Positions 1-64,000 of a DNA stretch of 64,000 nucleotides are shown one piece after another. The stretch spans positions 1 through 64,000 of the forward strand of contig NZ_CAMFLC010000015.1 of NCBI RefSeq assembly GCF_945957465.1, read 5' to 3'. The notes beneath the pieces are model-generated. The model searched no databases. It was not told the DNA's origin and saw nothing but the letters and a program-made list of their open reading frames with translations. Numbering within the stretch: the stretch's first letter is position 1; the number at the start of each line of letters is the position of its first letter. A program made the position numbers and the translations under genes. This stretch comes from an uncultured Leifsonia sp. (GTDB lineage Bacteria; Actinomycetota; Actinomycetes; Actinomycetales; Microbacteriaceae).

Positions 1-430
1 CGGCCGCTGAGGGGCGAGTAAGCGCCCTTATCCGGCCCGTTTGGGGGCACTTGCGCGCCCTTCGGGCGCCCCTCGGGCGCCTCTCGCGCGCCCCTCACGT
101 TCTTGCTCGGTGTCCGCAGCTGCGGCGGCCGCTGAGGGGCGAGTAAGCGCCCTTATCCGGCCCGTTTGGGGGCACTTGCGTGCCCTTCGGGCGCCCCTCG
201 CGTTCTCGTGCGGTATCCGCGCTCGGCTAAGGGCGCGCAAGCGCCCTTATCCGGCCCGCTTGGGGGCGCCTGCGCGCCCTTCGGGCGCCCCTCGCTCGTC
301 CCTCGCTCGCCCCTCGCGTTCTTGCGCGGTGTCCGCAGTGGGCCGCGGCCGCTGAGGGGCGAGTAAGCGCCCTTATCCGGCCCGTTTGAGGGCGCCTGCG
401 CGCCCTTCGGGCGCCCCTCGAGGCTCGAGG
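1..430. repeat. Degenerate direct repeat block of four copies
   Basis: Four imperfect copies of a GC-rich unit start near 1, 126, 220 and 346. Each contains the core GCGCCCTTATCCGGCCCG followed by C/G-rich text rich in CCCTTCGGGCGCCCCTCG. The spacing is about 125, 94 and 126 bp. Open frames run through the block on both strands, but their translations are low-complexity Arg/Ala/Pro/Gly and look like composition artefacts. No gene is called here. The block lies directly upstream of the GH3 gene and continues to the window edge, so its full extent is unknown. Confidence 0.7.
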
Positions 431-502
431 GAGATTCGCGGCAAAACCAAGTAGTGGTCGGTTTATGATGGAGCACTACCCGTGACGCCCATTGGAGTGC
501 GA

Positions 503-2365
503 ATGACCGACACCGACCAGACCGCCAGCCCGGCCCAGACCCCCACCCCGGCCCAGACCCCCACCCCCGCCCCGACCCCCGAGGTCGACCTCCGCTACCG
601 CGACCCCTCGCTCCCCATCGCGGAGCGCGTCGAGAACCTGCTCGCGCAGATGACGCTCGAAGAGAAGGCCGGGCTGTTCTTCCAGACGATGATGACCATC
701 GGCGAGGGCGGCACGGTTGCCGGTCCCGTCCCGGCGTTCGGGATCGCGGACAGCACCGAGATGATCCGCGACCGCCACATGACGCACTTCAACGTGTTCG
801 GCGCCGCGAGCACCGCCGCCGAGATGGCGGAGTGGCACAACCGGGTGCAGGAGGTCGCGGCGAGCACGCGGCTCGGCATCCCGGTCACCTTCTCCACCGA
901 CCCGCGGCACTCGTTCAGCGACAACCCGCTCGCCGCGATGATGGCCGGCCCGTTCTCGCAGTGGCCCGAGACCATGGGCCTCGCCGCGATCGGCGACGAG
1001 GAGCTCGTCGAGCGCTTCGCCGACATCGCGCGGCAGGAGTACACCGCCGTCGGCATCCGCGTGGCCCTGCACCCGCAGATCGACCTCGCGACTGAGCCGC
1101 GCTGGGCGCGCCAGGCCGCCACCTTCGGCGAGGACCCGGAGCTGACCTCCCGGCTCGGCGCCGCGTACATCCGCGGCTTCCAGGGCCCCGAGCTCGGCCC
1201 CGACTCCGTCGCCACGATGACCAAGCACTTCCCGGGCGGCGGTCCGCAGAAGGACGGTGAAGACCCGCACTTCCCGTACGGCCGTGAGCAGGTCTACCCG
1301 GGCGGACGGTTCGAGACGCACCTCAAGCCGTTCGAGGCCGCTTTCGGGGCGGGCACCAGCCAGATCATGCCGTACTACGGCATGCCGGTCGGCACCGAGT
1401 ACGAGGAGGTCGGCTTCGGCTTCAACAAGTCGGTCATCACCGGCCTGCTGCGTGAGCGGTACGGCTTCGACGGCATCGTCTGCACCGACTGGGGGCTGAT
1501 CAGCGACGGCGAGATCGGCGGCGAGCCGTTCCCGGCGCGCGCGTGGGGCGTGGAGCACCTGTCGGCGCGCGAGCGGATGCTGAAGGTGCTCGAGGCGGGT
1601 GCCGACCAGTTCGGCGGCGAAGCCGTCCCCGACCTGCTCGTCGACCTCGTGCGCAGCGGCGAGCTGGCGGAGGAGCGGCTCGATGTCTCGGCGCGGCGGC
1701 TGCTGCGCGAGAAGTTCCGCCTCGGCCTGTTCGACGCGCCGACGGTCGACCCGGCGCGCGCCGCCGCGGTCGTCGGCAACGCCGAGTTCGTGGCGGCCGG
1801 CGAGGCCGCGCAGCGCGCCTCCGTGACGCTGCTGAAGAACGACGACGTGCTGCCGCTCGCCCGCGGTGCGAAGGTTTTCGTGCGCGGCTTCGAACCGGAG
1901 GCCGTCGCCGGCTATGCGACGGTCGTCGACCGCGTCGAGGACGCCGATGTCGCTCTCGTACGACTCCACGCGCCCTACGAGCAGCGCACGACGATGTTCG
2001 AGAACTTCTTCCACGCGGGCTCGCTCGACTTCGGCCAGGAGACGGTGGACGAGGTGCTCGCGATCGCCCGCGCCGTTCCGACCGTCGTGCAGGTGTTCCT
2101 CGACCGGCCGGCCATCCTCACGCCCCTCGCGGGGGAGGTCGCTGCGATCGCGGCGGACTACGGTGCGAGCGCCTCGGCCCTGCTCGACGTGCTGTTCGGG
2201 GAGGCCGCGCCGAAGGGTCGGCTGCCGTTCGACCTCCCGTCGTCGATGGAGGCCGTGGTCGCCGGCCGCCCGGACGTCCCGTTCGACACCGCAGACCCCC
2301 TGTTCCGGTTCGGCCACGGGCTGGGCTACGGGCCGGCCCGATCGGCCGACGTCGGCATTCAGTAG
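503..2365 (+). CDS. Glycoside hydrolase family 3 (beta-glucosidase-like)
   Basis: This is a retaining GH3 glycosidase that should release terminal beta-linked sugars from oligosaccharides. The 620 residues begin with a short TP/AQ-rich tail (about 1-33) with no signal peptide, so it is probably cytoplasmic. The GH3 N-terminal barrel follows (about 35-370). The nucleophile is the Asp in the CTDWG motif at residue 329, and KHFPGGG is the conserved Lys-His substrate-binding motif. The C-terminal alpha/beta sandwich occupies about 420-610. A fibronectin-like third domain is absent. The ATG at 503 is preferred over the in-frame GTG at 482 because GGAG sits 5 nt upstream. The exact substrate is not visible from sequence. 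Confidence 0.9.
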   Translation: MTDTDQTASPAQTPTPAQTPTPAPTPEVDLRYRDPSLPIAERVENLLAQMTLEEKAGLFFQTMMTIGEGGTVAGPVPAFGIADSTEMIRDRHMTHFNVFGAASTAAEMAEWHNRVQEVAASTRLGIPVTFSTDPRHSFSDNPLAAMMAGPFSQWPETMGLAAIGDEELVERFADIARQEYTAVGIRVALHPQIDLATEPRWARQAATFGEDPELTSRLGAAYIRGFQGPELGPDSVATMTKHFPGGGPQKDGEDPHFPYGREQVYPGGRFETHLKPFEAAFGAGTSQIMPYYGMPVGTEYEEVGFGFNKSVITGLLRERYGFDGIVCTDWGLISDGEIGGEPFPARAWGVEHLSARERMLKVLEAGADQFGGEAVPDLLVDLVRSGELAEERLDVSARRLLREKFRLGLFDAPTVDPARAAAVVGNAEFVAAGEAAQRASVTLLKNDDVLPLARGAKVFVRGFEPEAVAGYATVVDRVEDADVALVRLHAPYEQRTTMFENFFHAGSLDFGQETVDEVLAIARAVPTVVQVFLDRPAILTPLAGEVAAIAADYGASASALLDVLFGEAAPKGRLPFDLPSSMEAVVAGRPDVPFDTADPLFRFGHGLGYGPARSADVGIQ

Positions 2366-2504
2366 GTTCCGAGCGTTCCCCCTGGTCGCCCCGCGGTAGC
2401 GGGCGTACAGTGCCCGTTCCGTGGGGCGATCAGGGAATCTTTCCCCCGCGTTCACGGTTATGTCAGATGGCATAATCCCGCGACGATCTCGAAGGAGGGA
2501 TGAC

Positions 2505-2957
2505 ATGGCACGGAGGATCGAAGAGCTCGAGGACGAGACCGGCGCAATCATCAAGTACAGAAGGCACGCGAACGGCAGAGGACTCGTCTCGCCGGCGGCC
2601 CGCGTCGCCGAGTCGGCACACATCGAGCCGAGCGCCTATGTGGAGGCGGACGCCCGCATCGGGCTCGACGCCTACATCGGTGCGGGCAGCTGGATCGACA
2701 GCGGGGCGACGATCGGCGACCGCACGTTCGTGGGCGCCAACGTCCACGTCGGCAAGGGGTGCGTGGTCGGCAGCGGCGTGCGCATCGGCAGCAACGTGAA
2801 GATCGGCGAGAACGCGATGATCGGCAACGGGGCGCGCGTCGAGCGCGACGAGCAGGTGCCCGCGGGCGCTGTGATCGAGCTGCGGGGAGTTACGGCGGCC
2901 CGGGCGTCGCTCGCAGCCCCGCCGCGTGGAGCCCGAATCACACGCCGAGCAGCCTGA
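2505..2957 (+). CDS. Left-handed beta-helix (hexapeptide repeat) protein
   Basis: A 150-residue protein with roughly 80 residues of isoleucine/valine-patch hexapeptide repeats (ARIGLDAYIGAGSWI, then VHVGKGCVVGSG and so on). This is the fold of LpxA/LpxD/CysE-type acyltransferases. It lacks a recognisable partner domain and has a short Ala/Arg-rich C-terminus. It could be a small acyltransferase or a gamma-carbonic-anhydrase-like protein, but no catalytic His can be assigned confidently. The start at 2505 is supported by GAAGGAGGGA just upstream; the frame remains open back to 2421 without better signals. A CATAAT sequence at 2471-2476 could be its -10 element. It is followed by a strong terminator. 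Confidence 0.75.
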   Translation: MARRIEELEDETGAIIKYRRHANGRGLVSPAARVAESAHIEPSAYVEADARIGLDAYIGAGSWIDSGATIGDRTFVGANVHVGKGCVVGSGVRIGSNVKIGENAMIGNGARVERDEQVPAGAVIELRGVTAARASLAAPPRGARITRRAA

Positions 2958-3007
2958 TCGTTGTCGACATCCGCTGACCAGGCGGATGCCGATTTGGAGC
3001 TTCCCAC

Positions 3008-3039
3008 AAACGGCCCGCGGACCCCGCGGGCCGTTTTTG
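3008..3039 (+). terminator. Rho-independent terminator after the hexapeptide gene
   Basis: A 13-bp perfect stem runs from AAACGGCCCGCGG (3008-3020) to CCGCGGGCCGTTT (3024-3036), with a 3-nt loop and a run of T at the 3' side. It ends the 2505-2957 unit before the acyl-CoA oxidase gene. Confidence 0.9.
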
Positions 3040-3121
3040 TAGCCGCGGCACCGACGGTTTCCGCGCGCGAGCCGGCCGTCGTAGCGTGGCGAGCACCGTA
3101 GAGAGATCGAAGAGGAAACTC

Positions 3122-5242
3122 ATGGTTGACACTGCCGAGCGCACCACCCCGAAGACCCCCGACTCGTCCGTCCAGGACTCCGCCGCCTCCGCTGCGGAAG
3201 CGGCCGCAGCCGCCACCGCACCCGGCGGCGCCGCACCGCGCGTCGACGTCGAGGCGCTGGGCCGCCAGCTGCTGGGCCGGTGGGCGGACGTGCGGCTGGC
3301 CTCCCGAGAGCTCTCCGCACGTCCCGAGCTGCAGAAGGTGGAGGGCCTCTCCGTCGCCGACCACCGCTCGCGCGTGTTCGAGCAGCTCAAGCTGCTGGTC
3401 GAGAACGGGCAGGTGCATCGCGCGTTCCCCAAGTCGGTCGGTGGCGGCGAGGACCACGGCGGCAACATCGCGGCGTTCGAGGAGCTCGTGGCGGCCGACC
3501 CGTCGCTGCAGATCAAGTCGGGCGTGCAGTGGGGCCTCTTCGGTGCCGCCGTCCTCCACCTCGGCACCGAGCACCACCACCAGACCTACCTGCCGGCGAT
3601 CATGTCGCTGGAGGTGCCCGGCGCGTTCGCCATGACCGAGACCGGGCACGGCTCCGACGTCGCCGCGATCGCCACCACGGCCACATACGACCCCGAGACC
3701 CAGGAGTTCGTCATCGACACCCCGTTCCGGGGAGCGTGGAAGGACTATCTCGGCAACGCGGCGGTCGACGCCACCGCGGCGGTCGTGTTCGCCCAGCTGG
3801 TCACGCAGGGCGTCAACCACGGCGTGCACGCGTTCTACGTGCCGATCCGCGACGCGAACGGCGACTTCCTCCCGGGCATCGGCGGCGAGGACGACGGCCA
3901 GAAGGGCGGCCTCAACGGCATCGACAACGGGAGGCTGCACTTCACCGGCGTGCGGATCCCGCGCACCGACCTCCTCAACCGCTACGGCGATGTCGCGGAG
4001 GACGGCACCTACACCTCGCCCATCGCGAGCCCGGGCCGTCGCTTCTTCACCATGCTCGGCACGCTCGTGCAGGGCCGCGTCTCGCTCGACGGGTCCGCGA
4101 CCATCGCGGCCAAGATCGCTCTGAAGATCGCGATCACCTACGCCGACCAGCGCCGCCAGTTCACCGCGGGCAGCGACACCGACGAGGAGGTCATCCTCGA
4201 CTACCAGCGTCACCAGCGCCGCCTCCTCCCGCTGCTGGCCACGACGTACGCGGCAGGGTTCGCGCACGAGGTCTTCCTGGGCAAGTTCGACGACGTGTTC
4301 AGCGGGACCGCAGACACCGACGCCGACCGGCAGGACCTCGAGACGATCGCGGCGGCGCTCAAGCCGCTCAGCACCTGGCACGCGCTCGAGACGCTGCAGG
4401 AGGCGCGCGAGGCCTGCGGCGGCGCCGGCTTCCTCACCGAGAACCGTCTCACCTCCCTGCGTCAGGACCTCGACATCTGGGTCACCTTCGAGGGCGACAA
4501 CAACGTCCTCCTCCAGCTGGTCGCCAAGCGCCTGCTGACCGACTTCAGCCGCAAGTTCGCCAAGGCGGACGCGGGTGCGCTCGCCCGCTATGTCGTGGTG
4601 CAGGCGGCCGGCAAGGCGTACCACGGAACCGGCCTGCGCAGCGTCGGCCAGACGGTGCGCGACTTCGGTTCGACGGCCCGTTCGGTCAACTGGCTGCAGG
4701 AGTCGGCGACGCAGCGCGAGCTGCTGACCGACCGGGTGGAGACCATGATCTCGGAGATCGGAGGGCGCCTCCGCCCGGCCTCCAAGCTCGGCAAGAAGGC
4801 CGCCGCCGACCTGTTCAACTCGCAGCAGAACGAGCTGATCGAGGCGGCGCGCGCACACGGCGAGCTGCTGCAGTGGGAGGCGTTCACCGAGGCGCTGGAG
4901 CAGGCTCCGGACGCGGGGACCCGGCAGGTGCTCACCTGGCTCCGCGACCTGTTCGGATTCGGGCTGATCGAGAAGCACCTGGCCTGGTACCTCATCCACG
5001 GCCGCCTGTCGCCGCAGCGCGCCCAGGCCGTCTCGGCGTACATCGACCGGCTGCTGACGCGTCTGCGCCCGCACGCCGTCGACCTCGTCGACGCCTTCGG
5101 CTACGGCCCCGAGCTCGTGCGCGCGAAGATCGCGAGCGGCGCGGAGGCCGAGCGCCAGGCCGAGGCGCGCGCCTACTACGCCGAGCATCGCGCCGCCGGC
5201 ACCCTCCCGACCCCCGAAAAGTCCCCGAGCAAGCACCGCTGA
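3122..5242 (+). CDS. Acyl-CoA oxidase/dehydrogenase (ACOX-like)
   Basis: A flavoprotein of the acyl-CoA dehydrogenase superfamily (706 residues) that introduces the first double bond in fatty-acyl-CoA beta-oxidation. The length and the motif AMTETGHGSDV, followed by an ATTATYD strand, fit the acyl-CoA oxidase branch rather than the 380-residue dehydrogenases. The segment GGAGFLTENRL and then FEGDNNVLLQ contains the conserved Glu expected to be the catalytic base. An ACOX C-terminal helical domain follows. The N-terminus is an Ala/Pro-rich extension. ATG 3122 has AGAGGA upstream and is preferred to GTG 3086. It is transcribed alone, convergent with mdh. Whether oxygen or an electron-transfer protein is the acceptor cannot be told from sequence. 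Confidence 0.88.
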   Translation: MVDTAERTTPKTPDSSVQDSAASAAEAAAAATAPGGAAPRVDVEALGRQLLGRWADVRLASRELSARPELQKVEGLSVADHRSRVFEQLKLLVENGQVHRAFPKSVGGGEDHGGNIAAFEELVAADPSLQIKSGVQWGLFGAAVLHLGTEHHHQTYLPAIMSLEVPGAFAMTETGHGSDVAAIATTATYDPETQEFVIDTPFRGAWKDYLGNAAVDATAAVVFAQLVTQGVNHGVHAFYVPIRDANGDFLPGIGGEDDGQKGGLNGIDNGRLHFTGVRIPRTDLLNRYGDVAEDGTYTSPIASPGRRFFTMLGTLVQGRVSLDGSATIAAKIALKIAITYADQRRQFTAGSDTDEEVILDYQRHQRRLLPLLATTYAAGFAHEVFLGKFDDVFSGTADTDADRQDLETIAAALKPLSTWHALETLQEAREACGGAGFLTENRLTSLRQDLDIWVTFEGDNNVLLQLVAKRLLTDFSRKFAKADAGALARYVVVQAAGKAYHGTGLRSVGQTVRDFGSTARSVNWLQESATQRELLTDRVETMISEIGGRLRPASKLGKKAAADLFNSQQNELIEAARAHGELLQWEAFTEALEQAPDAGTRQVLTWLRDLFGFGLIEKHLAWYLIHGRLSPQRAQAVSAYIDRLLTRLRPHAVDLVDAFGYGPELVRAKIASGAEAERQAEARAYYAEHRAAGTLPTPEKSPSKHR

Positions 5243-5252
5243 CCCCGGGTCT

Positions 5253-5352
5253 CGACATTCGTGACGAATGTCGGCATTCGTGGCACGAATGTCGCGATTC
5301 GTGACGAATCCGCATGCGGCGCGGGGTGCGCGACTCGTGACGAATGTCGGCG
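5253..5352. repeat. Array of four ATTCGTGACGAAT palindromes
   Basis: The gap between the 3' ends of the ACOX-like gene and mdh holds closely spaced palindromes. CGACATTCG-TGA-CGAATGTCG (5253-5273) is a perfect 9-bp inverted repeat. ATTCGTG-G-CACGAAT and GATTCG-TGA-CGAATC follow immediately, and ACTCGTGACGAATGTCG lies near 5333-5349. The units share the core TTCGTGACGAA. They have no T-run, so a simple terminator is unlikely; a protein-binding array or REP-like element is possible. Confidence 0.8.
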
Positions 5353-5380
5353 AGGCGCGCCGGGCGCGCCGCAGCGGGGG

Positions 5381-6370
<990 letters not shown>

Positions 6371-6378
6371 CTAGCGCC

Positions 6379-6597
6379 GGTGTCGGTTGCGGAGGAGTTT
6401 CGGAGGCGGAGCCCGCCGATCCGCAGTCAACGGAGGAGTTGCGGCGGTTGGAGGGCTGGATGTCCTCCGCTGCCGACTGCTGGCCGGCCGCACGGCGGTG
6501 TCGGTAGCGGAGGAGGTGGGGCTCTGCCGGGGTCGCAACTCCTCCGTTGGCTGCGGATCGCCGGAGCCGGGGCCGGATTTCCTCCGTTGGCTGCGGG
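6379..6597. repeat. Inverted and direct repeat cluster upstream of mdh and pip
   Basis: The roughly 300-bp divergent gap between mdh and the iminopeptidase gene contains a 29-bp near-perfect inverted repeat (6415-6443 versus 6534-6562, two mismatches). Its core is CCGCAGYCAACGGAGGAGTTGCG. A further direct copy of TCCTCCGTTGGCTGCGG lies at 6580-6596. Related GGAGGAG-rich text occurs at 6390-6397 and 6509-6516. No open frame here has coding character. It may be a mobile repeat or a regulatory stem-loop. Confidence 0.75.
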
Positions 6598-6659
6598 TGT
6601 GCCGGCGCCGGGCGCGCGCCGCGGCGGTGCGGGCACGCCCGCACCGCTACAGTCTCACC

Positions 6660-7619
6660 ATGCGCAGCCTCTACCCCGAGATCGAGCCGTACGAGAGCGG
6701 GATGCTCGACGTCGGCGACGGACAGCAGGTGTACTGGGAGACCAGCGGGAACCCCGAAGGCAAGCCGGTGGTGTTCCTGCACGGCGGCCCGGGCGGGGGC
6801 ACGACGCCCTCGCATCGCCGGCTGTTCGACCCCGAGCGGTACCGGATCGTCCTGTTCGATCAGCGCAACTGCGGCCGGAGCCTCCCGCACGCGAGCGACC
6901 CCGACGCCGACCTCTCGGCGAACACCACGTGGAACCTGGTGGCCGACATGGAGAACCTGCGCGAGCATCTCGACATCGACCGCTGGCAGGTGTTCGGCGG
7001 CTCGTGGGGGAGTGCTCTTGCGCTCGCGTACGCCGAGACGCACGCCGAGCGGGTCTCCGAGCTGATCGTGCGCGGCATCTTCACGCTGCGGCCGGCCGAG
7101 CTCGACTGGTTCTACGAGGGCGGAGCCGCCGCCCTGTTCCCCGACCTCTGGGAGGGCTTCCTCGAGCCCGTCCCCGAGGAGGATCGCGGCCACCTCATGC
7201 GCGCGTACGGCCGGCTCCTCGCCGACGAGGACCCGGCGGTGCACGGCCCGGCCGCCGTCGCCTGGTCGCGCTGGGAGTCCTCCACGATCACCCTGCTGCC
7301 CCGGCCGGAGGTCGTCGAGAGTTTCACGGAGGAGAAGTACGCGGTCGCCTTCGCACGCATCGAGAACCACTACTTCATGAACGGGGGATGGTTCGAGCCG
7401 GATCAGCTGATCCGCGACGCCCACCGGCTGGCGGACATCCCCGGGGTGATCGTGCAGGGCCGCTACGACGTCTGCACGCCGGCGATGACCGCGTGGGACC
7501 TGCACCAGGCGTGGCCGCAGGCCGACCTGCGGATCATCCCCGACGCCGGGCACGCCTACGACGAGCCCGGCATCCTGGATGCTCTGATCGAGGCGACCGA
7601 CCGCTTCGCCGATCGCTGA
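6660..7619 (+). CDS. pip: Prolyl iminopeptidase (S33 family)
   Basis: An alpha/beta-hydrolase that removes N-terminal proline from peptides in the cytoplasm. The 319-residue protein shows the oxyanion motif HGGPGG (41-46), DQRNCGRS (67-74), the nucleophile elbow GGSWGS with Ser115, a helical cap rich in Trp, Glu and Asp, then the acid GRYDVCTP and the catalytic His in DAGHAYDEP. These are the family hallmarks in order. ATG 6660 is chosen because the in-frame extension to 6387 crosses the repeat cluster and is Arg/Gly-rich. It appears to be a single-gene unit. Confidence 0.95.
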   Translation: MRSLYPEIEPYESGMLDVGDGQQVYWETSGNPEGKPVVFLHGGPGGGTTPSHRRLFDPERYRIVLFDQRNCGRSLPHASDPDADLSANTTWNLVADMENLREHLDIDRWQVFGGSWGSALALAYAETHAERVSELIVRGIFTLRPAELDWFYEGGAAALFPDLWEGFLEPVPEEDRGHLMRAYGRLLADEDPAVHGPAAVAWSRWESSTITLLPRPEVVESFTEEKYAVAFARIENHYFMNGGWFEPDQLIRDAHRLADIPGVIVQGRYDVCTPAMTAWDLHQAWPQADLRIIPDAGHAYDEPGILDALIEATDRFADR

Positions 7620-7678
7620 GGCTCGCGGCCGTCGGGCCGCACCCGAACGTCGCCGTGGAGGGGTAACCCGCCCGGACG

Positions 7679-7693
7679 CCCCCTGTTGGGGGG
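7679..7693 (+). promoter_or_regulatory. C-run/G-run hairpin upstream of the DUF4082 gene
   Basis: CCCCC-TGTT-GGGGGG lies 38 nt before the ATG at 7731. Comparable C4-6/G4-6 hairpins with a 4-6 nt loop precede other exopolysaccharide units at 17235, 18569 and 44689, and a variant lies at 23582. The role is unproven. It could be an operator, or a weak terminator of the upstream unit. Confidence 0.45.
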
Positions 7694-7730
7694 TGAGCGA
7701 CGATCGGGATTTTGTGACAATCTCTCAGAT

Positions 7731-10700
7731 ATGAGCAAAGCTCAATCTGTGGGAATCAGCGCCGGCCGCCGGCGCACGGTGCTGACCGCGACCGCCGTCG
7801 CCCTCGTGGTCCTGCTGTTCGCCTGGGTCTCGTTCGTCGTGAGCCAGCCCGCTCGCGCCGACCAGGGGTGCAACGCCGCGCCGAACCCGATCGTCTGCGA
7901 GAACGCGCTCGCCGGAACCGATCCGTCCGTGTGGGATGTGAGCGGCGCCGGCGATTCCGACATCCAGGGCTTCTCGACCGACATCAGTGTCAACATCGGC
8001 GGCACGATCGGCTTCAAGATCAACACCAGCGCCCGGTCCTACACCATCCAGATCTTCCGCACCGGCTACTACCAGGGCCTCGGCGCGCGCAAGATCGCAG
8101 ACGTCACCCCGTCCGCCACGCTGCCGCAGACGCAGCCGGCGTGCTACTGGGACCCGACGGTGGAGCTCACCGACTGCGGCAACTGGGCGCAGTCGGCGTC
8201 GTGGACGGTCCCGCCGTCGGCGGTGTCCGGTGTCTACATCGCCCTCCTGCACCGCAACGACAACGGTGACGAGAGCCAGATCACGTTCGTCGTGCGCAAC
8301 GACTCGAGCCACTCGGATGTCCTGTACCAGACCTCCGACCCGACCTGGCAGGCCTACAACACCTACGGCGGCTCGGACTTCTACCAGGGCGCGGCGAACG
8401 GCCGTGCCTACAAGCTCAGCTACAACCGCCCGATCACCACCCGCGGCGACAACTCGGGCCGCGACTTCTACTTCAGCGCCGAATACCCGGAGGTCCGCTT
8501 CCTGGAGAAGAACGGCTACAACATGTCGTACTTCAGCGGCGTCGACACCGATCGGTACGGATCGGAGCTGCTCAACCACAAGGTCTTCCTCTCGGTCGGA
8601 CACGACGAGTACTGGTCGGCGAAGCAGCGCGCCAACGTCCAGGCCGCCATCGACGCGGGCGTGAACGCGCAGTTCCTCTCCGGCAACGAGATGTACTGGC
8701 ACACCCGCTACGAGTCGTCGGTGGCCGGCACGGCCACGACCTACCGGACGCTGGTGACCTACAAGGAGACCTGGGCGAACGCCAAGATCGACCCGACGCC
8801 GGAGTGGACGGGGACCTGGCGCGACCCGCGCTTCGCCTCCCAGGCCAACGGGGCGGGCATGCCGGAGAACGGCATCACCGGCACGATGTACATGTCCAAC
8901 TTCTCCGACCTGCCGATCACCGTCACCGCCGCGCAGGGCAAGACGAGACTCTGGCGCAACACCTCCCTCACGTCGATGAGCGCAGGCACCACGACGGCGC
9001 TGGCCGCGCACACCGTCGGCTACGAGTCCGACGAAGACGTCGACAACGGGTTCCGGCCCGCCGGACTGGTGGACCTGTCCACGACGACCGGTGCGGTGCC
9101 GCAGTATCTGCAGGACTTCGGGAACACCGTCGTCCCCGGAACGACCACCCACCACGTGACGCTCTACCGCGCGCCGAGCGGAGCACTGGTCTTCTCGGCC
9201 GGCACCGTGCAGTGGTCGTGGGGTCTCGACGCCACACACGACGGAGCGGGCGCCGCGGCCGACCCGCGGATGCAGCAGGCCCAGGTGAACCTGCTGGCCG
9301 ACATGGGTGCGCAACCGGGCACCCTCCAGTCGGGCCTGGTCGCCGCGACCGCGAGCAGCGACCACACCGCGCCGACCGTCGCCTTCACGGCGCCGGCATC
9401 GGGCGCGTCCATCGCCAACGGAGCCTCGGTCACCGTGACCGGCACCGCTGCGGACGTCGGCGGCGTCGTCGCCGGCGTCGAAGTGTCGACCGACGGCGGT
9501 ACGAGCTGGCATCCCGCGACCGGGACGACCTCCTGGTCGTACACCTACGTGCAGAACGGGCTCGGATCCCGATCCATCATGGTGAGGGCGACCGACGACA
9601 GCGCCAACACGTCGTCGGCGAGCTCTCGCGCCATCACGGTCACCGGTCCCGCGACGATCTTCGGGCCGTCCGCACCGGCGGTCGCCGACGCGGGCGATGC
9701 GTCCGCGGTCGAACTCGGCCTGCGGTTCACCGCCAAGCAGAACGGCTTCATCACCGGCGTCCGCTTCTACAAGAGCGCGGCGAACACCGGCACCCACACC
9801 GGCTCGCTGTGGGACGCCTCCGGCAACCGGCTCGCGAGCGTGACCTTCACGAACGAGTCGGCCTCCGGCTGGCAGTCGGCCAACTTCGTCTCCCCCGTCT
9901 CCGTCACAGCCGGGACCACCTACGTCGTCTCGTATTCGGACCCGGCCGGTCACTACACGTCGATCCCGAACGCGTTCTCGTACCGCGGCCCCACGGACAA
10001 CGTCTTCGCGGTCGCGGGAGGCTTCGGCTCGCCGAGTCCCGGTGTCTACAGCACGAGCGTCGGAACGTTCCCGCAGGCCAGTTACCAGAGCTCGAACTAC
10101 TACGTGGACGCCACCTTCTCGACGGTCGACAACTCCCCGCTGGTCGCGACAGCGCAGTGGCCGCTGCCCGGCTCGTCCAGCGTGTCGCTCTCGACCACGA
10201 TCGGCACGGTGATGTCGAAGGCGGTCGATCCCGCGAGCATCGCCTTCACGGTGAAGGACTCGCTCGGGAACACCGTGGCCGGCAGCGTCGGCTACGCGGC
10301 CTCGACCAGGACGGCCACCTTCACCCCGTCGGCGGCGCTGAACGGGTTCGTGACCTACAGCGTCTCGGTCACGGCCAAGGACACCTACGGCACGGCGCTC
10401 TCCGGCGGCGGCTCGTGGAGCTTCCTCACCGCCAAGCCCGATCCGGTTCCCGGAGTCTGCCCCTGCAGTCTGTACTCGGACTCGGCCGTCCCCTCGGTCC
10501 TCCAGGTCAGCGACTCGCCCGTCACGCTCGGCGTGAAGTTCGCCAGCTCGGCCGCCGGCGCGGTCACCGGCATCCGGTTCTACAAGAGCTCGGGCAACAC
10601 CGGCACCCACGTCGGCACGCTGTGGAGCGCGTCCGGACAGCAGCTCGCGACCGGTACCTTCACGAACGAGTCCACTGCGGGCTGGCAGACGCTGACGTTC

Positions 10701-12230
10701 TCCTCGCCCGTGAACATCTCGGCGAACACGGACTATGTCGTGTCGTACAAGACGCCGACCGGGTACTACTCGGTGACGCCGGGCGCCTTCTCGGGCTCCG
10801 GGATCAGCAACCCGCCGCTGACGGCGGGGACGTCGACCGGCATGTACACCTACGGCAGCGGGTTCCCGTCGAACACCTCCACCACCAGCTACATGGTCGA
10901 CGTCGTCTTCACCAAAGCTCCGTCGCCGCTCGCCGTGGTGTCCGAGTCGCCCGCGAGCGGCGCCGTCGAAGTCGATCCGTCGAGCACGATCTCCGCACAG
11001 CTGTCGTCCCCGCTGGCGAGCGGGTACTCGCTGACGGCGGCCGTCGGCAGCACGGCGATCTCGGGCACGACCTCGCTCTCGAGCGACGGGACGACCGTCA
11101 CCTTCACCCCGGCGGCCGCACTGCCGGCCGGCGCGGTGGTGACCGTGACGCTCTCCGGACTGAAATCCACTCAGGGCTCGACACTGGGCACGCAATCCTG
11201 GTCGTTCACGGTCAAAGCCGCGACGGTGGTGAACTACACGCTGCTGGGAAGCGCGACACCGACCGTGTCCGACGCGACGGACGACTCGTCGGCCGTCGAG
11301 CTCGGGATGAAGTTCGTCCCATCGCAGGACGGCACCGTGTCCGCCATCCGCTTCTTCAAGGGCAGCGGCAACGTCGGTACCCACGTCGGCTCGATCTGGT
11401 CGTCGACCGGGACCAAGCTGGCCTCGGTGACCTTCACCGGCGAGACCTCGGTGGGCTGGCAGACGGCGCAACTGGCGACCCCGCTCGCGGTCACCGCCGG
11501 CACGACGTACGTCGTGTCCTACCTCGCTCCGCAGGGCAACTACGCGTACACGCCGGGCGACTTCGCCCAAGCGAAGGCGAGCGGCCCGCTGACCGCTCCC
11601 GCCGGGGCCAACGGCGTCTACCTCTACGGTGCGTCCGGCGGCTTCCCGACGTACTCGTACGGGTCGACGAACTACTTCGTCGACATCGTCTTCGCACCGT
11701 CCGCGGGCAGCGGGTCCGGCGGCACCACGACGACGGGCGGGACCGGAGGGACGAACCCGGCGGCGGGCGTGTCGATCTTCCCGAGCACTGCGGTGCCGGC
11801 GAACACGGCCTGGCAGGACACCGCGCCGGTCCAGCTCGGTGTGCGGTTCACCTCCACCGCCGCGGGCACCATCACGGGCATCCGCTTCTACAAGGGAGCG
11901 GGGGACACCGGAACGCACACCGTCTACCTCTGGTCGGCAGCCGGAGTGCAGCTCGCCACCGCGGTTTCGAGCGGTGAGACCGCCAGCGGCTGGCAGGACG
12001 TCTACTTCACGTCGCCGGTGGCCATCACGGCCAACACCGAGTACCGGGCGTCGTACTACACGACCAACCTCGCCTACGCCGTCGACCCCGGTGGACTGAC
12101 CGACCCGGTGGTGAACGGCGTGCTCTCCACGATCGCGACGGGAGGCGCCTACGTCTACGGCACGGGCTTCCCGAGCAACACGGCGACGGGCAACTACTGG
12201 GTGGACGTGCACTTCGTGGCGTCTCAGTAG
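7731..12230 (+). CDS. Giant secreted DMFase-like protein with four DUF4082 modules
   Basis: A 1,499-residue exported protein. Residues 1-44 are a signal peptide (RRR, hydrophobic core, then PARA before DQG). The N-terminal part (about 45-530) resembles the N,N-dimethylformamidase beta-subunit-like domain found in secreted actinobacterial proteins. An Ig-like segment follows, then four DUF4082 modules (about 640-800, 910-1060, 1165-1320 and 1345-1498). Each has the pattern RFYK, N/DTGTH, LW, GWQ and a YVVSY-like strand. Two further Ig-like spacers and a GSGSGG/TTTTGG linker separate them. There is no LPXTG or membrane anchor at the C-terminus. As first gene of the EPS locus it may bind or remodel the polymer; no enzymatic function is assigned. 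ATG 7731 lacks a clear ribosome-binding site; a TTG at 7686 is in frame. Confidence 0.8.
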   Translation: MSKAQSVGISAGRRRTVLTATAVALVVLLFAWVSFVVSQPARADQGCNAAPNPIVCENALAGTDPSVWDVSGAGDSDIQGFSTDISVNIGGTIGFKINTSARSYTIQIFRTGYYQGLGARKIADVTPSATLPQTQPACYWDPTVELTDCGNWAQSASWTVPPSAVSGVYIALLHRNDNGDESQITFVVRNDSSHSDVLYQTSDPTWQAYNTYGGSDFYQGAANGRAYKLSYNRPITTRGDNSGRDFYFSAEYPEVRFLEKNGYNMSYFSGVDTDRYGSELLNHKVFLSVGHDEYWSAKQRANVQAAIDAGVNAQFLSGNEMYWHTRYESSVAGTATTYRTLVTYKETWANAKIDPTPEWTGTWRDPRFASQANGAGMPENGITGTMYMSNFSDLPITVTAAQGKTRLWRNTSLTSMSAGTTTALAAHTVGYESDEDVDNGFRPAGLVDLSTTTGAVPQYLQDFGNTVVPGTTTHHVTLYRAPSGALVFSAGTVQWSWGLDATHDGAGAAADPRMQQAQVNLLADMGAQPGTLQSGLVAATASSDHTAPTVAFTAPASGASIANGASVTVTGTAADVGGVVAGVEVSTDGGTSWHPATGTTSWSYTYVQNGLGSRSIMVRATDDSANTSSASSRAITVTGPATIFGPSAPAVADAGDASAVELGLRFTAKQNGFITGVRFYKSAANTGTHTGSLWDASGNRLASVTFTNESASGWQSANFVSPVSVTAGTTYVVSYSDPAGHYTSIPNAFSYRGPTDNVFAVAGGFGSPSPGVYSTSVGTFPQASYQSSNYYVDATFSTVDNSPLVATAQWPLPGSSSVSLSTTIGTVMSKAVDPASIAFTVKDSLGNTVAGSVGYAASTRTATFTPSAALNGFVTYSVSVTAKDTYGTALSGGGSWSFLTAKPDPVPGVCPCSLYSDSAVPSVLQVSDSPVTLGVKFASSAAGAVTGIRFYKSSGNTGTHVGTLWSASGQQLATGTFTNESTAGWQTLTFSSPVNISANTDYVVSYKTPTGYYSVTPGAFSGSGISNPPLTAGTSTGMYTYGSGFPSNTSTTSYMVDVVFTKAPSPLAVVSESPASGAVEVDPSSTISAQLSSPLASGYSLTAAVGSTAISGTTSLSSDGTTVTFTPAAALPAGAVVTVTLSGLKSTQGSTLGTQSWSFTVKAATVVNYTLLGSATPTVSDATDDSSAVELGMKFVPSQDGTVSAIRFFKGSGNVGTHVGSIWSSTGTKLASVTFTGETSVGWQTAQLATPLAVTAGTTYVVSYLAPQGNYAYTPGDFAQAKASGPLTAPAGANGVYLYGASGGFPTYSYGSTNYFVDIVFAPSAGSGSGGTTTTGGTGGTNPAAGVSIFPSTAVPANTAWQDTAPVQLGVRFTSTAAGTITGIRFYKGAGDTGTHTVYLWSAAGVQLATAVSSGETASGWQDVYFTSPVAITANTEYRASYYTTNLAYAVDPGGLTDPVVNGVLSTIATGGAYVYGTGFPSNTATGNYWVDVHFVASQ

Positions 12231-12244
12231 AGCTTCACAATCCA

Positions 12245-12269
12245 CGGGACCCGACCCGAACGGGTCCCG
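12245..12269 (+). terminator. Hairpin after the DUF4082 gene
   Basis: A perfect 9-bp stem, CGGGACCCG (12245-12253) and CGGGTCCCG (12261-12269), with a 7-nt loop, lies 15 nt after the stop codon. There is no T-run, so it may be a processing site or a partial terminator before the sugar operon. Confidence 0.5.
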
Positions 12270-12296
12270 CTGACAAGAAAGGTGCTGGGGGCACTC

Positions 12297-13367
12297 ATGG
12301 AAAGACAACTGCGAATCGCGGTGATCGGCGCCGGCTACTGGGGTCCGAACCTGGCCAGGAACTTCTCGGCCGGGCCGGACTGGCAGCTCGTGGCCATCTG
12401 CGACCTGGACCGCGAACGGGCGGAGGCTCTCGCCGCCCGCGTCGGCGGAGTCGACGTCGTCACGGATGTGGACGAACTGCTGGCGAGGGACGACATCGAC
12501 GCCGTCGCGATCGCGACTCCCGCCCGGACCCATCATGGGCTCGCGATCAAGGCGCTCGCCGCGGGCAAGCACGTCATGGTCGAGAAGCCGCTCGCCGACG
12601 CAGGCGAACGAGGCCGTGCGATGGTCGACGCGGCGGCGGAGAACGGTCTGGTGCTGATGGCCGACCACACCTACTGCTACACGCCGGCGGTGCTGAAGAT
12701 CCGCGAGCTGATCGAGGAGGGGGCGCTCGGCGACATCCTGTTCATCGACTCCACCCGGATCAACCTCGGTCTCATCCAGCCCGATGTCGACGTGTTCTGG
12801 GATCTCGCCCCGCACGACCTGTCGATCATCGACTTCATCCTTCCCGGCGGTCTCCGCCCGCGCACGCTCGCCGCGCACGGCGCCGACCCGCTGGGAGCCG
12901 GCAAGTCGTGTGTCGGCTACCTGGTGCTGCCGTTGCAGGACGGCGCCATGGCGCACGTGCACGTCAACTGGCTGAGCCCCACCAAGATCCGGCAGATGGT
13001 CATCGGGGGGACGAAGCGCACACTCGTCTGGGACGATCTGAACCCGCAGCAGCGCATCAGCGTCTACGACCGAGGGGTCGACTTGAGCCTCCAGGCCGTC
13101 GACGGGGTCGAACGCACCGCTGCCACCGTCTCCTACCGACTGGGCGACACCTGGTCGCCCGCGCTGCCGGAGCGCGAGGCCCTGGGCCAGATGGCGGCCG
13201 AGTTCGCCGACAGCATCCGTTCGAAGCGAGCTCCACGCACCGACGGCTCGGCGGGGCTGCGGGTGCTGTCCGTCCTCGAGGCGGCGAGCCGGAGCGTGGC
13301 CTCCGACGGCGCCGTCGTCGACGTCGAAGAGGTCGCAGACCTCGAGCGCCTGGCGAGTGCACGGTGA
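12297..13367 (+). CDS. Gfo/Idh/MocA-family sugar oxidoreductase
   Basis: An NAD(P)-dependent sugar dehydrogenase, probably acting on a nucleotide-linked sugar during EPS precursor synthesis. The 356 residues start with a Rossmann motif, VIGAGYWGPNL. IATPARTHH and VEKPLA follow, the latter carrying the conserved Lys of the EKP motif. The C-terminal beta-sheet domain includes DLAPHDLSIIDF, with an active-site His. It resembles the WlbA/WbpB-type enzymes that precede aminotransferases in polysaccharide loci. It is the first gene of a five-gene operon; its TGA overlaps the GTG of the next gene. ATG 12297 is preferred to GTG 12282, with GGGGG just upstream. Confidence 0.88.
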   Translation: MERQLRIAVIGAGYWGPNLARNFSAGPDWQLVAICDLDRERAEALAARVGGVDVVTDVDELLARDDIDAVAIATPARTHHGLAIKALAAGKHVMVEKPLADAGERGRAMVDAAAENGLVLMADHTYCYTPAVLKIRELIEEGALGDILFIDSTRINLGLIQPDVDVFWDLAPHDLSIIDFILPGGLRPRTLAAHGADPLGAGKSCVGYLVLPLQDGAMAHVHVNWLSPTKIRQMVIGGTKRTLVWDDLNPQQRISVYDRGVDLSLQAVDGVERTAATVSYRLGDTWSPALPEREALGQMAAEFADSIRSKRAPRTDGSAGLRVLSVLEAASRSVASDGAVVDVEEVADLERLASAR

Positions 13368-14359
13368 CCGCGCTGGCGGGAGCCGACGTCCTCGTCACGG
13401 GAGGCGCCGGCACCATCGGCTCGCAGATCGTCGACCAGCTCCTCGACGCGGGAGTCGCCCACGTCGACGTGCTCGACAACCTGGTCCGCGGGCGGCTGGC
13501 CAACCTGGACGACGCGCTGGCCTCCGGGCGGGTGACGCTGGTGGAGGGCGATCTGCGCGACCGTGACCTCGTGCACGACGTCACCCGCGGCAAGGACCTC
13601 GTCTATCACGAGGCGGCCATCCGCATCACGCAGTGCGCGGAGGAGCCGCGGCTGGCACTGGAGGTGCTGGTCGACGGCACCTTCAACGTCTACGAGGCGG
13701 CGGTGGAGCACGGCGTCGACAAGCTGATCACCGCGTCGTCCGCCTCCGTCTACGGCCTCGCGGAGGAGTTCCCGACCTCCGAGCGCCACCACCACCACAA
13801 CAACGACACGTTCTACGGCGCGGCCAAGTCGTTCAACGAGGGGATGCTGCGCAGCTTCCGAGCGATGAACGGCCTGGACTACGTGATCCTCCGCTACTTC
13901 AACGTCTACGGACCGCGGATGGACGTGCACGGGCTCTACACCGAGGTGCTGGTGCGCTGGATGGAGCGGATCGCCGACGGGAAGCCGCCGCTGATCTTCG
14001 GCGACGGCCTCCAGACGATGGACTTCGTCTTCACGCGCGACATCGCCAGGGCCAACCTGCTCGCCGCGACCGCCGACGTGCAGGAAGGCTTCTACAACAT
14101 CGCGAGCGGGACCGAGACGAGCCTGCTCGGGCTGGCCGAAGCGCTGCTGGAGGCGATGGGCTCCGACCTCGAGGTCGAGCACGGGCCGGAGCGCGCGGTC
14201 AACGGCGTCACGCGCCGGCTCGCCGACACGTCGGCGGCGCAGCGCGACCTCGGCTTCACGGCGGAGGTGCCCCTCGCCGAGGGCCTGCGCGAACTGGTGG
14301 ACTGGTGGCGGCCGCTGCGCGAGGAGATCGCGGCCGGACGGGCGATGGTGGCGTCGTGA
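13364..14359 (+). CDS. NAD-dependent epimerase/dehydratase (extended SDR)
   Basis: An extended short-chain dehydrogenase acting on a nucleotide sugar as epimerase or dehydratase. The 331 residues show the TGGAGTIG nucleotide-binding motif (about 12-19), HEAAIR, SSASVYG and the catalytic FYGAAK (Tyr-x3-Lys). RYFNVYGPRMD and a C-terminal substrate domain follow. A histidine stretch (ERHHHHNN) just before the active site is unusual. The GTG start overlaps the preceding stop by four bases, indicating translational coupling. The substrate is probably the UDP-sugar handled by the neighbouring dehydrogenase and aminotransferase. Confidence 0.88.
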   Translation: MTALAGADVLVTGGAGTIGSQIVDQLLDAGVAHVDVLDNLVRGRLANLDDALASGRVTLVEGDLRDRDLVHDVTRGKDLVYHEAAIRITQCAEEPRLALEVLVDGTFNVYEAAVEHGVDKLITASSASVYGLAEEFPTSERHHHHNNDTFYGAAKSFNEGMLRSFRAMNGLDYVILRYFNVYGPRMDVHGLYTEVLVRWMERIADGKPPLIFGDGLQTMDFVFTRDIARANLLAATADVQEGFYNIASGTETSLLGLAEALLEAMGSDLEVEHGPERAVNGVTRRLADTSAAQRDLGFTAEVPLAEGLRELVDWWRPLREEIAAGRAMVAS

Positions 14360-15507
14360 ACCGCATCAACGTCATGAAGCCCTGGCTCGGCGAGGAGGAG
14401 ATCGCCGCCGTCGCGGAGGTGATCGCGTCGGGGTGGGTCGCTCAGGGCCCCCGTGTCGCGCGCTTCGAGGAGGCGTTCGCCCAAGCGATGGGCGCCGAGC
14501 ACGCCGTCGCGACATCGAACTGCACGACCGCCCTGCACCTCGCACTGGTCGTGGCCGGGGTCGGACGGGGCGACGACGTGGTCGTCCCGTCCTTCTCCTT
14601 CATCGCGACCGCCAACGCGCCGACGTACGTCAGCGCCCGCCCCGTCTTCGCCGACGTCTCGGCGCGTACCGGAGATCTGACCGCCCAGACCGTGCTCGAG
14701 GCGCTGACACCGCGCACGCGTGCGGTGATCGCGGTCGACCAGGGCGGCGTTCCCGTCGATCTGGATGCCATCCGCTCCGTGTGCGACCCCCGCGGCATCG
14801 TCGTGATCGAGGACGCGGCCTGCGGCGCGGGCTCGACCTATCGAGGCCGTCCCGTCGGCGTCGGCGCGGACGTGACCGCCTGGTCCTTCCATCCGCGCAA
14901 GCTGCTCACGACGGGTGAGGGAGGCATGCTCACCACCTCGAACGCCGACTGGGCCGAACGCGCCCGCCGGCTGCGCGAGCACTCGATGAGCGTGTCGGCC
15001 TCCGATCGTCAGGCCAGCATTCTCGCCCCTAAAGAGGAGTACACCGAGATCGGCTTCAACTACCGGATGACCGACCTGCAGGCGGCGGTGGGGCTGGTGC
15101 AGCTCGGACGCCTCCCGCAGATCGTCCAGCGGCGCAGAGAGCTCGCGGCCAGGTACGCCGAGCTCCTCGCCGACATCCCCGGTCTGCGTGCGGTGGCCGA
15201 CCCGCCGTGGGGGACGGGGAACTTCCAGTCCTACTGGGTCGAGGTCGAGCCGTCGTTCGGCGCGTCCCGGGAGGACACGATGGAGGTCCTCGCGCGCGCG
15301 GACATCTCGGCTCGCCGCGGCATCATGGCCGCGCACCGGCAGCCGGCGTACCGCGACGTGGACACCGGATCGGTTCCGCTGCCGGTCACCGAACGACTGA
15401 CCGATCGGACCCTGATCCTGCCGCTGTTCCACGAGCTGACGGACGCGGAGCAGCTGCGCGTCGTGGATGCGCTCCGCGACGCGGCCGAGCTCCGGGGTGC
15501 GGCATGA
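14356..15507 (+). CDS. DegT/DnrJ/EryC1 sugar aminotransferase (first copy)
   Basis: A PLP-dependent aminotransferase that converts a keto-sugar nucleotide to an amino-sugar. The 383 residues carry SNCTTALHLAL, VVVPSFSFIATANA, VIEDAACGAGS (Asp for the PLP pyridine nitrogen) and SFHPRKLLTTGEGG (the Schiff-base Lys), then the conserved GFNYRMTDLQAAVGL. These define the DegT family. GTG 14356 overlaps the upstream stop; ATG 14374 is an alternative closer to the usual family start. The product would be acylated by the NeuD-like protein encoded immediately downstream. Confidence 0.9.
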   Translation: MNRINVMKPWLGEEEIAAVAEVIASGWVAQGPRVARFEEAFAQAMGAEHAVATSNCTTALHLALVVAGVGRGDDVVVPSFSFIATANAPTYVSARPVFADVSARTGDLTAQTVLEALTPRTRAVIAVDQGGVPVDLDAIRSVCDPRGIVVIEDAACGAGSTYRGRPVGVGADVTAWSFHPRKLLTTGEGGMLTTSNADWAERARRLREHSMSVSASDRQASILAPKEEYTEIGFNYRMTDLQAAVGLVQLGRLPQIVQRRRELAARYAELLADIPGLRAVADPPWGTGNFQSYWVEVEPSFGASREDTMEVLARADISARRGIMAAHRQPAYRDVDTGSVPLPVTERLTDRTLILPLFHELTDAEQLRVVDALRDAAELRGAA

Positions 15508-16133
15508 GGGATCTCGTCCTGATCGGCGCGAGCGGCCTTGCGCGCGAGGTGATGGCGATGCGACGGGTGGGGACTCGGGTCATCGGCGTCCTCGACGACG
15601 ACACCGCCCTGCACGGGCACACCATCGGCGGCGTCGAGGTCTTCGGCGGCCTCGAACTGGCGGCCGGGCTGCCGGGCGAGTTCGCCGTCTGCGTCGGCGC
15701 GGGCGCGGGGCGTCGGCGCATCGTGCAGCGCCTGGCCTCGATGGGCATCGGCCCCGAGCGCTTCCCCACCCTCGTCGACGAGGCGGCCCACCTGTCGGAC
15801 AACTCGCTGGTGGGTGTGGGGAGCATCATCCTGGCCGGCTGCGTGCTGACGGCGGACGTGGTCGTCGGCCGTCACGTGGTGCTGATGCCGAACTGCACGC
15901 TCACGCACGACGACATCGTCGACGACTACGCCACCTTCGCAGCGGGCGTCGCCGTCGGCGGGGTGGCCCGCATCGGCGAGGCCGCCTACCTGGGCATGAA
16001 TGCATCCGTCCGCCAGCACGTCTCGATCGGGGCGGGCGCCACCATCGGGATGGGCGCCGTCGTGCTGAGCGACGTCCCGGGCGGACAGACCTGGGCGGGG
16101 GTTCCCGCACGAGAACTGGGGGTACGGCTATGA
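15504..16133 (+). CDS. NeuD/PglD-like sugar O/N-acyltransferase
   Basis: The 209-residue protein has a small Rossmann-like N-terminal domain (LVLIGASGLAREV, LDDD) followed by a left-handed beta-helix of hexapeptide repeats. This is the two-domain architecture of PglD/NeuD, which acetylates amino-sugar nucleotides. The segment NCTLTHDD contains the conserved His of the active site. ATG 15504 overlaps the preceding TGA and its own TGA overlaps the next ATG, so it is tightly coupled with both aminotransferases. The most likely role is N-acylation of the aminosugar made by this operon; O-acylation is possible. Confidence 0.87.
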   Translation: MRDLVLIGASGLAREVMAMRRVGTRVIGVLDDDTALHGHTIGGVEVFGGLELAAGLPGEFAVCVGAGAGRRRIVQRLASMGIGPERFPTLVDEAAHLSDNSLVGVGSIILAGCVLTADVVVGRHVVLMPNCTLTHDDIVDDYATFAAGVAVGGVARIGEAAYLGMNASVRQHVSIGAGATIGMGAVVLSDVPGGQTWAGVPARELGVRL

Positions 16134-17233
16134 GAGTTCCGCTCGTCGATCTGATCGCGCAGAACACGGAGACCGGCGCGGACATCCGCGCCGCGGTCGA
16201 CGGCGTCTTCGAGACGGCGTCGTACATCGGCGGCGGAGACGTGGCCGCGTTCGAGCGGGAGTACGCGGAAGCGACCGGTGCCGGATACTGCGTCGGCGTC
16301 GGCAACGGCACCGATGCGCTCGAACTCGCGTTGCGCGCCGCCGGGGTGACCGCGGGCGGCGAGGTCGTCCTCCCGGTCAACACGTTCATCGCCACGGCCG
16401 AGGCCGTCTCGCGCATCGGCGCGGTTCCGGTCTTCGCCGACGTCGACGACGAGCACCTGCTGCTCGATCCCGCGGCCGCTGCCGCGGCGGTCACGTCCCG
16501 GACCCAGGCCGTCGTCCCCGTGCACCTCTTCGGACAGGTCGCGCCCGTCGGCGCGATCCGCGACGCGCTCGGGGCCACCGGCATCCCGATCGTCGAGGAC
16601 GGTGCGCAATCGCAGGGTGCCGAGAGCGCGGACGGCCGGGCCGGAAGCCTCGGGCTCGTGGCCTCCACCTCGTTCTATCCCGGCAAGAACCTCGGCGCCG
16701 CCGGGGACGCCGGGGCGGTCACCACCGCGGACCCCGAGATCGCCCGCACCGTGCGGCTGATCGGCTCGCACGGAAGCGAGCACAAGTACGTGCACGAGGT
16801 GGTGGGGTTCAATTCCCGGATGGATTCGCTCCAGGCCGCCGTGCTGCGGGTCAAGCTCCGCCATCTCGCGGACTGGAACCGCCGCAGGCGCGTCGCCGCC
16901 GCCCGCTACGACGCGCTTCTCGGCGGTCTGGAGGGCGTGCGGCTGCCGCGGAGCGCGCCGGGCAACCTGGACGTCTGGCACCTCTACGTCGTCCGGGTCG
17001 ACGATCGCGACCGGGTGCTCTCCCGGCTCAACGACGCCGGCATCGGCGCGGCCATCCACTATCCGACCCCGCTGCACCTGACGGCGGCGTATCGGGGGCA
17101 CGGGCCGGGGGTCGGCGCGTTCCCGGTCGCGGAGGCCGCCGCCGGGCGCATCCTCTCGCTTCCGCTCTATCCGCACATCACGGCGGACCAGCAGCAGTTC
17201 GTGGCCGAGGAGCTCGCGGCAGCGCTGCGCTGA
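16130..17233 (+). CDS. DegT/DnrJ/EryC1 sugar aminotransferase (second copy)
   Basis: A second PLP aminotransferase in the same operon, 367 residues and clearly diverged from the first. Motifs are IGGGDVAAFE, GNGTDALELAL, LPVNTFIATAEAV, IVEDGAQSQGA and SFYPGKNLGAAGDAG (Schiff-base Lys). GFNSRMDSLQAAVL and a C-terminal YPTPLHLTAAY complete the set. The features fit 3-aminotransferases of the WlbC/FdtB group, which make 3-amino sugars acted on by WlbB-type acetyltransferases; one such acetyltransferase lies at 20468-21118. This is the last gene of the operon and is followed by a short GC hairpin. Confidence 0.9.
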   Translation: MRVPLVDLIAQNTETGADIRAAVDGVFETASYIGGGDVAAFEREYAEATGAGYCVGVGNGTDALELALRAAGVTAGGEVVLPVNTFIATAEAVSRIGAVPVFADVDDEHLLLDPAAAAAAVTSRTQAVVPVHLFGQVAPVGAIRDALGATGIPIVEDGAQSQGAESADGRAGSLGLVASTSFYPGKNLGAAGDAGAVTTADPEIARTVRLIGSHGSEHKYVHEVVGFNSRMDSLQAAVLRVKLRHLADWNRRRRVAAARYDALLGGLEGVRLPRSAPGNLDVWHLYVVRVDDRDRVLSRLNDAGIGAAIHYPTPLHLTAAYRGHGPGVGAFPVAEAAAGRILSLPLYPHITADQQQFVAEELAAALR

Positions 17234-17234
17234 T

Positions 17235-17250
17235 ACCCCAAAGCGGGGGT
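17235..17250 (+). promoter_or_regulatory. ACCCC/GGGGT hairpin after the aminosugar operon
   Basis: ACCCC and GGGGT flank a 6-nt loop two bases after the stop codon. The text after it is relatively T-rich (ATTATTGCTCATTTT). It may be a terminator of the operon, or the C-run/G-run element that also precedes other EPS units. Confidence 0.45.
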
Positions 17251-17365
17251 GATTATTGCTCATTTTCTGCCACGGGCCTCGCGGGCTGCACGATAATGAG
17301 GACTATTCAGTTTGACGGATCGCGAGCCGTGCCGGCGTCGCGCCGTCCGGCCGGCAGGAGAGCGG

Positions 17366-18553
17366 ATGGGCCCCAGCATCGTGGTCGTGGGCGGAGGCAT
17401 TCTCGGCCTGGCGGTCGCAGCGCACGCGGCACGGCGCGGAATCCGCGTCACCCTCCTTGAGAAGGAGGACGGCTGGGCCGCGCACCAGACGGGCCACAAC
17501 AGCGGGGTCGTCCACGCCGGCCCGTACTATCGGCCCGGCTCCCTCAAGGCGCGCATGTGCGCGGCGGGCAACGCGTCGATGCTCGCGTTCGCCCGTGATC
17601 ACGGGATCCCGCACGCCGTGCCGGGCAAGCTCATCGTCGCGACCGACGACGGCGAGCTCGACGGACTGCACGAGCTGCACCGGCGCGCGGTCGCCAATGG
17701 TGTTCCGAGCCGCCTGATCGGCGCGGACGAGGCCTCGGAGTACGAACCGGAGGTCTACGCGGTCGAGGCGCTGAGGGTCGAGACGACCGGCATCATCGAC
17801 TATCCGGCGGTCTGCCGGGCCTTGGCCGACATCGCCCGAGAGCACGACGCGGACCTGCGCACGGGCGCGAAGGTCACCGCGATCCACGAGACGGCCGAAG
17901 GGATCGTCGTCGAGCACGCGGCCGGCGAGGTGCACGCCTCGCTCCTCGTGAACTGCGCGGGACTGCACGCCGACCGCATCGCGCAGCTCGCCGGGATCGA
18001 ACCGGACGTGCGCATCGTGCCGTTCCGCGGCGAGTACTACGAGCTCATCCCGGAGCGACGCGCGCTGGTGCGCGGCCTCATCTACCCCGTCCCGGATCCG
18101 TCGCTCCCCTTTCTCGGCGTCCACCTGACCCGCATGATCGACGGCTCGGTTCATGCCGGGCCGAACGCCGTGCTCGCCCTCAAGCGCGAAGGGTACCGGT
18201 GGCGCGACGTGGATCTGCGCGATGCCGTGGACGCACTCGGGTATCCCGGCTTCCTGAGGATGGCGTCCCGCAACCTCGAGACCGGAGTGCGCGAGGTGGC
18301 GAGATCGGTGAGCCGATCGGCGTTCGCCGCCAGCCTGGCGCGACTGGTCCCGCGGATCGAGGCGGCGGACATCGTCCGGGCCGGCTCCGGCGTGCGGGCG
18401 CAGGCGGTGCGCCGCGACGGCTCCCTCGCCGACGATTTCGTGATCCAGCGCGCCGGCCACCAGCTCCATGTCCTCAATGCGCCTTCCCCGGCCGCCACGA
18501 GTGCGCTGGAGATCGCCGCGCATCTCGTCGCGGAGACCGGGGTCATGGCCTGA
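17366..18553 (+). CDS. lhgO: L-2-hydroxyglutarate oxidase-like FAD protein
   Basis: A FAD-dependent oxidoreductase of the DAO superfamily, 395 residues. It starts with the dinucleotide-binding motif VVGGGILGLAVA. The motif HQTGHNSGVVHAG, followed by YYRPGSLKARMC, is characteristic of LhgO, which oxidises L-2-hydroxyglutarate to 2-oxoglutarate. PFRGEYYEL and GPNAVLAL further down also fit. ATG 17366 has AGGAG five bases upstream; the TTG at 17312 is less likely. The upstream gap holds an ATAAT-containing -10-like segment near 17293. Its place between EPS genes is unexpected; it may recycle 2-hydroxyglutarate made by a promiscuous dehydrogenase, or may be a passenger. Confidence 0.85.
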   Translation: MGPSIVVVGGGILGLAVAAHAARRGIRVTLLEKEDGWAAHQTGHNSGVVHAGPYYRPGSLKARMCAAGNASMLAFARDHGIPHAVPGKLIVATDDGELDGLHELHRRAVANGVPSRLIGADEASEYEPEVYAVEALRVETTGIIDYPAVCRALADIAREHDADLRTGAKVTAIHETAEGIVVEHAAGEVHASLLVNCAGLHADRIAQLAGIEPDVRIVPFRGEYYELIPERRALVRGLIYPVPDPSLPFLGVHLTRMIDGSVHAGPNAVLALKREGYRWRDVDLRDAVDALGYPGFLRMASRNLETGVREVARSVSRSAFAASLARLVPRIEAADIVRAGSGVRAQAVRRDGSLADDFVIQRAGHQLHVLNAPSPAATSALEIAAHLVAETGVMA

Positions 18554-18559
18554 GATCCG

Positions 18560-18583
18560 CCCCCGTCGCCCCCCGGACGGGGG
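18560..18583 (+). terminator. GC hairpin after the hydroxyglutarate oxidase gene
   Basis: CCCCCGTC (18560-18567) pairs with GACGGGGG (18576-18583) across an 8-nt loop, starting 7 nt after the stop. It lacks a T-run. It contains a C-run/G-run motif similar to the one upstream of other EPS units. Confidence 0.5.
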
Positions 18584-18625
18584 ATGGGGGCCGCTCCAAA
18601 AGCCGATGTATTCTCACTTTTGTAG

Positions 18626-18643
18626 AGGTGAGAAAGAATCAGT
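18626..18643 (+). promoter_or_regulatory. 18-bp box shared with the region before the 23744 gene
   Basis: AGGTGAGAAAGAATCAGT matches AGGTGAGAATGACTCAGT at 23632-23649 in 16 of 18 positions. A looser version (TGAGGACTATTCAGT) lies at 17297-17311. The box also forms a hairpin with TTCTCAC at 18611-18617. All three copies lie in the leader region of an EPS transcription unit. Confidence 0.5.
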
Positions 18644-18712
18644 TTCTTGATCGGATCAACGCTCTGCAACCCGAAGAAACCTGTGAAACCCGATGAGCAG
18701 GGACGAGTCGTA

Positions 18713-18898
18713 ATGCACCAGAAGAGTTCCCAACACAGCGCCCCGCCAACCCCCGTGGCGCCGCGCGTTACGGCCGTCCCCCCCAGCGGAGCCGGCGGCG
18801 GCAAAGCCGTTCGAGACCACGGCTTTCCCCCAGCCGCCGCCGGTTCTGTCCACCTCCGCGACGAGTTCGTCGCCCCGACGCGCCGGGGCCGGCCATGA
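18713..18898 (+). CDS. Possible small leader protein coupled to the sugar transferase
   Basis: A 61-residue open frame with ATG 18713, preceded by GGACGAG. It ends in a TGA that overlaps the ATG of the glycosylphosphotransferase gene. The product is Pro/Ala/Gly-rich with no recognisable domain. The overlap and leader position suggest a translationally coupled leader peptide, but chance is not excluded. Confidence 0.35.
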   Translation: MHQKSSQHSAPPTPVAPRVTAVPPSGAGGGKAVRDHGFPPAAAGSVHLRDEFVAPTRRGRP

Positions 18899-20418
18899 CT
18901 GTCATCCGTCCGCGCACCGTCGCGCGCCCGGTCGGTGGCCGGCGCATCCGGGGCCGGACCGCCGCGCACGAACTCGACGCGCGGCAGCTGACCCCGGCGC
19001 GCCCCTGGGCGCACTCGTACCTGATGCGGTTGCGGATCACGGACACCGCGATCATCCTCGCCGCCATCAGCGCGGCGTTCATCCTCCGCTTCGGACCCCA
19101 TGACGTCGCCGCGAGCGTGTCCGGCTTCCCCGTGCCCTACGTCCTGATCTCGCTGCTGATCGCCATCAGCTGGTCCGTCGCCCTCTCCGCGGGGCACACC
19201 AGAGACGCTCGCGTGTGCGGCACCGGGCTCATCGAGTACCGGCGCGTCGCTTCGGCCAGCGCCCTGACCTTCGGCCTGCTGGCGATCGTGTTCCTGGTCG
19301 GCGACATGCAGGTCGCACGCGGCTATTTCATCCTCGCGCTGCCCGCCGGCGCGCTCGCACTCCTGGGCAGCCGCTGGATGTGGCGGCGGTGGCTCATCGC
19401 CCAGCGCCGCTACGACCACTATCTGTCGCGGGCGCTCGTCGTCGGCGAGCGCGACGACGTGGGCTACGTCGCCGCGCAGATCCGGGCGAAGTCAGGAGCG
19501 GCATACCACATCGTCGGCGTGGCGACCGAAGACGGGGAACGCGACCTGATCGACGTGGGCGCCGAGAGCATCCCGATCGTGGGCGGCCTGACCGACGTCA
19601 CCGACGCCGCGCGCCGACTCGGCGTGGACACGGTGATCGTCGCCGGCCAGCCGCGCGGGGGCAGCCGGTACATCCGCGACCTGGGCTGGGCGCTGGAGGG
19701 CACCGCGACGGACCTCGTGCTCGCATCCCGCCTCACTGATGTCGCGGGGCCGCGCATCCACTTCCGCCCGGTCGAGGGGCTGCCGCTCATCCACGTCGAG
19801 ATCCCGCAGTTCGAAGGCGGCAAGCACGTCCTCAAGCGCATGCTCGACATCGTGCTGTCGGCAGCCGCCCTGATCGTGCTGGCCCTGCCCATGCTCATCG
19901 TCGGCCTGCTGGTGCGCCTCGACAGCCCAGGTCCCGCGCTCTTCCGTCAGGACCGCGTCGGTCGCAACGGCACGACCTTCAAGATGCTGAAATTCCGCTC
20001 CATGGTCGTCGACGCCGAAGCGCGGCTGGCCGCGCTCAACGACAAGAACGAGGGCAACGGCCTGCTGTTCAAGATGAAGGACGACCCGCGCGTCACCCGG
20101 ATCGGCCACATCATCCGCAAGTTCTCGATCGACGAGTTCCCGCAGCTGTGGAACGTGCTCGTCGGCGACATGAGCCTCGTCGGGCCGCGACCCCCGCTTC
20201 AGCGCGAAGTCGAAGGCTACGAGAGCCACGTCCACCGCCGCTTGTACATCAAGCCGGGTCTCACGGGGATGTGGCAGGTCAACGGGCGCTCCGACCTCTC
20301 CTGGGAGGAGAGCGTGCGGCTCGACCTCTATTACGTGGAGAACTGGTCGCTCACCGGCGACCTGGTGATCCTCTGGCGCACGGCTCGCGTGCTGCTGCAT
20401 CCCACGGGCGCCTACTGA
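18895..20418 (+). CDS. Polyprenyl glycosylphosphotransferase (EPS initiation)
   Basis: The initiating enzyme of EPS repeat-unit synthesis. It transfers a sugar-1-phosphate from a nucleotide sugar to undecaprenyl phosphate at the membrane (507 residues). The N-terminal half has four predicted membrane helices (about 45-160) and a Rossmann-like CoA-binding-type region. A fifth hydrophobic helix (about 320-340) follows KRMLDI. The catalytic domain shows SPGPALFRQDRVG, FKMLKFRSM, FSIDEFPQLWNV, MSLVGPRPPL and KPGLTGMWQVNGRS, all hallmarks of the WcaJ/CpsE family. The ATG overlaps the stop of a possible leader frame. A small palindrome (GGCGCC repeated) surrounds the stop codon. Confidence 0.95.
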   Translation: MTVIRPRTVARPVGGRRIRGRTAAHELDARQLTPARPWAHSYLMRLRITDTAIILAAISAAFILRFGPHDVAASVSGFPVPYVLISLLIAISWSVALSAGHTRDARVCGTGLIEYRRVASASALTFGLLAIVFLVGDMQVARGYFILALPAGALALLGSRWMWRRWLIAQRRYDHYLSRALVVGERDDVGYVAAQIRAKSGAAYHIVGVATEDGERDLIDVGAESIPIVGGLTDVTDAARRLGVDTVIVAGQPRGGSRYIRDLGWALEGTATDLVLASRLTDVAGPRIHFRPVEGLPLIHVEIPQFEGGKHVLKRMLDIVLSAAALIVLALPMLIVGLLVRLDSPGPALFRQDRVGRNGTTFKMLKFRSMVVDAEARLAALNDKNEGNGLLFKMKDDPRVTRIGHIIRKFSIDEFPQLWNVLVGDMSLVGPRPPLQREVEGYESHVHRRLYIKPGLTGMWQVNGRSDLSWEESVRLDLYYVENWSLTGDLVILWRTARVLLHPTGAY

Positions 20419-20467
20419 GGGCGCCGACCACCCGACCGACACGAGCGACGACCTGGGGGCGACGCCG

Positions 20468-21118
20468 ATGACCACCATCGCAACGACAAGAACGCCGAGA
20501 CCGGATCCGGCCGCGGCGCCACCGACCATCGCGCCGACGGCGGACGTCGACGCACGAGCGGCGATCGGGAACGGCACGCAGATCTGGCACCTGGCCCAGG
20601 TCCGCGAAGACGCCCTGGTCGGCTCCGGCTGCGTCCTGGGCCGCGGAGCGTACGTCGGACCGGGCGTGCGCATCGGGAACAACTGCAAGCTGCAGAACTA
20701 CGCGCTGGTCTACGAGCCGGCGGTGCTCGGCGACGGGGTCTTCGTCGGTCCGGCGGTCGTGTTCACCAACGACGTGTTCCCCCGGGCGGTGAACCCGGAC
20801 GGCACGCGCAAATCGGCGGACGACTGGGATGCGGTGGGGGTGACCGTGCTCGAGGGCGCGTCGATCGGCGCACGCGCCGTCTGCATCGCACCCGTGCGGA
20901 TCGGGCGCTGGGCATTGGTGGCGGCCGGTTCGGTCGTGCGATCCGACGTCCCGGACTTCGCCCTGGTCGCCGGAGTCCCTGCCCGCCGGATCGGCTGGGT
21001 GGGAGAGGCCGGTCTCCCGCTCGTGGACGAGGGCGGCGGCCGCTGGCGCTGCCCGCGCACGCACGCGCGATATCGCGAGAACGACGGCATCCTGATCCGG
21101 GAGGCCGAGCTCGCATGA
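20468..21118 (+). CDS. WlbB-like hexapeptide N-acetyltransferase
   Basis: A 216-residue left-handed beta-helix acetyltransferase, probably N-acetylating a 3-amino sugar nucleotide. TQIWHLAQVRE, LGRGAYVGP, NNCKLQNYALVYE and FVGPAVVFTNDVFPRAVN match the WlbB/WbpD/FdtC group closely, including the conserved NDVFPRA segment after the helix turns. The partner dehydrogenase and aminotransferases are the 12297-17233 operon. The N-terminal 20 residues are a Thr/Pro/Ala tail. It starts 49 nt after the transferase stop and its TGA overlaps the next ATG, so it is likely in the same transcript. Confidence 0.9.
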   Translation: MTTIATTRTPRPDPAAAPPTIAPTADVDARAAIGNGTQIWHLAQVREDALVGSGCVLGRGAYVGPGVRIGNNCKLQNYALVYEPAVLGDGVFVGPAVVFTNDVFPRAVNPDGTRKSADDWDAVGVTVLEGASIGARAVCIAPVRIGRWALVAAGSVVRSDVPDFALVAGVPARRIGWVGEAGLPLVDEGGGRWRCPRTHARYRENDGILIREAELA

Positions 21119-21777
21119 GAACGCCATCGCACCGCACCTGGATCATCCTGGGGCTGTCCGCGGCCGCGGTCATCGCCGGCGGAGCCTTCGTGCTCTCGCA
21201 GACTCCGGCTCCGGCACCGGTTCCCGCCGCCGCGACCGCTCCCGCCGCGACGTCGTCGCCCGGCCAAGCAGCGAAGCAATCGGGCTCCGCCGGTGCGACG
21301 ACGGGACCCGCCGCGCCTACCACCCCGCCCGCCGCCAGCAAGCGGTTCACCACCGAGGTGCTGCCCGCCTCGCCGGCGACGAAGCCCGCGCTCCCGCCCA
21401 CCACCGCGCTCCCGTACCCGGTGAAGGCGCCGCTGCCGGCGTCGGCGTCCGCGGTCGGCAAGCTGGCCGCCGGCTACCCGGCGTCCGTGCTCCCGCAGGC
21501 GCCGGGGTCGACCATCTCGACCAGCTCGGTGGCCGTGCAGAGCGGTCACCTGCAGGTGACGCTGACGGCGGGATCGACCCAGCAGGTCACGGACATCGTC
21601 GCGTTCTATCGCGCCGCGCTGGCGAAGTACGGCATGTACGACAGTGCTGCGCCCGCGTTGTCCGGCGGCACGTCGACGCGTTTCGTGCGCGACGGCAACT
21701 CGGTGACCCTCACCGTGACGCCCGCCAAGGGCGGCACCACCTATGTTCTCTACGGTGCGTTCACGGCTGCGGACTGA
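21115..21777 (+). CDS. Exported protein with Ala/Pro/Thr-rich stalk
   Basis: A 220-residue protein of unknown function. One N-terminal hydrophobic segment (about 10-28) acts as signal or anchor. A long Ala/Pro/Thr/Ser stalk (about 30-110) and a compact C-terminal region (about 130-218) follow. The latter has beta-strand-like text (HLQVTLTAG, SVTLTVTP) and a QQVTDIVAFYRAALAKYGM helix. The pattern resembles small secreted domains that act on peptidoglycan or polysaccharide surfaces, but no family is recognised. The start overlaps the upstream stop. Confidence 0.7.
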   Translation: MRTPSHRTWIILGLSAAAVIAGGAFVLSQTPAPAPVPAAATAPAATSSPGQAAKQSGSAGATTGPAAPTTPPAASKRFTTEVLPASPATKPALPPTTALPYPVKAPLPASASAVGKLAAGYPASVLPQAPGSTISTSSVAVQSGHLQVTLTAGSTQQVTDIVAFYRAALAKYGMYDSAAPALSGGTSTRFVRDGNSVTLTVTPAKGGTTYVLYGAFTAAD

Positions 21778-21801
21778 CCGAGCATCGTGCAAGATGAACG
21801 C

Positions 21802-22812
21802 ATGAAGCCGGGACGACTCCGATGGCTGCTCGCGGCGCTCACGGTCGTGCTCCTGGCCGGTGCAGTCGTCTACGCCGGAATCGCCATCGCGGGGTACCAA
21901 TCGCGCGCGACCGCGACCGGCGAGTCCACTCCGAGGCCCACGCTTCCGGCCGGGCAGCTGCTGGTCTTCCGCGACACATCGCCCGGAGCCCACTACGGCG
22001 AGGTGGCGTCCGTGCCGCTGGCCGACCCGTCGGCGAAGCGGACCGACACCGGGCTGCTCTGCGACCGCGTGTACGCGACACACGAGAACCTGATGTGCCT
22101 GCACACGGACACGGGGACGCACACGAGCTTCCAAGCGACGCTCTACGACGCCGGAGGAGACCGGCTCCGGAGCTGGCCGCTACCCGGCTTCCCCAGCCGC
22201 ACGCGCATCTCGTCCGACTCGTCGCTCGTGGCCCAGACGTCCTTCGTCACCGGGTCGTCGTACGGCACGGCGGGTTTCTCGACACAGACGACGATCTCGG
22301 CCGTGAACGGGATCGACTACGGGAACCTGGAGGCTTTCCAGCTGCTGGTGGACGGGCGGAAGATCACCGGCGACCGCGAGATCTGGGGGGTGACGTTCGC
22401 CTCCGACGACAACACGTTCTTCGCGACGGCGATGTCGGGCGGCCGGATCTGGCTCGTGCGGGGCAACCTGCGCGCGCGTGCCCTGGTGGCCGTCAAGGAC
22501 GGCGCCGAGTGCCCGTCGCTGTCGCCCGACGGCACCCGGGTCGCGTACAAGAAGAACATCTCCACCACCGCCGTCAAGCACTGGACGCTCGCCGTCCTGG
22601 ACTTCGCCACCGGGGTCGAGAAGGAGCTGCCCATCCCGTCGTCGGTCAGCGTCGACGATCAGGCGGAGTGGCTCGACGACGGGACGCTGCTGTACGGCCT
22701 GGCCGACCCGAAGGCCCCGGGCAACAGCACCGTCTACGCGGTCAAAGCCGACGGCTCGGCGCCACCCAGGGTGTTCCTGGAGCATGCCTGGTCACCGTCG
22801 GTCGTGCGCTGA
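21802..22812 (+). CDS. Membrane-anchored TolB-like beta-propeller protein
   Basis: A 336-residue protein with an N-terminal membrane anchor (about 8-30) and an extracytoplasmic domain with WD40/PD40-type repeats, such as LSPDGTRVAYKKN and WLDDGTLLYGLADP. These resemble TolB-type propellers, which usually bind other proteins or peptidoglycan. Its function in EPS export is unknown. ATG 21802 is chosen over GTG 21787 because the anchor begins soon after it; neither has a strong ribosome-binding site. It is probably cotranscribed with the preceding gene (24-nt gap). It converges on the SRAP gene through a palindrome. Confidence 0.7.
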   Translation: MKPGRLRWLLAALTVVLLAGAVVYAGIAIAGYQSRATATGESTPRPTLPAGQLLVFRDTSPGAHYGEVASVPLADPSAKRTDTGLLCDRVYATHENLMCLHTDTGTHTSFQATLYDAGGDRLRSWPLPGFPSRTRISSDSSLVAQTSFVTGSSYGTAGFSTQTTISAVNGIDYGNLEAFQLLVDGRKITGDREIWGVTFASDDNTFFATAMSGGRIWLVRGNLRARALVAVKDGAECPSLSPDGTRVAYKKNISTTAVKHWTLAVLDFATGVEKELPIPSSVSVDDQAEWLDDGTLLYGLADPKAPGNSTVYAVKADGSAPPRVFLEHAWSPSVVR

Positions 22813-22822
22813 GCCGGCTCAG
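22809..22822. terminator. Palindrome spanning both convergent stop codons
   Basis: CTGAGCCGGCTCAG is a perfect 14-bp palindrome. The plus-strand TGA (22810-22812) and the minus-strand TGA (complement of 22819-22821) occupy symmetrical positions in it. It may serve as a compact bidirectional end signal, although it is short and has no T-run. Confidence 0.5.
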
Positions 22823-23532
22823 GCGGCGTCGAGGGGCTGGACGAGCGTCGGGTCGGAGGGGTCGACCGTGCGGGAGTTGTTCACCCGTCGATCGACCTCG
22901 TAGGCGGCGATGGTCGACGCGACCCGTTCGGACTCCGTGTTCAAGAGGTCGATCATGCGGTGCTTGCCGGCCTCGTCGAGCTTGGCGGGGTCGAGGTAGT
23001 CGTCCCAGGCGGAGGGTTCGAGGAAGACCGGCATCCGGTCGTGGATCTCACCCGACGCATCGCGCGCGGGCCGGGTGATGATCGCGACGGAGACCTGCCA
23101 GTCGTCGCCGATCTTGCGGGCCGTGTACAGGCCGGCGGCGGCGAGCAGGCCGCCGTCGGCCGCGTGCAGGAAGTGCGCATCCTTCTTGCCGGCCTCGCCC
23201 GTCCACTCGTAGTAGCCCCGCATGGGCACCAGTGCGCGCGTCGCGGCGAAGGCGCCCTTCCAGAGGCCGTTGCTCGCGACCGTCTCGAGGCGGGCGTTGA
23301 AGTTCGGCCGCTTGGACTCGCGGATGAAGGCCGGGTGGAAGTCCCAGACGGCTGCGTCGACCGTCCGCTCGAGCTCGCCCGTCGCGCTCCGCACCCGCTC
23401 GCGCACGATCGGGATCGGATCGGTGGGAGCCAGGGAGTAGCTTGGCCGCCAGTCGCGGAAGTCGCCGCCCGAGGCGACGAACTCCTGGATCAGCTCGTCG
23501 GTCTCGGAATCGAGGGCGAAGCGTCCGCACAT
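22819..23532 (-). CDS. SRAP (HMCES/YedK) abasic-site processing protein
   Basis: A 237-residue SOS-response-associated peptidase family protein that forms a DNA-protein crosslink with abasic sites in single-stranded DNA. The catalytic Cys2 is present directly after the initiator Met (MCGRFAL). The conserved Asn79 (FNARLET), Glu109 (GYYEWT) and His164 (IHDRMPV) are also present, so the active site is complete. It is unrelated in function to the EPS genes around it and lies on the opposite strand. No LexA box can be identified with confidence upstream. Confidence 0.95.
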   Translation of the reverse strand: MCGRFALDSETDELIQEFVASGGDFRDWRPSYSLAPTDPIPIVRERVRSATGELERTVDAAVWDFHPAFIRESKRPNFNARLETVASNGLWKGAFAATRALVPMRGYYEWTGEAGKKDAHFLHAADGGLLAAAGLYTARKIGDDWQVSVAIITRPARDASGEIHDRMPVFLEPSAWDDYLDPAKLDEAGKHRMIDLLNTESERVASTIAAYEVDRRVNNSRTVDPSDPTLVQPLDAA

Positions 23533-23581
23533 GCTGGCAGCGTACCCGCTGCCTCCGACGTCGGTCTCACCTTCGACTTCA

Positions 23582-23597
23582 CCCCTCCAATGAGGGG
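23582..23597 (+). promoter_or_regulatory. CCCCTC/GAGGGG hairpin before the GT/flippase operon
   Basis: CCCCTC (23582-23587) pairs with GAGGGG (23592-23597) around a CAAT loop, in the divergent gap between the SRAP gene and the EPS glycosyltransferase operon. It resembles the C-run/G-run elements near other EPS units. Confidence 0.4.
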
Positions 23598-23631
23598 CTT
23601 ACGAACGGCACGGGCCTATGGCACTGTTCAA

Positions 23632-23649
23632 AGGTGAGAATGACTCAGT
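23632..23649 (+). promoter_or_regulatory. 18-bp box shared with the 18626 copy
   Basis: AGGTGAGAATGACTCAGT, 35 nt downstream of the GAGGGG hairpin arm and 94 nt before the ATG at 23744. It matches the box at 18626-18643 in 16 of 18 positions. The spacing from the hairpin is similar in both places (about 34 and 42 nt). Confidence 0.5.
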
Positions 23650-23743
23650 CGAAGGTTGGGGCCTTCCGGCGGTCCACGGACAGTCCGTGGCCTCCCGGGT
23701 CTGCCCCGAGGACGCGATCCTCGCGGGGAAGCGCGCAGCCGCG

Positions 23744-24979
23744 ATGAGTCGACGTGCAACAGACGACATCGAGCGCGTTCTCGTCCATCTGAACAGCCTC
23801 GAACTCGGGGGTACCCAGATCAACGCGCTCGACCTGGCGGTCGAGGTCCGCCGGCACGGCATCGAATCGATCCTCGTCGGCGCCAGGGAGACGCTTCCCG
23901 CCGGCCCGTCGCTGCTCGACATCGCCGCCCGGCGCGGCATCACCGTCGAGGTCTACGACCCGGAGGCGTCGATCCTCGCCCGCGGCCGGCAGCTCACGAC
24001 GCTCGCCGAACAGCACGGCGCCGAGCTCCTGCACGTGTACGGCTCCTGGGGCGGCGGCGCGCGCCCGACCTACTGGGGCTTCGCGCGCTTCGGTCGCCGG
24101 CCCTGGATCCAGACCGTCTACGAGATGGAGGTCTCGCCCAAGATCAAGCGCCACATGCCGCTGATCGTGGGCACCGGCTACCTGGTCGACGAGCTGGAGC
24201 GCCGGCCGGGCCGCACGATCCTGATCAGCCCGCCGGTGGACACCGACGCCGACCGGCCCGACCCCGCGGCGGGCGCCGCCTTCCGGGCCGCGCACGGCCT
24301 CCACGGCGACCTCCTGATGATCGTCAGCCGACTGGACGCCGACATGAAGTCTCTCCCCATCGGTCTCGCGATCGAAGCGATGGGGACGCTGACGGCCGAC
24401 GCGACCCTCGCGATCGTGGGCACGGGCGACGATGCCGCGCGGCTGAAGGACGCCGCGGCGCTCGTCAACGCGCGGCTCGGCCGCGAAGCCGTCCGGTTCC
24501 TCGGCCCGCTGGCCGATCCCCGTCCCGCCTACGCGGCCGCCGACATCGTGCTCGGCATGGGCAGCTCCGCCGCACGCGGACTCGCGTTCGGCAAGCCGCT
24601 GGTGGTGCAGGGTCAAGCGGGCTGGTCCGCGCTCTTCGACGAGGACAGCGCGGCTGAACTCGCGCGCTCCAGCTACTGGAGCCCGCTGTCGGTGGCGAAC
24701 CCGGTCGAGCGGCTCCGCGCCATCATCGACCCGGTGCTGGCCGACACGGAGGGGCGCGCCAGGCTCGGCGCGTTCGGGCGCGGATTCGCCCTCGAACGCT
24801 TCGGTCTGACCCTGATGGCGGCGAAGCTGGCCGGCTTCTACCGGGAGGTCGCTGGAACGTACGGTCTGCGGCAGTGGGCTGCGGATCTCCCGCCGGAGCT
24901 CGCGATCCTGGCCCGCAAGGGCGTGAACAGCATCCCGCGGCACTCGCGCTCGCACTCGCGGAGCGGGGTGACCGCGTGA
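23744..24979 (+). CDS. GT4-type glycosyltransferase
   Basis: A retaining GT-B glycosyltransferase for repeat-unit assembly (411 residues). The N-terminal domain has VLVHLNSLELGGTQINALDLA, the usual glycine-rich acceptor loop. The C-terminal domain has MIVSRLDADMKSLPIGLAIEAM, AIVGTGDDA and FLGPLADPRPAYAAADIVLGMGSSAARGLAFGKP. The family Glu-x7-Glu site is replaced by this Ser/Ala-rich segment, so the acceptor site is atypical. ATG 23744 is preferred; an in-frame ATG at 23618 would place translation across the shared 18-bp box. The stop overlaps the flippase start. Confidence 0.8.
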   Translation: MSRRATDDIERVLVHLNSLELGGTQINALDLAVEVRRHGIESILVGARETLPAGPSLLDIAARRGITVEVYDPEASILARGRQLTTLAEQHGAELLHVYGSWGGGARPTYWGFARFGRRPWIQTVYEMEVSPKIKRHMPLIVGTGYLVDELERRPGRTILISPPVDTDADRPDPAAGAAFRAAHGLHGDLLMIVSRLDADMKSLPIGLAIEAMGTLTADATLAIVGTGDDAARLKDAAALVNARLGREAVRFLGPLADPRPAYAAADIVLGMGSSAARGLAFGKPLVVQGQAGWSALFDEDSAAELARSSYWSPLSVANPVERLRAIIDPVLADTEGRARLGAFGRGFALERFGLTLMAAKLAGFYREVAGTYGLRQWAADLPPELAILARKGVNSIPRHSRSHSRSGVTA

Positions 24980-26478
24980 GCGACGAGCGCGGGGGGCGCG
25001 ACACGGCGCTGTCGGGACCGGGCGCCGCGGCTGCGGACGGCATCGGCGGACGCTCCCTCGTCGGGCGGGCCGCCCGCGGAGCGGCCTGGAGCGGTGTCAG
25101 CACGATCGTCCTGCGGCTCGGCGGGCTCGTGGTCGGGATCGTGCTCGCCCGTCTGCTCGCACCCGAGCAGTTCGGCGTCTACGCTGTCGCGCTGACCGTC
25201 CAGGGCATCCTGATCACGGTGGCCGACCTGGGGCTGTCCGCCGACCTCATCCGGTCGGACGAGCCGGAGCGGATCGCGCCCACCGTCGCGACGCTCGGCC
25301 TCACCGCCGGAACCCTGACAGCCGCGGCGACCGCGGCGTCCAGCATGGGACTCGCGTCGTTGCTCGACAGCCCGCAGGCGGGTCCCGCGATCGCCGTCCT
25401 CTCCCTCACGCTGCTGCTCGCCGGAGGGACGGTGGTGCCGTTCGCGATGCTCCAGCGCCGGTTCCAGCAGCGCGAGCTGTTCTTCGTCGGTGTGGCCGAC
25501 TTCGTCGTCTCCACCACCGTCACCCTGCTGCTCGTGGCGCTCGGGTTCGGCGTGATGGGCTTGGCCATCGGGCGGGTCGCCGCGCAGGTCGTGTCCTCGG
25601 CGCTGCAGTTCCTCCTCGCACGCGTGGTGCCCCGGTTCTCGATCGACCGGACCGTCGTCAAGGGAGTGCTCGCCTTCGGGCTCCCGATCGCGGCGGCCAA
25701 CCTGCTGTCGTGGGCGCTGCTCAACGTCGACAACATCGTGCTCGCGCGTGTCGCCGGCGCGACCGCGCTCGGCTACTACGTGCTCGCCTTCAACATCTCG
25801 AGCTGGCCGATGAGCGCGCTGTCGCAGGTCGTGCGCTCGATCGCCCTCCCGTTCTTCTCGCGCTCGCAGGGCGGCACGCACGCTTTCGCAGTCGTCGCCG
25901 CCGTCGCCTGGGCGGGCGCCCTCCCGGCCGGTACCGTCCTCGCCGCGCTGAGCTTCCCGCTGATCGACGTGCTCTACGGCGAACGGTGGCTCCCGGGCGC
26001 GCCCGTGCTCGCCGCCCTCGGCCTGTACGGGAGTCTTCGCGTGGCGTTCGACATCTCCGCCGGCTACCTGTATTCGCAGGGGCGATCACGCCCGGTCCTC
26101 TGGATCCAGATCGTCTGGCTGGTCGCCCTGGTCGCCGCGATGGTGGCGGCGACCCAGGCCTACGGCATCCAGGGAGCCGGCTGGGCGCACGTGGTCGTCG
26201 CGGTCGTGGTGATCCTGCCCGCGTATCTGATCGCGTTGAAGCTCACCGGGGTGAAGCTCGGCGACCTGGCCAGGATGGCGTGGCTGCCGACAGCAGCGAC
26301 GATTCCGGCCGTGGCGGCCGCTGTCGTGGCCACCCTGTTCATCAGCGCTCCCGTCGGTGCGCTCCTGGTCGGAGGCTCGGCGGCCCTCGTTGTCTACGCG
26401 GCGCTCATCTGGCCGTGGCTCCGCAAGCAGCTCCGGCTGCTCCGGTCCGGCGGAGCCCGGGAACGGGCGGAGGTGTGA
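24976..26478 (+). CDS. Wzx-type polysaccharide flippase
   Basis: A 500-residue integral membrane protein of the MOP/oligosaccharide flippase family that moves lipid-linked repeat units across the membrane. The start is RAARGAAWSGVSTIVLRLGG, followed by RLLAPEQFGVYAVALTV and DLGLSADLIR, all typical of the PST/RfbX group. About 12 to 14 hydrophobic segments can be counted. FNISSWPMSALSQVVRSIALPFFSR is another family hallmark. GTG 24976 overlaps the upstream stop. It pairs functionally with the Wzy-like polymerase at 37505-38827. Confidence 0.92.
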   Translation: MSDERGGRDTALSGPGAAAADGIGGRSLVGRAARGAAWSGVSTIVLRLGGLVVGIVLARLLAPEQFGVYAVALTVQGILITVADLGLSADLIRSDEPERIAPTVATLGLTAGTLTAAATAASSMGLASLLDSPQAGPAIAVLSLTLLLAGGTVVPFAMLQRRFQQRELFFVGVADFVVSTTVTLLLVALGFGVMGLAIGRVAAQVVSSALQFLLARVVPRFSIDRTVVKGVLAFGLPIAAANLLSWALLNVDNIVLARVAGATALGYYVLAFNISSWPMSALSQVVRSIALPFFSRSQGGTHAFAVVAAVAWAGALPAGTVLAALSFPLIDVLYGERWLPGAPVLAALGLYGSLRVAFDISAGYLYSQGRSRPVLWIQIVWLVALVAAMVAATQAYGIQGAGWAHVVVAVVVILPAYLIALKLTGVKLGDLARMAWLPTAATIPAVAAAVVATLFISAPVGALLVGGSAALVVYAALIWPWLRKQLRLLRSGGARERAEV

Positions 26479-26480
26479 GC

Positions 26481-27968
26481 ATGGCGCAGTCGTCACCGTC
26501 GGCGCGGGGCACCGCCCGCCGCGACCCGTCCGCCCGCCGCGAGGCGTGGTTCTTCGGGGCGGTGGTCACGGCGACGGATCTGCTGCCGCCGCGCATCCGC
26601 TACGGCTATGTGCACGCGCTCACGCGGCGACTCTTCCGGAGGCCCCTGGCGTCCGTCGAACCGCTGGGGCTTCCGGGCCCGACCGCGACCCCTGCACCGC
26701 ATGCGACCCCTGCACCGCATGCGACCCCTGCACCGCATGCGACCCCTGCACCGCACGCGACGACCGCCCTGCCCGCGACGCTGACTGTCGCCCTGGTCGG
26801 CGGTTCCATGGACGTAGGTGGGATCGGGGCCGTCGTCGAAGTCCTGGCGGCCGCACTTCCATCCGCCGGTGTCCGCCCGGTCGTGGTCTGCGGGCACGAC
26901 GGCGTCCGGGCCGCGCGACTCCGGGCCCGGGGGACGCCGGTCGTCGTCGCCGAGGACGAGGCACAGGCCGAGGGCGCTCTGCGCGCGCTCGCCCCCGACG
27001 TCATCGAGCTGCACGGGGCTCCGGTGCATCTGGAGGACGCCGCGCTCGCGACCGGGATCCCGTGCGTCCCCGTGCTCCACAACACAGAGATCCACTACAC
27101 GCGTGCGCGCTGGCACCGCTTCGCGCAGGTGCTGGAGTCGTCGCCGGCCGCCATCGCCGTGAGCGAGACGGTCCGCGAGTTCCACGCGAGGCGGGTTGCG
27201 GCCGAATCCGCGAGACGGATCCACGTCGTCTCCAACGCCTCCCCGTCGGCCGGTGCGCCGAGCGGCGAGGAGCGGCGCGCCGCGCGTGCCGCTGTCGGAC
27301 GCGCGATCGGGGTGCTCGGCGACGACGATGTCCTCATCGTCAGCCTCGCCCGCTACGACTCGCAGAAGAACGTGGCAGGACTCGTCGCGTCCTTCCTCGA
27401 CACGGTGACGGACGAGGGCGTCCGCCTGGTGATCGCGGGAGAGCCGTCGGACTGGGCGGAACTGCGCAGGGCCGACGCCCTCCGGCGTCGCTCCGACCGC
27501 GCGCACCGCGTCGCCCTGCTGGCCTCCTCGGACGCCCGGGTGCTGCTCGCGGCGGCGGACGGCTTCCTGCTCGACTCGTTCTTCGAGGGCTGGCCGGTGG
27601 CCGCGACCGAAGCCCAGTCAGCGGGCCTTGCTCTCGTGCTGGCCGACTTCGGCGGAGCGCGCGAACTCGTCGGGAGGGACCCCGAGGCGTCCGTCGTGAT
27701 CCCGAACGCCTCCGGCCCGGCCGGGAGCGTGTCCGACGCCGCCGTGGCCCGGGCGCGAAGGGAATGCGGGCACCAGCGGAACGCGGCCGCCCTGGGCGCG
27801 GCGGTCGACGCGCTCGCCGCCCGGGTGCGCGCGGGATCGCGCCCGCGGCCCGCGCCGTCGGAGCCTCTGCTCAGCGCGATGGCCGAAGGACACGCCGCCG
27901 TGCTGCGATCCGCAGCGCGCCGGACGGCCGCCGTGAGTGCCGGGCACGTCGAAGGAGGCAGCCGATGA
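26481..27968 (+). CDS. Glycosyltransferase with TPAPHA repeat linker
   Basis: A GT-B fold glycosyltransferase of 495 residues. An N-terminal region of about 65 residues (DLLPPRIRYGYVHALTRRL) precedes a linker of four ATPAPH-type repeats (about 70-94). The catalytic part then begins with VALVGGSMDVGGIGAVVEVLA. VLHNTEIHYT, VSETVREFHARR and LIVSLARYDSQKN follow. FFEGWPVAATEAQSAGLALVLADFGGARELV contains the conserved acidic residues of the GT4 donor site. ATG 26481 is chosen because GGAGG lies 7 nt upstream; the GTG at 26475 that overlaps the flippase stop is too close to it. Confidence 0.85.
   Translation: MAQSSPSARGTARRDPSARREAWFFGAVVTATDLLPPRIRYGYVHALTRRLFRRPLASVEPLGLPGPTATPAPHATPAPHATPAPHATPAPHATTALPATLTVALVGGSMDVGGIGAVVEVLAAALPSAGVRPVVVCGHDGVRAARLRARGTPVVVAEDEAQAEGALRALAPDVIELHGAPVHLEDAALATGIPCVPVLHNTEIHYTRARWHRFAQVLESSPAAIAVSETVREFHARRVAAESARRIHVVSNASPSAGAPSGEERRAARAAVGRAIGVLGDDDVLIVSLARYDSQKNVAGLVASFLDTVTDEGVRLVIAGEPSDWAELRRADALRRRSDRAHRVALLASSDARVLLAAADGFLLDSFFEGWPVAATEAQSAGLALVLADFGGARELVGRDPEASVVIPNASGPAGSVSDAAVARARRECGHQRNAAALGAAVDALAARVRAGSRPRPAPSEPLLSAMAEGHAAVLRSAARRTAAVSAGHVEGGSR
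26685..26756 (+). repeat. Four tandem 18-bp units encoding TPAPHA
   Basis: GCGACCCCTGCACCGCAT is repeated perfectly three times and once with a small change at its end. Each unit is in frame and encodes Ala-Thr-Pro-Ala-Pro-His, so copy-number change would alter only linker length. This makes it a likely variable-number site. Confidence 0.9.
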
Positions 27969-29227
27969 CCAGCTGGGACGGCATTCGTTCCACCGTCCGC
28001 CGCGCCCGCACCGTCGGCGCCCACGGGATCGCCCAGCGGCTCGCCCAGCGGGCCTACCTGCGCACCGGCGCGGCGGAGCTTTCGTTCAACCTCGCCTTCG
28101 ACGACATCCTCACCGACATCCCGCGCGAGCTGCCCGTGCCGGAGGTCCGTCCGGCCCACGGCACGCCGATCACCGTCGGCTGGGTCTCGACGCCGCCGGC
28201 ACCGGGTTCCGGAGGGCACACCACGCTGTTCCGCATGGTGGAGGCCCTCGAAGAGCGCGGGCACCGCTGCGTGCTGTACCTCTATGACAAGAACGGGGTG
28301 GACGTCGCGGCGGCCACCGCCGTTATCCGGGAGCACTGGCCGCGGATGCGGGCGACGGTGGCGGATGCCGCCGCGGGCATCGGCGCCATCGACGCCGTCG
28401 TGGCGTCGGGCTGGGAGTCCGCGCACGTGATCGTGCGGTACGGCCGCGCTCCGATGCGCCGGCTCTACTTCATCCAGGACTACGAGCCGTATTTCTACGG
28501 TCACGGTTCGCAGTACGAGCTGGCGGCGATGACGTACCGGCTGCCGTTCCGCCGCATCGCCCTCGGGGAGATGCTGGACGCGATGATCACGCGGGCGACC
28601 GGACTCGCGAACGACGTCGTGCCCTTCGGCTGCGACTCGCGGGTGTACCGGCTTCCCGAGGGCTCCCGGCCGCGGAGCGGGATCGTCTTCTACTGCCGGC
28701 CGGACTTCCCGCGCCGCGGGTACGAACTGGCGTGCGTGGCGCTGACGCTGTTCCATCGGATGCATCCGGAGCAGGAGATCCACGTCTACGGAGCACGGCC
28801 GCGCGGACTCGGCATCCCGGTCACCTTCCACGGCCGGCTCACGACCGCCGAGCTCAACGACCTCTACGGTCGCACGATCGCGGGCCTCGCGATGTCGTTC
28901 ACGAACATCACGCTCGTCGCCGAGGAGATGCTCGCCGCCGGGAACATCCCGGTCGTGAACGACCTGGAACTCGCGCACCTGGTGCTGCCGAACGAGCACG
29001 TGCGGTGGGCGCCGCCCACGGCGGCCGCGCTGGCCGGCGCGCTCGGCGCGGCCGTCAGCGCTCCGGATGTCGCTCAGCGGGCGGAGGCCGCTGCCGCGTC
29101 GGTCGTCGGCCGGTCGTGGGAGCCCACCTACCGCGCGGTGGCCGCGATCGTCGAGGACGAGGTCTACGGCGACCAGGCGTCGTCGGCCGCCGGCGCCCGA
29201 CTCACCGACCAGGGGGAGACAGCATGA
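27965..29227 (+). CDS. WsaF-like rhamnosyltransferase
   Basis: A 420-residue glycosyltransferase of the WsaF/rhamnan-synthesis type, likely adding rhamnose or a related deoxysugar to the repeat unit. The N-terminal third is helical. PITVGWVSTPPAPGSGGHTTLFRM and LYLYDKNGVD follow. The segment YFIQDYEPYFYGHGSQY is the strongest hallmark of the WsaF C-terminal family. Further on are VFYCRPDFPRRGYEL, VTFHGRLTTAELNDLY and GLAMSFTNITLVAEEMLAAGN. The start overlaps the preceding stop by four bases, as does its stop with the next start. Confidence 0.86.
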   Translation: MTSWDGIRSTVRRARTVGAHGIAQRLAQRAYLRTGAAELSFNLAFDDILTDIPRELPVPEVRPAHGTPITVGWVSTPPAPGSGGHTTLFRMVEALEERGHRCVLYLYDKNGVDVAAATAVIREHWPRMRATVADAAAGIGAIDAVVASGWESAHVIVRYGRAPMRRLYFIQDYEPYFYGHGSQYELAAMTYRLPFRRIALGEMLDAMITRATGLANDVVPFGCDSRVYRLPEGSRPRSGIVFYCRPDFPRRGYELACVALTLFHRMHPEQEIHVYGARPRGLGIPVTFHGRLTTAELNDLYGRTIAGLAMSFTNITLVAEEMLAAGNIPVVNDLELAHLVLPNEHVRWAPPTAAALAGALGAAVSAPDVAQRAEAAAASVVGRSWEPTYRAVAAIVEDEVYGDQASSAAGARLTDQGETA

Positions 29228-30567
29228 GGGAATCGAAGGCCGCGCGCGCACCGCACGTGCTCATCATCGTGGAGAACCTGCCCGTGCCGCTCGATCGCCG
29301 CGTCTGGCTGGAGTGCCAGGCGCTGGTCGCGCGCGGCTACCGGGTGAGCGTGATCTGCCCGAAGGGTCCGGGCGACCCGGCCCACCAGCACCTCGACGGC
29401 GTCGACATCCACAAATACGCTCCGCCGCGCGAGGCCGTCGGGCTCTTCGGGTTCGCGTGGGAGTTCCTCTACTGCTGGGTGCACACGGCGCGCCTGTCGC
29501 TGAAGGTCTGGCGACGGCGGCGCTTCGACATCATCCAGGCGTGCAACCCGCCGGACACGTACTGGCTGCTCGCCCTGCTCTGGCGGGTGCGGGGCGTCCA
29601 CTTCGTGTTCGACCACCACGACCTCAACCCCGAGCTCTTCGTCTCCCGCTTCGGGAGGCCGCGGAGCCTCCCCCAGAAGCTGGAGTTCCGCGGCCTGCTC
29701 TGGCTGGAGCGCAAGACGTTCCACACCGCAGAGCGCGTGATCTCGACCAACGAGTCGTACAAGGCCATCGCCGTCCGCCGCGGCGGCCGCCGCCCCGGCC
29801 ATGTCACGGTGGTGCGCAGCGGGCCGGACACGCGCCGGATGCGGCCGATCTACCCGCAGAGTCCGCGTCCTGCGGACGGGATCGTGCTTGCGTACCTGGG
29901 CATCATGGGGCCGCAGGACGGCGTCGACCAAGTGCTCCTCGTCATGGAGGAGCTGGTGCACAAGCGCGGCCGGTCGACCGTGACCGCGACGCTCCTGGGC
30001 TTCGGCGACTGCCTCGAGGAGCTGAAGGCGCAGTCGACGCGGCTCGGGCTCGACGAGCACGTGACGTTCACGGGCCGGGTCGACCGGGTGGCGATGGCCG
30101 AGTACCTGAGCCGCGCCGACATCGGGGTGTGTCCCGACCTGAAGACGCCGCTCAACGACCTCTCCACGATGAACAAGACGATGGAGTACATGGCGTACGC
30201 GCTGCCGTCCGTCTCGTTCGATCTGGCGGAGACCCGCGTCTCCGGCGGCGAGAGCCTGCTCTATGTGCCGTCCGGCGACATCGCGGCGTTCGCCGACGCG
30301 GTGGAGCGACTCATCGACGACCCGGCACTGCGCGTCGAACTGGGCCGGGCGGGCCGGGCGCGCGTCGCCTCCGAGCTCGACTGGCGGCCGCAGGCCGAGG
30401 CGTACGTGTCGGTCTTCGACGAGGTGTCCGGCTTCTCGCAGCCGGGACCGGCGGTGCCCGACGACGGCAGCGGTGTCGCGACCGCCGACCCGCAGGGACG
30501 GCGCTATGTTGATCTCGACGACAGCGCCGAGTTCGACCGCTATCTCCTGGAACGGAGGGCTCCGTGA
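29224..30567 (+). CDS. GT4 family glycosyltransferase
   Basis: A 447-residue GT-B glycosyltransferase. It begins HVLIIVENLPVPLDRRVWLE, a signature of one subgroup of EPS GT4 enzymes that also carry FDIIQACNPPDTYW and FDHHDLNPELF, all present here. The C-terminal domain has LAYLGIMGPQDGVDQVL, LLGFGDCLEEL, VTFTGRVDRVAMAEYLSRADIGV and NKTMEYMAYALPSVSFDLAE. The Glu of TMEYMA matches the donor-binding Glu position. It overlaps the WsaF-like gene upstream and the acyl ligase downstream, so it is co-translated with the ligase module. Confidence 0.92.
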   Translation: MRESKAARAPHVLIIVENLPVPLDRRVWLECQALVARGYRVSVICPKGPGDPAHQHLDGVDIHKYAPPREAVGLFGFAWEFLYCWVHTARLSLKVWRRRRFDIIQACNPPDTYWLLALLWRVRGVHFVFDHHDLNPELFVSRFGRPRSLPQKLEFRGLLWLERKTFHTAERVISTNESYKAIAVRRGGRRPGHVTVVRSGPDTRRMRPIYPQSPRPADGIVLAYLGIMGPQDGVDQVLLVMEELVHKRGRSTVTATLLGFGDCLEELKAQSTRLGLDEHVTFTGRVDRVAMAEYLSRADIGVCPDLKTPLNDLSTMNKTMEYMAYALPSVSFDLAETRVSGGESLLYVPSGDIAAFADAVERLIDDPALRVELGRAGRARVASELDWRPQAEAYVSVFDEVSGFSQPGPAVPDDGSGVATADPQGRRYVDLDDSAEFDRYLLERRAP

Positions 30568-32123
30568 TGAGGACGCGCGTCCACGACCTCCTCGCCCAGG
30601 CCGCCGCGACGGCCGCGGAGCGTCCCGCCCTGACGTACAAGACGTCGACGGTCGGCTACGGCGAGCTCTGGGGCCGCACGCTGAGCGTGGGCGCGCAGCT
30701 CGCGGAGCTGGGCGTCGAGCCGGGGGACCGGGTGGCGATCTACCTCGAGAAGCGCATCGAGACGGTGATCGCGCTGTTCGCCGCATCCGTCGCGGGCGGC
30801 GTCTTCGTGCCGGTCAACCACGTGCTCAAGCCCGCACAGGTCGGGCACATCCTGCGCGACAGCGGTGCGCGCATCCTGATCACCTCCGCGGACCGGCTGG
30901 GCCAGCTCACGGGCGAGCTCGCCGGCACCGCTGTCGCCGGGGTGATCCTGGTCGGCGAGCCGGCGGACGTCTCGCTCGGCGGCCCGGCGGTGCACCGGTG
31001 GTCCGGCGATCAGCCGTCGACGGAGGTCCCACCGGTCCGCGCGATCGACGTGGACCCCGCCGCCATCCTCTACACCTCCGGGAGCAGCGGCAAGCCGAAG
31101 GGGGTGGTGCTGAGCCACCGGAACCTCATCGTGGGAGCCGAGAGCGTCAGCAGCTACCTGAAGAACACCGCCGACGATGTCATCCTGAGCGTCCTCCCGC
31201 TGAGCTTCGACGCGGGCCTCAGCCAGGTGACCACGGCGTTCTCGGTCGGCGCCCACTGCGTGCTGATGAACTACCTGCTGCCGCGCGACGTCCCCCGGCT
31301 CTGCGAGCAGCACGGTGTCACCGGGATCACCGGCGTGCCGCCGCTCTGGCTCCAGCTCGCCGAGGTGCCCTGGCCGGAGGAGACGGCCGGGCGCATCCGC
31401 TACTGGGCGAACACCGGAGGCCGGATGCCGCGCACCGTCCTCGACCGGTTGCGTTCGATCTTCACCTCGGCCGACCCCTACCTCATGTACGGGCTCACCG
31501 AGGCGTTCCGCTCCACCTACCTCGACCCGGCCGAGGTGGACCGGCGCCCCGACTCCATCGGCAAGGCCATCCCGAACGCGGAAGTGCTCGTGCTGCGGCC
31601 GGACGGCACCCGCTGCGCGCCGGGGGAGGAGGGCGAACTCGTCCATCGGGGCGCCCTCGTCGCCCTCGGGTACTGGAACGACCCCGAGCGGACGCGCGAG
31701 CGCTACCGTCCGGTGCCGCACCCCGGCCAGGAGTGGCGGGCGCCGGAGCTCGCGGTCTGGTCCGGCGACACCGTGGTCGCCGACGAGGAGGGCTTCCTCT
31801 ACTTCGTCGGACGCACCGACGAGATGATCAAGACCTCCGGCTACCGGGTGAGTCCGTCGGAGATCGAGGAGGCGGCGTACGGCACCGGCCTGGTGCGCGA
31901 CGCGGTCGCGCTCGGCGTCGAAGAGCCCGGGCTGGGGCATCGCGTCGTCCTCGTGGCCACGGCGGCAGGCGACGGGCTGGAGTCGACCGTTCTGCTGGGC
32001 GCCCTGCGTCAGGTGCTCCCGCTGTACATGGTCCCCTCGACCATCGAGCTGCGCGGCGAGCTGCCGCGCTCGCCCAACGGCAAGTTCGATCGCGTTCTCC
32101 TGAAAGCGCAGGTGTCGGCATGA
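30564..32123 (+). CDS. AMP-forming acyl ligase, EPS-associated
   Basis: An adenylate-forming enzyme (519 or 520 residues) that activates a carboxylic acid as an acyl-AMP, then transfers it to CoA or the ACP encoded downstream. The P-loop motif YTSGSSGKPKG is at about 170-180. YGLTEAFRSTYLD, GELVHRG, then WSGDTV, GRTDEMIKTSGYRVSP and the C-terminal catalytic Lys in PRSPNGKFDR are all present, so the enzyme appears active. By family knowledge it is closest to ligases described as exosortase A system-associated, but no exosortase is visible here. GTG 30564 overlaps the upstream stop; ATG 30567 is equally placed behind GGAGG. Confidence 0.85.
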   Translation: MMRTRVHDLLAQAAATAAERPALTYKTSTVGYGELWGRTLSVGAQLAELGVEPGDRVAIYLEKRIETVIALFAASVAGGVFVPVNHVLKPAQVGHILRDSGARILITSADRLGQLTGELAGTAVAGVILVGEPADVSLGGPAVHRWSGDQPSTEVPPVRAIDVDPAAILYTSGSSGKPKGVVLSHRNLIVGAESVSSYLKNTADDVILSVLPLSFDAGLSQVTTAFSVGAHCVLMNYLLPRDVPRLCEQHGVTGITGVPPLWLQLAEVPWPEETAGRIRYWANTGGRMPRTVLDRLRSIFTSADPYLMYGLTEAFRSTYLDPAEVDRRPDSIGKAIPNAEVLVLRPDGTRCAPGEEGELVHRGALVALGYWNDPERTRERYRPVPHPGQEWRAPELAVWSGDTVVADEEGFLYFVGRTDEMIKTSGYRVSPSEIEEAAYGTGLVRDAVALGVEEPGLGHRVVLVATAAGDGLESTVLLGALRQVLPLYMVPSTIELRGELPRSPNGKFDRVLLKAQVSA

Positions 32124-33346
32124 AACCGCAGGAGCATGTCGCCGCCTTCGGCACGATCGGCGGCGAGCTGCGCGTCGGAGGCATGCCGCTCTCGCGGCTG
32201 GCCGCGCGCGTCGGCTCCACCCCGTTCTTCGCCTACGACCGCGGCCTGCTCGACCGGAGGGTCGCGGAGTTGCGCGCCCTCCTGCCCGACCGCGTCGAGC
32301 TGAGCTACGCCATGAAGGCGAATCCGATGCCGGCCGTCGTGCACCACCTCTCGTCGCGGGTCGACCGGATCGACGTGGCGTCCGGGCTCGAGCTGCGCAC
32401 GGCCTTGGACACGGGGATCCGCCCCGAGGCCGTCAGCTTCGCCGGGCCCGGCAAGTCCCCCGCCGAACTGCGTCAGGCGGTCGCCGCGGGGATCGTCGTC
32501 GAGATCGAGTCGCGCACCGAGATCGAGCGCGTGATCGCCGCCGGCGACGAGCTGGGCGTGACGCCGGTCGTCGCGATCCGGGTCAACCCCGACTTCGCGG
32601 TCAAGGGCTCGGGGATGCGGATGGGCGGCGGCCCGCAGCAGTTCGGCGTCGACGCCGAGCTCGTCCCCGAGCTGCTGCGGGAGTTCGGCGCCGCCGGGCT
32701 CGACATCCGCGGGTTCCACGTGTTCGCCGGCTCGCAGAACCTCGTCGCCTCGATCATCGCCGAAGCGCAACGGCGCACCGTCGACCTGGTGAGCGGGCTG
32801 GCCGAGCACCTCCCCTCGCCGGTCCGCTACCTCAACCTCGGCGGCGGCTTCGGCATCCCGTACACCGAGCGCGATCGCCCGCTCGAACTGGAGGCCGTGA
32901 GCTCGGCGCTCCACGAGCTGGTCGACGGTGCGCTGTCCGAACGGCTCCCGGAGGCCGTTCCCGTGATCGAGCTCGGCCGTTACCTCGTCGGTGAGTGCGG
33001 GGTCTACGTCACCCGTGTCCTCGACCGGAAGGTGTCGCGCGGCAAGACCTATCTGGTGGTCGACGGCGGCATGCACCACCAGCTCGCGGCCTCCGGAAAC
33101 TTCGGGCAGGCGATCCGCCGCAACTACCCGCTGGTGGTCGGCAACCGCGTCGACGCGGCCGAGGACGACGGCGTGACGGTCGTGGGCTGCCTGTGCACGC
33201 CGCTCGACCTCCTGGGCGACGACGTCGTCCTCCCGGACGCCGGCATCGACGACCTGATCGTCATCTTCCAGCAGGGCGCGTACGGCCTGACCGCGAGCCC
33301 GACCGCCTTCCTCGGCCACCCCGCACCGGCCGAGGTCCTCGTCTGA
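32120..33346 (+). CDS. PLP-dependent decarboxylase, fold III (LysA-like)
   Basis: A 408-residue fold-III PLP enzyme related to diaminopimelate decarboxylase. FFAYDRGLLDRRVAEL and LSYAMKANPM (Schiff-base Lys66) start the barrel. GFHVFAGSQN, LNLGGGFGIPY and the beta-sandwich GRYLVGECGVYVTRVLDRK follow. GCLCTPLDLLGDDVVLP carries the active-site Cys and Asp found in family members, and QQGAYGLTASPTAF matches the final substrate-binding strand. A role in lysine synthesis is unlikely given the coupling to an acyl ligase and ACP. It more likely decarboxylates an amino-acid-derived substrate for the EPS module. Overlapping stop/start codons link it to the ligase. Confidence 0.85.
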   Translation: MKPQEHVAAFGTIGGELRVGGMPLSRLAARVGSTPFFAYDRGLLDRRVAELRALLPDRVELSYAMKANPMPAVVHHLSSRVDRIDVASGLELRTALDTGIRPEAVSFAGPGKSPAELRQAVAAGIVVEIESRTEIERVIAAGDELGVTPVVAIRVNPDFAVKGSGMRMGGGPQQFGVDAELVPELLREFGAAGLDIRGFHVFAGSQNLVASIIAEAQRRTVDLVSGLAEHLPSPVRYLNLGGGFGIPYTERDRPLELEAVSSALHELVDGALSERLPEAVPVIELGRYLVGECGVYVTRVLDRKVSRGKTYLVVDGGMHHQLAASGNFGQAIRRNYPLVVGNRVDAAEDDGVTVVGCLCTPLDLLGDDVVLPDAGIDDLIVIFQQGAYGLTASPTAFLGHPAPAEVLV

Positions 33347-33374
33347 GCACCACCCGACACAAGGAGAACCGCGA

Positions 33375-33629
33375 ATGACCGACACCGTCGATGCCGTGAA
33401 AGACGTCCTGATCGAGACTCTCGAACTCCGTCAGACACCCGCAGAGCTCACGCGCGACACGCCCCTGTTCGGGGCGCTGCCCGAGCTCGACTCCTTCGGC
33501 GTCGTGCAGCTCGTCGTCGCGCTGGAGGGGCGCTTCGACATCGTCATCGACGATGAGGAGTTCGGCGCCGACCTCTTCGAGACGGTCGGTTCGCTGACCG
33601 ACTTCGTCGACGCCAAGCTCGCCGCCTGA
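33375..33629 (+). CDS. Acyl carrier protein
   Basis: An 84-residue acidic four-helix carrier protein. The phosphopantetheine attachment motif is LDSFGVVQL with Ser40. Length and acidity are typical of ACPs and discrete carrier domains. A good ribosome-binding site (AAGGAG) is 7 nt upstream. It lies 28 nt after the decarboxylase and 4 nt before the asparagine-synthetase-like gene. It probably holds the acyl or aminoacyl group activated by the ligase as a thioester. Confidence 0.93.
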   Translation: MTDTVDAVKDVLIETLELRQTPAELTRDTPLFGALPELDSFGVVQLVVALEGRFDIVIDDEEFGADLFETVGSLTDFVDAKLAA

Positions 33630-33633
33630 CGCC

Positions 33634-35391
33634 ATGTCGAGCGCAGGCGTGCTCCCCGGAGTGCTCGCGACCCAGGGCGAGGCGCCCGCCGGCGTCCTCG
33701 GCCGGGTCGGGGACGCCGTCGAGGTGACCGAGCTCGGCGCGGGCGCGGTCCGGCTGGCCCACTGGGGCCTCGGGCCGCTCGAAGCCGGCTCCACGCTGCT
33801 GCTCTCGCGGGTGGTGCGCCGGTCTGACGGCGCCGTCGGTCCGGCCGAGGTCGCGGAGCTGATGGCGCGCGATCCCGCCGCACTGACCCGGCTGCTGCCG
33901 CCGTTCGCCGCGGCGGGGGCACGTCGGGACGGGGTGACCCTCGTCGCGGACTCGATGGGCTTCCGCCAGCTCTTCCACAGCGAACCGGGCGCGCAGGGGC
34001 CCGGGGTGCTGTCCACCTCGGCCCTGCTCGCCGGGTGGACCAGGGGAGCGGCGCTGGACCGCGTCGCCGTCGCTGTGCAGTCCCTGCTCGGCTGGCAGCT
34101 CGGCCAGCGCACCCTGCACGAGGGCGTCACCAAGCTCGAACCGGCGGCGAGCGTGCACCTGGGTGCCGGAGGGGTGAGCGTCGTGGCGGGTGAACCGGAC
34201 GCCGGGCCTCCGCTCCCGCTCGAGGACGCGGTCGTGCAGGCGGCGGCCCTGCTCCGGGAGTCGCTCGCGGCTCTGCTCGACGACGAGCCGGACGCCGTGC
34301 TCCAGCTCACGGGCGGCCTCGACTCCCGGTTGCTGCTGAGCGCGATCCCCGCCGCGCGCCGCCACGGCCTGCGCGCGATGACCCTGAGCGTGCCCGGGAG
34401 CGGTGACGTCGCGATCGCCCGCGAGATCACCGCGGCGAACGGGATGGCGCATGAAGTGCACGGGCTGGCCGACCTCGGCGGCATCGAGCCGGCCGAAGCC
34501 TGGAGGCTGTGCACGGACGCGGCGCTCCGGCTCGACGGGATGTCCGATCCCGTCGCCCTCGCCGCGCTCGGGGTGGCCGAGCGCGGCTTCTCGCAGGGCG
34601 TGCGCATCTCAGGTCTCGGCGGGGAGGTCGCGCGCGGTTTCTACTATGTGGGCCGCGTGCGCGACCGCCCCTACACGCGGGCGGATGCGGAGCAGCTCGC
34701 CGCGTGGCGCATGTTCGTCAACGAGGCGGTCGAGCCGGGCGTCCTCGCCGCCGAGTTCGCCACGTGGGCTCGGGAGGCGGCGAACGGCGAAGTCTATGCC
34801 GCGCTGCGTCGCGGGGGCGACGAGTGGTACCGCGCCACAGACACGCTCTATCTGCGCGATCGCATGCAGCGCTGGGCGGGCGCGACCGACACGGCCGTCG
34901 GCTACCAGCGGGTCGTGGTCAACCCCATGCTCGACCACGGCTTCCTCGACATCTGCTCGCGGCTGACCCCGCAGGACAAGGCGCACTCCCGGTTCCTCGC
35001 CGCGCTGCAGATGGAGCTCGACCCGGAGCTCGGGCGGCGCCCGCTCGAGGGCAGGCCGAGCCCCGCCGCCTACGCCCGCCCGTCCCTGCTGCACCCGGTC
35101 GCGCAGACCGTGCGGACCGGCACGAGGCTCGCCCGCAAGGCGGCCCAGCGCGTGCGCCGGGGCAATCGGCCGCCCGCCGGTGGAGAGATCCTCGCCGGCC
35201 TGGTCGTGCAGCACTGGCGTCAGGACGACCGGGTCCGTTCCGCGCTGGGCGCCACCGGGCTGGTCGACGAGCGCTGGCTCGACGTGATGATGGCAGGCGA
35301 GCTGGAACCGCGTCCGAGCACCGTCGGGTTCCTGACGAACCTGATCGTGGCGTCCGGTGGTCTCCCGTCGAGCGCACCTCAGGCCGGCTGA
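33634..35391 (+). CDS. Asparagine-synthetase-like amide ligase lacking Cys2
   Basis: A 585-residue protein with an N-terminal Ntn-like region (about 1-195) and a PP-loop ATPase domain. Its ATP-binding motif is LTGGLDS (225-231), followed by LSVPGSGD and SGLGGEVARGF, as in the AsnB family. Residue 2 is Ser, not the Cys that asparagine synthetases need to hydrolyse glutamine, so it should use free amine or ammonia as nucleophile. Such enzymes form amides or lactams in secondary metabolism, and similar genes accompany EPS loci. It may join the carrier-bound group to an amine. The 3' end overlaps the convergent glycosyltransferase by 13 bp. Confidence 0.82.
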   Translation: MSSAGVLPGVLATQGEAPAGVLGRVGDAVEVTELGAGAVRLAHWGLGPLEAGSTLLLSRVVRRSDGAVGPAEVAELMARDPAALTRLLPPFAAAGARRDGVTLVADSMGFRQLFHSEPGAQGPGVLSTSALLAGWTRGAALDRVAVAVQSLLGWQLGQRTLHEGVTKLEPAASVHLGAGGVSVVAGEPDAGPPLPLEDAVVQAAALLRESLAALLDDEPDAVLQLTGGLDSRLLLSAIPAARRHGLRAMTLSVPGSGDVAIAREITAANGMAHEVHGLADLGGIEPAEAWRLCTDAALRLDGMSDPVALAALGVAERGFSQGVRISGLGGEVARGFYYVGRVRDRPYTRADAEQLAAWRMFVNEAVEPGVLAAEFATWAREAANGEVYAALRRGGDEWYRATDTLYLRDRMQRWAGATDTAVGYQRVVVNPMLDHGFLDICSRLTPQDKAHSRFLAALQMELDPELGRRPLEGRPSPAAYARPSLLHPVAQTVRTGTRLARKAAQRVRRGNRPPAGGEILAGLVVQHWRQDDRVRSALGATGLVDERWLDVMMAGELEPRPSTVGFLTNLIVASGGLPSSAPQAG

Positions 35392-36596
35392 GGAACGAGC
35401 TCCTCGTAGAGCGCGGAGAGCTGCTCGACGCGTGCGCTCCACAGGTGCGTGCGCTCGGCGTGCTCGCGTGCTGCGGCGCCCATCCGGCGCCGCAGAGCGG
35501 GATCCTCGACCAGCTTCCGGATCGCGGCCGCGCAGTCGCTCGCCAGCTGAGCGGGTGACTCGGCGTCCAGCCGGAACGCGCACGAGTCGTCCACATTGGC
35601 CCCGGGGCCGCCGCGGCGGCAGACGACGAGCGGAAGGCCGTACGCCATGGCCTCCAGGCTCACGTTGCCGCCGGGCTCGCGATAGCTGGGGAAGACGAAC
35701 ACGTCCGCGCGCTCGTAGAAGCCGTCGACCTCGGCGCGGGGACGCGCGCCGTGGAAGGTCACCCGGTCCCGCAGGCCGAGCTCCGCCGTGAGCGCCTCGC
35801 ACGCCGCGCGGTCGTTGCCGTCGCCCACCACATCGAGGACCACGTCGAGGTCGCATATCAGGCCCATCGCGCGGATGACGTCGCGCAGGCCTTTCGTCCT
35901 GATCGTCCGCCCGACGTGCAGCAGCCGCACGGGACCGGTGCGACCGGAACGATCGATGGGCGGCTGGACGGCGTGGATCGCGGTCTCGCTCATCACCTCG
36001 AACCGCTTCACCGAGAGGCCGGCCAGGAGCTCGCGCGCATAGGGGGCGACGCCGATCACGCAGTCCGCGGCCTCGTACGTGCGGCGGAGCAGCGGGTCGT
36101 GGCGCATCCGCCAGCCGTCGAGCGCGCGCAGCCGCTGGTACCAGGGCGTCGCGCCCTCCTCCGCGGCGAACGCGGGCGGGGAGGTCAGGCTGCCTCCGAC
36201 CGGACCGATGACGAACGGGAGGCCCAGCCCGGCCGCCGGCGAGGGGTAGCGCATGGCGACGGGAACCACCTGGTGGGCGATGTCGAAGCCGTCGCCCGCG
36301 GCGAGCCTCCGCTTCAGCCAGCGGCGCGCCCGCACCTGGAACGGGAGGTAGCCGGGCTGCATCAGACTGTTGAGCCGTTCGAGGCGGCCGACGCCCGGGG
36401 GCTCCTGCCACTCGACCACCTCGACATCGGGCAGCTGCTCGGACGGAGGCCGGTGCCCGCGCTTGTAGGTCGTCAGGAGCGTCAGGTCGAAACGTTCCGC
36501 GAGGAGCGACGCCCACTGGAAGGCCACCCAGGACTCGCCCACGTCGTCACCGTCGCACGCCGGTGCGACCAGCAGGACCTTCTTCGGCTCGCCCAT
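35379..36596 (-). CDS. GT4 family glycosyltransferase
   Basis: A 405-residue GT-B glycosyltransferase. KVLLVAPACDGDDVGESW starts the N-terminal domain; PFVIGPVGGS is typical of enzymes active on mannose or N-acetylglucosamine acceptors. The donor domain shows RLLHVGRTIRTKGLRDVIRAM, VVGDGND and VTFHGARPRAEVDGFYERADVFVFPS, then REPGGNVSLEAMAYGLPLVVC. This carries a Gly/Asn variant of the usual Glu-x7-Glu (the second Glu is kept). It is the last gene of a minus-strand EPS operon that starts near 39657. Confidence 0.9.
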   Translation of the reverse strand: MGEPKKVLLVAPACDGDDVGESWVAFQWASLLAERFDLTLLTTYKRGHRPPSEQLPDVEVVEWQEPPGVGRLERLNSLMQPGYLPFQVRARRWLKRRLAAGDGFDIAHQVVPVAMRYPSPAAGLGLPFVIGPVGGSLTSPPAFAAEEGATPWYQRLRALDGWRMRHDPLLRRTYEAADCVIGVAPYARELLAGLSVKRFEVMSETAIHAVQPPIDRSGRTGPVRLLHVGRTIRTKGLRDVIRAMGLICDLDVVLDVVGDGNDRAACEALTAELGLRDRVTFHGARPRAEVDGFYERADVFVFPSYREPGGNVSLEAMAYGLPLVVCRRGGPGANVDDSCAFRLDAESPAQLASDCAAAIRKLVEDPALRRRMGAAAREHAERTHLWSARVEQLSALYEELVPQPA

Positions 36597-36599
36597 GGG

Positions 36600-37508
36600 T
36601 CAGCGGGGGATCAGGGTGCGGTTCGCGCCGAGCGCTGGCGGCCGTCGGGACGGCTGCAGCAGGGCCCGCGCGGTCGGCCACGACTTGTCGTGGCCGAGCA
36701 GCGCCCGGCGCAGCTCGACCAGCACCGTCAGTGCGAAGTACACGCTCGCGAGCGCTGTGCCGCGGCGACGGCGATAGAGCCGCACCCGGTTGAGGATCTT
36801 CATGGTGTGCGTCGTCGAGCTCTCGCCTGAGCCGCCTCCGATGTGCATCGCGCCGGCGTCGGGGGTGTAGACGGTCGCCCAGCCCGCGTCCTTGGCGCGC
36901 AGGCTGAAGTCCGTCTCCTCCGAGTAGAGGAAGTACGTCTCGTCCAGGCCGTTCATCTCGCGGAAGCACTCGGCCCTCACCAGGAGGATCGCGCCGACCG
37001 CCCACTCCACCTCGTGCTCGGTCTCGTACTCCTTCGGGTCCTCGATGCGCTCGGTGAACACCGGGAGGCCGGTGAAGCTCAGGCCGCCGACGCGCGCCAT
37101 CGTGGGGCCGCGCCGCAGGGTGGGCGAGAGGCTGCCGTCGGCCTCGCGCACGCGCGGTGCGACGATCCCGATCCCCGGCTTGCGAACCACCGCGAGCATG
37201 CGCGGGACGCACTCCGGATCGAGGGTCGCGTCGGGGTTCAGGATCAGGATCGTCTCCGCGTCCGGCGAGGCCTCCACCGCGGTGTTCATGCCCGCCGCGT
37301 AGCCGCGGTTGGTGGAGTGGACCACCGTGCAGTCGGTGCGGCGCGCCAGCAGCTCCAGCGTTCCGTCGGTGGAGCCGTTGTCGACGACGACGACGGAGTA
37401 CGACACGTCGCCGGCCGCGGCGGGGATGCTGTCGAGCAGCGCGTCGATGTGGTCTTCACTGTTGTAGGTCACGACCACGGCAGCGACGTCCACGTGCATG
37501 GCGGTCAT
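36600..37508 (-). CDS. GT2 family (rhamnosyltransferase-like) glycosyltransferase
   Basis: A 302-residue GT-A inverting glycosyltransferase of the WbbL/RfbN type. VAAVVVTYNSEDHIDALLDS is followed by VVVDNGSTDGT. LILNPDATLDPE contains the DxD-like metal site, and GAILLVRAECFREMNGLDETYFLYSEETDFSLRAKDAGW contains the catalytic acid region. The C-terminal tail is basic and probably membrane-associated. The start ATGA overlaps the stop of the upstream Wzy-like gene. Only 3 nt separate its stop from the next gene start. Confidence 0.93.
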   Translation of the reverse strand: MTAMHVDVAAVVVTYNSEDHIDALLDSIPAAAGDVSYSVVVVDNGSTDGTLELLARRTDCTVVHSTNRGYAAGMNTAVEASPDAETILILNPDATLDPECVPRMLAVVRKPGIGIVAPRVREADGSLSPTLRRGPTMARVGGLSFTGLPVFTERIEDPKEYETEHEVEWAVGAILLVRAECFREMNGLDETYFLYSEETDFSLRAKDAGWATVYTPDAGAMHIGGGSGESSTTHTMKILNRVRLYRRRRGTALASVYFALTVLVELRRALLGHDKSWPTARALLQPSRRPPALGANRTLIPR

Positions 37509-38827
37509 CCTACTAGCGGGACGAACGGCATGGCCGAGCCGCGTTCGATGCGCCGCAGCGCACCCGCCAGGCCGAGGATGAGGAAGAGCGTCCCCATCGT
37601 CATGGGGAACGCGAAGGCGTCGAACGTGAACAGGCAGACGAATCCGGTCGCGATCGACGCGGCCAGCGCGATCGCCAGGTCTCTGGTCGCTTCGTCGCGC
37701 TGCCGGATGCGCAGCCGCAGCGACGTCACCAGTGCGGTGGTGCCGAGCGCGATGAAGGCGGCCGTGCCGACGATACCCACGGTGACCAGGAGCAGAAGGT
37801 ACTGGTTGTCGAAGATGCGGTAGATCGGCAGGAACGTTCCGAGGCCGCGTCCGAACACGGGTCTTCGGAGCAGGAACTCCTCCGCGAGCGAATAGCTGTC
37901 GGTGCGCGAGGCGATGCTCGGGTCGTTGGCGGCTCCGGCGAAGAGCCCGATGATCGACGTGAACAGGTTGGGTGTGACGACGCTCATGGCTGCGACACCG
38001 ACGGCGACCACGCCGAGCATGCGCAGCCGTCGCGTCCTCCGCCAGCCGATCAGGCACACCAGGAAGCCGACCGCCGCGCCCAGGTAGGCGGATCGCGACG
38101 ACGTGAGCGGAACGACGGCCGCCACGGCCACGGCCGGCAGCCAGCGGACGAGGAGGGGGCGGTGCTTCTGGTTGAACCCGACGTAGAGGGCGAGCGGGAG
38201 GATCATCGTGATCAGCGTCCCGTACTCGATCGGATGGGTCGCCGTGCCCGCCGGCCGGGGGAAGCCGCCGCGCGCGTTCAGGGAGTAGCCGGCCGAACCG
38301 GTGAGTCCGGGGATGGAGAGCTTGTCGACCCAGATCTGCCGCGTGAGCACCTGGAAGATCCCGAGCAGCGCGATGATGGCGCCGCACACGCAGAGCCGCC
38401 AGATCAGCGTCTCGAGCCGCGAGCGATCCGGCACGTTGTCGTGGGTCAGCAGCAGCGTTCCGCTCCACGACGCCAACGCCAGCAGGGCCACGTCTCCCGG
38501 GCTGATCTCGGCGGGGGCCATCGGCCCCGACATGGCGAGGACATAGCTGATCCCCACGCAGACCAGGAAGATCCCCAGGGCGATCCGGATGGGCTGGGGC
38601 GTGGTCATCCCGCCCCTCCCGGACCCCAGGCGGAAGAACACCCACAGCACCAGGCTGCCCAGCCCGAACAGCATGGACGGTGCGCCGGCGCTGCCCAGGG
38701 GGCCGAAGACGAGCCGGGTGGGGACGAAGAGGAGCAGGGCGACGTAGATCGTCAGCCAGCCGACGGCGTCGACCACGGGGCTCGGTATCGCCAGCCGGGT
38801 CTCCGGCGGGGCGAGCCGTGTCGTCAA
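37505..38827 (-). CDS. Wzy/O-antigen-ligase-like polymerase
   Basis: A 440-residue polytopic membrane protein with about 10 to 12 hydrophobic segments and a large extracytoplasmic loop near 165-215. It contains LTSSRSAYLGAAVGFLV, a common Wzy_C-like motif with Ser/Arg in a conserved position, and RPVFGRGLGTFLPIY after a long loop. It is the best candidate for the EPS polymerase, linking repeat units delivered by the flippase at 24976-26478; a ligase role is the alternative. Four-base overlaps connect it to the GT2 and Wzz-like genes on both sides. Confidence 0.85.
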   Translation of the reverse strand: MTTRLAPPETRLAIPSPVVDAVGWLTIYVALLLFVPTRLVFGPLGSAGAPSMLFGLGSLVLWVFFRLGSGRGGMTTPQPIRIALGIFLVCVGISYVLAMSGPMAPAEISPGDVALLALASWSGTLLLTHDNVPDRSRLETLIWRLCVCGAIIALLGIFQVLTRQIWVDKLSIPGLTGSAGYSLNARGGFPRPAGTATHPIEYGTLITMILPLALYVGFNQKHRPLLVRWLPAVAVAAVVPLTSSRSAYLGAAVGFLVCLIGWRRTRRLRMLGVVAVGVAAMSVVTPNLFTSIIGLFAGAANDPSIASRTDSYSLAEEFLLRRPVFGRGLGTFLPIYRIFDNQYLLLLVTVGIVGTAAFIALGTTALVTSLRLRIRQRDEATRDLAIALAASIATGFVCLFTFDAFAFPMTMGTLFLILGLAGALRRIERGSAMPFVPLVG

Positions 38828-39657
38828 GGCTCCCGCCCGGACTCGGCGGGGGCGCGTCCGGAGAGCTGGGAGACCATCTCGTTCGCCAGGTGGGCGTTCT
38901 CGTCCGCCGGGTGGGCGTCGGCGGGCCCATCGGTCGCCACCGGGGTGGGCGGCGCCGGCTCCCGCGCGCCGCGCCGGGGTCGCTTCGGGTGCGCGGTCTC
39001 CGTGGCCGCGGCCGGTGCGGCGACCTCGGTGTCATCGTGTTCCCGGCGCGCCTGCCTGCGCGCCTTCCTGCTGGCCAGGAGTCCGTCGAGCGCGAAGGCG
39101 ACGATCCCGGTCAGCAGCAGCCCGATGACGACCGCGGCGATGACGATCCGGATCGTGCCCGAATAGTCGGCCTTCGCTTTGCTGTCGATGGTCAGCGGCA
39201 TCGACGTGATGATGGCGTCGGCCGGCGCCGACACCTGCGTCTGCAGCCTGTCCAGCACCACGGGGACCTGCTCGGTCACATAGTCGAGCGCCTTGAGCGC
39301 TCCCGCCGACGACTTGTCGGTGACATCGACCTCGATGATCGGGCCGCGGGCCGAGGTGTTGATCAAGACCTGGTACCGAGCGGTCGGCGCCTCCGCCTTG
39401 ACATGGGCCTGCGCCGACGAGCCCGAGAAGTAGGCCACGAGGATCCCCGCCGGCTGGTCCAGGTCGGAGAGCGCCAGGAACGGGTTGCCGCCCGGGCCGA
39501 TGGCGGTCTTGGAGGGGAGCAGGAGGATCAGGCCGCTGGCGGTGTAGTTCGGCGGCGTGATGCGATACGCGCCGACCGCCAAGCCGGCCGTGATGAGGAG
39601 CCCGGCGACCAGGACGTACCATCGTCGGCCGAGAGCGCGGAGGACGTCTCGTGTCAC
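38824..39657 (-). CDS. Wzz-like polysaccharide chain-length protein
   Basis: A 277-residue membrane protein with two transmembrane helices (about 14-32 and 170-192) flanking an extracytoplasmic domain. This is the arrangement of Wzz/capsular chain-length regulators. YTASGLILLLPSKTA lies after the first helix, as in family members. The cytoplasmic C-terminal tail (about 80 residues) is Lys/Arg/Ala/Pro-rich with no tyrosine-kinase domain or tyrosine cluster. It heads the minus-strand operon that includes the polymerase. Divergent from a second Wzz-like gene at 39736. Confidence 0.8.
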   Translation of the reverse strand: MTRDVLRALGRRWYVLVAGLLITAGLAVGAYRITPPNYTASGLILLLPSKTAIGPGGNPFLALSDLDQPAGILVAYFSGSSAQAHVKAEAPTARYQVLINTSARGPIIEVDVTDKSSAGALKALDYVTEQVPVVLDRLQTQVSAPADAIITSMPLTIDSKAKADYSGTIRIVIAAVVIGLLLTGIVAFALDGLLASRKARRQARREHDDTEVAAPAAATETAHPKRPRRGAREPAPPTPVATDGPADAHPADENAHLANEMVSQLSGRAPAESGREP

Positions 39658-39735
39658 TGTGTTCCCCCCTCAGAGCGGAGCCGCCACGACTGGCTGGCGT
39701 AGCGAGTCACGAGTTAGTCTAAACGAGGGACACTC
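39658..39735. promoter_or_regulatory. Divergent promoter region between two Wzz-like genes
   Basis: A 78-bp gap separates two outward-facing chain-length genes, so promoters for both must lie here or nearby. GAGGGA lies 5 nt before ATG 39736 as its ribosome-binding site. The text GAGTTAGTCTAAAC near 39711-39724 is the only AT-enriched part. No confident -35/-10 pair is visible. Confidence 0.5.
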
Positions 39736-40392
39736 ATGACTCTCTGGGATTTTTTCGCCGCTTGTCTCCGACGATGGCCGATCGTGCTCGTGGGAGTCGT
39801 TTGCACTGGGCTGGCGGCGTTCGCGCTGCTGAGCGACAAGGGCGTCTATTACACGCGCACGCAGATCGTCTTCCTGGCGCCGAGCAGCTCGTACTACCCC
39901 AACACCCTCGCGACGCAGTCCGAGGACATCATCGACACGGCCGGGGTCGTGGCCAAACGCATCACGGGTCCAGGGCCGGTGACCAAGTTCGCCTCCCCGG
40001 ATGTGACGCTCATCGGCCGGGGCATCCGGGACGGGTGGTCGCTGACGCTGCCCGACACCGGCGGCCAGTGGGGCACCAACTTCCAGAGCCAGATCCTCTA
40101 CCTCGAGATCGTGGCGCCCGACCGGGCGACCGTCCTCGAACGGCAGACGACGCTCCTCAAGCGGGTGCAGGACGAGCTGGACGCGCTGCAGCGCGAGCGG
40201 GGCGTCGAGCCGATCAACGACATCACCGTCCAGGCCGCGCCCCGGTCCACGGTGATCTACCACGTCGGTGGCAGCAAGCCCCGCGCCCTCGGGATGACGG
40301 CGGCGCTCGGGGTGGGCATCACCGCGGCCGCCGTCGTGCTGGCGGAACGGCTCGGGCGTCGGCGCCCGCGCCCGCTGCGGCTGTTCCGCTGA
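39736..40392 (+). CDS. Second Wzz-like chain-length protein
   Basis: A 218-residue protein with an N-terminal helix (about 13-31), an extracytoplasmic domain and a C-terminal helix (about 188-205) ending in a short basic tail. FFAACLRRWPIVLVG at the start resembles the Wzz N-terminus, and TRTQIVFLAP parallels the first Wzz-like protein after its helix. A coiled segment (about 130-160, ERQTTLLKRVQDELDALQRE) fits the family's long helices. It may form a mixed complex with the protein encoded by the divergent neighbour. Confidence 0.75.
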   Translation: MTLWDFFAACLRRWPIVLVGVVCTGLAAFALLSDKGVYYTRTQIVFLAPSSSYYPNTLATQSEDIIDTAGVVAKRITGPGPVTKFASPDVTLIGRGIRDGWSLTLPDTGGQWGTNFQSQILYLEIVAPDRATVLERQTTLLKRVQDELDALQRERGVEPINDITVQAAPRSTVIYHVGGSKPRALGMTAALGVGITAAAVVLAERLGRRRPRPLRLFR

Positions 40393-40400
40393 CGGCGCGG

Positions 40401-41051
40401 TCAGCGGCGGCGCTTGTACGAGCTCGAAGCGAACGCGCGCAGATCGGCCGGCCCGGGGCGATGGTCGACCATGTGACGCACGGAGGCGACCGTGTCGCGC
40501 GCGGTGACGCTGTACCGCGGCTGGAGCCACGTCGTCGCGCGGGTGGGGTAGCGATCGCTGGTGAAGACCGTCCGGTATCCGTGCTCCCGCAGCCGGGCGA
40601 GCGATGCCCGGTCGTAGCGGCCGAGCGGGAGCGCCGCCTCCTCGATCGGGCCTCCGCTCGCCTCCGCGAGGATTTCCCTCGCCTCCACGAACTCGCGGTG
40701 CTGCTCGGCGGGCGACAGGTTGCGCCAGGGCACGTGCGCCCAGCCGTGTGTTCCGACGCCCATCCCGGCGGAGCGCAATGACCGCAGGTCGTCGGGACCC
40801 AGGCTCGCGGCCTCCTCGAGTCGGCCGGCGAGCGGGAAGAAGGTCGCCTGCATGCCCCGTTCGAGGAGCGCGGGGAGGCCGACGTCGATGTCCGAGGAGT
40901 TCCCGTCGTCGAAGCTGATCCGCACATCGGGGCGGCCGCGGAGCTCGTCCAGGACGGCGAGGAACAGCTCGCGACTGATCCAGTAGTTCGCCCCGCCGGG
41001 TTCTCGTTCCTCCCCCGCGCCGATCCCGTGGAAGCAGATGTTGATCCTCAT
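40401..41051 (-). CDS. NodB-type polysaccharide deacetylase
   Basis: A 216-residue metal-dependent deacetylase. RISFDDGNSSD carries the Asp pair of motif 1. THGWAHVPW gives the His-x3-His zinc ligands of motif 2, and LPLGRYD resembles motif 3. No signal peptide is seen, so the enzyme may act in the cytoplasm or on lipid-linked sugars at the inner membrane face. Its substrate could be an N-acetylated EPS sugar. The start overlaps the stop of the upstream GT2 gene by four bases. Confidence 0.87.
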   Translation of the reverse strand: MRINICFHGIGAGEEREPGGANYWISRELFLAVLDELRGRPDVRISFDDGNSSDIDVGLPALLERGMQATFFPLAGRLEEAASLGPDDLRSLRSAGMGVGTHGWAHVPWRNLSPAEQHREFVEAREILAEASGGPIEEAALPLGRYDRASLARLREHGYRTVFTSDRYPTRATTWLQPRYSVTARDTVASVRHMVDHRPGPADLRAFASSSYKRRR

Positions 41052-41917
41052 GCGGCTCCTCGTCGGTCGCCGGTCGCGGTGCCGTTCCGGGTGCTGTCGT
41101 CGCGCCCCCAGCCGCCGCCGCTGGAGGCGGCGCGGCGGGCACGCAGAGCGGCGACCACGGTGATCGCGACGTAGGGCACCGCCGCGAAGGCGAGCCGAGG
41201 GTGCGGGACGACCACGTCGGTGAACCACGCCCAGCGCCTCGCCGGCCGGACCGGCGCGCCGGTCGCGGCGCCGTCGGCACGCAGCTGGGCGTTGCCGCGC
41301 CGCACGCGCTCGAGGCGCGCGAGCAGTGCGCGCGTGGTGCGCGGCGCTTCGACCACGACCTCGACCTCCGGAACCACGACGCGTTCGGCCTCCGAGTAGA
41401 GGGAGTCCACGAACAGGTCGTCGGCGATCCGGTCGGGCAACGCGGTGAACCGCGCGCGGCCCTCTTCGGACAGCGTGATCACACCGCGACCGAACAGCCC
41501 GGAGCGGAATGCCGGCAGCCGCTCGTTGATGGAGAAGTAGGCGCGCACCGGCCAGGGGCGCCCTGCGGTGTCGAGTCGCCGCCGCGGGACGGCCGCGAGC
41601 CGGCCCGGAGCATCGGACAGCCGCGCGACGAGTGCTCCGACCGCGTGCGGGGGGAGCACGATGTCCGCGTCCAGGTAGATGCGCGGGAACGAGGTGGCGA
41701 CGGCGTCGCCCGCGTTGAGCGCTGCCGCCTTGCCCGGCTCGGGGCGGTCGACGACGACGGCTCCGCCTCGGCGGGCGATGTCGGCCGTCCGGTCCGTGCA
41801 GCCGTTGGCGCTCACCACGATCTCCAGCGTTCCGCCGATGTCCTGAGCGGCCAGCGCGTCGAGGCACGCGCCGATCACCTGCTCCTCGTTGTGAGCGGCG
41901 ATCACGACGCTCGGCAT
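41048..41917 (-). CDS. GT2 family glycosyltransferase
   Basis: A 289-residue GT-A enzyme. PSVVIAAHNEEQVIGACLDAL and EIVVSANGCTDRTADIARR start the nucleotide-binding half. RIYLDADIVLP holds the DxD metal-binding motif. ALPDRIADDLFVDSLYSEAER contains an EDLF-like region near the catalytic base. A single hydrophobic helix (about 240-260) near the C-terminus suggests membrane attachment. ATG 41917 is preferred to GTG 41932 because a GAGGGGG ribosome-binding site falls between them. Confidence 0.87.
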   Translation of the reverse strand: MPSVVIAAHNEEQVIGACLDALAAQDIGGTLEIVVSANGCTDRTADIARRGGAVVVDRPEPGKAAALNAGDAVATSFPRIYLDADIVLPPHAVGALVARLSDAPGRLAAVPRRRLDTAGRPWPVRAYFSINERLPAFRSGLFGRGVITLSEEGRARFTALPDRIADDLFVDSLYSEAERVVVPEVEVVVEAPRTTRALLARLERVRRGNAQLRADGAATGAPVRPARRWAWFTDVVVPHPRLAFAAVPYVAITVVAALRARRAASSGGGWGRDDSTRNGTATGDRRGAA

Positions 41918-42030
41918 CGGCAACCCCCTCACGTTGTCCTGCGACGTCGATGCTGATGGCTCGGCTCAGCGTAGCGGCAAATGCACGCATTCTGCTCGGG
42001 TGAGCCGTCGCGACCGCGACCGGCGCTAAG

Positions 42031-42912
42031 GTGTTCGTCGTGGAGGCAGGCGGAGCACCCCAGGTTCGGCCGATCTCTGCCGACGACGCGCTCCCGGTCG
42101 CCCGCTTCCTCCACAGCAACCTGAACGCGCGGGTGTCCGTCGACGGCTGGGCGCGGCTGCTCCTCCCGCCCTGGGACGACGGCGCCGTGCCGAACCGGGG
42201 CTTCCAGCTCGTTCACGACGAGACGATCGTGGGCGCCTACGTCGCCGTCTACTCGCGGCGCGAGTTCGGGGGCGAGCCCCGGGACGTGTGCAATCTCGCG
42301 GCCTTCTGCGTCCTGGAGGAGCACCGCGCACACAGCGTCCGGCTCATCCGGGCACTGCTCGGACAGCGCGGGTACGTGTTCACCGACTTCTCGCCGAGCG
42401 GCAACGTCGTGGCGATGAACGAGCGACTGGGTTTCCGGCACGTCGACACGGCGGGGCGCCTGGTGGTCAACCTGCCGCGGCCGGGCCGGAGCGCCGCCCG
42501 GGTGAGCGACGATCCGGAGGACCTGGAGCGGCGGCTCGAGGGCCGTGACGCTCAGGCGTACCGTGACCACCGAGCGACCGCCGCCGCTCGCCACGTGCTC
42601 GTCGAGGCCGACGGCGCCTACGCGTACCTGGTCTATCGGCGCGAGCGGCGCAAGCGCCTGCCGCTGTTCGCGGTCCCCCTCTACGCCGGAGGCGACCGCG
42701 CACTGCTGCAGAGGAGCTGGCCGCTCGTGGGCGCCCATCTTCTCCGCCGCGGGCTCCCCGTCACGCTCGCCGAACGCCGGGTGGTCGGCTTCGCTCCGCC
42801 GGGCCCGGGCCGCGCCCTCGCGAGCAACCGGCCCAAGATGTTCCGGGGAGCCGACGTCGATCCGGCGTCCCTCGACTACCTCTACAGCGAGCTGACGCTC
42901 GTGCAGTGGTGA
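42031..42912 (+). CDS. GNAT-like acyltransferase in EPS locus
   Basis: A 293-residue protein whose first 150 residues look like a GNAT acetyltransferase: VRPISADDALPVARFLHSN at the start, VGAYVAVYSRRE, CVLEEHRAHSVRLIRALLG in the cofactor-binding position and GNVVAMNERLGFRHV at the end. The C-terminal half has no recognised family. It may acylate an EPS sugar or a peptide. GTG 42031 is used; GTG 42040 is equally possible. It stands alone on the plus strand and converges on a terminator. Confidence 0.65.
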   Translation: MFVVEAGGAPQVRPISADDALPVARFLHSNLNARVSVDGWARLLLPPWDDGAVPNRGFQLVHDETIVGAYVAVYSRREFGGEPRDVCNLAAFCVLEEHRAHSVRLIRALLGQRGYVFTDFSPSGNVVAMNERLGFRHVDTAGRLVVNLPRPGRSAARVSDDPEDLERRLEGRDAQAYRDHRATAAARHVLVEADGAYAYLVYRRERRKRLPLFAVPLYAGGDRALLQRSWPLVGAHLLRRGLPVTLAERRVVGFAPPGPGRALASNRPKMFRGADVDPASLDYLYSELTLVQW

Positions 42913-42918
42913 GACGCG

Positions 42919-42952
42919 AACGGGAGGCCTCCTCGAAGGAGACCTCCCGTCT
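42919..42952. terminator. Bidirectional terminator between convergent genes
   Basis: ACGGGAGG-C-CTCCT pairs with AGGAG-A-CCTCCCGT around a short CGA loop (one mismatch in the stem). It lies between the GNAT-like gene and the DUF4082/beta-helix gene, starting 7 nt after the former's stop. Confidence 0.8.
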
Positions 42953-42969
42953 GTGTGTGCGTCGCCGGC

Positions 42970-44532
42970 TCAGTTCGCCGGGGCGACCGCCGTGCCGTCG
43001 TCGTAGCGGTTGTTCGACCAGACCGCGCCGGGCGCGTTGATGTCGAACGAGGTGATGGGACCCCACCATCCGCAGACGTAGCCGCGGTTGCCGTCGCCCA
43101 TCTCGGTGCCTCGCTGCCAGATGTTGTCCTTGAACGTGATGTTCTTGGTCTGTCCCGAGAACGGCTTGCCGGCGGTGGAGCCGCCGTAGGCGCAGTAGCC
43201 GCCCGAGCCCGCGAGGATCAGGTTGTTCTGGATGACGTTGTTCTGCACCGGGTCGAAGTCGGGATACCCGGTGATCGCGGCCGAGCAGCCGGCGTCGGGA
43301 GCGACGTCCGGGGCCGTGCACCCGATCGTGTTGTGGATCAGTCGGCTGTTGGTGTTGACGCGGATGCCCGACTCGTGGTTCACGCCGGTGTTGTCCGTGT
43401 ACTGGCCCGCCACGTAGGAGTCCTGCACGGTGCAGTCCGCGTAGCAGTTGATGGAACGCGAGCCGCCGGTCACGTGAACGCGGGTCGCGGTGAAGTACGC
43501 GTCACCGATGCCCGTACCCGCGGAGTTGCCCGCGTCGACGAGGCTGTCGGAGATCGTGAAGGAGCCGACGTTGTCGTTGTAGTCGGCGTAGACGCCGCCG
43601 TTGATCTGCGACCGGGTGATCACGACGCCCTTCGCGAGCACGCGCAGGTAGCAGTTGACCACCTTGGCGTCGATCACGACGTTGGGCGTCTGGATCGTGC
43701 ACGGACCGGTGTACGGCGTGAGGGCCGTGCCGGCGGGCACTCCGGTGGTGCTCGGCGACGGGAAGCTCTGACCGAGCGCCGTGATGCCGCCCGTGGGCGC
43801 CGGTGGGGTCGGCGTCGTCGTCGGGGTGGGCGTCGGCGTGCTGGTCTTGGTCGGCGTCGGGGTGGGCGTCGGCGTCGGCGTGCTGGTCTTGGTCGGCGTG
43901 GGCGTCGGGGTGGGCGTCGTCACTGCTCCGCCGGTGGCGCTGAAGACGACATCCGCCAGGTAGTTGGAGCCCTTGTAGGTCGACGTCGGCATCGCGTTGC
44001 TCCGGCCGTACCGGAACACGCCGGCGTTCGACGGCAAGGAGAAGCCGTTCTGCACGTGCGCCTTGTTCAGGACGTGCTGGGTGACGGCGTAACCGCCCTT
44101 GGTCGCCAGGTAGGACGCGACATAGGTCGAACGCGCCTTGACCGCGACGGGCTTGGGCAGCGCGACCGTGTGCCAGCCGACGGTGCGGTTGGCGGGGACG
44201 GCCGCCGAGGCGAGTGCGGTTCCGGACGACGACCACAGGGTGGCCGTGGTGATGCCCGAGTCCTTCGGGCCCTGGTAGTACTGGAGGGCCGAGATCGTGC
44301 CCGACTGGGTCGGGGCGAACCGGACTCCGAGCACGACCGAGTCGTGGTCCGAGGCCGCGGCGATGCGGGGACTCAGGTCATCGGGAAAGATACCGTTGGT
44401 ATCGGCTTTAGCGGCTGCGGACCCGATCGCGAGCGCACCGGCGGTGACGGCGATCGTCGCCAGCGCTGCTGCGCCGGCCATGAGTCCTCGATTTCTGCGC
44501 GCGGACAGGCGGTGCCGTGGCATGTCGGACAT
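42970..44532 (-). CDS. Secreted DUF4082 / beta-helix protein
   Basis: A 520-residue exported protein. A signal peptide (RNRG, long Ala-rich core, AAAKA before DT) is followed by one DUF4082 module (about 48-195), a Thr/Pro/Lys linker (about 196-245) and a right-handed beta-helix-like domain (about 275-520). The beta-helix has Asn/Asp-rich turns such as YADYNDNVGSF and NNVIQNNLILAG, and several Cys pairs. Such folds occur in polysaccharide lyases and hydrolases. It probably binds or trims the EPS. ATG 44532 lies just before the signal peptide; the frame is open upstream to 44805 but its translation looks non-coding. A C-run/G-run element is 156 bp upstream. Confidence 0.82.
   Translation of the reverse strand: MSDMPRHRLSARRNRGLMAGAAALATIAVTAGALAIGSAAAKADTNGIFPDDLSPRIAAASDHDSVVLGVRFAPTQSGTISALQYYQGPKDSGITTATLWSSSGTALASAAVPANRTVGWHTVALPKPVAVKARSTYVASYLATKGGYAVTQHVLNKAHVQNGFSLPSNAGVFRYGRSNAMPTSTYKGSNYLADVVFSATGGAVTTPTPTPTPTKTSTPTPTPTPTPTKTSTPTPTPTTTPTPPAPTGGITALGQSFPSPSTTGVPAGTALTPYTGPCTIQTPNVVIDAKVVNCYLRVLAKGVVITRSQINGGVYADYNDNVGSFTISDSLVDAGNSAGTGIGDAYFTATRVHVTGGSRSINCYADCTVQDSYVAGQYTDNTGVNHESGIRVNTNSRLIHNTIGCTAPDVAPDAGCSAAITGYPDFDPVQNNVIQNNLILAGSGGYCAYGGSTAGKPFSGQTKNITFKDNIWQRGTEMGDGNRGYVCGWWGPITSFDINAPGAVWSNNRYDDGTAVAPAN
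43793..43925 (-). repeat. Thr-Pro linker repeats (KTSTPTP units)
   Basis: The coding strand repeats short units giving alternating Thr-Pro with two KTSTPTPTP blocks, between the DUF4082 and beta-helix domains. Two 19-bp identical stretches (GCTGGTCTTGGTCGGCGTS-like on the plus strand) lie 48 bp apart. The region is prone to slippage. Confidence 0.75.
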
Positions 44533-44967
44533 AAGGGGGGAACTTCCGTTCGATTGGGCGGACCCGGTGGGTCCGCTTCCGTCGTCTGGGGGTGAGTGGG
44601 GGTATCGGCAGGTCGAGCGTCGCCGATGGCAGTCATCGTAGAGGGGCCATATAACAGGTCGCAACCGAGCCCGACACAGCGTTCTCCACCCCAATTCGGG
44701 GGAGATGTCGAGGGGCGATCCAGCCGTCCGGCGATGGCAGCAATGGCCCAGCGGATCGCCGTCGCGCGGCCGGTGCGGCCCGAGTCGCGGCGGAGCGTGC
44801 CACACGGGCGCCCGAATTCACACGATTCTCTCTGGCTCGCTCACCCCCACGCGGGGTCGTGGTCACCCGTACGAGGCGCCGAACCCGGGACGGACCCTGG
44901 CGCCCGCCTGGCGCCGGGGTCCCGGATGGAGCCGGAGCTCCCCCCACTCAATAAAGCTGAGGTTACA
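44533..44967. other. Non-coding gap between DUF4082 gene and membrane gene
   Basis: This 435-bp gap has no frame with coding character. It holds the C-run/G-run element at 44689-44702. A possible minus-strand -10 (TATATG-like) lies within 44648-44655, and TGTCGG 17 nt upstream of it is a weak -35. The part near 44930-44967 is the likely 3' end region of the membrane gene. Nothing else is recognised. Confidence 0.5.
44689..44702 (-). promoter_or_regulatory. CCCC/GGGGG element upstream of the DUF4082/beta-helix gene
   Basis: CCCC-AATTC-GGGGG, the same arrangement as CCCC-AAAGC-GGGGG at 17236-17249. It lies 156 bp before the minus-strand ATG at 44532 and just upstream of its likely promoter. 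Confidence 0.45.
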
Positions 44968-46128
44968 TCAATTTCCGCGTGGGGAATCCCCCGCGTTCGG
45001 GGGTGCACCCGTCGGTGGGGTGTCGAGCTCCCCCCGCCGTGCGGCGTCGCTGCCCGTCGCCTCGGTGATGCGGAGGAAGACGATGATCCAGCTGAAGATG
45101 AGCACCGCCGCGACCAGCTCGACAGCGGTGAGGTTGTAATAGCCGACGGCGAAGAACAGGGCGACGAGCACGATCACGCCGATGAATACCCAGCCGAGCA
45201 CATAGAAGGTGTGCGGGAGGTGCGGCATCATCCAGCGGATGCCGATGGCCAAGACGCAGAAGACGACGGCCATCCCGGTCGCCGCCGTGTTGTGCACCAG
45301 GAAGAAACGGTCGACGGGGAAGAGCCCGACGCACGCCAGCATCGCCCCGACGATGACGAGGGCCGTGCGCACCTGCAGTTCGCCGCGCGTCGGCCGTCGC
45401 TCGGGACTGCCGCTGTCCGTGGCGTAGCGGGCGATCGCCGTCACGAGGATCCCTCCCACGATCACGGTGATGTCGAACGTCGCCGCCGACCAGTCGTCGC
45501 TGATGCCCAGCACGCTCAGGTTCTGCTTCCACCAGTGCGGGTTCGACGCCGTCAGCATGCTCGTCAGCGCTCCCACCACCAGGAAGATCGCGAGCACCGC
45601 GGACAGCAGCAGCGGGTTCATGTCGGCCGCCGAGAGGAACACGTAGTAGGCCGACACCGCGGCCGCCGTCCCGACCAGCAGGGTGGCCGGGATGGCGAAC
45701 ACCTGTGCGTCCTGGAAGCTGCGAGCGAGCACATCGCTCAGCACCGTCCACAGCAGGAGCACGACCACGGCGTGCGCGATCGAGATCGCCAGCGAGTCGA
45801 ACACCTCCACGGCGGCGGTCAACCGCGAGCGGTGCTCCCGGGGCCGGCTGAACCAGGGGATGCTCCAGGTGGCCACCCGTCCGCCCCCGTACGCGACCAG
45901 CGCGACCAGGCAGCACGCGATAGCGGCGAACTGGCCGACGGACCCGGCGCCGGCGATGGAGAGGCTGTGGCCCGCGAAGACGAAGAACGCCACCGCCGCC
46001 ACCGCGGCGAACGCGAGCGCGCCCATCCCGAGCGCCAGCGACTCGACGGACGCCGCCCGCAGGCGACGGGAGATCCGGTCGGCGGCTCGGTGCTCGCCGA
46101 CGCCGTCCTGCGAGACCGCCGTAGCCAT
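44968..46128 (-). CDS. Multi-pass membrane protein (DUF998-like)
   Basis: A 386-residue membrane protein with about nine hydrophobic helices. One feature is FPVDRFFLVHNTAATGMAVVF, with a His near a membrane boundary, which resembles DUF998 family members. The first 35 residues are polar and the C-terminal 30 residues are a disordered tail (TPPTGAPPNAG). No enzymatic residues can be identified. ATG 46128 is chosen; the frame continues upstream but there the translation is the shadow of the GT39 gene. Its role in EPS biology is unknown. Confidence 0.75.
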   Translation of the reverse strand: MATAVSQDGVGEHRAADRISRRLRAASVESLALGMGALAFAAVAAVAFFVFAGHSLSIAGAGSVGQFAAIACCLVALVAYGGGRVATWSIPWFSRPREHRSRLTAAVEVFDSLAISIAHAVVVLLLWTVLSDVLARSFQDAQVFAIPATLLVGTAAAVSAYYVFLSAADMNPLLLSAVLAIFLVVGALTSMLTASNPHWWKQNLSVLGISDDWSAATFDITVIVGGILVTAIARYATDSGSPERRPTRGELQVRTALVIVGAMLACVGLFPVDRFFLVHNTAATGMAVVFCVLAIGIRWMMPHLPHTFYVLGWVFIGVIVLVALFFAVGYYNLTAVELVAAVLIFSWIIVFLRITEATGSDAARRGELDTPPTGAPPNAGDSPRGN

Positions 46129-46172
46129 GCTCCGAGCATAAGCTCGGCCGGCGCGGGCGGCCCGGAGGGCGA

Positions 46173-47768
46173 TCAGCGGGTCAGCTCGATGAGCATCGAG
46201 CGGTGGGTGGGGATGCTGCGCCCGGTCTCTTCGAAGCCGAGTGCCTCCAACTCGGCGAGCCCGTAGCGGTCGAGTGAGCCGTCCACGTCGCTCTCGATCA
46301 GCCAGACCCGCCGGACCCCGTCGAAGCGGCCGAGCTCCGCGGCCGTCTGCACCGAGTAGACGCGGTCGGCCCAGCCGATGTTGCGGTCGTACGGCGTGCG
46401 CAGCGTGGGGTCGCCGACCGCCCTGAAGCCGCGCGGATAGGTGTGCATGGCGAGCCGCGGGCGTTGCGACGGCTTCGTGGACTCGTCGAACACGACCGCG
46501 TCGCCCGGCAGCGCCGCCGCTCCCATCGCTGCGCTGACCTCGGCCCAGTCCGAGTCGTTCTTGGAGTAGGGGCCCCGCTGCGACAGGTAGGCGGGAGTGC
46601 AGATCGCCACGACCGCCAGGAGCCCGACGCCGGTCGCCGCGACGGTCGGGATGCCGTCGCGGCGCGAGACGATGCGGCCGAGTACGAGTAGCCCTTCCGC
46701 GATGAGCAGCGCCGCGGCTGGAGCGGCGAAGGTGGAGTATCGCGCCGTGTAGAGGGGGAACGCCAGGTTGATCAGCAGCAGCGCGCCGGTGGGCAGGATC
46801 AGCCAGCAGGCGCCGACCAGGGCGGCCGGCACAGGGACGGGTGCGGTCCGGGGCAGCGCCGCGGTCGCAGCACGGCCGGCGGCGCCCCACCGTGCGTGCG
46901 CTGCGGAGCCGACCGCCAGCGCGATGCACGCCCAGGCGACCAACGCGACCCAGCCGTTGCCGAACCACGGCATCCACAGCAGCGTGGTCGGATCGATCGG
47001 CTGGTTGCCCAGGTAGCCGATCTGGCTGCGCTCGAAGTACGCGAGCAGCACGAGAGGCGCGAGTGCGACGAGCGCGCTCCCCGTCGCGATGGCCCACGAG
47101 CGCAGCAGTGGGCGCGACGCCCTCGAGATCAGCAGGATCGCGAGGTGCGCGATCGCGATCGATGCCGTGTAGAGGAAGAGGTACGAGGTGATAGCCAGCC
47201 CGGCGGCGTAGACCGCCCAGCAGCTTCGCCGGACGGCGGCGGGCGCGGTGCGGCCTGCGCCGTCGACGAGCCAGAGCAGCAGCACGGTCAGCCACGAGGC
47301 CGAGGCCGCGGTGAACGCGAACGAACGCGCCTCCTCTCCGGCGTACGTCATCCGCGGAAGGACGCAGGCGACGATGCCCGCGACGACCGCCGCCTTGGGG
47401 CCGCCCCGTCGCCCGGCGAGCAGGGTGACGGCGGCGACGGCGAACCCGATCGCGACGGCGCTCGGCAGCCGCAGGGCGAACGGGCTCTCGCCCGCCAGCC
47501 GGATCCACCCGTGCATGCCGAGGTAGTAGAGGCCGTGCACGGCGTCCACGTGGAAGAGCATTGGAAGCAGCGTGGTGACCGGGCGCCGCGCGGACATCAG
47601 GGTGGTCGCCTCGTCACCCCAGAGCGACGGGATCCAGCTGCCCGCCGCGCAGATGATCGTGGCGACGAGGCCGAACACGGCCGCGATCGTCCACGGCCTG
47701 ATCGCCCGCAGCGGCTCGGTGCCGGTCGCCGGGCGCTCGGCCGTCGCGGTCAGCGTGCCCCGTTCCAC
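46173..47768 (-). CDS. GT39/ArnT-like membrane glycosyltransferase
   Basis: A 531-residue membrane glycosyltransferase of the PMT/ArnT clan, using polyprenyl-phosphate sugars as donors. After the first helix comes SLWGDEATTLMSARRP, with the essential Asp-Glu on the first external loop. About 10 more hydrophobic helices follow, then an extracytoplasmic C-terminal domain (about 400-531). It probably decorates EPS or a surface protein. GTG 47768 is preferred; the TTG at 47852 extends into a basic low-complexity stretch. It is 44 nt from the DUF998-like gene and probably cotranscribed with it. Confidence 0.82.
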   Translation of the reverse strand: MERGTLTATAERPATGTEPLRAIRPWTIAAVFGLVATIICAAGSWIPSLWGDEATTLMSARRPVTTLLPMLFHVDAVHGLYYLGMHGWIRLAGESPFALRLPSAVAIGFAVAAVTLLAGRRGGPKAAVVAGIVACVLPRMTYAGEEARSFAFTAASASWLTVLLLWLVDGAGRTAPAAVRRSCWAVYAAGLAITSYLFLYTASIAIAHLAILLISRASRPLLRSWAIATGSALVALAPLVLLAYFERSQIGYLGNQPIDPTTLLWMPWFGNGWVALVAWACIALAVGSAAHARWGAAGRAATAALPRTAPVPVPAALVGACWLILPTGALLLINLAFPLYTARYSTFAAPAAALLIAEGLLVLGRIVSRRDGIPTVAATGVGLLAVVAICTPAYLSQRGPYSKNDSDWAEVSAAMGAAALPGDAVVFDESTKPSQRPRLAMHTYPRGFRAVGDPTLRTPYDRNIGWADRVYSVQTAAELGRFDGVRRVWLIESDVDGSLDRYGLAELEALGFEETGRSIPTHRSMLIELTR

Positions 47769-48124
47769 CCGATGTCCCGTTCCACCACGGATCGCTGCGC
47801 CCCCGTTCCTCGAGCTCGCGCGTCGTGCCGCGAACCAACTCCTGCCAGCCAATCAGACGACTCCGGGGAGTCCCTGGGGAAGCACTGCGGAAACACACAA
47901 TCTGCGGATATTTCACCCGCCAGAGTCGTGGAATTCACCGGTTCGTCGTTCATCGGACCCCGGGAGGCCGGCCAGAAGCCTGCCGCCCGGGATCCGCCCC
48001 ACACACATCGGGAAGACGCCGGGTCCGTGATCCACCCGGCGACGCGTCCGACGTGATGGCATCACGCTACGTGGGCACGCGGACCGGGGCGAGGGGATTC
48101 ACGTCGGCCCGCCGAGGTGGTAGC
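47769..48124. other. Gap upstream of the GT39 gene
   Basis: 356 bp without a supported gene. It contains a small inverted repeat, GACTCC-GG-GGAGTC, near 47862-47875. The AT-richer stretch around 47890-47915 could include the promoter for the minus-strand gene. The rest is ordinary GC-rich spacer. Confidence 0.45.
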
Positions 48125-49162
48125 TCAGACCTCGCCGCGGCGCGCGCCGGCCCACAGGTCGACGCCCGCGTCCACGGCGAGCTCGTCGATGGCCGCGAGC
48201 TCCTCCGCCGTGAAATCGAGGCGGTCGAGCGCGCCGGCATTCTGCTCCAGCTGCGCAACGCTGCTGGCGCCGATCACGAGCGAGGTCACGCGGGGGTCGC
48301 GGAGCGCCCATGCCAGCGCGAGCTGCGCGAGGGTCTGCCCGCGCGACGACGCGATGGCGTCGAGACCGCGCAGCCGCTCGACTGCCTCGTCGGTCAGCCA
48401 GCCGGCGTCGAACGAGGTTCCCGCGGCCGCCCTCGAGCCCTCCGGCACGCCGTCGAGGTACTTGCCGGTCAGCATCCCCTGCGCCAGGGCCGTGAAGCCG
48501 ATCACTCCGACCCCGAGCTCGCCCGCCGTGTCGAGCAGCCCCTCGGTCTCGATCCAGCGGTTGAGCATCGAGTACGACGGCTGGTGGATGAGCAGCGGCG
48601 TGCCGAGTTCGCGCAGGATCTCCGCCGCGCGCCGCGTCTCATCGGCTCCGTAGGACGAGATGCCGACATACAGTGCTTTGCCGCTGCGGACGGCGGTGTC
48701 GAGCGCCTGCATCGTCTCCTCCAGCGGCGTGCTGGGATCCGGACGGTGCGAGTAGAAGATGTCGACGTAGTCGAGCCCCAACCGGCCGAGCGACTGATCG
48801 AGACTGGCGAGCAGGTACTTCCGGCTGCCTCCGCCCTGTCCGTACGGCCCCGGCCACATGTCCCAGCCGGCCTTCGACGACACGATCAACTCGTCACGGT
48901 ACGGCCGGAGGTCCTCCCGGAGGATGCGCCCGAAGTTGAGCTCGGCCGCGCCGTACGGTGGCCCGTAGTTGTTCGCGAGATCGAAGTGGGTGATGCCGAG
49001 ATCGAACGCCCGGCGGACGATTGCGCGCTGGGTCTCGGTGGGCCGGTCGTCGCCGAAGTTGTGCCAGAGGCCGAGGGACAGCGCGGGGAGGTCGAGGCCG
49101 CTGCTGCCGGTGCGCCGGTAGGGCATGCGGTCGTAGCGGGAGGGGTCCGGTGCGTAGGTCAT
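48125..49162 (-). CDS. Aldo/keto reductase (YghZ-like)
   Basis: A 345-residue NADPH-dependent aldo/keto reductase. RTGSSGLDLPALSLGLWHNFG starts the barrel. The catalytic tetrad can be read as Asp in THFDLANNYG, Tyr in NNYGPP, Lys in IVSSKAGWDM and His in IFYSHRPDP. The insert MWPGPYGQGGGSRKYL is the mark of the L-glyceraldehyde-3-phosphate reductase group (YghZ). The C-terminus has VIGASSVAQLEQN for NADP. ATG 49162 has GGGGAGG upstream; the GTG-rich extension to 49198 is less likely. It stands alone. Confidence 0.94.
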   Translation of the reverse strand: MTYAPDPSRYDRMPYRRTGSSGLDLPALSLGLWHNFGDDRPTETQRAIVRRAFDLGITHFDLANNYGPPYGAAELNFGRILREDLRPYRDELIVSSKAGWDMWPGPYGQGGGSRKYLLASLDQSLGRLGLDYVDIFYSHRPDPSTPLEETMQALDTAVRSGKALYVGISSYGADETRRAAEILRELGTPLLIHQPSYSMLNRWIETEGLLDTAGELGVGVIGFTALAQGMLTGKYLDGVPEGSRAAAGTSFDAGWLTDEAVERLRGLDAIASSRGQTLAQLALAWALRDPRVTSLVIGASSVAQLEQNAGALDRLDFTAEELAAIDELAVDAGVDLWAGARRGEV

Positions 49163-49280
49163 GTGACCAGCCTCCCCGCCCCGGCGGTGCTCGTCCAACA
49201 GCGGCGTCCGATCCGATTCTCCGCCGGCGTGGATGAATCAGCGCTCGCGGCGGTGTTTCCGGGCGAACCGGCGCCGGACA

Positions 49281-49439
49281 TCAGCTGCGCGATGCTCCCC
49301 GGCGCAGCCAGCCGACGATCGCCGTGATGACGAAGAACACGATGCCGAGGATCGCCAGCCAGAGCAGGCCCTTCACCGCGAAGCCGAGGATCGCGAGGAT
49401 CAGCCAGATCACGAGCAGGATGATGATGAGAGCTACCAT
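49281..49439 (-). CDS. Small hydrophobic membrane protein (52 aa)
   Basis: A short gene translated by hand from the minus strand: it starts MVALIIILLVIW and ends GWLRRGASRS. Nearly the whole chain is hydrophobic, forming two helices separated by VKGLLW, with an Arg-rich end. Small proteins of this type are widespread in actinobacteria, often annotated only as hydrophobic proteins and sometimes linked to stress. AGCT precedes the ATG without a strong ribosome-binding site. It lies between the aldo/keto reductase and an exported protein. Confidence 0.75.
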   Translation of the reverse strand: MVALIIILLVIWLILAILGFAVKGLLWLAILGIVFFVITAIVGWLRRGASRS

Positions 49440-49526
49440 GCCACCACCGAACCCCGTCGTGGGCTCCTCGTCAACGGGTGGGGCGTCGGGTCGGCGTGCG
49501 CCGGCGGTCGTGACGGCGGCCGGCGG

Positions 49527-50216
49527 TCAGGGCTGACCGATGCCGGAGACCAGCAGCGCGAGGTCGGAGCGCCCGCCGTCCAGAGCGCGCACCGCGGGGG
49601 TGTCCGGGCAGTACACCGACACGGCGAGGTCGTGCCGGCTGCCCGGAGCGCCCGCCGTCCAGCGGTCGCCGCCGTCGAGCGGGTCCGCATCCCGCGCTGC
49701 CAGGTGGCCCAGCACTGCGGTGGCGTCCGCGACGGGCCACCCCCGGCTCGGATCGGCGGCGCTGCCGCCGACGAGCACCTCTCCCGTCGTCGTGTCCACC
49801 ACGGTGACCAGCAGGAGCGGCGTGAGGTTCGGGGATGTGCCGACCTGCCCGGTGCCTGCGGGGTCCATCGGGACCACGGCCAGCGAGACGGCTGCGGCGA
49901 CGTCGGGATCGTTGTCCGCGATGCCGAGTTCGGTGTGGAACGTGCGTCCAGGCCGGTACCGGTCGTCCGCTGCGAGCGGGAGGAAGGCGGCACCGCCGTC
50001 GACGGGCGACGCCACCTCGTGCTCGTCGACCGTGACCAGGCCGATCGGGTCGCCCGGGCCCGGGTGTGCGGGCCCCCCGGTGTCCCCTGCGTCTCCGGCG
50101 GTGAGGACGAACGCGGCGCCCGCGGTGAGCGCGCTGTAGGTCGGGCCGGCGGCGATGGCGATCGCCGCCGCGGTGACGAGTGCGGCGACGACCAGGACGA
50201 GGGTGCGGGTGCGCAT
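49527..50216 (-). CDS. Exported protein of unknown function
   Basis: A 229-residue protein with a signal peptide (about 1-28, RTRT then an Ala/Val-rich core). The mature part begins with TYSALTAGAAFVLTAGDAG and has alternating beta-like strands (LLLVTVVDTTTGEVLVGG), Gly/Pro/Asp-rich loops, and one Cys near the C-terminus. It has no lipobox. The opening faintly recalls TasA/camelysin-type proteins, but this is not supported further. A similar function for its 52-residue neighbour cannot be judged. The start is ATG 50216. Confidence 0.68.
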   Translation of the reverse strand: MRTRTLVLVVAALVTAAAIAIAAGPTYSALTAGAAFVLTAGDAGDTGGPAHPGPGDPIGLVTVDEHEVASPVDGGAAFLPLAADDRYRPGRTFHTELGIADNDPDVAAAVSLAVVPMDPAGTGQVGTSPNLTPLLLVTVVDTTTGEVLVGGSAADPSRGWPVADATAVLGHLAARDADPLDGGDRWTAGAPGSRHDLAVSVYCPDTPAVRALDGGRSDLALLVSGIGQP

Positions 50217-50418
50217 GGCGGGCTCCGGAGGTGAGGGTTGTCAGCGAGTGTCCCTCCCCGACCGCCGATCCCGACAGGAGAAGCGGCGAGAACCACCCGC
50301 ACTTCACCTGTCGAGCGATCCGGTCGTCACCCGTGTCGACCGGCCGCTCCGCTGGATCATCGCTCTGGCGCGCCCCGCCGTCCTGTTGCAGGATCGTCAG
50401 CAGACGGAGGGAGATCCG

Positions 50419-50628
50419 ATGGACGTGGCGAACACCGGAGGCATGGAATACCCGGACGAAGCCGGCTACCCCGACGGCGAGGGAACCCTCGACGAGGGCA
50501 CCGGTGCGTTCCGCGATGAGGGCGATGGCGGTGCCGAGCAGGAGGGCGGAGTCGACGTGGAGGTCGAAGCCCCGCAGGGCATCGATCAGCTGGACGAGTT
50601 CGACAGGCCCGACGCGCGCGACGAGTGA
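50419..50628 (+). CDS. Small acidic protein (69 aa)
   Basis: A 69-residue very acidic protein (Glu/Asp/Gly-rich, with MEYPDEAGYPDGEG and VDVEVEAPQGID) without a known domain. GGAGG lies 8 nt before ATG 50419, which is strong support for translation. The frame upstream is open but Arg/Pro-rich and looks non-coding. The composition suggests a disordered protein, possibly stress-related. It is monocistronic. Confidence 0.65.
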   Translation: MDVANTGGMEYPDEAGYPDGEGTLDEGTGAFRDEGDGGAEQEGGVDVEVEAPQGIDQLDEFDRPDARDE

Positions 50629-50797
50629 GGCCGGGCGGACCAGAGCCCGGCCGATCGCTCAGTCGGGCTCTGGCGCTGTTTCCCCATACCCGTAGCTACG
50701 GGGACCTCCACGCTACCGCCGCGCGCCCCCGGGCTCCAGTGCTCGTCGCGGCGTACCAGGCTGCGGACGTCTTGAGCCGTCGGCCCCGAGGAGTACT

Positions 50798-51745
50798 GTG
50801 CGACGTGTGGACGTCCTCAAACGCGTGCGGAGCAGCACGACGGACCCGACGGAGGCCGACGCCCTGCTCCGCGAAGCCGATGGGCGGTTCGTCTTCTCGC
50901 GCGATCCCGGAGCGGACTTCTCGTTCCGCGTCGAGCAGGCGGGCGACGACGATCTCGCTGTGGGCCTGTACCGGATCGGCGGCGAGTGGCAGTCCGACGG
51001 CGAGTTCGACCGGTTCAGCGTCTCCGGCGTCTTCTCCGGCGACTACCGCTGGGAGATCGACGGGGATCGCGACTCGTCCTACGCGGCGCCGTTCCTGGCG
51101 CGGCCCGGCCACGACCTGTTCGGGCGCGGCGTCGATCTGACCATCGTCAACGTCTACATCGCCCCCGACCTCCTCCGCGACGTCGCGCGCGTGGTCTTCG
51201 CAGACGATCGCGTCCAGCCGGAGTTCGCCTCTCCGCGGCCGGTCGACCTGCGCCGGAGCTACCGGATGCTGCAGTCGATCCAGCTCGCCGCCGAGTTCCT
51301 CCGGTCGGGCACGATCGACAACCCGATGGTCCGCGCGAGTCTCTTCCACGAGCTCGCGCTGGACGTGCTGGAGACCTTCCCACTGGTGGGGGACCACCGC
51401 TCCCGGCCGGCGACGAACCGCAGTGGCAGCGTCATCTTCCGGCGCGCGACGGCTTTCATCGACGACCACCTGTCACTGCCGATCAGCGTGGGCGACATCG
51501 CGCGTGCTTCCGGTGCGAGCCGTTACGACCTCGACCTGGCGTTCCGGGCGCGCACCGGAGGGAGCGCGGGCCGCTACCTCCGAGTGGCGCGCATATCGGC
51601 CGCCCGTCTCGACCGGCGGGCCGACCCGTCCCTGAGCGACGCCGACCTCGCCTACCGCTGGGGCTTCGCGTCGACCGAACGCTTCAGCCGTGCGTACCGT
51701 TCCGAGTTCGGCGAACCGGAGGCGCCGCCCGCCGTTCGTCCCTGA
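50798..51745 (+). CDS. AraC-family transcriptional regulator
   Basis: A 315-residue regulator. The N-terminal half (about 1-190) is a cupin-like sensor with no identified ligand. The C-terminal part (about 215-310) is the AraC/XylS double helix-turn-helix: FIDDHLSLPISVGDIARASGASRYDLDLAFRARTGGSAGRYLRVARISAARL, then DLAYRWGFASTERFSRAYRSEFG. The second helix-turn-helix matches the family consensus. GTG 50798 is preceded by GAGGAG at a good distance. Its targets are not evident; it lies alone and convergent with the RHH gene. Confidence 0.9.
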   Translation: MRRVDVLKRVRSSTTDPTEADALLREADGRFVFSRDPGADFSFRVEQAGDDDLAVGLYRIGGEWQSDGEFDRFSVSGVFSGDYRWEIDGDRDSSYAAPFLARPGHDLFGRGVDLTIVNVYIAPDLLRDVARVVFADDRVQPEFASPRPVDLRRSYRMLQSIQLAAEFLRSGTIDNPMVRASLFHELALDVLETFPLVGDHRSRPATNRSGSVIFRRATAFIDDHLSLPISVGDIARASGASRYDLDLAFRARTGGSAGRYLRVARISAARLDRRADPSLSDADLAYRWGFASTERFSRAYRSEFGEPEAPPAVRP

Positions 51746-51772
51746 CAGCGCTGACGGGTCGGTGGAGACGTC

Positions 51773-51970
51773 TCAGCGCAGAGGGTCGCGTCCCGGGCCG
51801 TCCGCTCCTGGCACGCGTATCGCCCGACCGTAGCCGTCGCGGGTGAGGCGCTCGACGAAGGCCTCGGGTGACATCCCGGCCTCGGCGGCCCGCCGCAGCA
51901 GACGGACGTAGGTGTCGCTGTCGAGGGTGATGGTGACGTCGCCCGACGCGGGGGTTCGATCGAGGAACAT
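51773..51970 (-). CDS. Small ribbon-helix-helix-like protein
   Basis: A 65-residue protein with the pattern of a ribbon-helix-helix fold. A strand VTITLDSDTYVRLLRRAAEAG is followed by a helix SPEAFVERLTRDGY. This resembles the short DNA-binding proteins of CopG/antitoxin type. No toxin gene is adjacent, so a toxin-antitoxin pair is not supported. The start is taken as ATG 51970 because GGGAG lies near; longer versions of the frame run into a gap region that appears non-coding. Confidence 0.6.
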   Translation of the reverse strand: MFLDRTPASGDVTITLDSDTYVRLLRRAAEAGMSPEAFVERLTRDGYGRAIRVPGADGPGRDPLR

Positions 51971-52143
51971 CTCGGGTGGGCTCCCGTCGCATCGATGCTG
52001 GGGTCGGGGTCCTGCGCACCCGAAGCGCAGGACCCCGACTGAGCCCGAGACGCATCTCGACGGCTCAGAGGGCGGAGGGCGTCGTGGGGGGAACGACACC
52101 CTCTCCGAGCGATATTCGCATTGTGCGTGAAGTATAGGACCGG

Positions 52144-52175
52144 ACTGGAACTTTAGTCCAGATTGAAGTTCCAGT
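52144..52175. promoter_or_regulatory. Inverted repeat operator before tandem GntR genes
   Basis: ACTGGAACTT (52144-52153) and AAGTTCCAGT (52166-52175) form a perfect 10-bp inverted repeat with a 12-bp spacer. It lies 62 nt before the first GntR gene, in an AT-richer stretch that includes GAAGTATAGGAC (52129-52140), a plausible -10 region. It is a good candidate for the operator bound by one or both GntR proteins. Confidence 0.6.
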
Positions 52176-52236
52176 TCGGAGGTACGGCTCAGTACGATGA
52201 ACGCCAGGGGGCGAACGCCCTCGGGAGGAGGGGCGG

Positions 52237-52914
52237 ATGCCGGTTCCCGGCTCAGCGAGCAGCCCACCCGCGCGACTCCTCGCACGCGACCGCGCGTACG
52301 ACGCCCTGAAGAACGCGATCTTCACCCGCACGATCCTGCCCGGCGAACGACTGGACGACGACAAGCTCCAGGCCTGGCTCGGGATGTCGAAGACGCCGAT
52401 CCGCCAAGCCCTGCACGCCCTCACGGTCGAAGGGCTCGTCGAGACCGTCGCCCAGTCGCACACGCGGGTGGTCGAACCGCGCGCAGAGGACGCCGTCTCG
52501 AACCTGCAGACCATCGGTGTCGTCGTGCTCGGCATCCTCGACTTCGTCCTCGACGAACTCGGCGACGCCGGCCGCCGCGACGTGATCGCCGATATCGACC
52601 GACTGATCGACGCTCTCGATCGTCAGGATATCGAGGCCGGGATCGCGGGATCGCAGGCCTACTACGCCCGTCTGATCGCCGCATGCCCCAACCGTGTGCT
52701 GGTCGACTTCTCCGCCAGGGCGCTCGCCGCGCGCGCCTACTATGTGACCGTCGCCTACCGCGCCTTCGACGTGCAGTGGGACGAAGCCGCGCGCGACTAC
52801 CGATCGCTCCGCGATGCCTTGGAGGCCGGCGACGCGCAGGCCGTCGCCGACGCGACCAAGCTCGTGTTCCGCATCGACCAGCCGAGCGCCAGGGCGCGAG
52901 GGGAGGCGCGGTGA
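52237..52914 (+). CDS. GntR/FadR-type regulator (first of tandem pair)
   Basis: A 225-residue regulator with an N-terminal winged helix-turn-helix: DRAYDALKNAIFTRTILPGERLDDDKLQAWLGMSKTPIRQALHALTVEGLVE, residues about 17-68. SKTPIRQALHALTVEGL is the GntR recognition-helix pattern. The C-terminal helical domain (about 90-215) resembles the FCD ligand domain, but its metal-binding His residues are not evident. GGGAGGAGGGG precedes ATG 52237. The stop overlaps the start of a paralogous regulator. Confidence 0.88.
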   Translation: MPVPGSASSPPARLLARDRAYDALKNAIFTRTILPGERLDDDKLQAWLGMSKTPIRQALHALTVEGLVETVAQSHTRVVEPRAEDAVSNLQTIGVVVLGILDFVLDELGDAGRRDVIADIDRLIDALDRQDIEAGIAGSQAYYARLIAACPNRVLVDFSARALAARAYYVTVAYRAFDVQWDEAARDYRSLRDALEAGDAQAVADATKLVFRIDQPSARARGEAR

Positions 52915-53573
52915 CGCCGATCCCCGACGGAGCGGGACGCTCCGGCTCGACGCGTGAGCTGGTGCGCGATCGTGTCTACGCGCAGCTCAAGGACGCCATC
53001 CTCACCGGCGTCCTCCTCCCCGGCGAACGCCTCGACGAGGCCGAGCTCCGGGCGTGGCTGGGCGTCTCCGGCACTCCGATCCGGCAGGCGTTGCACACGC
53101 TGAGCCTGGAGGGACTGGTGCAGACGGCGCCGCAATCGCACTCGGCGGTCATCGCTCCGCGACCGGAGCAGGCTCTGGAGACGCTGCAGACGATCGGGGT
53201 GCTGGTGGCCGGGGCCACGCTGCTGGCGCTCCCGCGCCTCGACGCCCGCGCCCGCGGCGCGATCGGCGAACAGATCGACGACGTCGTCGCGCGACTCCGG
53301 GACGGCGACGTCCCGGCGATCACCCGCTCGGCGGAGGCGCTCTTCTCGTCGATGCTGCGGGGGTGCCCCAATCCGGTGCTGCTGGAGCTGATCGCGCGGG
53401 CGGCCCCGTCGCTCAGCTACCACGTGAGCGTGGCCCACCAGGGGCTCCCGACCGATCGCGCGGAGCTGGCTCGCGGGTACGAAGCGCTGAAGGACGCCCT
53501 CGACCGGGGTGACGACCGCGAGGTGGTGGTCGCCACGAAGCGGATCTTCGGGGTGCCGCACCCGACGGCGTGA
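52911..53573 (+). CDS. GntR/FadR-type regulator (second of tandem pair)
   Basis: A 220-residue paralogue of the preceding gene. The DNA-binding half (VYAQLKDAILTGVLLPGERL, SGTPIRQALHTLSLEGLVQ) keeps the same layout, and the C-terminal domain aligns over its full length, including the LQTIGVLV stretch that matches LQTIGVVV. The GTG start overlaps the upstream TGA. A tandem duplication followed by divergence is likely; they may form heterodimers or respond to related ligands. The regulated genes are unknown. Confidence 0.88.
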   Translation: MTPIPDGAGRSGSTRELVRDRVYAQLKDAILTGVLLPGERLDEAELRAWLGVSGTPIRQALHTLSLEGLVQTAPQSHSAVIAPRPEQALETLQTIGVLVAGATLLALPRLDARARGAIGEQIDDVVARLRDGDVPAITRSAEALFSSMLRGCPNPVLLELIARAAPSLSYHVSVAHQGLPTDRAELARGYEALKDALDRGDDREVVVATKRIFGVPHPTA

Positions 53574-53699
53574 CTGCGGTCGGACGCGGCAGGCTCAGTC
53601 GCCGACCCCGCCCCGTCTAGCCGCAGAGTTAGGCCGCACGAAACGCTGGCAATCCACCCGGTCGCGCCGGCGTCGCCGGCGTCGTCCGCAAGGATGGGA

Positions 53700-53853
53700 A
53701 GCGCGAAGGGGAGTAGCTCCGCGGCCGGTCGTCCGGCCGTGCGGGCACGTCGACATACTGGCTCGCGTCGAAGCGGCCCGGCGTGCCTCCCGTGCCGTCT
53801 GACGCGTGCCATCCGGCCGCGCCGTCGGACTCGGGCGAGCGAGACCTTCGGTC
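53700..53853 (+). ncRNA. yybP-ykoY-type (manganese) riboswitch
   Basis: The leader of the exchanger gene matches the family consensus by eye. A P1 stem forms from CGAAGG (53704-53709) and CCTTCG (53845-53850). GGGGAGTAGC lies on its 5' side, GTCGACATACTG is in the internal conserved loop, and GCGAGACCTTCG lies on the 3' side. The gap from 53574 to 53917 is otherwise free of genes. This family senses Mn2+ and often controls cation exporters. The 65 nt after it could contain the expression platform. Confidence 0.82.
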
Positions 53854-53917
53854 CCACCGCGGTGACCGGACTCCCTGCTGCGTGCTGTCCGGCGCCCTCG
53901 ATCGAGAGGCCGGAACA

Positions 53918-55222
53918 GTGAACAGTACCGACAGTCATCCCCCTGCCGCCGCGTCCCGACGCCGACTGCTGATCCCGCTCGGCCTGGTCGCCCTCGTGGC
54001 GGCGCAGGGCGTCGCTTTGCGGCTCAGCGGCGTCGAGCCGGCCCCGATCGTCGGCATCCTGATGTTCGGGCTCGCCATCGTCGCGGCCGCGTTCGCCCTG
54101 GCGTGGGCCGGGGAGGCCGCGGAGGTCGACATCTCCGGAGGCCTCGCCGTCGGGCTGCTGGCGGTCATCGCGATCCTCCCCGAGTACGCGATCGACCTGT
54201 ACTTCGCGTTCACGTCCGGCTCCGACCCGGGTCAGGCGCAGTACGCCGCCGCGAACATGACCGGGTCCAACCGGTTGCTGCTCGGGTTCGGCTGGCCGTT
54301 CCTGCTGCTGATCGCCTACCTCGCCCACCGGGCGGCTCGCGCACGCCGCCGGCCGATCGACCCGGCCGTCCACGCGCGACCGTTCGCCGTGCGCCTGCCC
54401 GCGGACAACCGGGTCGAGCTCGGGCTGCTGGTGACGGCGTCGGTGCTGACCCTGGTCATCCCGCTCACCGGCAGCATCCCGGTCGTGCTCGGTGTCGGTC
54501 TGCTCGGCCTGTTCGTGTTCTCCCTCTGGCGCGTGTCGAAGGGGGAGAGCGAGGAGCCGGAGCTCGTGGGCGTTCCGCGCGCGATCGGCACGCTGCCGAC
54601 GGCCGCCCGCCGCGCCACCGTCATCGCCGTCTTCGTCGTGTCGGCCGCCGTCGTCCTGCTGCTGGCGGAACCGTTCGCGCACAGCCTGATCGCGGGGGGC
54701 CGTGCGGCGGGGATCGACGACTTCGTCCTCGTTCAGTGGCTGGCACCGCTCGCGTCGGAGGCCCCGGAGTTCGTCATCGCGATCATCTTCGCCACCCGCG
54801 GCAAGGCGGCGATGGGCTTCGGCATCCTGCTGGCCAGCAAGGTGAACCAGTGGACGGCGCTCGTCGGGACGCTGCCGGTGGCGCATCTGCTGGGCGGTGG
54901 GGGCTGGGCGCTCCCCCTGGACGGCCGGCAGGTGGAGGAGTTCACCCTGACCGTGGCGCAGACGGTGCTGGGGGTGGCGATGCTGATCGGCTTGCGCTTC
55001 TCGGGCCGCTGGGCCGCGGCGCTCTTCGCGCCGTTCGCTGCGACATTCGTGTTCACCTCCACCGAGGCCAGGTGGGTGGTGTCGGCCGTGTACACCGTGC
55101 TGGCGGCGGTGTTGCTGGTCCGGCACGCCCGACTGGTCCCGGCGACGCTTGCCGCCCCGTTCCGGCGCGTCGGTTCCGAGCATTCGAAACCGCAGGCCGC
55201 ACTGGAGGAGCTGGTTCGCTGA
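53918..55222 (+). CDS. Cation exchanger of the CaCA superfamily
   Basis: A 434-residue membrane protein with about 11 helices and two inverted alpha-repeat motifs. The first is AILPEYAIDLYFAF, with Asn and Ser following in NMTGSNRLLLGFGW. The second is LAPLASEAPEFVIAIIFATRGKAAMGFGILLASKVNQWT. The acidic residues within the membrane helices (PEY and PEF) fit Na+/Ca2+-type exchangers. The riboswitch upstream suggests Mn2+ export. GTG 53918 follows GAGAGG; the frame is open further upstream across the riboswitch but cannot be coding there. Confidence 0.85.
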   Translation: MNSTDSHPPAAASRRRLLIPLGLVALVAAQGVALRLSGVEPAPIVGILMFGLAIVAAAFALAWAGEAAEVDISGGLAVGLLAVIAILPEYAIDLYFAFTSGSDPGQAQYAAANMTGSNRLLLGFGWPFLLLIAYLAHRAARARRRPIDPAVHARPFAVRLPADNRVELGLLVTASVLTLVIPLTGSIPVVLGVGLLGLFVFSLWRVSKGESEEPELVGVPRAIGTLPTAARRATVIAVFVVSAAVVLLLAEPFAHSLIAGGRAAGIDDFVLVQWLAPLASEAPEFVIAIIFATRGKAAMGFGILLASKVNQWTALVGTLPVAHLLGGGGWALPLDGRQVEEFTLTVAQTVLGVAMLIGLRFSGRWAAALFAPFAATFVFTSTEARWVVSAVYTVLAAVLLVRHARLVPATLAAPFRRVGSEHSKPQAALEELVR

Positions 55223-55324
55223 GGATCACCGGTGCGCTCGCCCGCGCGCCTCGACACCGGGCCGATCTGCGGCTACCGTGCTTGAGGCGCTGAGGAGGAC
55301 CGCAGCGCTGAGGAGGTGGACAGC

Positions 55325-55774
55325 GTGGGCTCACATGTGCGCCGCGCGCGCCGCGCCGTGGTCGCGGGTTGCGTCGCGCTCGCACTCGGGCTCAGCGGTT
55401 GCGCAGCGGAGCCGGGCTATTCGGCGCAGACGGCGAGCACCCTCCAGCACGGCGTCCTGGCCGTTGCGACCGCCGCCCACGCCGATGACCTCGCCGGCGC
55501 CCAGGACCAGCTGGCCGCGCTGGAGAAGCTGAACGACGCCGCCCGGGCGAAGGGCGACATGACGGCAGCGCGGCACGCGGCGATCGCCGCCTCGATCGCG
55601 GCCGTGCGCGCCGACCTCGCCCAGCTGCAGGACCAGGCGGAGAAGGCCCGCCTCCAGCAGCAGCTCCAGCAGTTGCAGGAGCAGCAACAGCAGCAGGATC
55701 AGAAGGGCAAAGGCAGCGACAAGGGCCCCGGCAAGGACAAGGGCCCCGGACCGGGAAAGGGCGGCGACGGATGA
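55325..55774 (+). CDS. Lipoprotein with Gln-rich coiled coil
   Basis: A 149-residue predicted lipoprotein. The signal peptide has a lipobox LSGC with Cys26. The mature part is Ala-rich and helical (about 35-95), then a Gln-rich coiled coil (LQQQLQQLQEQQQQQ). The C-terminal tail is Lys/Gly/Pro-rich (KGPGKDKGPGPGK). GTG 55325 is chosen because AGGAGG lies 8 nt upstream; GTG 55316 would overlap that ribosome-binding site. The stop overlaps the kinase start, so the two are likely made together and may interact at the membrane. Confidence 0.8.
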   Translation: MGSHVRRARRAVVAGCVALALGLSGCAAEPGYSAQTASTLQHGVLAVATAAHADDLAGAQDQLAALEKLNDAARAKGDMTAARHAAIAASIAAVRADLAQLQDQAEKARLQQQLQQLQEQQQQQDQKGKGSDKGPGKDKGPGPGKGGDG

Positions 55775-56997
55775 TGCCGACCACCGATGAGACGCCGCAG
55801 CCGCTGACCGACGCGGCGGGCACCCTGGTCGCCGGCCGCTACCGCGTTCTCGAGCGCATCGGCCGCGGGGGGCTCGCCGACGTCTACCGCGCCACCGACG
55901 AGGCCCTCGGCCGGGAGGTGGCGCTGAAGGTGTTCCGCTCGGAGTTCGCCGACGCTGCGGACCTCCGCCGGCAGCAGGACGAAGTGCGCATCCTGGCGAC
56001 CCGCTCGCATCCGTCGCTGGTGACGCTGTTCGACGCGATCACGGACGCCGAAGGTCGCGGTGTGCTGGTGCTGGAGTACGTGAAGGGCACCGACGTGCGT
56101 GGGCGCCTGCGCTCCGGCGCGCTTCCCGAGCGGGCGGTCGCCGCGATCGGCGCCGACATCGCCCGTGCGCTGGCGTACCTCCACGGCGCCGGGGTCGTGC
56201 ACCGCGATGTGTCGCCGGCGAACATCCTCCTGCCGGAGTCGACCGCGTCCGGCGTCGCCGCGAAGCTGACCGATCTCGGGATCGCACGCCTCGTCGACGA
56301 CGCCAAGGTCACCGCGACCGGCACCGTCATCGGGACGGCGAGCTACCTGAGCCCGGAGCAGGCGGCCGGGCGCCCCGTCACGGCGGCGACCGACGTCTAC
56401 TCCCTCGGGCTGGTCCTCCTCGAATGCCTCACCGGCCATCGGGAGTTCCCCGGCACCGCCGTGGAATCGGCCACCGCCCGGCTCTCCCGCGACCCGCGGA
56501 TCCCGGAGTCGCTGGGCCCCGCCTGGGGCGGGCTGCTGCGGTCGATGACGTCCCGCGACCCCGCGGATCGGCTGTCGGCCGAGGAGGCCGCGCCGCGTCT
56601 GAGCGCCCTCCTCGCGGGCGATTCGCCGACCGTGGTCCTCACCGCCGACCCGGCCGAGGTGCCGACGGCGCCGCTGTCGGCGAAGGACGCGGTGACCGCG
56701 CTGGGGCCGACTCTGGTGCTCCCGGCTGCACAGGGTTCGACCGCGGAGCGCCCGGACCTCGGCGCGGCACGTCCCGAGCAGCCCACGTCGTCGGGTCGTC
56801 GCCGCTCCGCGCTGGCGATCGTCCTCGCCATCGACGTGATGGCGGCCGTGGTCGCGATGGTCCTGGCTATCGGGGCGCTCGCGGGCAGCGCCGCCCCGGC
56901 TCCCGACCCCGTCGGCAGCTACCCCGCGGTCGACGGCACCCTGGGCACGCACCTGAAGCAGCTGGAGCACCAGGTCTCGACCTCCTACGCGCCCTGA
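55771..56997 (+). CDS. Membrane Ser/Thr protein kinase
   Basis: A 408-residue eukaryotic-type kinase. The glycine loop is IGRGGLADVYR, Lys53 is in VALKVF, the catalytic loop is HRDVSPANIL with Asp146, and the metal site is DLG instead of DFG. SYLSPEQAAGRP and DVYSLGLVLLECLTG complete the core to about residue 285. A Pro/Ala/Thr linker, one transmembrane helix (about 348-370) and a short 38-residue outer tail follow. There are no PASTA repeats, so its signal input is unknown. The start overlaps the lipoprotein stop, making that protein a likely partner or substrate. Confidence 0.92.
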   Translation: MMPTTDETPQPLTDAAGTLVAGRYRVLERIGRGGLADVYRATDEALGREVALKVFRSEFADAADLRRQQDEVRILATRSHPSLVTLFDAITDAEGRGVLVLEYVKGTDVRGRLRSGALPERAVAAIGADIARALAYLHGAGVVHRDVSPANILLPESTASGVAAKLTDLGIARLVDDAKVTATGTVIGTASYLSPEQAAGRPVTAATDVYSLGLVLLECLTGHREFPGTAVESATARLSRDPRIPESLGPAWGGLLRSMTSRDPADRLSAEEAAPRLSALLAGDSPTVVLTADPAEVPTAPLSAKDAVTALGPTLVLPAAQGSTAERPDLGAARPEQPTSSGRRRSALAIVLAIDVMAAVVAMVLAIGALAGSAAPAPDPVGSYPAVDGTLGTHLKQLEHQVSTSYAP

Positions 56998-57028
56998 GCC
57001 CTCCACGCCCTGAGCCCTCCACGCCCTG
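56991..57028 (+). repeat. Tandem 16-bp repeat at the end of the kinase gene
   Basis: GCCCTGAGCCCTCCAC occurs twice in succession (56991-57006, 57007-57022) followed by a partial copy. The kinase TGA is within the first copy, so repeat number does not change the protein. It probably arose by slippage. Confidence 0.75.
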
Positions 57029-57040
57029 GCCCGCGATCGC

Positions 57041-57556
57041 CTACGCGGCCGGCCGCCGCAGCACCCACGCCACCGTCCCGCGCCACGTCGTGCGCAGCTC
57101 GCGTCCGCGCCGCCACTCGCGCCAGGTGAGCCAGATGATGATCGCGTCGAACACCGTCAGGACCGCGACGCCGATCGACGGCCTGGTCACCAGTTCGTAG
57201 ATCTGGAAGATCAGGAACGCCCCCAGCGCCGCCATCGCCCACGGGTAGATCCGGCGCGAGCCGACCAGCAGGGCGATCACGATCGCGAGCTTCACGATGC
57301 CGTGCACCAGCAGGTACACGGCGGCGAACACGAGGCTGCCGTGCTGGAGGTGGGCGACGCCGTGGAGGACGAGGTTGGCGATGAGGTCGTGCGGGTCCTC
57401 GGCCAGCTCGCCGGACGTCGCAGCCTGTGCGGCGCTCTGCACTTTCGCGGGGGTGACGAACAGCAGCAGCGCGCCGCCGACGACCTCCACCAGGCCGTCG
57501 AGGCCCTTGAACAGCACCCCGAGGAGGAAGACGAGGTCGAGGACCCGGTCTTTCAT
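57041..57556 (-). CDS. DUF2127 membrane protein
   Basis: A 171-residue membrane protein with about four helices. VYLLVHGIVKLAIVIALL and IYPWAMAALGAFLIFQIYELVTRPSIGVAVLTVFDAIIIWLTWREW match the DUF2127 family layout (HGxVK and the final D-x-REW). The function of the family is unknown. ATG 57556 is preceded by GGAGG at good spacing; the frame is open to 57706 but the extension is Pro/Arg-rich. It is transcribed towards the kinase gene and lies alone. Confidence 0.82.
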   Translation of the reverse strand: MKDRVLDLVFLLGVLFKGLDGLVEVVGGALLLFVTPAKVQSAAQAATSGELAEDPHDLIANLVLHGVAHLQHGSLVFAAVYLLVHGIVKLAIVIALLVGSRRIYPWAMAALGAFLIFQIYELVTRPSIGVAVLTVFDAIIIWLTWREWRRGRELRTTWRGTVAWVLRRPAA

Positions 57557-57728
57557 CGCACCTCCTCGATCGGGCGTGTCCGGCGTCCGCTGTGATGACG
57601 ACGATAGCCCCCGACTCCGGCGGGAGCCGGGAGCCGGGAGCCGGGGGCCGGGAGCCGGGGGCTGCGGGGGCCCGGCGTGAGCGCCGCAGACCGTGTGCGC
57701 CTGCATTCGATCGCGCGAGTGGGCGGCG

Positions 57729-58460
57729 TCAGTCCGTTTCCACGAGCAGATGGCGCGCGACTGCGACCGCGATGGCGTCCTCCCTGTTGTTCACTCCGAG
57801 CTTGCGGTACACCCCGCGCAGCTGCGTCTTGACGGTGTTCGTCGACACGACCAACGCGGAGGCGATCTCGTTCACCGACCGTGGTTCCATGAGCTGCGCG
57901 AGGACGGCGAGTTCGCGCTCGGTGAGGCGCAACTCGGGTTCCGCACTCGGCAGCAGCGCGCGCAACGGGACGTCGCTGACGACCTCGTCGAACCCCGCGT
58001 CCGCGAGAGCGGCCACCACACGAGCGTGATCGTCCGCCGGCAGCAGCGCGATCGGGAGTCGCAGCCCCGTCCTGGCCGACAGCGCGCCCAGGTGCTGCAC
58101 GGCGCCACGGGTCCGGGCCGTGGGGGCGAGGCGTAGCAGCACAGCGGACTCGAGGGCGGCCGCTTCCGCGGCGGTGCGGGCATCGAGCTGCCGCCCGGCC
58201 GCCGCCTCCCTCAGCTGCCGGAGGGCGCTGCCGTTCCTGCCCAGCACGAGGTTCACGCGGGCGCGCTCGACGTGACGCACCGGCCCCGGTGCACTGTCGC
58301 GCTCCACGATCACGGATGCGGCGTCCGGATTCCCGAGCGCCAGCCGAGCGATCGAGCGGATGCGCGCCAGCGCCGCCCGCGTGGCGGGGTCACCAGCCCG
58401 GACCGGGTCGCTGCCTGCGTGCCCGCGCCGGACCGCAACCCCGGCTGCGCCACCACGCAT
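57729..58460 (-). pseudogene. 5'-truncated LuxR-type regulator
   Basis: The reading frame ends with a clear LuxR-type helix-turn-helix: LTERELAVLAQLMEPRSVNEIASALVVSTNTVKTQLRGVYRKLGVNNREDAIAVA. Before it is a region typical of the helical repeats in long MalT/LuxR regulators (GDPATRAALARIRSIARLALGNPDAASV onwards). The usual large ATPase or sensor part is missing. Homologous text seems to stop near 58405, upstream of which the frame turns Arg/Gly-rich and antisense to a sorting-signal remnant. ATG 58460 could still allow a 243-residue protein. Truncation by deletion is the best explanation. Confidence 0.55.
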
Positions 58461-58463
58461 CGT

Positions 58464-58601
58464 GTCACCGATCCCGCGGACCCTGCGGGGTTGGCGTCGA
58501 CCGGGTCGACCATCGCCTGGGGCGTCGGCGGGATCTCTGCCGCCCTTCTCGGTGCGGGCGCTGCGCTGATCGCGATCCGTCGGCGCAACCGGAGAGCCTG
58601 A
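58464..58601 (+). pseudogene. 3' remnant of a sortase-anchored surface protein
   Basis: The frame ends with a full cell-wall sorting signal: LASTG (58491-58505), a hydrophobic helix (IAWGVGGISAALLGAGAALIAI) and a positive tail RRRNRRA before the stop. Upstream, the frame contains no signal peptide or repeat domain and overlaps the LuxR remnant in antisense. This is probably the end of a surface protein gene whose main part was deleted. Confidence 0.55.
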
Positions 58602-58680
58602 CACGGACGGCCGGAGGCGGGGCGGTCGGCGACGGCGGCCGTCCCGCCTCGGGCCGCGGAGCGGCTCGCGCCGTTGCGCG

Positions 58681-59592
58681 TCAGGCGCCGGCCGCGCAGC
58701 GGAACCCGATGTGCGACATCCCCGTGTCTTCGGCCTGCGGTGACCGGGCGGCCGGGCGGAAGCGCAGGCAGTACTCCGGCGAGCACAGGAACGACCCGCC
58801 CTTGAGCACCCGCCGCGGGATGGTCTCGCCGTCGTGCGCGCTGGCGGCGGCGAGCAGGTTCTGCCGTTTGCCCGCGTCCACGGGACGGTCGCTGAGCCGG
58901 AGGTGGCGCGGCGTGTAGTAGTCGGTCGTCCATTCCCAGACGTTGCCGATCAGGTCGTAGACGCCGTAGCCGTTGGCGGGGTAGGACCCGACCGGTGCCG
59001 TGTCGCCCACGCCCTGGTTGTCGTAGGGGAAGTGCCCCAGCCACGAGTTGGCCTGGGGCACGCCGCCGGGGTAGGGCTCGTCTCCCCAGGCGAACCGGGC
59101 GCCGTCGACGCCGCCGCGCGAGGCGAACTCGTGCTCGGCCTCCGTCGGCAGCCGTTTGCCTGCCCAGGCTGCGTAGGCCTGCGCGTCCGGGAAGGCGATG
59201 TGCACGACGGGATGCCGCGGTCGGTCCTCGACCGACGACCCGGGCCCGAAGGGTGCCCGCCAGTGCGCGCCGGGCTGCCATCGCCACCAGTTGCGCCAGT
59301 CGCCCAGGTCCACGGGCCCCGAGGTCGGCGTGAACACCATGGCGCCGGGAACCAGGTCCTCCGCGGCGACCCCGGGGTAGTCCTCGGCCGCCATCGGGCG
59401 CTCGGCAACGGTGACGTAGCCGGTGTCGGCGACGAACCGCGCGTAATCCTCGTTGGTGACCTGGTAGCGGTCGATGCGGAAGGCCGCGACCTCGCGCTCG
59501 ACCACGGGCTGCTCGTCGGGGTAGAACTCGGCGGAGCCCATCCGGAACGTGCCGCCCCCGATCAGCACCATCTCCCTGCCGTCGTCGATCAC
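58681..59592 (-). CDS. Formylglycine-generating enzyme family protein
   Basis: A 303-residue FGE-sulfatase-domain protein. The fold hallmarks MVLIGGGTFRMGS, RIDRYQVTNEDYARFV, AYAAWAGKRLPTEAEHEFASRGG and GNVWEWTTDYY are present in order. The two Cys that bind copper in active FGE are present as CSPEYC (about 270 and 275), so it is likely a true FGE that converts Cys to formylglycine in sulfatases, rather than an inactive EgtB-like relative. No sulfatase is seen in the window, so its target is elsewhere. The start is GTG 59592; an internal Met is an alternative. Confidence 0.92.
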   Translation of the reverse strand: MIDDGREMVLIGGGTFRMGSAEFYPDEQPVVEREVAAFRIDRYQVTNEDYARFVADTGYVTVAERPMAAEDYPGVAAEDLVPGAMVFTPTSGPVDLGDWRNWWRWQPGAHWRAPFGPGSSVEDRPRHPVVHIAFPDAQAYAAWAGKRLPTEAEHEFASRGGVDGARFAWGDEPYPGGVPQANSWLGHFPYDNQGVGDTAPVGSYPANGYGVYDLIGNVWEWTTDYYTPRHLRLSDRPVDAGKRQNLLAAASAHDGETIPRRVLKGGSFLCSPEYCLRFRPAARSPQAEDTGMSHIGFRCAAGA

Positions 59593-59625
59593 GCGCTCAC
59601 GGTATCAGGCGGGTCGGCGCACGGG

Positions 59626-59901
59626 TCAGGGCTGCACCCCGCCGCCTCGCGCCGCCCGCCGGGGCAGGAGCAGCAGCACCGGCGGCAGTGCGGCCGCGAC
59701 GATGATGGCCGCGCCCGCGACGCAGGCGACCACGAAGAACGCGACGCCGCGGTTGGCCGCGTTGCCGGCCAGGTGCCCGACTCGTCCGACCCCGGTGGAC
59801 CAGTCGACGGTGAGCATCACCGCGAGGACGATCAGGACGCCGGCGTAGCCGCACGCCAGGACCGACGCGACGACGACAGCGCCCGTCCGGCGCGCCCTCA
59901 G
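59626..59901 (-). CDS. Small membrane protein, uncertain start
   Basis: About 91 residues with two hydrophobic helices (TGAVVVASVLACGYAGVLIVLAVMLTV and VAFFVVACVAGAAIIVAAALPPVLLLL) joined by a polar loop (DWSTGVGRVGHLAGNAANRG). The function is unknown. No ATG or GTG suits the start; a CTG at 59901 overlaps the stop of the preceding gene as CTGA, like the overlaps elsewhere in the window. A longer version from GTG 60051 would overlap the previous gene by 150 bases and is unlikely. It ends a three-gene cluster of small membrane proteins. Confidence 0.5.
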   Translation of the reverse strand: MRARRTGAVVVASVLACGYAGVLIVLAVMLTVDWSTGVGRVGHLAGNAANRGVAFFVVACVAGAAIIVAAALPPVLLLLPRRAARGGGVQP

Positions 59902-60077
59902 CGCCGCCTCGCTCGCGTCCTGATGATCGTCACGACGATCACGACGACCACCACGGCGGCGAGGACCGCCAACGGCAGCCACGACGAACCTGGTAAGGAG
60001 AGCGTCACGGTGTCGTTGCACTCCTGGCCGTTCGGCGGTGCTGTCGCACACGACGCGCGCACCAGCAGTCGCATCAT
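59898..60077 (-). CDS. Small single-helix membrane protein (59 aa)
   Basis: A 59-residue protein. It has a polar N-terminal part with two Cys (LVRASCATAPPNGQEC) followed by one hydrophobic helix (WLPLAVLAAVVVVVIVVTII) and a basic end (RTRARRR). ATG 60077 overlaps the preceding stop as ATGATGA, and a second ATG follows at once. The layout suggests a short outer or disulfide-linked segment. The role is unknown. Confidence 0.6.
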   Translation of the reverse strand: MMRLLVRASCATAPPNGQECNDTVTLSLPGSSWLPLAVLAAVVVVVIVVTIIRTRARRR

Positions 60078-60352
60078 CGGTCGTGCCCGTCGAGCCGGGC
60101 TCGGAGCGCCGAGCGCCGTCCGACCGCCCAGCCGCCGACGGCGACGGCCAGCAGCAACCCGGCTGCGGCGAGACCCGCGCCGACCGCGCGCTCGGGCGTG
60201 AGCGGGTACATGCCCGAGAACGACTCGCCGGAGAGCGGAGCGTACGCCGTCCAGCCGAACGACGCCGGGGCGAACAGCAGCACCCCGCCGCCGATTGCCA
60301 CTAGCGCCACTGCCGCCCCGAGCAGTACCCACACCCCGATCCGCCCACGCAT
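60074..60352 (-). CDS. Small two-helix membrane protein (92 aa)
   Basis: A 92-residue protein with two hydrophobic helices (about 5-27 and 55-76) separated by SFGWTAYAPLSGESFSGMYPLTPERAVG, probably an outer loop. The C-terminal tail is basic. It starts a cluster of three small overlapping membrane genes. Similar small membrane proteins are common in actinobacteria but have no defined function. Its start ATG 60352 lies 102 bp from the LacI operator on the divergent side. Confidence 0.65.
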   Translation of the reverse strand: MRGRIGVWVLLGAAVALVAIGGGVLLFAPASFGWTAYAPLSGESFSGMYPLTPERAVGAGLAAAGLLLAVAVGGWAVGRRSALRARLDGHDR

Positions 60353-60454
60353 ACGCTCACGCTATCGGTCAGGCGCGGAGAGGTACAGCGACAGGCGTTC
60401 ACGTGCATCGCGGGTCGTGACACAGCGAAAGCCGCCCGTGTCGTGCGATGATCT

Positions 60455-60462
60455 CAACGTTG
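60455..60462. promoter_or_regulatory. LacI-type operator upstream of the lacI-family gene
   Basis: CAACGTTG, part of TCAACGTTGTAAA, lies 42 nt before the regulator ATG. It is identical in its core to the two operators at 61582-61603, which indicates autoregulation. Confidence 0.8.
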
Positions 60463-60504
60463 TAAATTTGGCTGCAGGTGCCATTCGCCGAACGAGGGGA
60501 TCAC

Positions 60505-61539
60505 ATGGTGGCGACGCTGAAGGATGTTGCCGGCGCGGCGGGCGTCTCGATCAAGACGGTCTCGAACGTCGTCAACGGCTACGACTTCGTCAAACCTGCG
60601 ACGCGGGAGAAGGTGCTCGCCGCGATCGATGAGCTGGGGTACCAGCCGAACCTCGCGGCGCGCAACTTGCGCGCGGGCCGCACCGGGGTGATCGGGCTGG
60701 CCGTTCCGTCCCTCAGCTTCAGCTATTTCGCGGAGCTCGCGGACTCGGTGCTCGAGGCCTCCAGGCGCCTCGGCTTCGTCACGCTCATCGAGCAGACCGG
60801 CGGAGACCGGGAGGCCGAGCTGGAGTTGCTGCGCGGGCCGCGGCTGTCGATGCTGGACGGCCTGCTGTTCTCTCCGCTCGGGATGTCGATGGACGACGTC
60901 GATGCACTGAACGTCGACTACCCGCTCGTCCTGCTCGGCGAGCGCATCTTCGGCGGACCGACCGACCACGTCGTGATGCAGAACGTCGAGGGCGGCTATG
61001 CGGCCACCGAGCATCTCATCGAGAGCGGCAGACGTCGCATCGCGGTCATCGGAGCGCACGTCGCTGAGCGCGTCGGTTCGGCTTCGTTGCGCCTCGAGGG
61101 CTACCGAGCGGCGCTGAGGGACCATGGCCTGCACCTCGGCGACGAGCTCGTCATGTTCCGGGAGGGCTGGCACCGCACCGACGGCGCGGCCGCGACGCAG
61201 CAGCTGTTGGAGTCCGGCGTGCCGTTCGATGCCCTCTTCGCGCTCAACGACGAACTGGCTCTCGGCGCACTGCGCGCGCTGCATCAGGAGGGCGTCCGTG
61301 TGCCGGACGACGTGGCGGTCATCGGGTTCGACGACCTCATCGAGGGGCAGTTCGCGATGCCGAGCCTGAGCACGATCGATCCGGGCCGGCCGGTCATCGC
61401 CGAGAAGGCCGTCGCGGCACTGATCGAGCGCATCGCCGATCGCGACCGCATGGTCGGTCCGCCCCGGAAGATCGAGGTGCCGTTCACGACGGTCGTGCGC
61501 GAATCCTCGCTGTCGACGGCCTCCGAATCGGTCGCGTAA
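60505..61539 (+). CDS. LacI-family transcriptional regulator of sugar uptake
   Basis: A 344-residue repressor. The helix-turn-helix is at residues about 4-25 (TLKDVAGAAGVSIKTVSNVVN) with the hinge NLAARNLRAGRTG. The C-terminal periplasmic-binding-like domain includes IGLAVPSLSFSYFAEL, FDALFALNDELALGALRALH and VIGFDDLIEGQFAMPSLSTI. The ligand is presumably a sugar or oligosaccharide imported by the downstream transporter. ATG 60505 has GAGGGGA upstream. It precedes the transporter operon with its own operator. Confidence 0.93.
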   Translation: MVATLKDVAGAAGVSIKTVSNVVNGYDFVKPATREKVLAAIDELGYQPNLAARNLRAGRTGVIGLAVPSLSFSYFAELADSVLEASRRLGFVTLIEQTGGDREAELELLRGPRLSMLDGLLFSPLGMSMDDVDALNVDYPLVLLGERIFGGPTDHVVMQNVEGGYAATEHLIESGRRRIAVIGAHVAERVGSASLRLEGYRAALRDHGLHLGDELVMFREGWHRTDGAAATQQLLESGVPFDALFALNDELALGALRALHQEGVRVPDDVAVIGFDDLIEGQFAMPSLSTIDPGRPVIAEKAVAALIERIADRDRMVGPPRKIEVPFTTVVRESSLSTASESVA

Positions 61540-61545
61540 CCATGA

Positions 61546-61575
61546 TTGACATCGGTGAAGACGTGCTTCTATAAT
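61546..61575 (+). promoter_or_regulatory. Consensus promoter of the sugar ABC operon
   Basis: TTGACA (61546-61551) and TATAAT (61570-61575) are both perfect consensus elements with an 18-bp spacer, which is rare in such GC-rich DNA. Two LacI operators lie just downstream, at and beyond the expected transcription start. Confidence 0.88.
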
Positions 61576-61581
61576 CCGATA

Positions 61582-61603
61582 CAACGTTGGAATTTCAACG
61601 TTG
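61582..61603. promoter_or_regulatory. Pair of LacI operators in the sugar operon leader
   Basis: Two CAACGTTG palindromes (61582-61589 and 61596-61603) lie 14 bp apart centre to centre, each within ACAACGTTGG or TCAACGTTGTAAA contexts. They sit just after the -10 box, suited to block promoter clearance. Confidence 0.88.
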
Positions 61604-61648
61604 TAAAACCCGCGATCGACAGAGTCGGTCTCCCCCGAGAGGCATTCA

Positions 61649-62890
61649 ATGAAGAAACTCATCGCAGCCGTGGCGCTCGCGGCCGGCGCGGCAGTCGCCC
61701 TGGCGGGCTGCTCCGGAACCGGTGCGACGTCGTCCGCCGGCCACGTCGACCTCACCTTCTGGCACGGCTACACCGAAGCCGACGGCAAGGTCCTCGACAC
61801 GATCGTCGACGACTTCAACAAGTCGCAGAAGAACATCACCATCACCACCACGACCAAGACCTGGGCTGTCATCGGCGACACCCTGCTCCCGGCTCTTTCC
61901 GCGAAGAAGGGCCCGGACATCGTGGCCGTGCCGGCGGAGACCCTGCCGGTCTACGCCACCAAGGGTGCGTTCGCGAAGCTCGACGACTTCTACGCCGGCG
62001 ACGTCAAGAACGCCAACCTCAACCCGCGGGCCGTCGAGATGGAGAAGGTGGACGGCGCGTACTACGGCGTGCCGACCGGATTCGTGCCGCTGTCGGTGAT
62101 CTACAACAAGGCGCTCTTCGAGAAAGCCGGGATCACCACGTTCCCGACGACCTGGGACGAGTGGGTCGCCGACGCCAAGAAGCTCACCGACCCGGCGACC
62201 GGCCAGTACGGCCTGGCGCTGCCGGACCACGCCACGGTCGGCAACGGCGTCTGGGCCAGTCTCTTCTACGGCAACGGCGGCGAGCTCGTGAACGGCTCGA
62301 AGTCGGTCGTCGACTCGAAGGCCAACCAGGAGACGCTGAGCTACTGGTCGAAGGCGGTCATCGAAGACAAGATCTCGCCGACCGGACTCGACGGCGTCGC
62401 CTCCGACAAGCTGTTCTCCTCCGGCAAGGCGGCCATGGAGATCGGCGGTCCGTGGATGGCCGGCGTCGCCGAGGCGAACAAGATCGACTACGGCATCGCG
62501 GGCATCCCCGCCGGACCGAAGGCCTCCGCTTCGTCCGCGATCGGCATCTCGGCGGCGATCACCGCCCAGGCCGACCCGGCCAAGCAGGCCGCCGCGAAGA
62601 AGTTCTTCGACTACTTCTTCACCAAGGAGGTGGCCACGAAGTGGTCGCTCGGCTCCGGCTGGCCTCCGCTGCGCACCGACATCCCCGCCTCGGCCGTCTC
62701 CGCCAACCCCGTCGTGGAGTCGCTGACGAAGATCGCCGGCGGCGCGCGCCCGCTGCTGCCGGGTGTGGCCAACAGCACGGACGTGCTGGCCGCGGTCGAC
62801 GAGGCCACGCAGAAGGCGCTCACCGGCGGAGACCCCGCCCAGCTGCTGCAGGACGCCTCCACCAAGGTGCAGCAGGCGCTCAGCAAGTGA
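61649..62890 (+). CDS. Sugar ABC transporter substrate-binding lipoprotein
   Basis: A 413-residue family 1 extracellular solute-binding protein, tethered as a lipoprotein (lipobox LAGC with Cys21). The opening HVDLTFWHGYTEADGKVL is typical, as are DIVAVPAETLPVYATKGAF, VPLSVIYNKALFEKAGI and GKAAMEIGGPWMAG. The protein captures a sugar, disaccharide or oligosaccharide. It starts 46 nt after the second operator with a GAGAGG ribosome-binding site and is followed by the permease genes. Confidence 0.95.
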   Translation: MKKLIAAVALAAGAAVALAGCSGTGATSSAGHVDLTFWHGYTEADGKVLDTIVDDFNKSQKNITITTTTKTWAVIGDTLLPALSAKKGPDIVAVPAETLPVYATKGAFAKLDDFYAGDVKNANLNPRAVEMEKVDGAYYGVPTGFVPLSVIYNKALFEKAGITTFPTTWDEWVADAKKLTDPATGQYGLALPDHATVGNGVWASLFYGNGGELVNGSKSVVDSKANQETLSYWSKAVIEDKISPTGLDGVASDKLFSSGKAAMEIGGPWMAGVAEANKIDYGIAGIPAGPKASASSAIGISAAITAQADPAKQAAAKKFFDYFFTKEVATKWSLGSGWPPLRTDIPASAVSANPVVESLTKIAGGARPLLPGVANSTDVLAAVDEATQKALTGGDPAQLLQDASTKVQQALSK

Positions 62891-62951
62891 TCGACCGGCG
62901 GGCCGCCGTCGACCCCCACGACGGCGGCCCGCCCCTCCCACGGAAGACACC

Positions 62952-63899
62952 ATGACCAGTCTCACCCGCACACGCGTACGGCGCCCCTACCGGCCGCCGG
63001 CGCCGCTGGGCGGCCGGCCCCGCACCGGCCGCAGCCGGGCACCGATGGCGCTGCTGTTCCTGTCGCCTGCGCTCGTCATCCTGATCGCGTTCGTCGGCTG
63101 GCCGATGCTCTCGGCGCTCCGGCTGTCGTTCACGAACGCGAGCGGGTTCGGAGCGGAGAGCTGGGTCGGCCTCGACAACTACGTGCGGATCTTCACCGAC
63201 CCGCAGATCCTCGCCACCCTCGGCAACACCGCGCTGTACACCGTGCTGTTCACGCCGACGGCGCTGATCGCGGCGCTGCTCCTGGCTCTGCTGCTCGGCA
63301 ACCGCCGCCTGATCGCCCGCGGCTTCTTCCGCACGGCGCTCTTCCTCCCGTTCGTGGTCTCGCTGGCGGTCGCCGCGTTCGCCTGGAGCTATCTGCTGGA
63401 CCCCCAGGTCGGGCTCGTGAACTACTGGCTCCGCGGCATCGGGATCCAACTGGGCAACGTGCTGCAGGACCCGGTGCTGGCCATGCCCACGGTCGTGCTC
63501 GTGGCGATCTGGAAGAACTTCGGGTTCTACATGGTGATCTTCATCGCCGGGCTGCAAGAGATCCCCGAGTCGCTCTACGAGGCGGCGAAGATCGACGGCG
63601 CGGGCGCGTGGCGCCGCTTCATCAGCGTGACGCTGCCGCAACTGAGCAACACTCTCGCGTTCGTCGTCGTCTTCGCGATGATCGCCGCACTTCAGGCGTT
63701 CGACCAGATCTACGTGATGACCGGCGGAGGGCCGTACCGCTCGACGCAGACCGTCGTGATGGAGATCTACCAGGAAGGCTTCAAGAAGCTCGACCTGGGC
63801 GGGGCGACCGCGCTCTCCTACGTGCTGCTGGCGGCGACGCTGCTCCTCAGCCTCATCCAGTTCCGCTTCTTCGGACGACGCGAGAAGGACATCGCATGA
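62952..63899 (+). CDS. Sugar ABC transporter permease (MalF/UgpA-like)
   Basis: A 315-residue inner-membrane permease with six helices. The basic N-terminus (RTRVRRPYRPPAP) precedes the first helix ALLFLSPALVILIAF. The EAA loop, EIPESLYEAAKIDGAGAWRRFISVTLP, is intact and would bind the ATPase. The C-terminus is FRFFGRREKDIA. It follows the binding protein by 61 nt, and its stop overlaps the next gene's start. No ATPase is seen in the window; such systems often share a common MsmX/MsiK-like ATPase encoded elsewhere. Confidence 0.95.
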   Translation: MTSLTRTRVRRPYRPPAPLGGRPRTGRSRAPMALLFLSPALVILIAFVGWPMLSALRLSFTNASGFGAESWVGLDNYVRIFTDPQILATLGNTALYTVLFTPTALIAALLLALLLGNRRLIARGFFRTALFLPFVVSLAVAAFAWSYLLDPQVGLVNYWLRGIGIQLGNVLQDPVLAMPTVVLVAIWKNFGFYMVIFIAGLQEIPESLYEAAKIDGAGAWRRFISVTLPQLSNTLAFVVVFAMIAALQAFDQIYVMTGGGPYRSTQTVVMEIYQEGFKKLDLGGATALSYVLLAATLLLSLIQFRFFGRREKDIA

Positions 63900-64000
63900 C
63901 GACCACGACCGCCCGGCGCACCGCGCCGCCGCCGCGCACGCCGGCCGGCCGCGCTGCGCGCCTCCGGATCGGGCGCCGGGCCGAACGCTGGCTGCTGTTC
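63896..64000 (+). CDS. Second ABC permease (MalG-like), partial at window end
   Basis: Only the first 35 residues are seen: a Thr/Arg/Pro/Ala-rich start followed by RIGRRAERWLLF, where the first helix probably begins. It overlaps the preceding stop as ATGA. By position it should be the partner permease of the carbohydrate transporter; the rest lies beyond the window. Confidence 0.75.
   Translation, partial: MTTTTARRTAPPPRTPAGRAARLRIGRRAERWLLF

Follow-up and report, generated by a model that had tools for sequence, protein, structure and literature searches.

A probable cassette for decorating exopolysaccharide amino sugars with decarboxylated amino acids in an uncultured Leifsonia sp.

For the families TIGR03098 and TIGR03099, NCBIfam offers no more than a description as hypothetical equivalogs linked to exosortase A (XrtA). 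What chemistry they might perform is a question raised by an exopolysaccharide (EPS) locus of an uncultured Leifsonia sp., where both are present in a genome in which we found no exosortase. In the window analysed here, a stretch of 64,000 nucleotides, the two genes encode a ligase and a decarboxylase and are followed by those of a carrier protein and an AsnB-superfamily protein (Table 1). The four consecutive coupled genes of the preliminary description are all present on the forward strand. The stop codon of the family 4 glycosyltransferase gene overlaps the ligase ATG (TGATG; a GTG at 30564 is an alternative start), an ATGA overlap joins the ligase and decarboxylase genes, and gaps of 28 and 4 bases precede the carrier and AsnB-like genes, respectively. 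The polysaccharide locus also contains Wzx, Wzy_C, Bac_transf, several glycosyltransferases, two DegT aminotransferases, a NeuD-type acetyltransferase scoring over its cut-off, and a Gfo/Idh protein whose best model, UDP-GlcNAc 3-dehydrogenase, scored under the cut-off.

Table 1. Features of the EPS locus, with positions in the 64,000-nucleotide window.
Feature	Position	Strand	Remark
Amino-sugar genes (Gfo/Idh, SDR, DegT, NeuD-type acetyltransferase, DegT)	12321..17233	+	
Wzx-type flippase	24976..26478	+	
Family 4 glycosyltransferase	29224..30567	+	coupled to ligase gene
VinN-type adenylate-forming ligase (TIGR03098)	30567..32123	+	predicted to load an acidic amino acid via its side-chain carboxylate onto the carrier
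BtrK-like fold-III PLP decarboxylase (TIGR03099)	32120..33346	+	predicted aminoacyl-carrier-protein decarboxylase
Acyl/aminoacyl carrier protein	33375..33629	+	PF00550; Ser40 phosphopantetheine site
AsnB-superfamily protein lacking glutaminase Cys	33634..35391	+	predicted beta-lactam/carbapenam-synthetase-like fold; accessory
Family 2 glycosyltransferase	36600..37499	-	in 42/80 related loci
Wzy_C-type polymerase/ligase	37505..38776	-	in 37/80 related loci; 0/12 alphaproteobacterial
NodB-type polysaccharide deacetylase	40401..41051	-	predicted to expose the acceptor amine
Family 2 glycosyltransferase	41048..41917	-	in 22/80 related loci
Tandem-GNAT transferase	42031..42912	+	predicted to attach the aminoacyl group, once decarboxylated, to an amino sugar

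Profile searches placed the ligase (712.8 bits, cut-off 592.35) in TIGR03098 and the decarboxylase (563 bits, cut-off 478.45) in TIGR03099, the exosortase-A-type families to which the two genes had been likened. The ordinary fatty-acid or lysine-pathway matches that would have spoken for another assignment did not appear, as no fatty-acid or LysA family scored over its cut-off. The exosortase model PF09721 gave no match in the 99.75% complete Leifsonia genome, in agreement with the earlier reading; the control was positive in one of 14 genomes, that of M. jannaschii. The PEP-CTERM model PF07589 also matched nothing in this genome, nor in any control genome.

As judged from its sequence, the ligase is VinN-like and likely acts on an acidic amino acid. 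An ungapped 76-column alignment with VinN, obtained with a fragment query and with the residue-number offset calculated by hand, places T283, M307, F314, and R315 on S299, M323, K330, and R331. Asp215 we take to be the equivalent of VinN Asp230, on the basis of a motif and an alignment with the LgrA domain, gapped at the key pocket loop, rather than of the VinN alignment. The assignment of the ligase draws on residues D215, T283, M307, R315, and K506. The VinN-type pocket for a side-chain carboxylate (equivalents of Asp230, Ser299, and Arg331) is present with one deviation, Ala216 in place of VinN F231, so that the pocket is not identical to that of VinN and more than one amino acid comes into question. 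The roles of the VinN pocket residues are described in PMC7756342, PMC12186527, PMC11253843, and PMC9484153. Asp215, Met307, and Arg315 are invariant in all 96 aligned ligases, and the same Asp, Met, and Arg occur in 24 ligases from a sample of 30 proteobacterial loci. At the position of Thr283, 19 of the 24 aligned proteobacterial sequences have Ser, one short sequence being left out; proteobacterial ligases mostly carry Tyr and Ser, whereas those of the present type carry Ala and Thr. The top-scoring solved relatives are amino acid adenylation domains. Both the model scores and the residues of the pocket led us to discard an ordinary fatty-acid CoA ligase.

The nearest solved relative of the decarboxylase is BtrK, a glutamyl-carrier-protein decarboxylase (246 bits), followed by the next relative at 140 bits. 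The enzyme thus groups with the BtrK-like fold-III PLP decarboxylases; it has K66 in YAMKAN and CTPLD at 359, and its CTP motif also occurs in BtrK. LysA identity was rejected, since the lysA model remained below its cut-off (223.1 against 297.9) and BtrK was nearest. According to PMC11284099, the related decarboxylase VinO requires a thioester-bound substrate. The carrier protein is free-standing and scores 30.5 bits against PF00550 (cut-off 20.8), with Ser40 within LDSFG, confirming the intact site claimed for it; two matches to PF01648 (ACPS family) over cut-off are found in the same genome. The likely route would lead from an acidic amino acid to the aminoacyl-carrier protein and then to its decarboxylated form.

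The fourth gene fits less well with what was claimed for it. The AsnB-superfamily gene is present, but its product is a distant relative of asparagine synthetase, scoring 20.3 bits against PF00733, slightly below the cut-off of 21, and 21.2 bits against 267.1 for TIGR01536. The N-terminal glutaminase Cys is absent from all 17 aligned AsnB-like sequences; together with the distance from AsnB, this sets the protein apart from the usual glutamine-hydrolysing asparagine synthetases. The beta-lactam and carbapenam synthetases are not known to have this Cys either, and beta-lactam-synthetase-like amide synthetases use a catalytic Tyr-Glu dyad and a Lys. The best fold matches of the predicted model are beta-lactam synthetase, carbapenam synthetase, and TsnB9, which have the predicted fold and a GGxDS-type loop in common with it; with its intact synthetase PP-loop, the protein appears to be beta-lactam-synthetase-like. 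K449 is invariant in alignment A6. The gene occurs in 12 of the 80 related loci by gene calls (14 by tblastn), against 54 for a GNAT-like transferase, and the EPS locus of genome G200 has kept it where we saw no ligase, decarboxylase, carrier, GNAT, or deacetylase gene. It is separable from the cassette and accessory; as a constant fourth part or core partner it was rejected on this distribution.

The partners that do track the cassette, a transferase and a deacetylase, sit 5 to 9 kb beyond the block delimited in the preliminary description. The transferase has no Pfam match at E 1e-4, no NCBIfam match at E 1e-6, and no sequence match among solved chains. Its AlphaFold2 model (pLDDT 93.6) nevertheless predicts a tandem-GNAT fold, matching the Eis and N-myristoyltransferase enzymes over about 268 residues. 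Its Foldseek and VIA matches are CoA-using enzymes, whereas the donor here is predicted to be a carrier protein. Among 299 genomes of the family, the transferase (E 1e-15) occurs in 8, exactly those with a decarboxylase over the cut-off; a ninth genome, detected at E 1e-90, has a decarboxylase of 344 bits, under the cut-off, and no tandem-GNAT. The deacetylase, in which no signal peptide is visible by eye, exceeds 300 bits in the same 8 genomes, with weaker matches in two more.

Of the 80 named related loci, 52 have the ligase, decarboxylase, and carrier genes side by side on the same strand, which exceeds chance, and the loss of neighbourhood in relatives that would have weakened the earlier interpretation was not observed. 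The decarboxylase was detected by tblastn in all 80 loci, although gene calls lacked it in L092, L126, L135, and L144; L068 and L072, devoid of gene calls, were set aside. A GNAT-like transferase is encoded in 54 loci by gene calls and 58 by tblastn, directly before an adjacent ligase, decarboxylase, and carrier in 31. Even by tblastn, 22 of the 80 had none; a sister group formed by Streptomyces and related genera belongs to these. Of 55 loci with a GNAT, our own window counted, 19 showed no deacetylase. Family 2 glycosyltransferase, deacetylase, and DUF4082 genes occur in 33, 31, and 34 of 67 loci from Actinomycetota and in 9, 6, and 4 of 12 from Alphaproteobacteria, and Wzy in 37 of 67 and 0 of 12, respectively. 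In support of linkage, decarboxylase distances correlated with those of the ligase (0.82), carrier (0.78), GNAT (0.75), and AsnB-like protein (0.73, over 13 loci), but also with the family 2 glycosyltransferase (0.62), deacetylase (0.53), and Wzy (0.46). The last three values indicate that shared ancestry accounts for part of the linkage and that, of the members proposed here, the deacetylase is tied least closely to the rest. Some of the co-occurrence may stem from the inheritance of whole loci, as only G200 separates cassette from locus.

We consider it probable that these genes form a mobile EPS-decoration cassette, by which a decarboxylated amino acid replaces the acetyl group on an EPS amino sugar. 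The basis is gene content, enzyme families, the VinN-type pocket, the nearness to BtrK, predicted folds, and co-occurrence, from which we infer the reactions, their order, the amino acid, and the acceptor sugar. The ligase would adenylate the side-chain carboxylate of an acidic amino acid, with L-Asp, L-Glu, and a methyl derivative as candidates, and load this amino acid onto the carrier protein; the BtrK-like enzyme would then strip the alpha-carboxyl from the aminoacyl thioester, giving beta-alanyl- or 4-aminobutyryl-carrier protein. The deacetylase would unmask an amine of a sugar intermediate in the cytosol, and the tandem-GNAT enzyme would move the aminoacyl group to this amine, so that the exported polymer would bear an amide-linked primary amine. 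Where present, the AsnB-like enzyme could form an optional, extra ATP-driven amide bond. The preliminary description appears right in its chemistry of acid activation, carrier loading, decarboxylation, and probable EPS decoration, but not in its fourth part.

Stand-alone VinN-type ligases, free carriers, and PLP decarboxylases acting on acidic aminoacyl thioesters are likewise known from VinN/VinL/VinO of vicenistatin and from the related FlvN, BolO/BolC/BolN, and AfcQ/AfcP sets, in which the pocket residues Asp, Ser/Thr, Met, and Arg occupy corresponding places. These sets feed polyketides or lipopeptides, whereas the present one lies in an EPS locus with a GNAT partner and a deacetylase, and we saw no second adenylation enzyme in it, unlike in the VinN-type sets. 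The decarboxylase is closest to that of BtrJ/BtrI/BtrK, which has a carrier-bound substrate; BtrJ is an ATP-grasp ligase, and the product is the aminoglycoside side chain of butirosin. Since characterised relatives serve natural products (vicenistatin, fluvirucin, butirosin, and bolagladin), the trio could instead supply a lipopeptide or a small secreted metabolite with a beta- or gamma-aminoacyl group, its position in an EPS locus being incidental. The sister decarboxylases from Streptomyces, Herbidospora, Amycolatopsis, and others, which have large neighbours (881 to 2788 aa), would suit this, the tree being from FastTree only and carrying long-branch warnings. We regard it as unlikely, given the recurrence of the cassette with glycosyltransferase, deacetylase, and DUF4082 genes in Actinomycetota and Alphaproteobacteria, its association with Wzy in the actinobacterial though not the alphaproteobacterial loci, and the lack of a multi-domain PKS/NRPS among the window genes scanned. 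Among the literature matches listed, seen as titles and abstract openings and covering few subscription papers, none linked the trio to polysaccharide decoration.

Two further readings appear very improbable to us. A fatty acid as the ligase substrate would be in keeping with a title cited in PMC11631085, which ties N-acyl amino acid synthases to PEP-CTERM/exosortase systems, and with a PF13444 autoinducer/FeeM-like gene adjoining the decarboxylase in proteobacterial locus L186; yet Asp215 and Arg315 fit a dicarboxylic amino acid, amino acid adenylation domains score highest among the solved ligases, and the PLP decarboxylase would be left without a role. We give as little credence to a decarboxylase of the lysine/ornithine type releasing a free diamine or amine, which the AsnB-like enzyme would join to carboxylates of EPS uronic acids while a different acyl group would be handled by the ligase and carrier. 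The synthetases with the same predicted fold do use an amine instead of glutamine-derived ammonia, consistent with the missing Cys, but BtrK is more than 100 bits nearer than the DAP or lysine/ornithine decarboxylases, and the sparse distribution of the AsnB-like gene and its occurrence in G200 without a decarboxylase speak against such a pairing.

Returning to the decoration cassette, we would tentatively extend it to a general carrier route, by which TIGR03098 and TIGR03099 might deliver decarboxylated acidic amino acids to EPS amino sugars in XrtA Proteobacteria, exosortase-free Actinomycetota, and Rhizobiales, with lineage-specific recruitment of GNAT enzymes. The Tyr/Ser pocket would then predict a beta-alanyl group in XrtA loci and the Ala/Thr pocket a longer one here, e.g., 4-aminobutyryl. 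A tandem-GNAT of the present type occurs in only two of the 30 proteobacterial loci sampled, one of them weak; different GNAT-superfamily genes lie beside the ligase-decarboxylase pair in L180, L186, and L067. Concrete chemistry is hereby proposed for both families. If true, bacteria apply the beta-amino acid logic of antibiotics to put primary amines on polysaccharides, which would change their charge, adhesion, and biofilm properties.

Two more full-length TIGR03099-like genes (181 and 153 bits) exist in the Leifsonia genome, and the hydrolases TIGR03100/TIGR03101 and Prs genes were found in proteobacterial L174 and L180. An AMP-binding protein of about 475 aa (c49) is encoded in four of the five loci in which GNAT directly precedes the decarboxylase; L139 has both this protein and the ligase.

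The four genes lie within a polysaccharide locus, where several glycosyltransferase genes also surround them. They are coupled, as stated in the preliminary description, and all lie on the plus strand: the ligase start overlaps the stop of an upstream glycosyltransferase gene (TGATG), an ATGA overlap joins ligase and decarboxylase, and gaps of 28 and 4 bases lead to the carrier protein and AsnB-like genes. The suggested family assignments, TIGR03098 for the ligase and TIGR03099 for the decarboxylase, both exceeded the curated cut-offs. The reported lack of an exosortase extends to the whole 4.06 Mb genome, in which we found none; in the PEP-CTERM search of the genome, no control gave a match.

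Genes of the polysaccharide locus and its flanks (window positions)
Feature	Position	Strand	Remark
DUF4082 protein	7749-12230
Amino-sugar genes	12321-17233
L-2-hydroxyglutarate oxidase family protein	17366-18553		529.6 bits, cut-off 299
Bac_transf	18895
Wzx	24976
Ligase	30567-32123	+	TIGR03098
Decarboxylase	32120-33346	+	TIGR03099
Carrier protein	33375-33629	+
AsnB-like gene	33634-35391	+
Wzy_C	37505
Polysaccharide deacetylase	40401
Tandem-GNAT transferase (GNAT)	42031-42912
DUF4082 protein	42970-44481

The two DUF4082 proteins, one on each side of the locus, are perhaps polymer-binding surface proteins; one comprises four DUF4082 stretches and a DMFA2_C domain. Among the best 80 of 579 related loci, 38 contain short DUF4082 genes and only four a homologue of the oxidase family protein, which lies within the EPS region.

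The decarboxylase exceeds the TIGR03099 cut-off in eight of 299 Microbacteriaceae genomes (the window's genome G000, G055, G089, G103, G130, G191, G279 and G281), and the GNAT family was detected at E 1e-15 or better in the identical eight. The deacetylase family (E 1e-35 or better) occurs in ten, with more than 300 bits in the same eight and 224 and 137 bits in G022 and G273, respectively. By this distribution, the GNAT and the deacetylase appear to be the real partners of the cassette. The AsnB-like family was found in seven of the 299 genomes, namely six of the eight and G200.

The locus of G200 (L203) is syntenic with the window, sharing DegT, PglD, DegT, genes homologous to those at 38824 and 39784, Wzy, two GT2, DUF4082, AsnB-like, GT4 and Wzx genes. 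Searching its 20 kb by tblastn with the window proteins revealed no ligase, decarboxylase, carrier protein, GNAT or deacetylase. The genome-wide search of G200 covered three of these, finding no over-cut-off decarboxylase and no window-type GNAT or deacetylase; the absence of ligase and carrier protein refers to the 20-kb locus. In this single case, the five cassette genes are thus missing together, and the AsnB-like gene is separable from them. The originally proposed four-gene unit retains its ligase, decarboxylase and carrier protein, but loses the AsnB-like gene, kept in the cassette-less locus, as a bound part.

A ninth family genome, G073, reached 344 bits with the decarboxylase, below the cut-off, and had no GNAT of the window family at E 1e-15. 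Besides this more distant decarboxylase, its locus (L065, contig C7) encodes a ligase-like protein of 575 residues and a pair of small proteins resembling carriers, and is possibly a beta-aminoacyl natural-product cluster. G281 carries two equally scoring locus copies (L063 on C4, L064 on C5); the ligase of L064 is called in two pieces, and the duplicate may reflect assembly duplication, a broken copy or a gene-call error. In G089, a second GNAT of this family (C1:3426914-3427759), more diverged at 321 bits, lies some 25 kb away from the other one.

Among the nearest relatives only, the best 80 of 579, gene calls placed the decarboxylase cluster at 76 loci, the ligase at 67, the carrier protein at 63, the GNAT at 54, the deacetylase at 37 and the AsnB-like gene at 12; by tblastn, the GNAT was present at 58 and the AsnB-like gene at 14. 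Ligase, decarboxylase and carrier protein genes are adjacent on one strand at 52 of the 80 loci; at 31 loci, the GNAT directly precedes such a trio on the same strand. A genome-wide GNAT check found a match in six of seven genomes. The GNAT lies elsewhere in the genome for three GNAT-less loci (L110, L118, L121) and on another contig for L073, taken as G130; L088 has none at the locus or elsewhere. Others of the 22 GNAT-less loci are short contigs or members of a Streptomyces-type sister set. The 80 loci comprise 67 from Actinomycetota, 12 from Pseudomonadota, all Alphaproteobacteria (nine with the GNAT by gene calls), and one from Melainabacteria. Wzy occurs at 37 of the 67 actinobacterial versus none of the 12 alphaproteobacterial loci, indicating that the polymer machinery differs among them.

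Four GNAT-decarboxylase loci (L113, at 11495-12925, L119, L139 and L150) encode an AMP-binding protein of about 475 residues, matching PF00501 in L113; no usual ligase was seen within 10 kb in L113, L119 and L150. Eleven decarboxylase loci from Streptomyces, Amycolatopsis, Herbidospora and relatives (L103, L115, L120, L125, L127, L131, L143-L147) have no GNAT, and most hold a carrier-ligase-decarboxylase trio; many adjoin large proteins of 881 to 2788 residues, and the loci are possibly natural-product clusters.

Across 396 sampled genomes of the phylum, 24 have the decarboxylase at E 1e-90 or better, and two exceed the cut-off: the window's genome and G441, from another family, in whose locus (L066) the GNAT immediately precedes ligase, decarboxylase and carrier protein. 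The other 22 all belong to one family, f18 (407-424 bits). BLAST found no window-type GNAT in its four gene-called loci (L067, L069, L070, L071); other GNAT-superfamily genes flank the set on both sides in L067.

In 349 proteobacterial genomes, 25 exceeded the TIGR03099 cut-off and 41 matched at E 1e-90 or better. Unlike the window locus, the 30 loci sampled from TIGR03099-bearing genomes rarely contain a window-type GNAT (two of 30: L177, strong and in the four-gene order, and L199, weak at 88 bits). The only two annotated, L174 and L180, are true exosortase A (XrtA)-type loci: PrsT, PrsK, TIGR03006, TIGR03015, TIGR03027, TIGR03100 and TIGR03101 each exceed the cut-off in at least one of the two. 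In a FastTree decarboxylase tree, which carried long-branch warnings, the window groups with GNAT-bearing loci and the proteobacterial sample falls outside, except L177.

The top-scoring solved relatives of the ligase are amino acid adenylation domains. From an LgrA alignment and a known motif, we take its Asp215 and Ala216 to be equivalent to Asp230 and Phe231 of VinN, the vicenistatin-pathway ligase. A ligase-fragment query matched only two chains under E 0.01, 3wv4 and 3wvn, over 76 ungapped columns; both are VinN (excerpt of PMC11253843). Counting by hand on this alignment, Thr283, Met307, Phe314 and Arg315 correspond to VinN Ser299, Met323, Lys330 and Arg331. According to the excerpts from which we took VinN numbering and roles, Asp230 holds the amino group and Ser299 and Arg331 the alpha-carboxylate (PMC7756342; PMC9484153; PMC11253843). 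AfcQ, sharing the pocket Arg with the window ligase, activates L-Asp, by its authors' logic at the side-chain carboxylate (excerpt of PMC12186527).

Asp215, Met307, Phe314, Arg315 and Lys506 are invariant among 96 aligned ligases, one 337-residue row being left out: 49 from the GNAT set, 10 from other named loci, eight from the ACP2 set, four from f18, the window, and 24 proteobacterial rows (six of the 30 loci lacked a ligase row or, as L177, were counted in the GNAT set). Whereas all the other groups have Ala216 and Thr283, the 24 proteobacterial rows mostly have Tyr216 (21 of 24) and Ser283 (19 of 24). This residue pattern may reflect a single mechanism with two substrate sizes.

The closest solved sequences to the decarboxylase are entries of the butirosin-pathway BtrK, 7ru7 (246 bits) and 2j66 (245 bits), named L-glutamyl-[BtrI acyl-carrier protein] decarboxylase; the next relatives score at most 140 bits. 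VinO decarboxylates only after thioester formation (excerpt of PMC11284099). Families, residues, predicted folds and distribution point to a pathway in which an acidic amino acid would be loaded onto the carrier protein and the aminoacyl-carrier protein then decarboxylated; such aminoacyl-carrier chemistry is very probably the role of the first three genes. The deacetylase would uncover an amine, onto which the GNAT would then transfer the decarboxylated aminoacyl group; we favour this complete route with moderate confidence.

The window's genome encodes two more full-length decarboxylase-like proteins, which score 181 and 153 bits, below the TIGR03099 cut-off, and could be lysine-synthesis enzymes.
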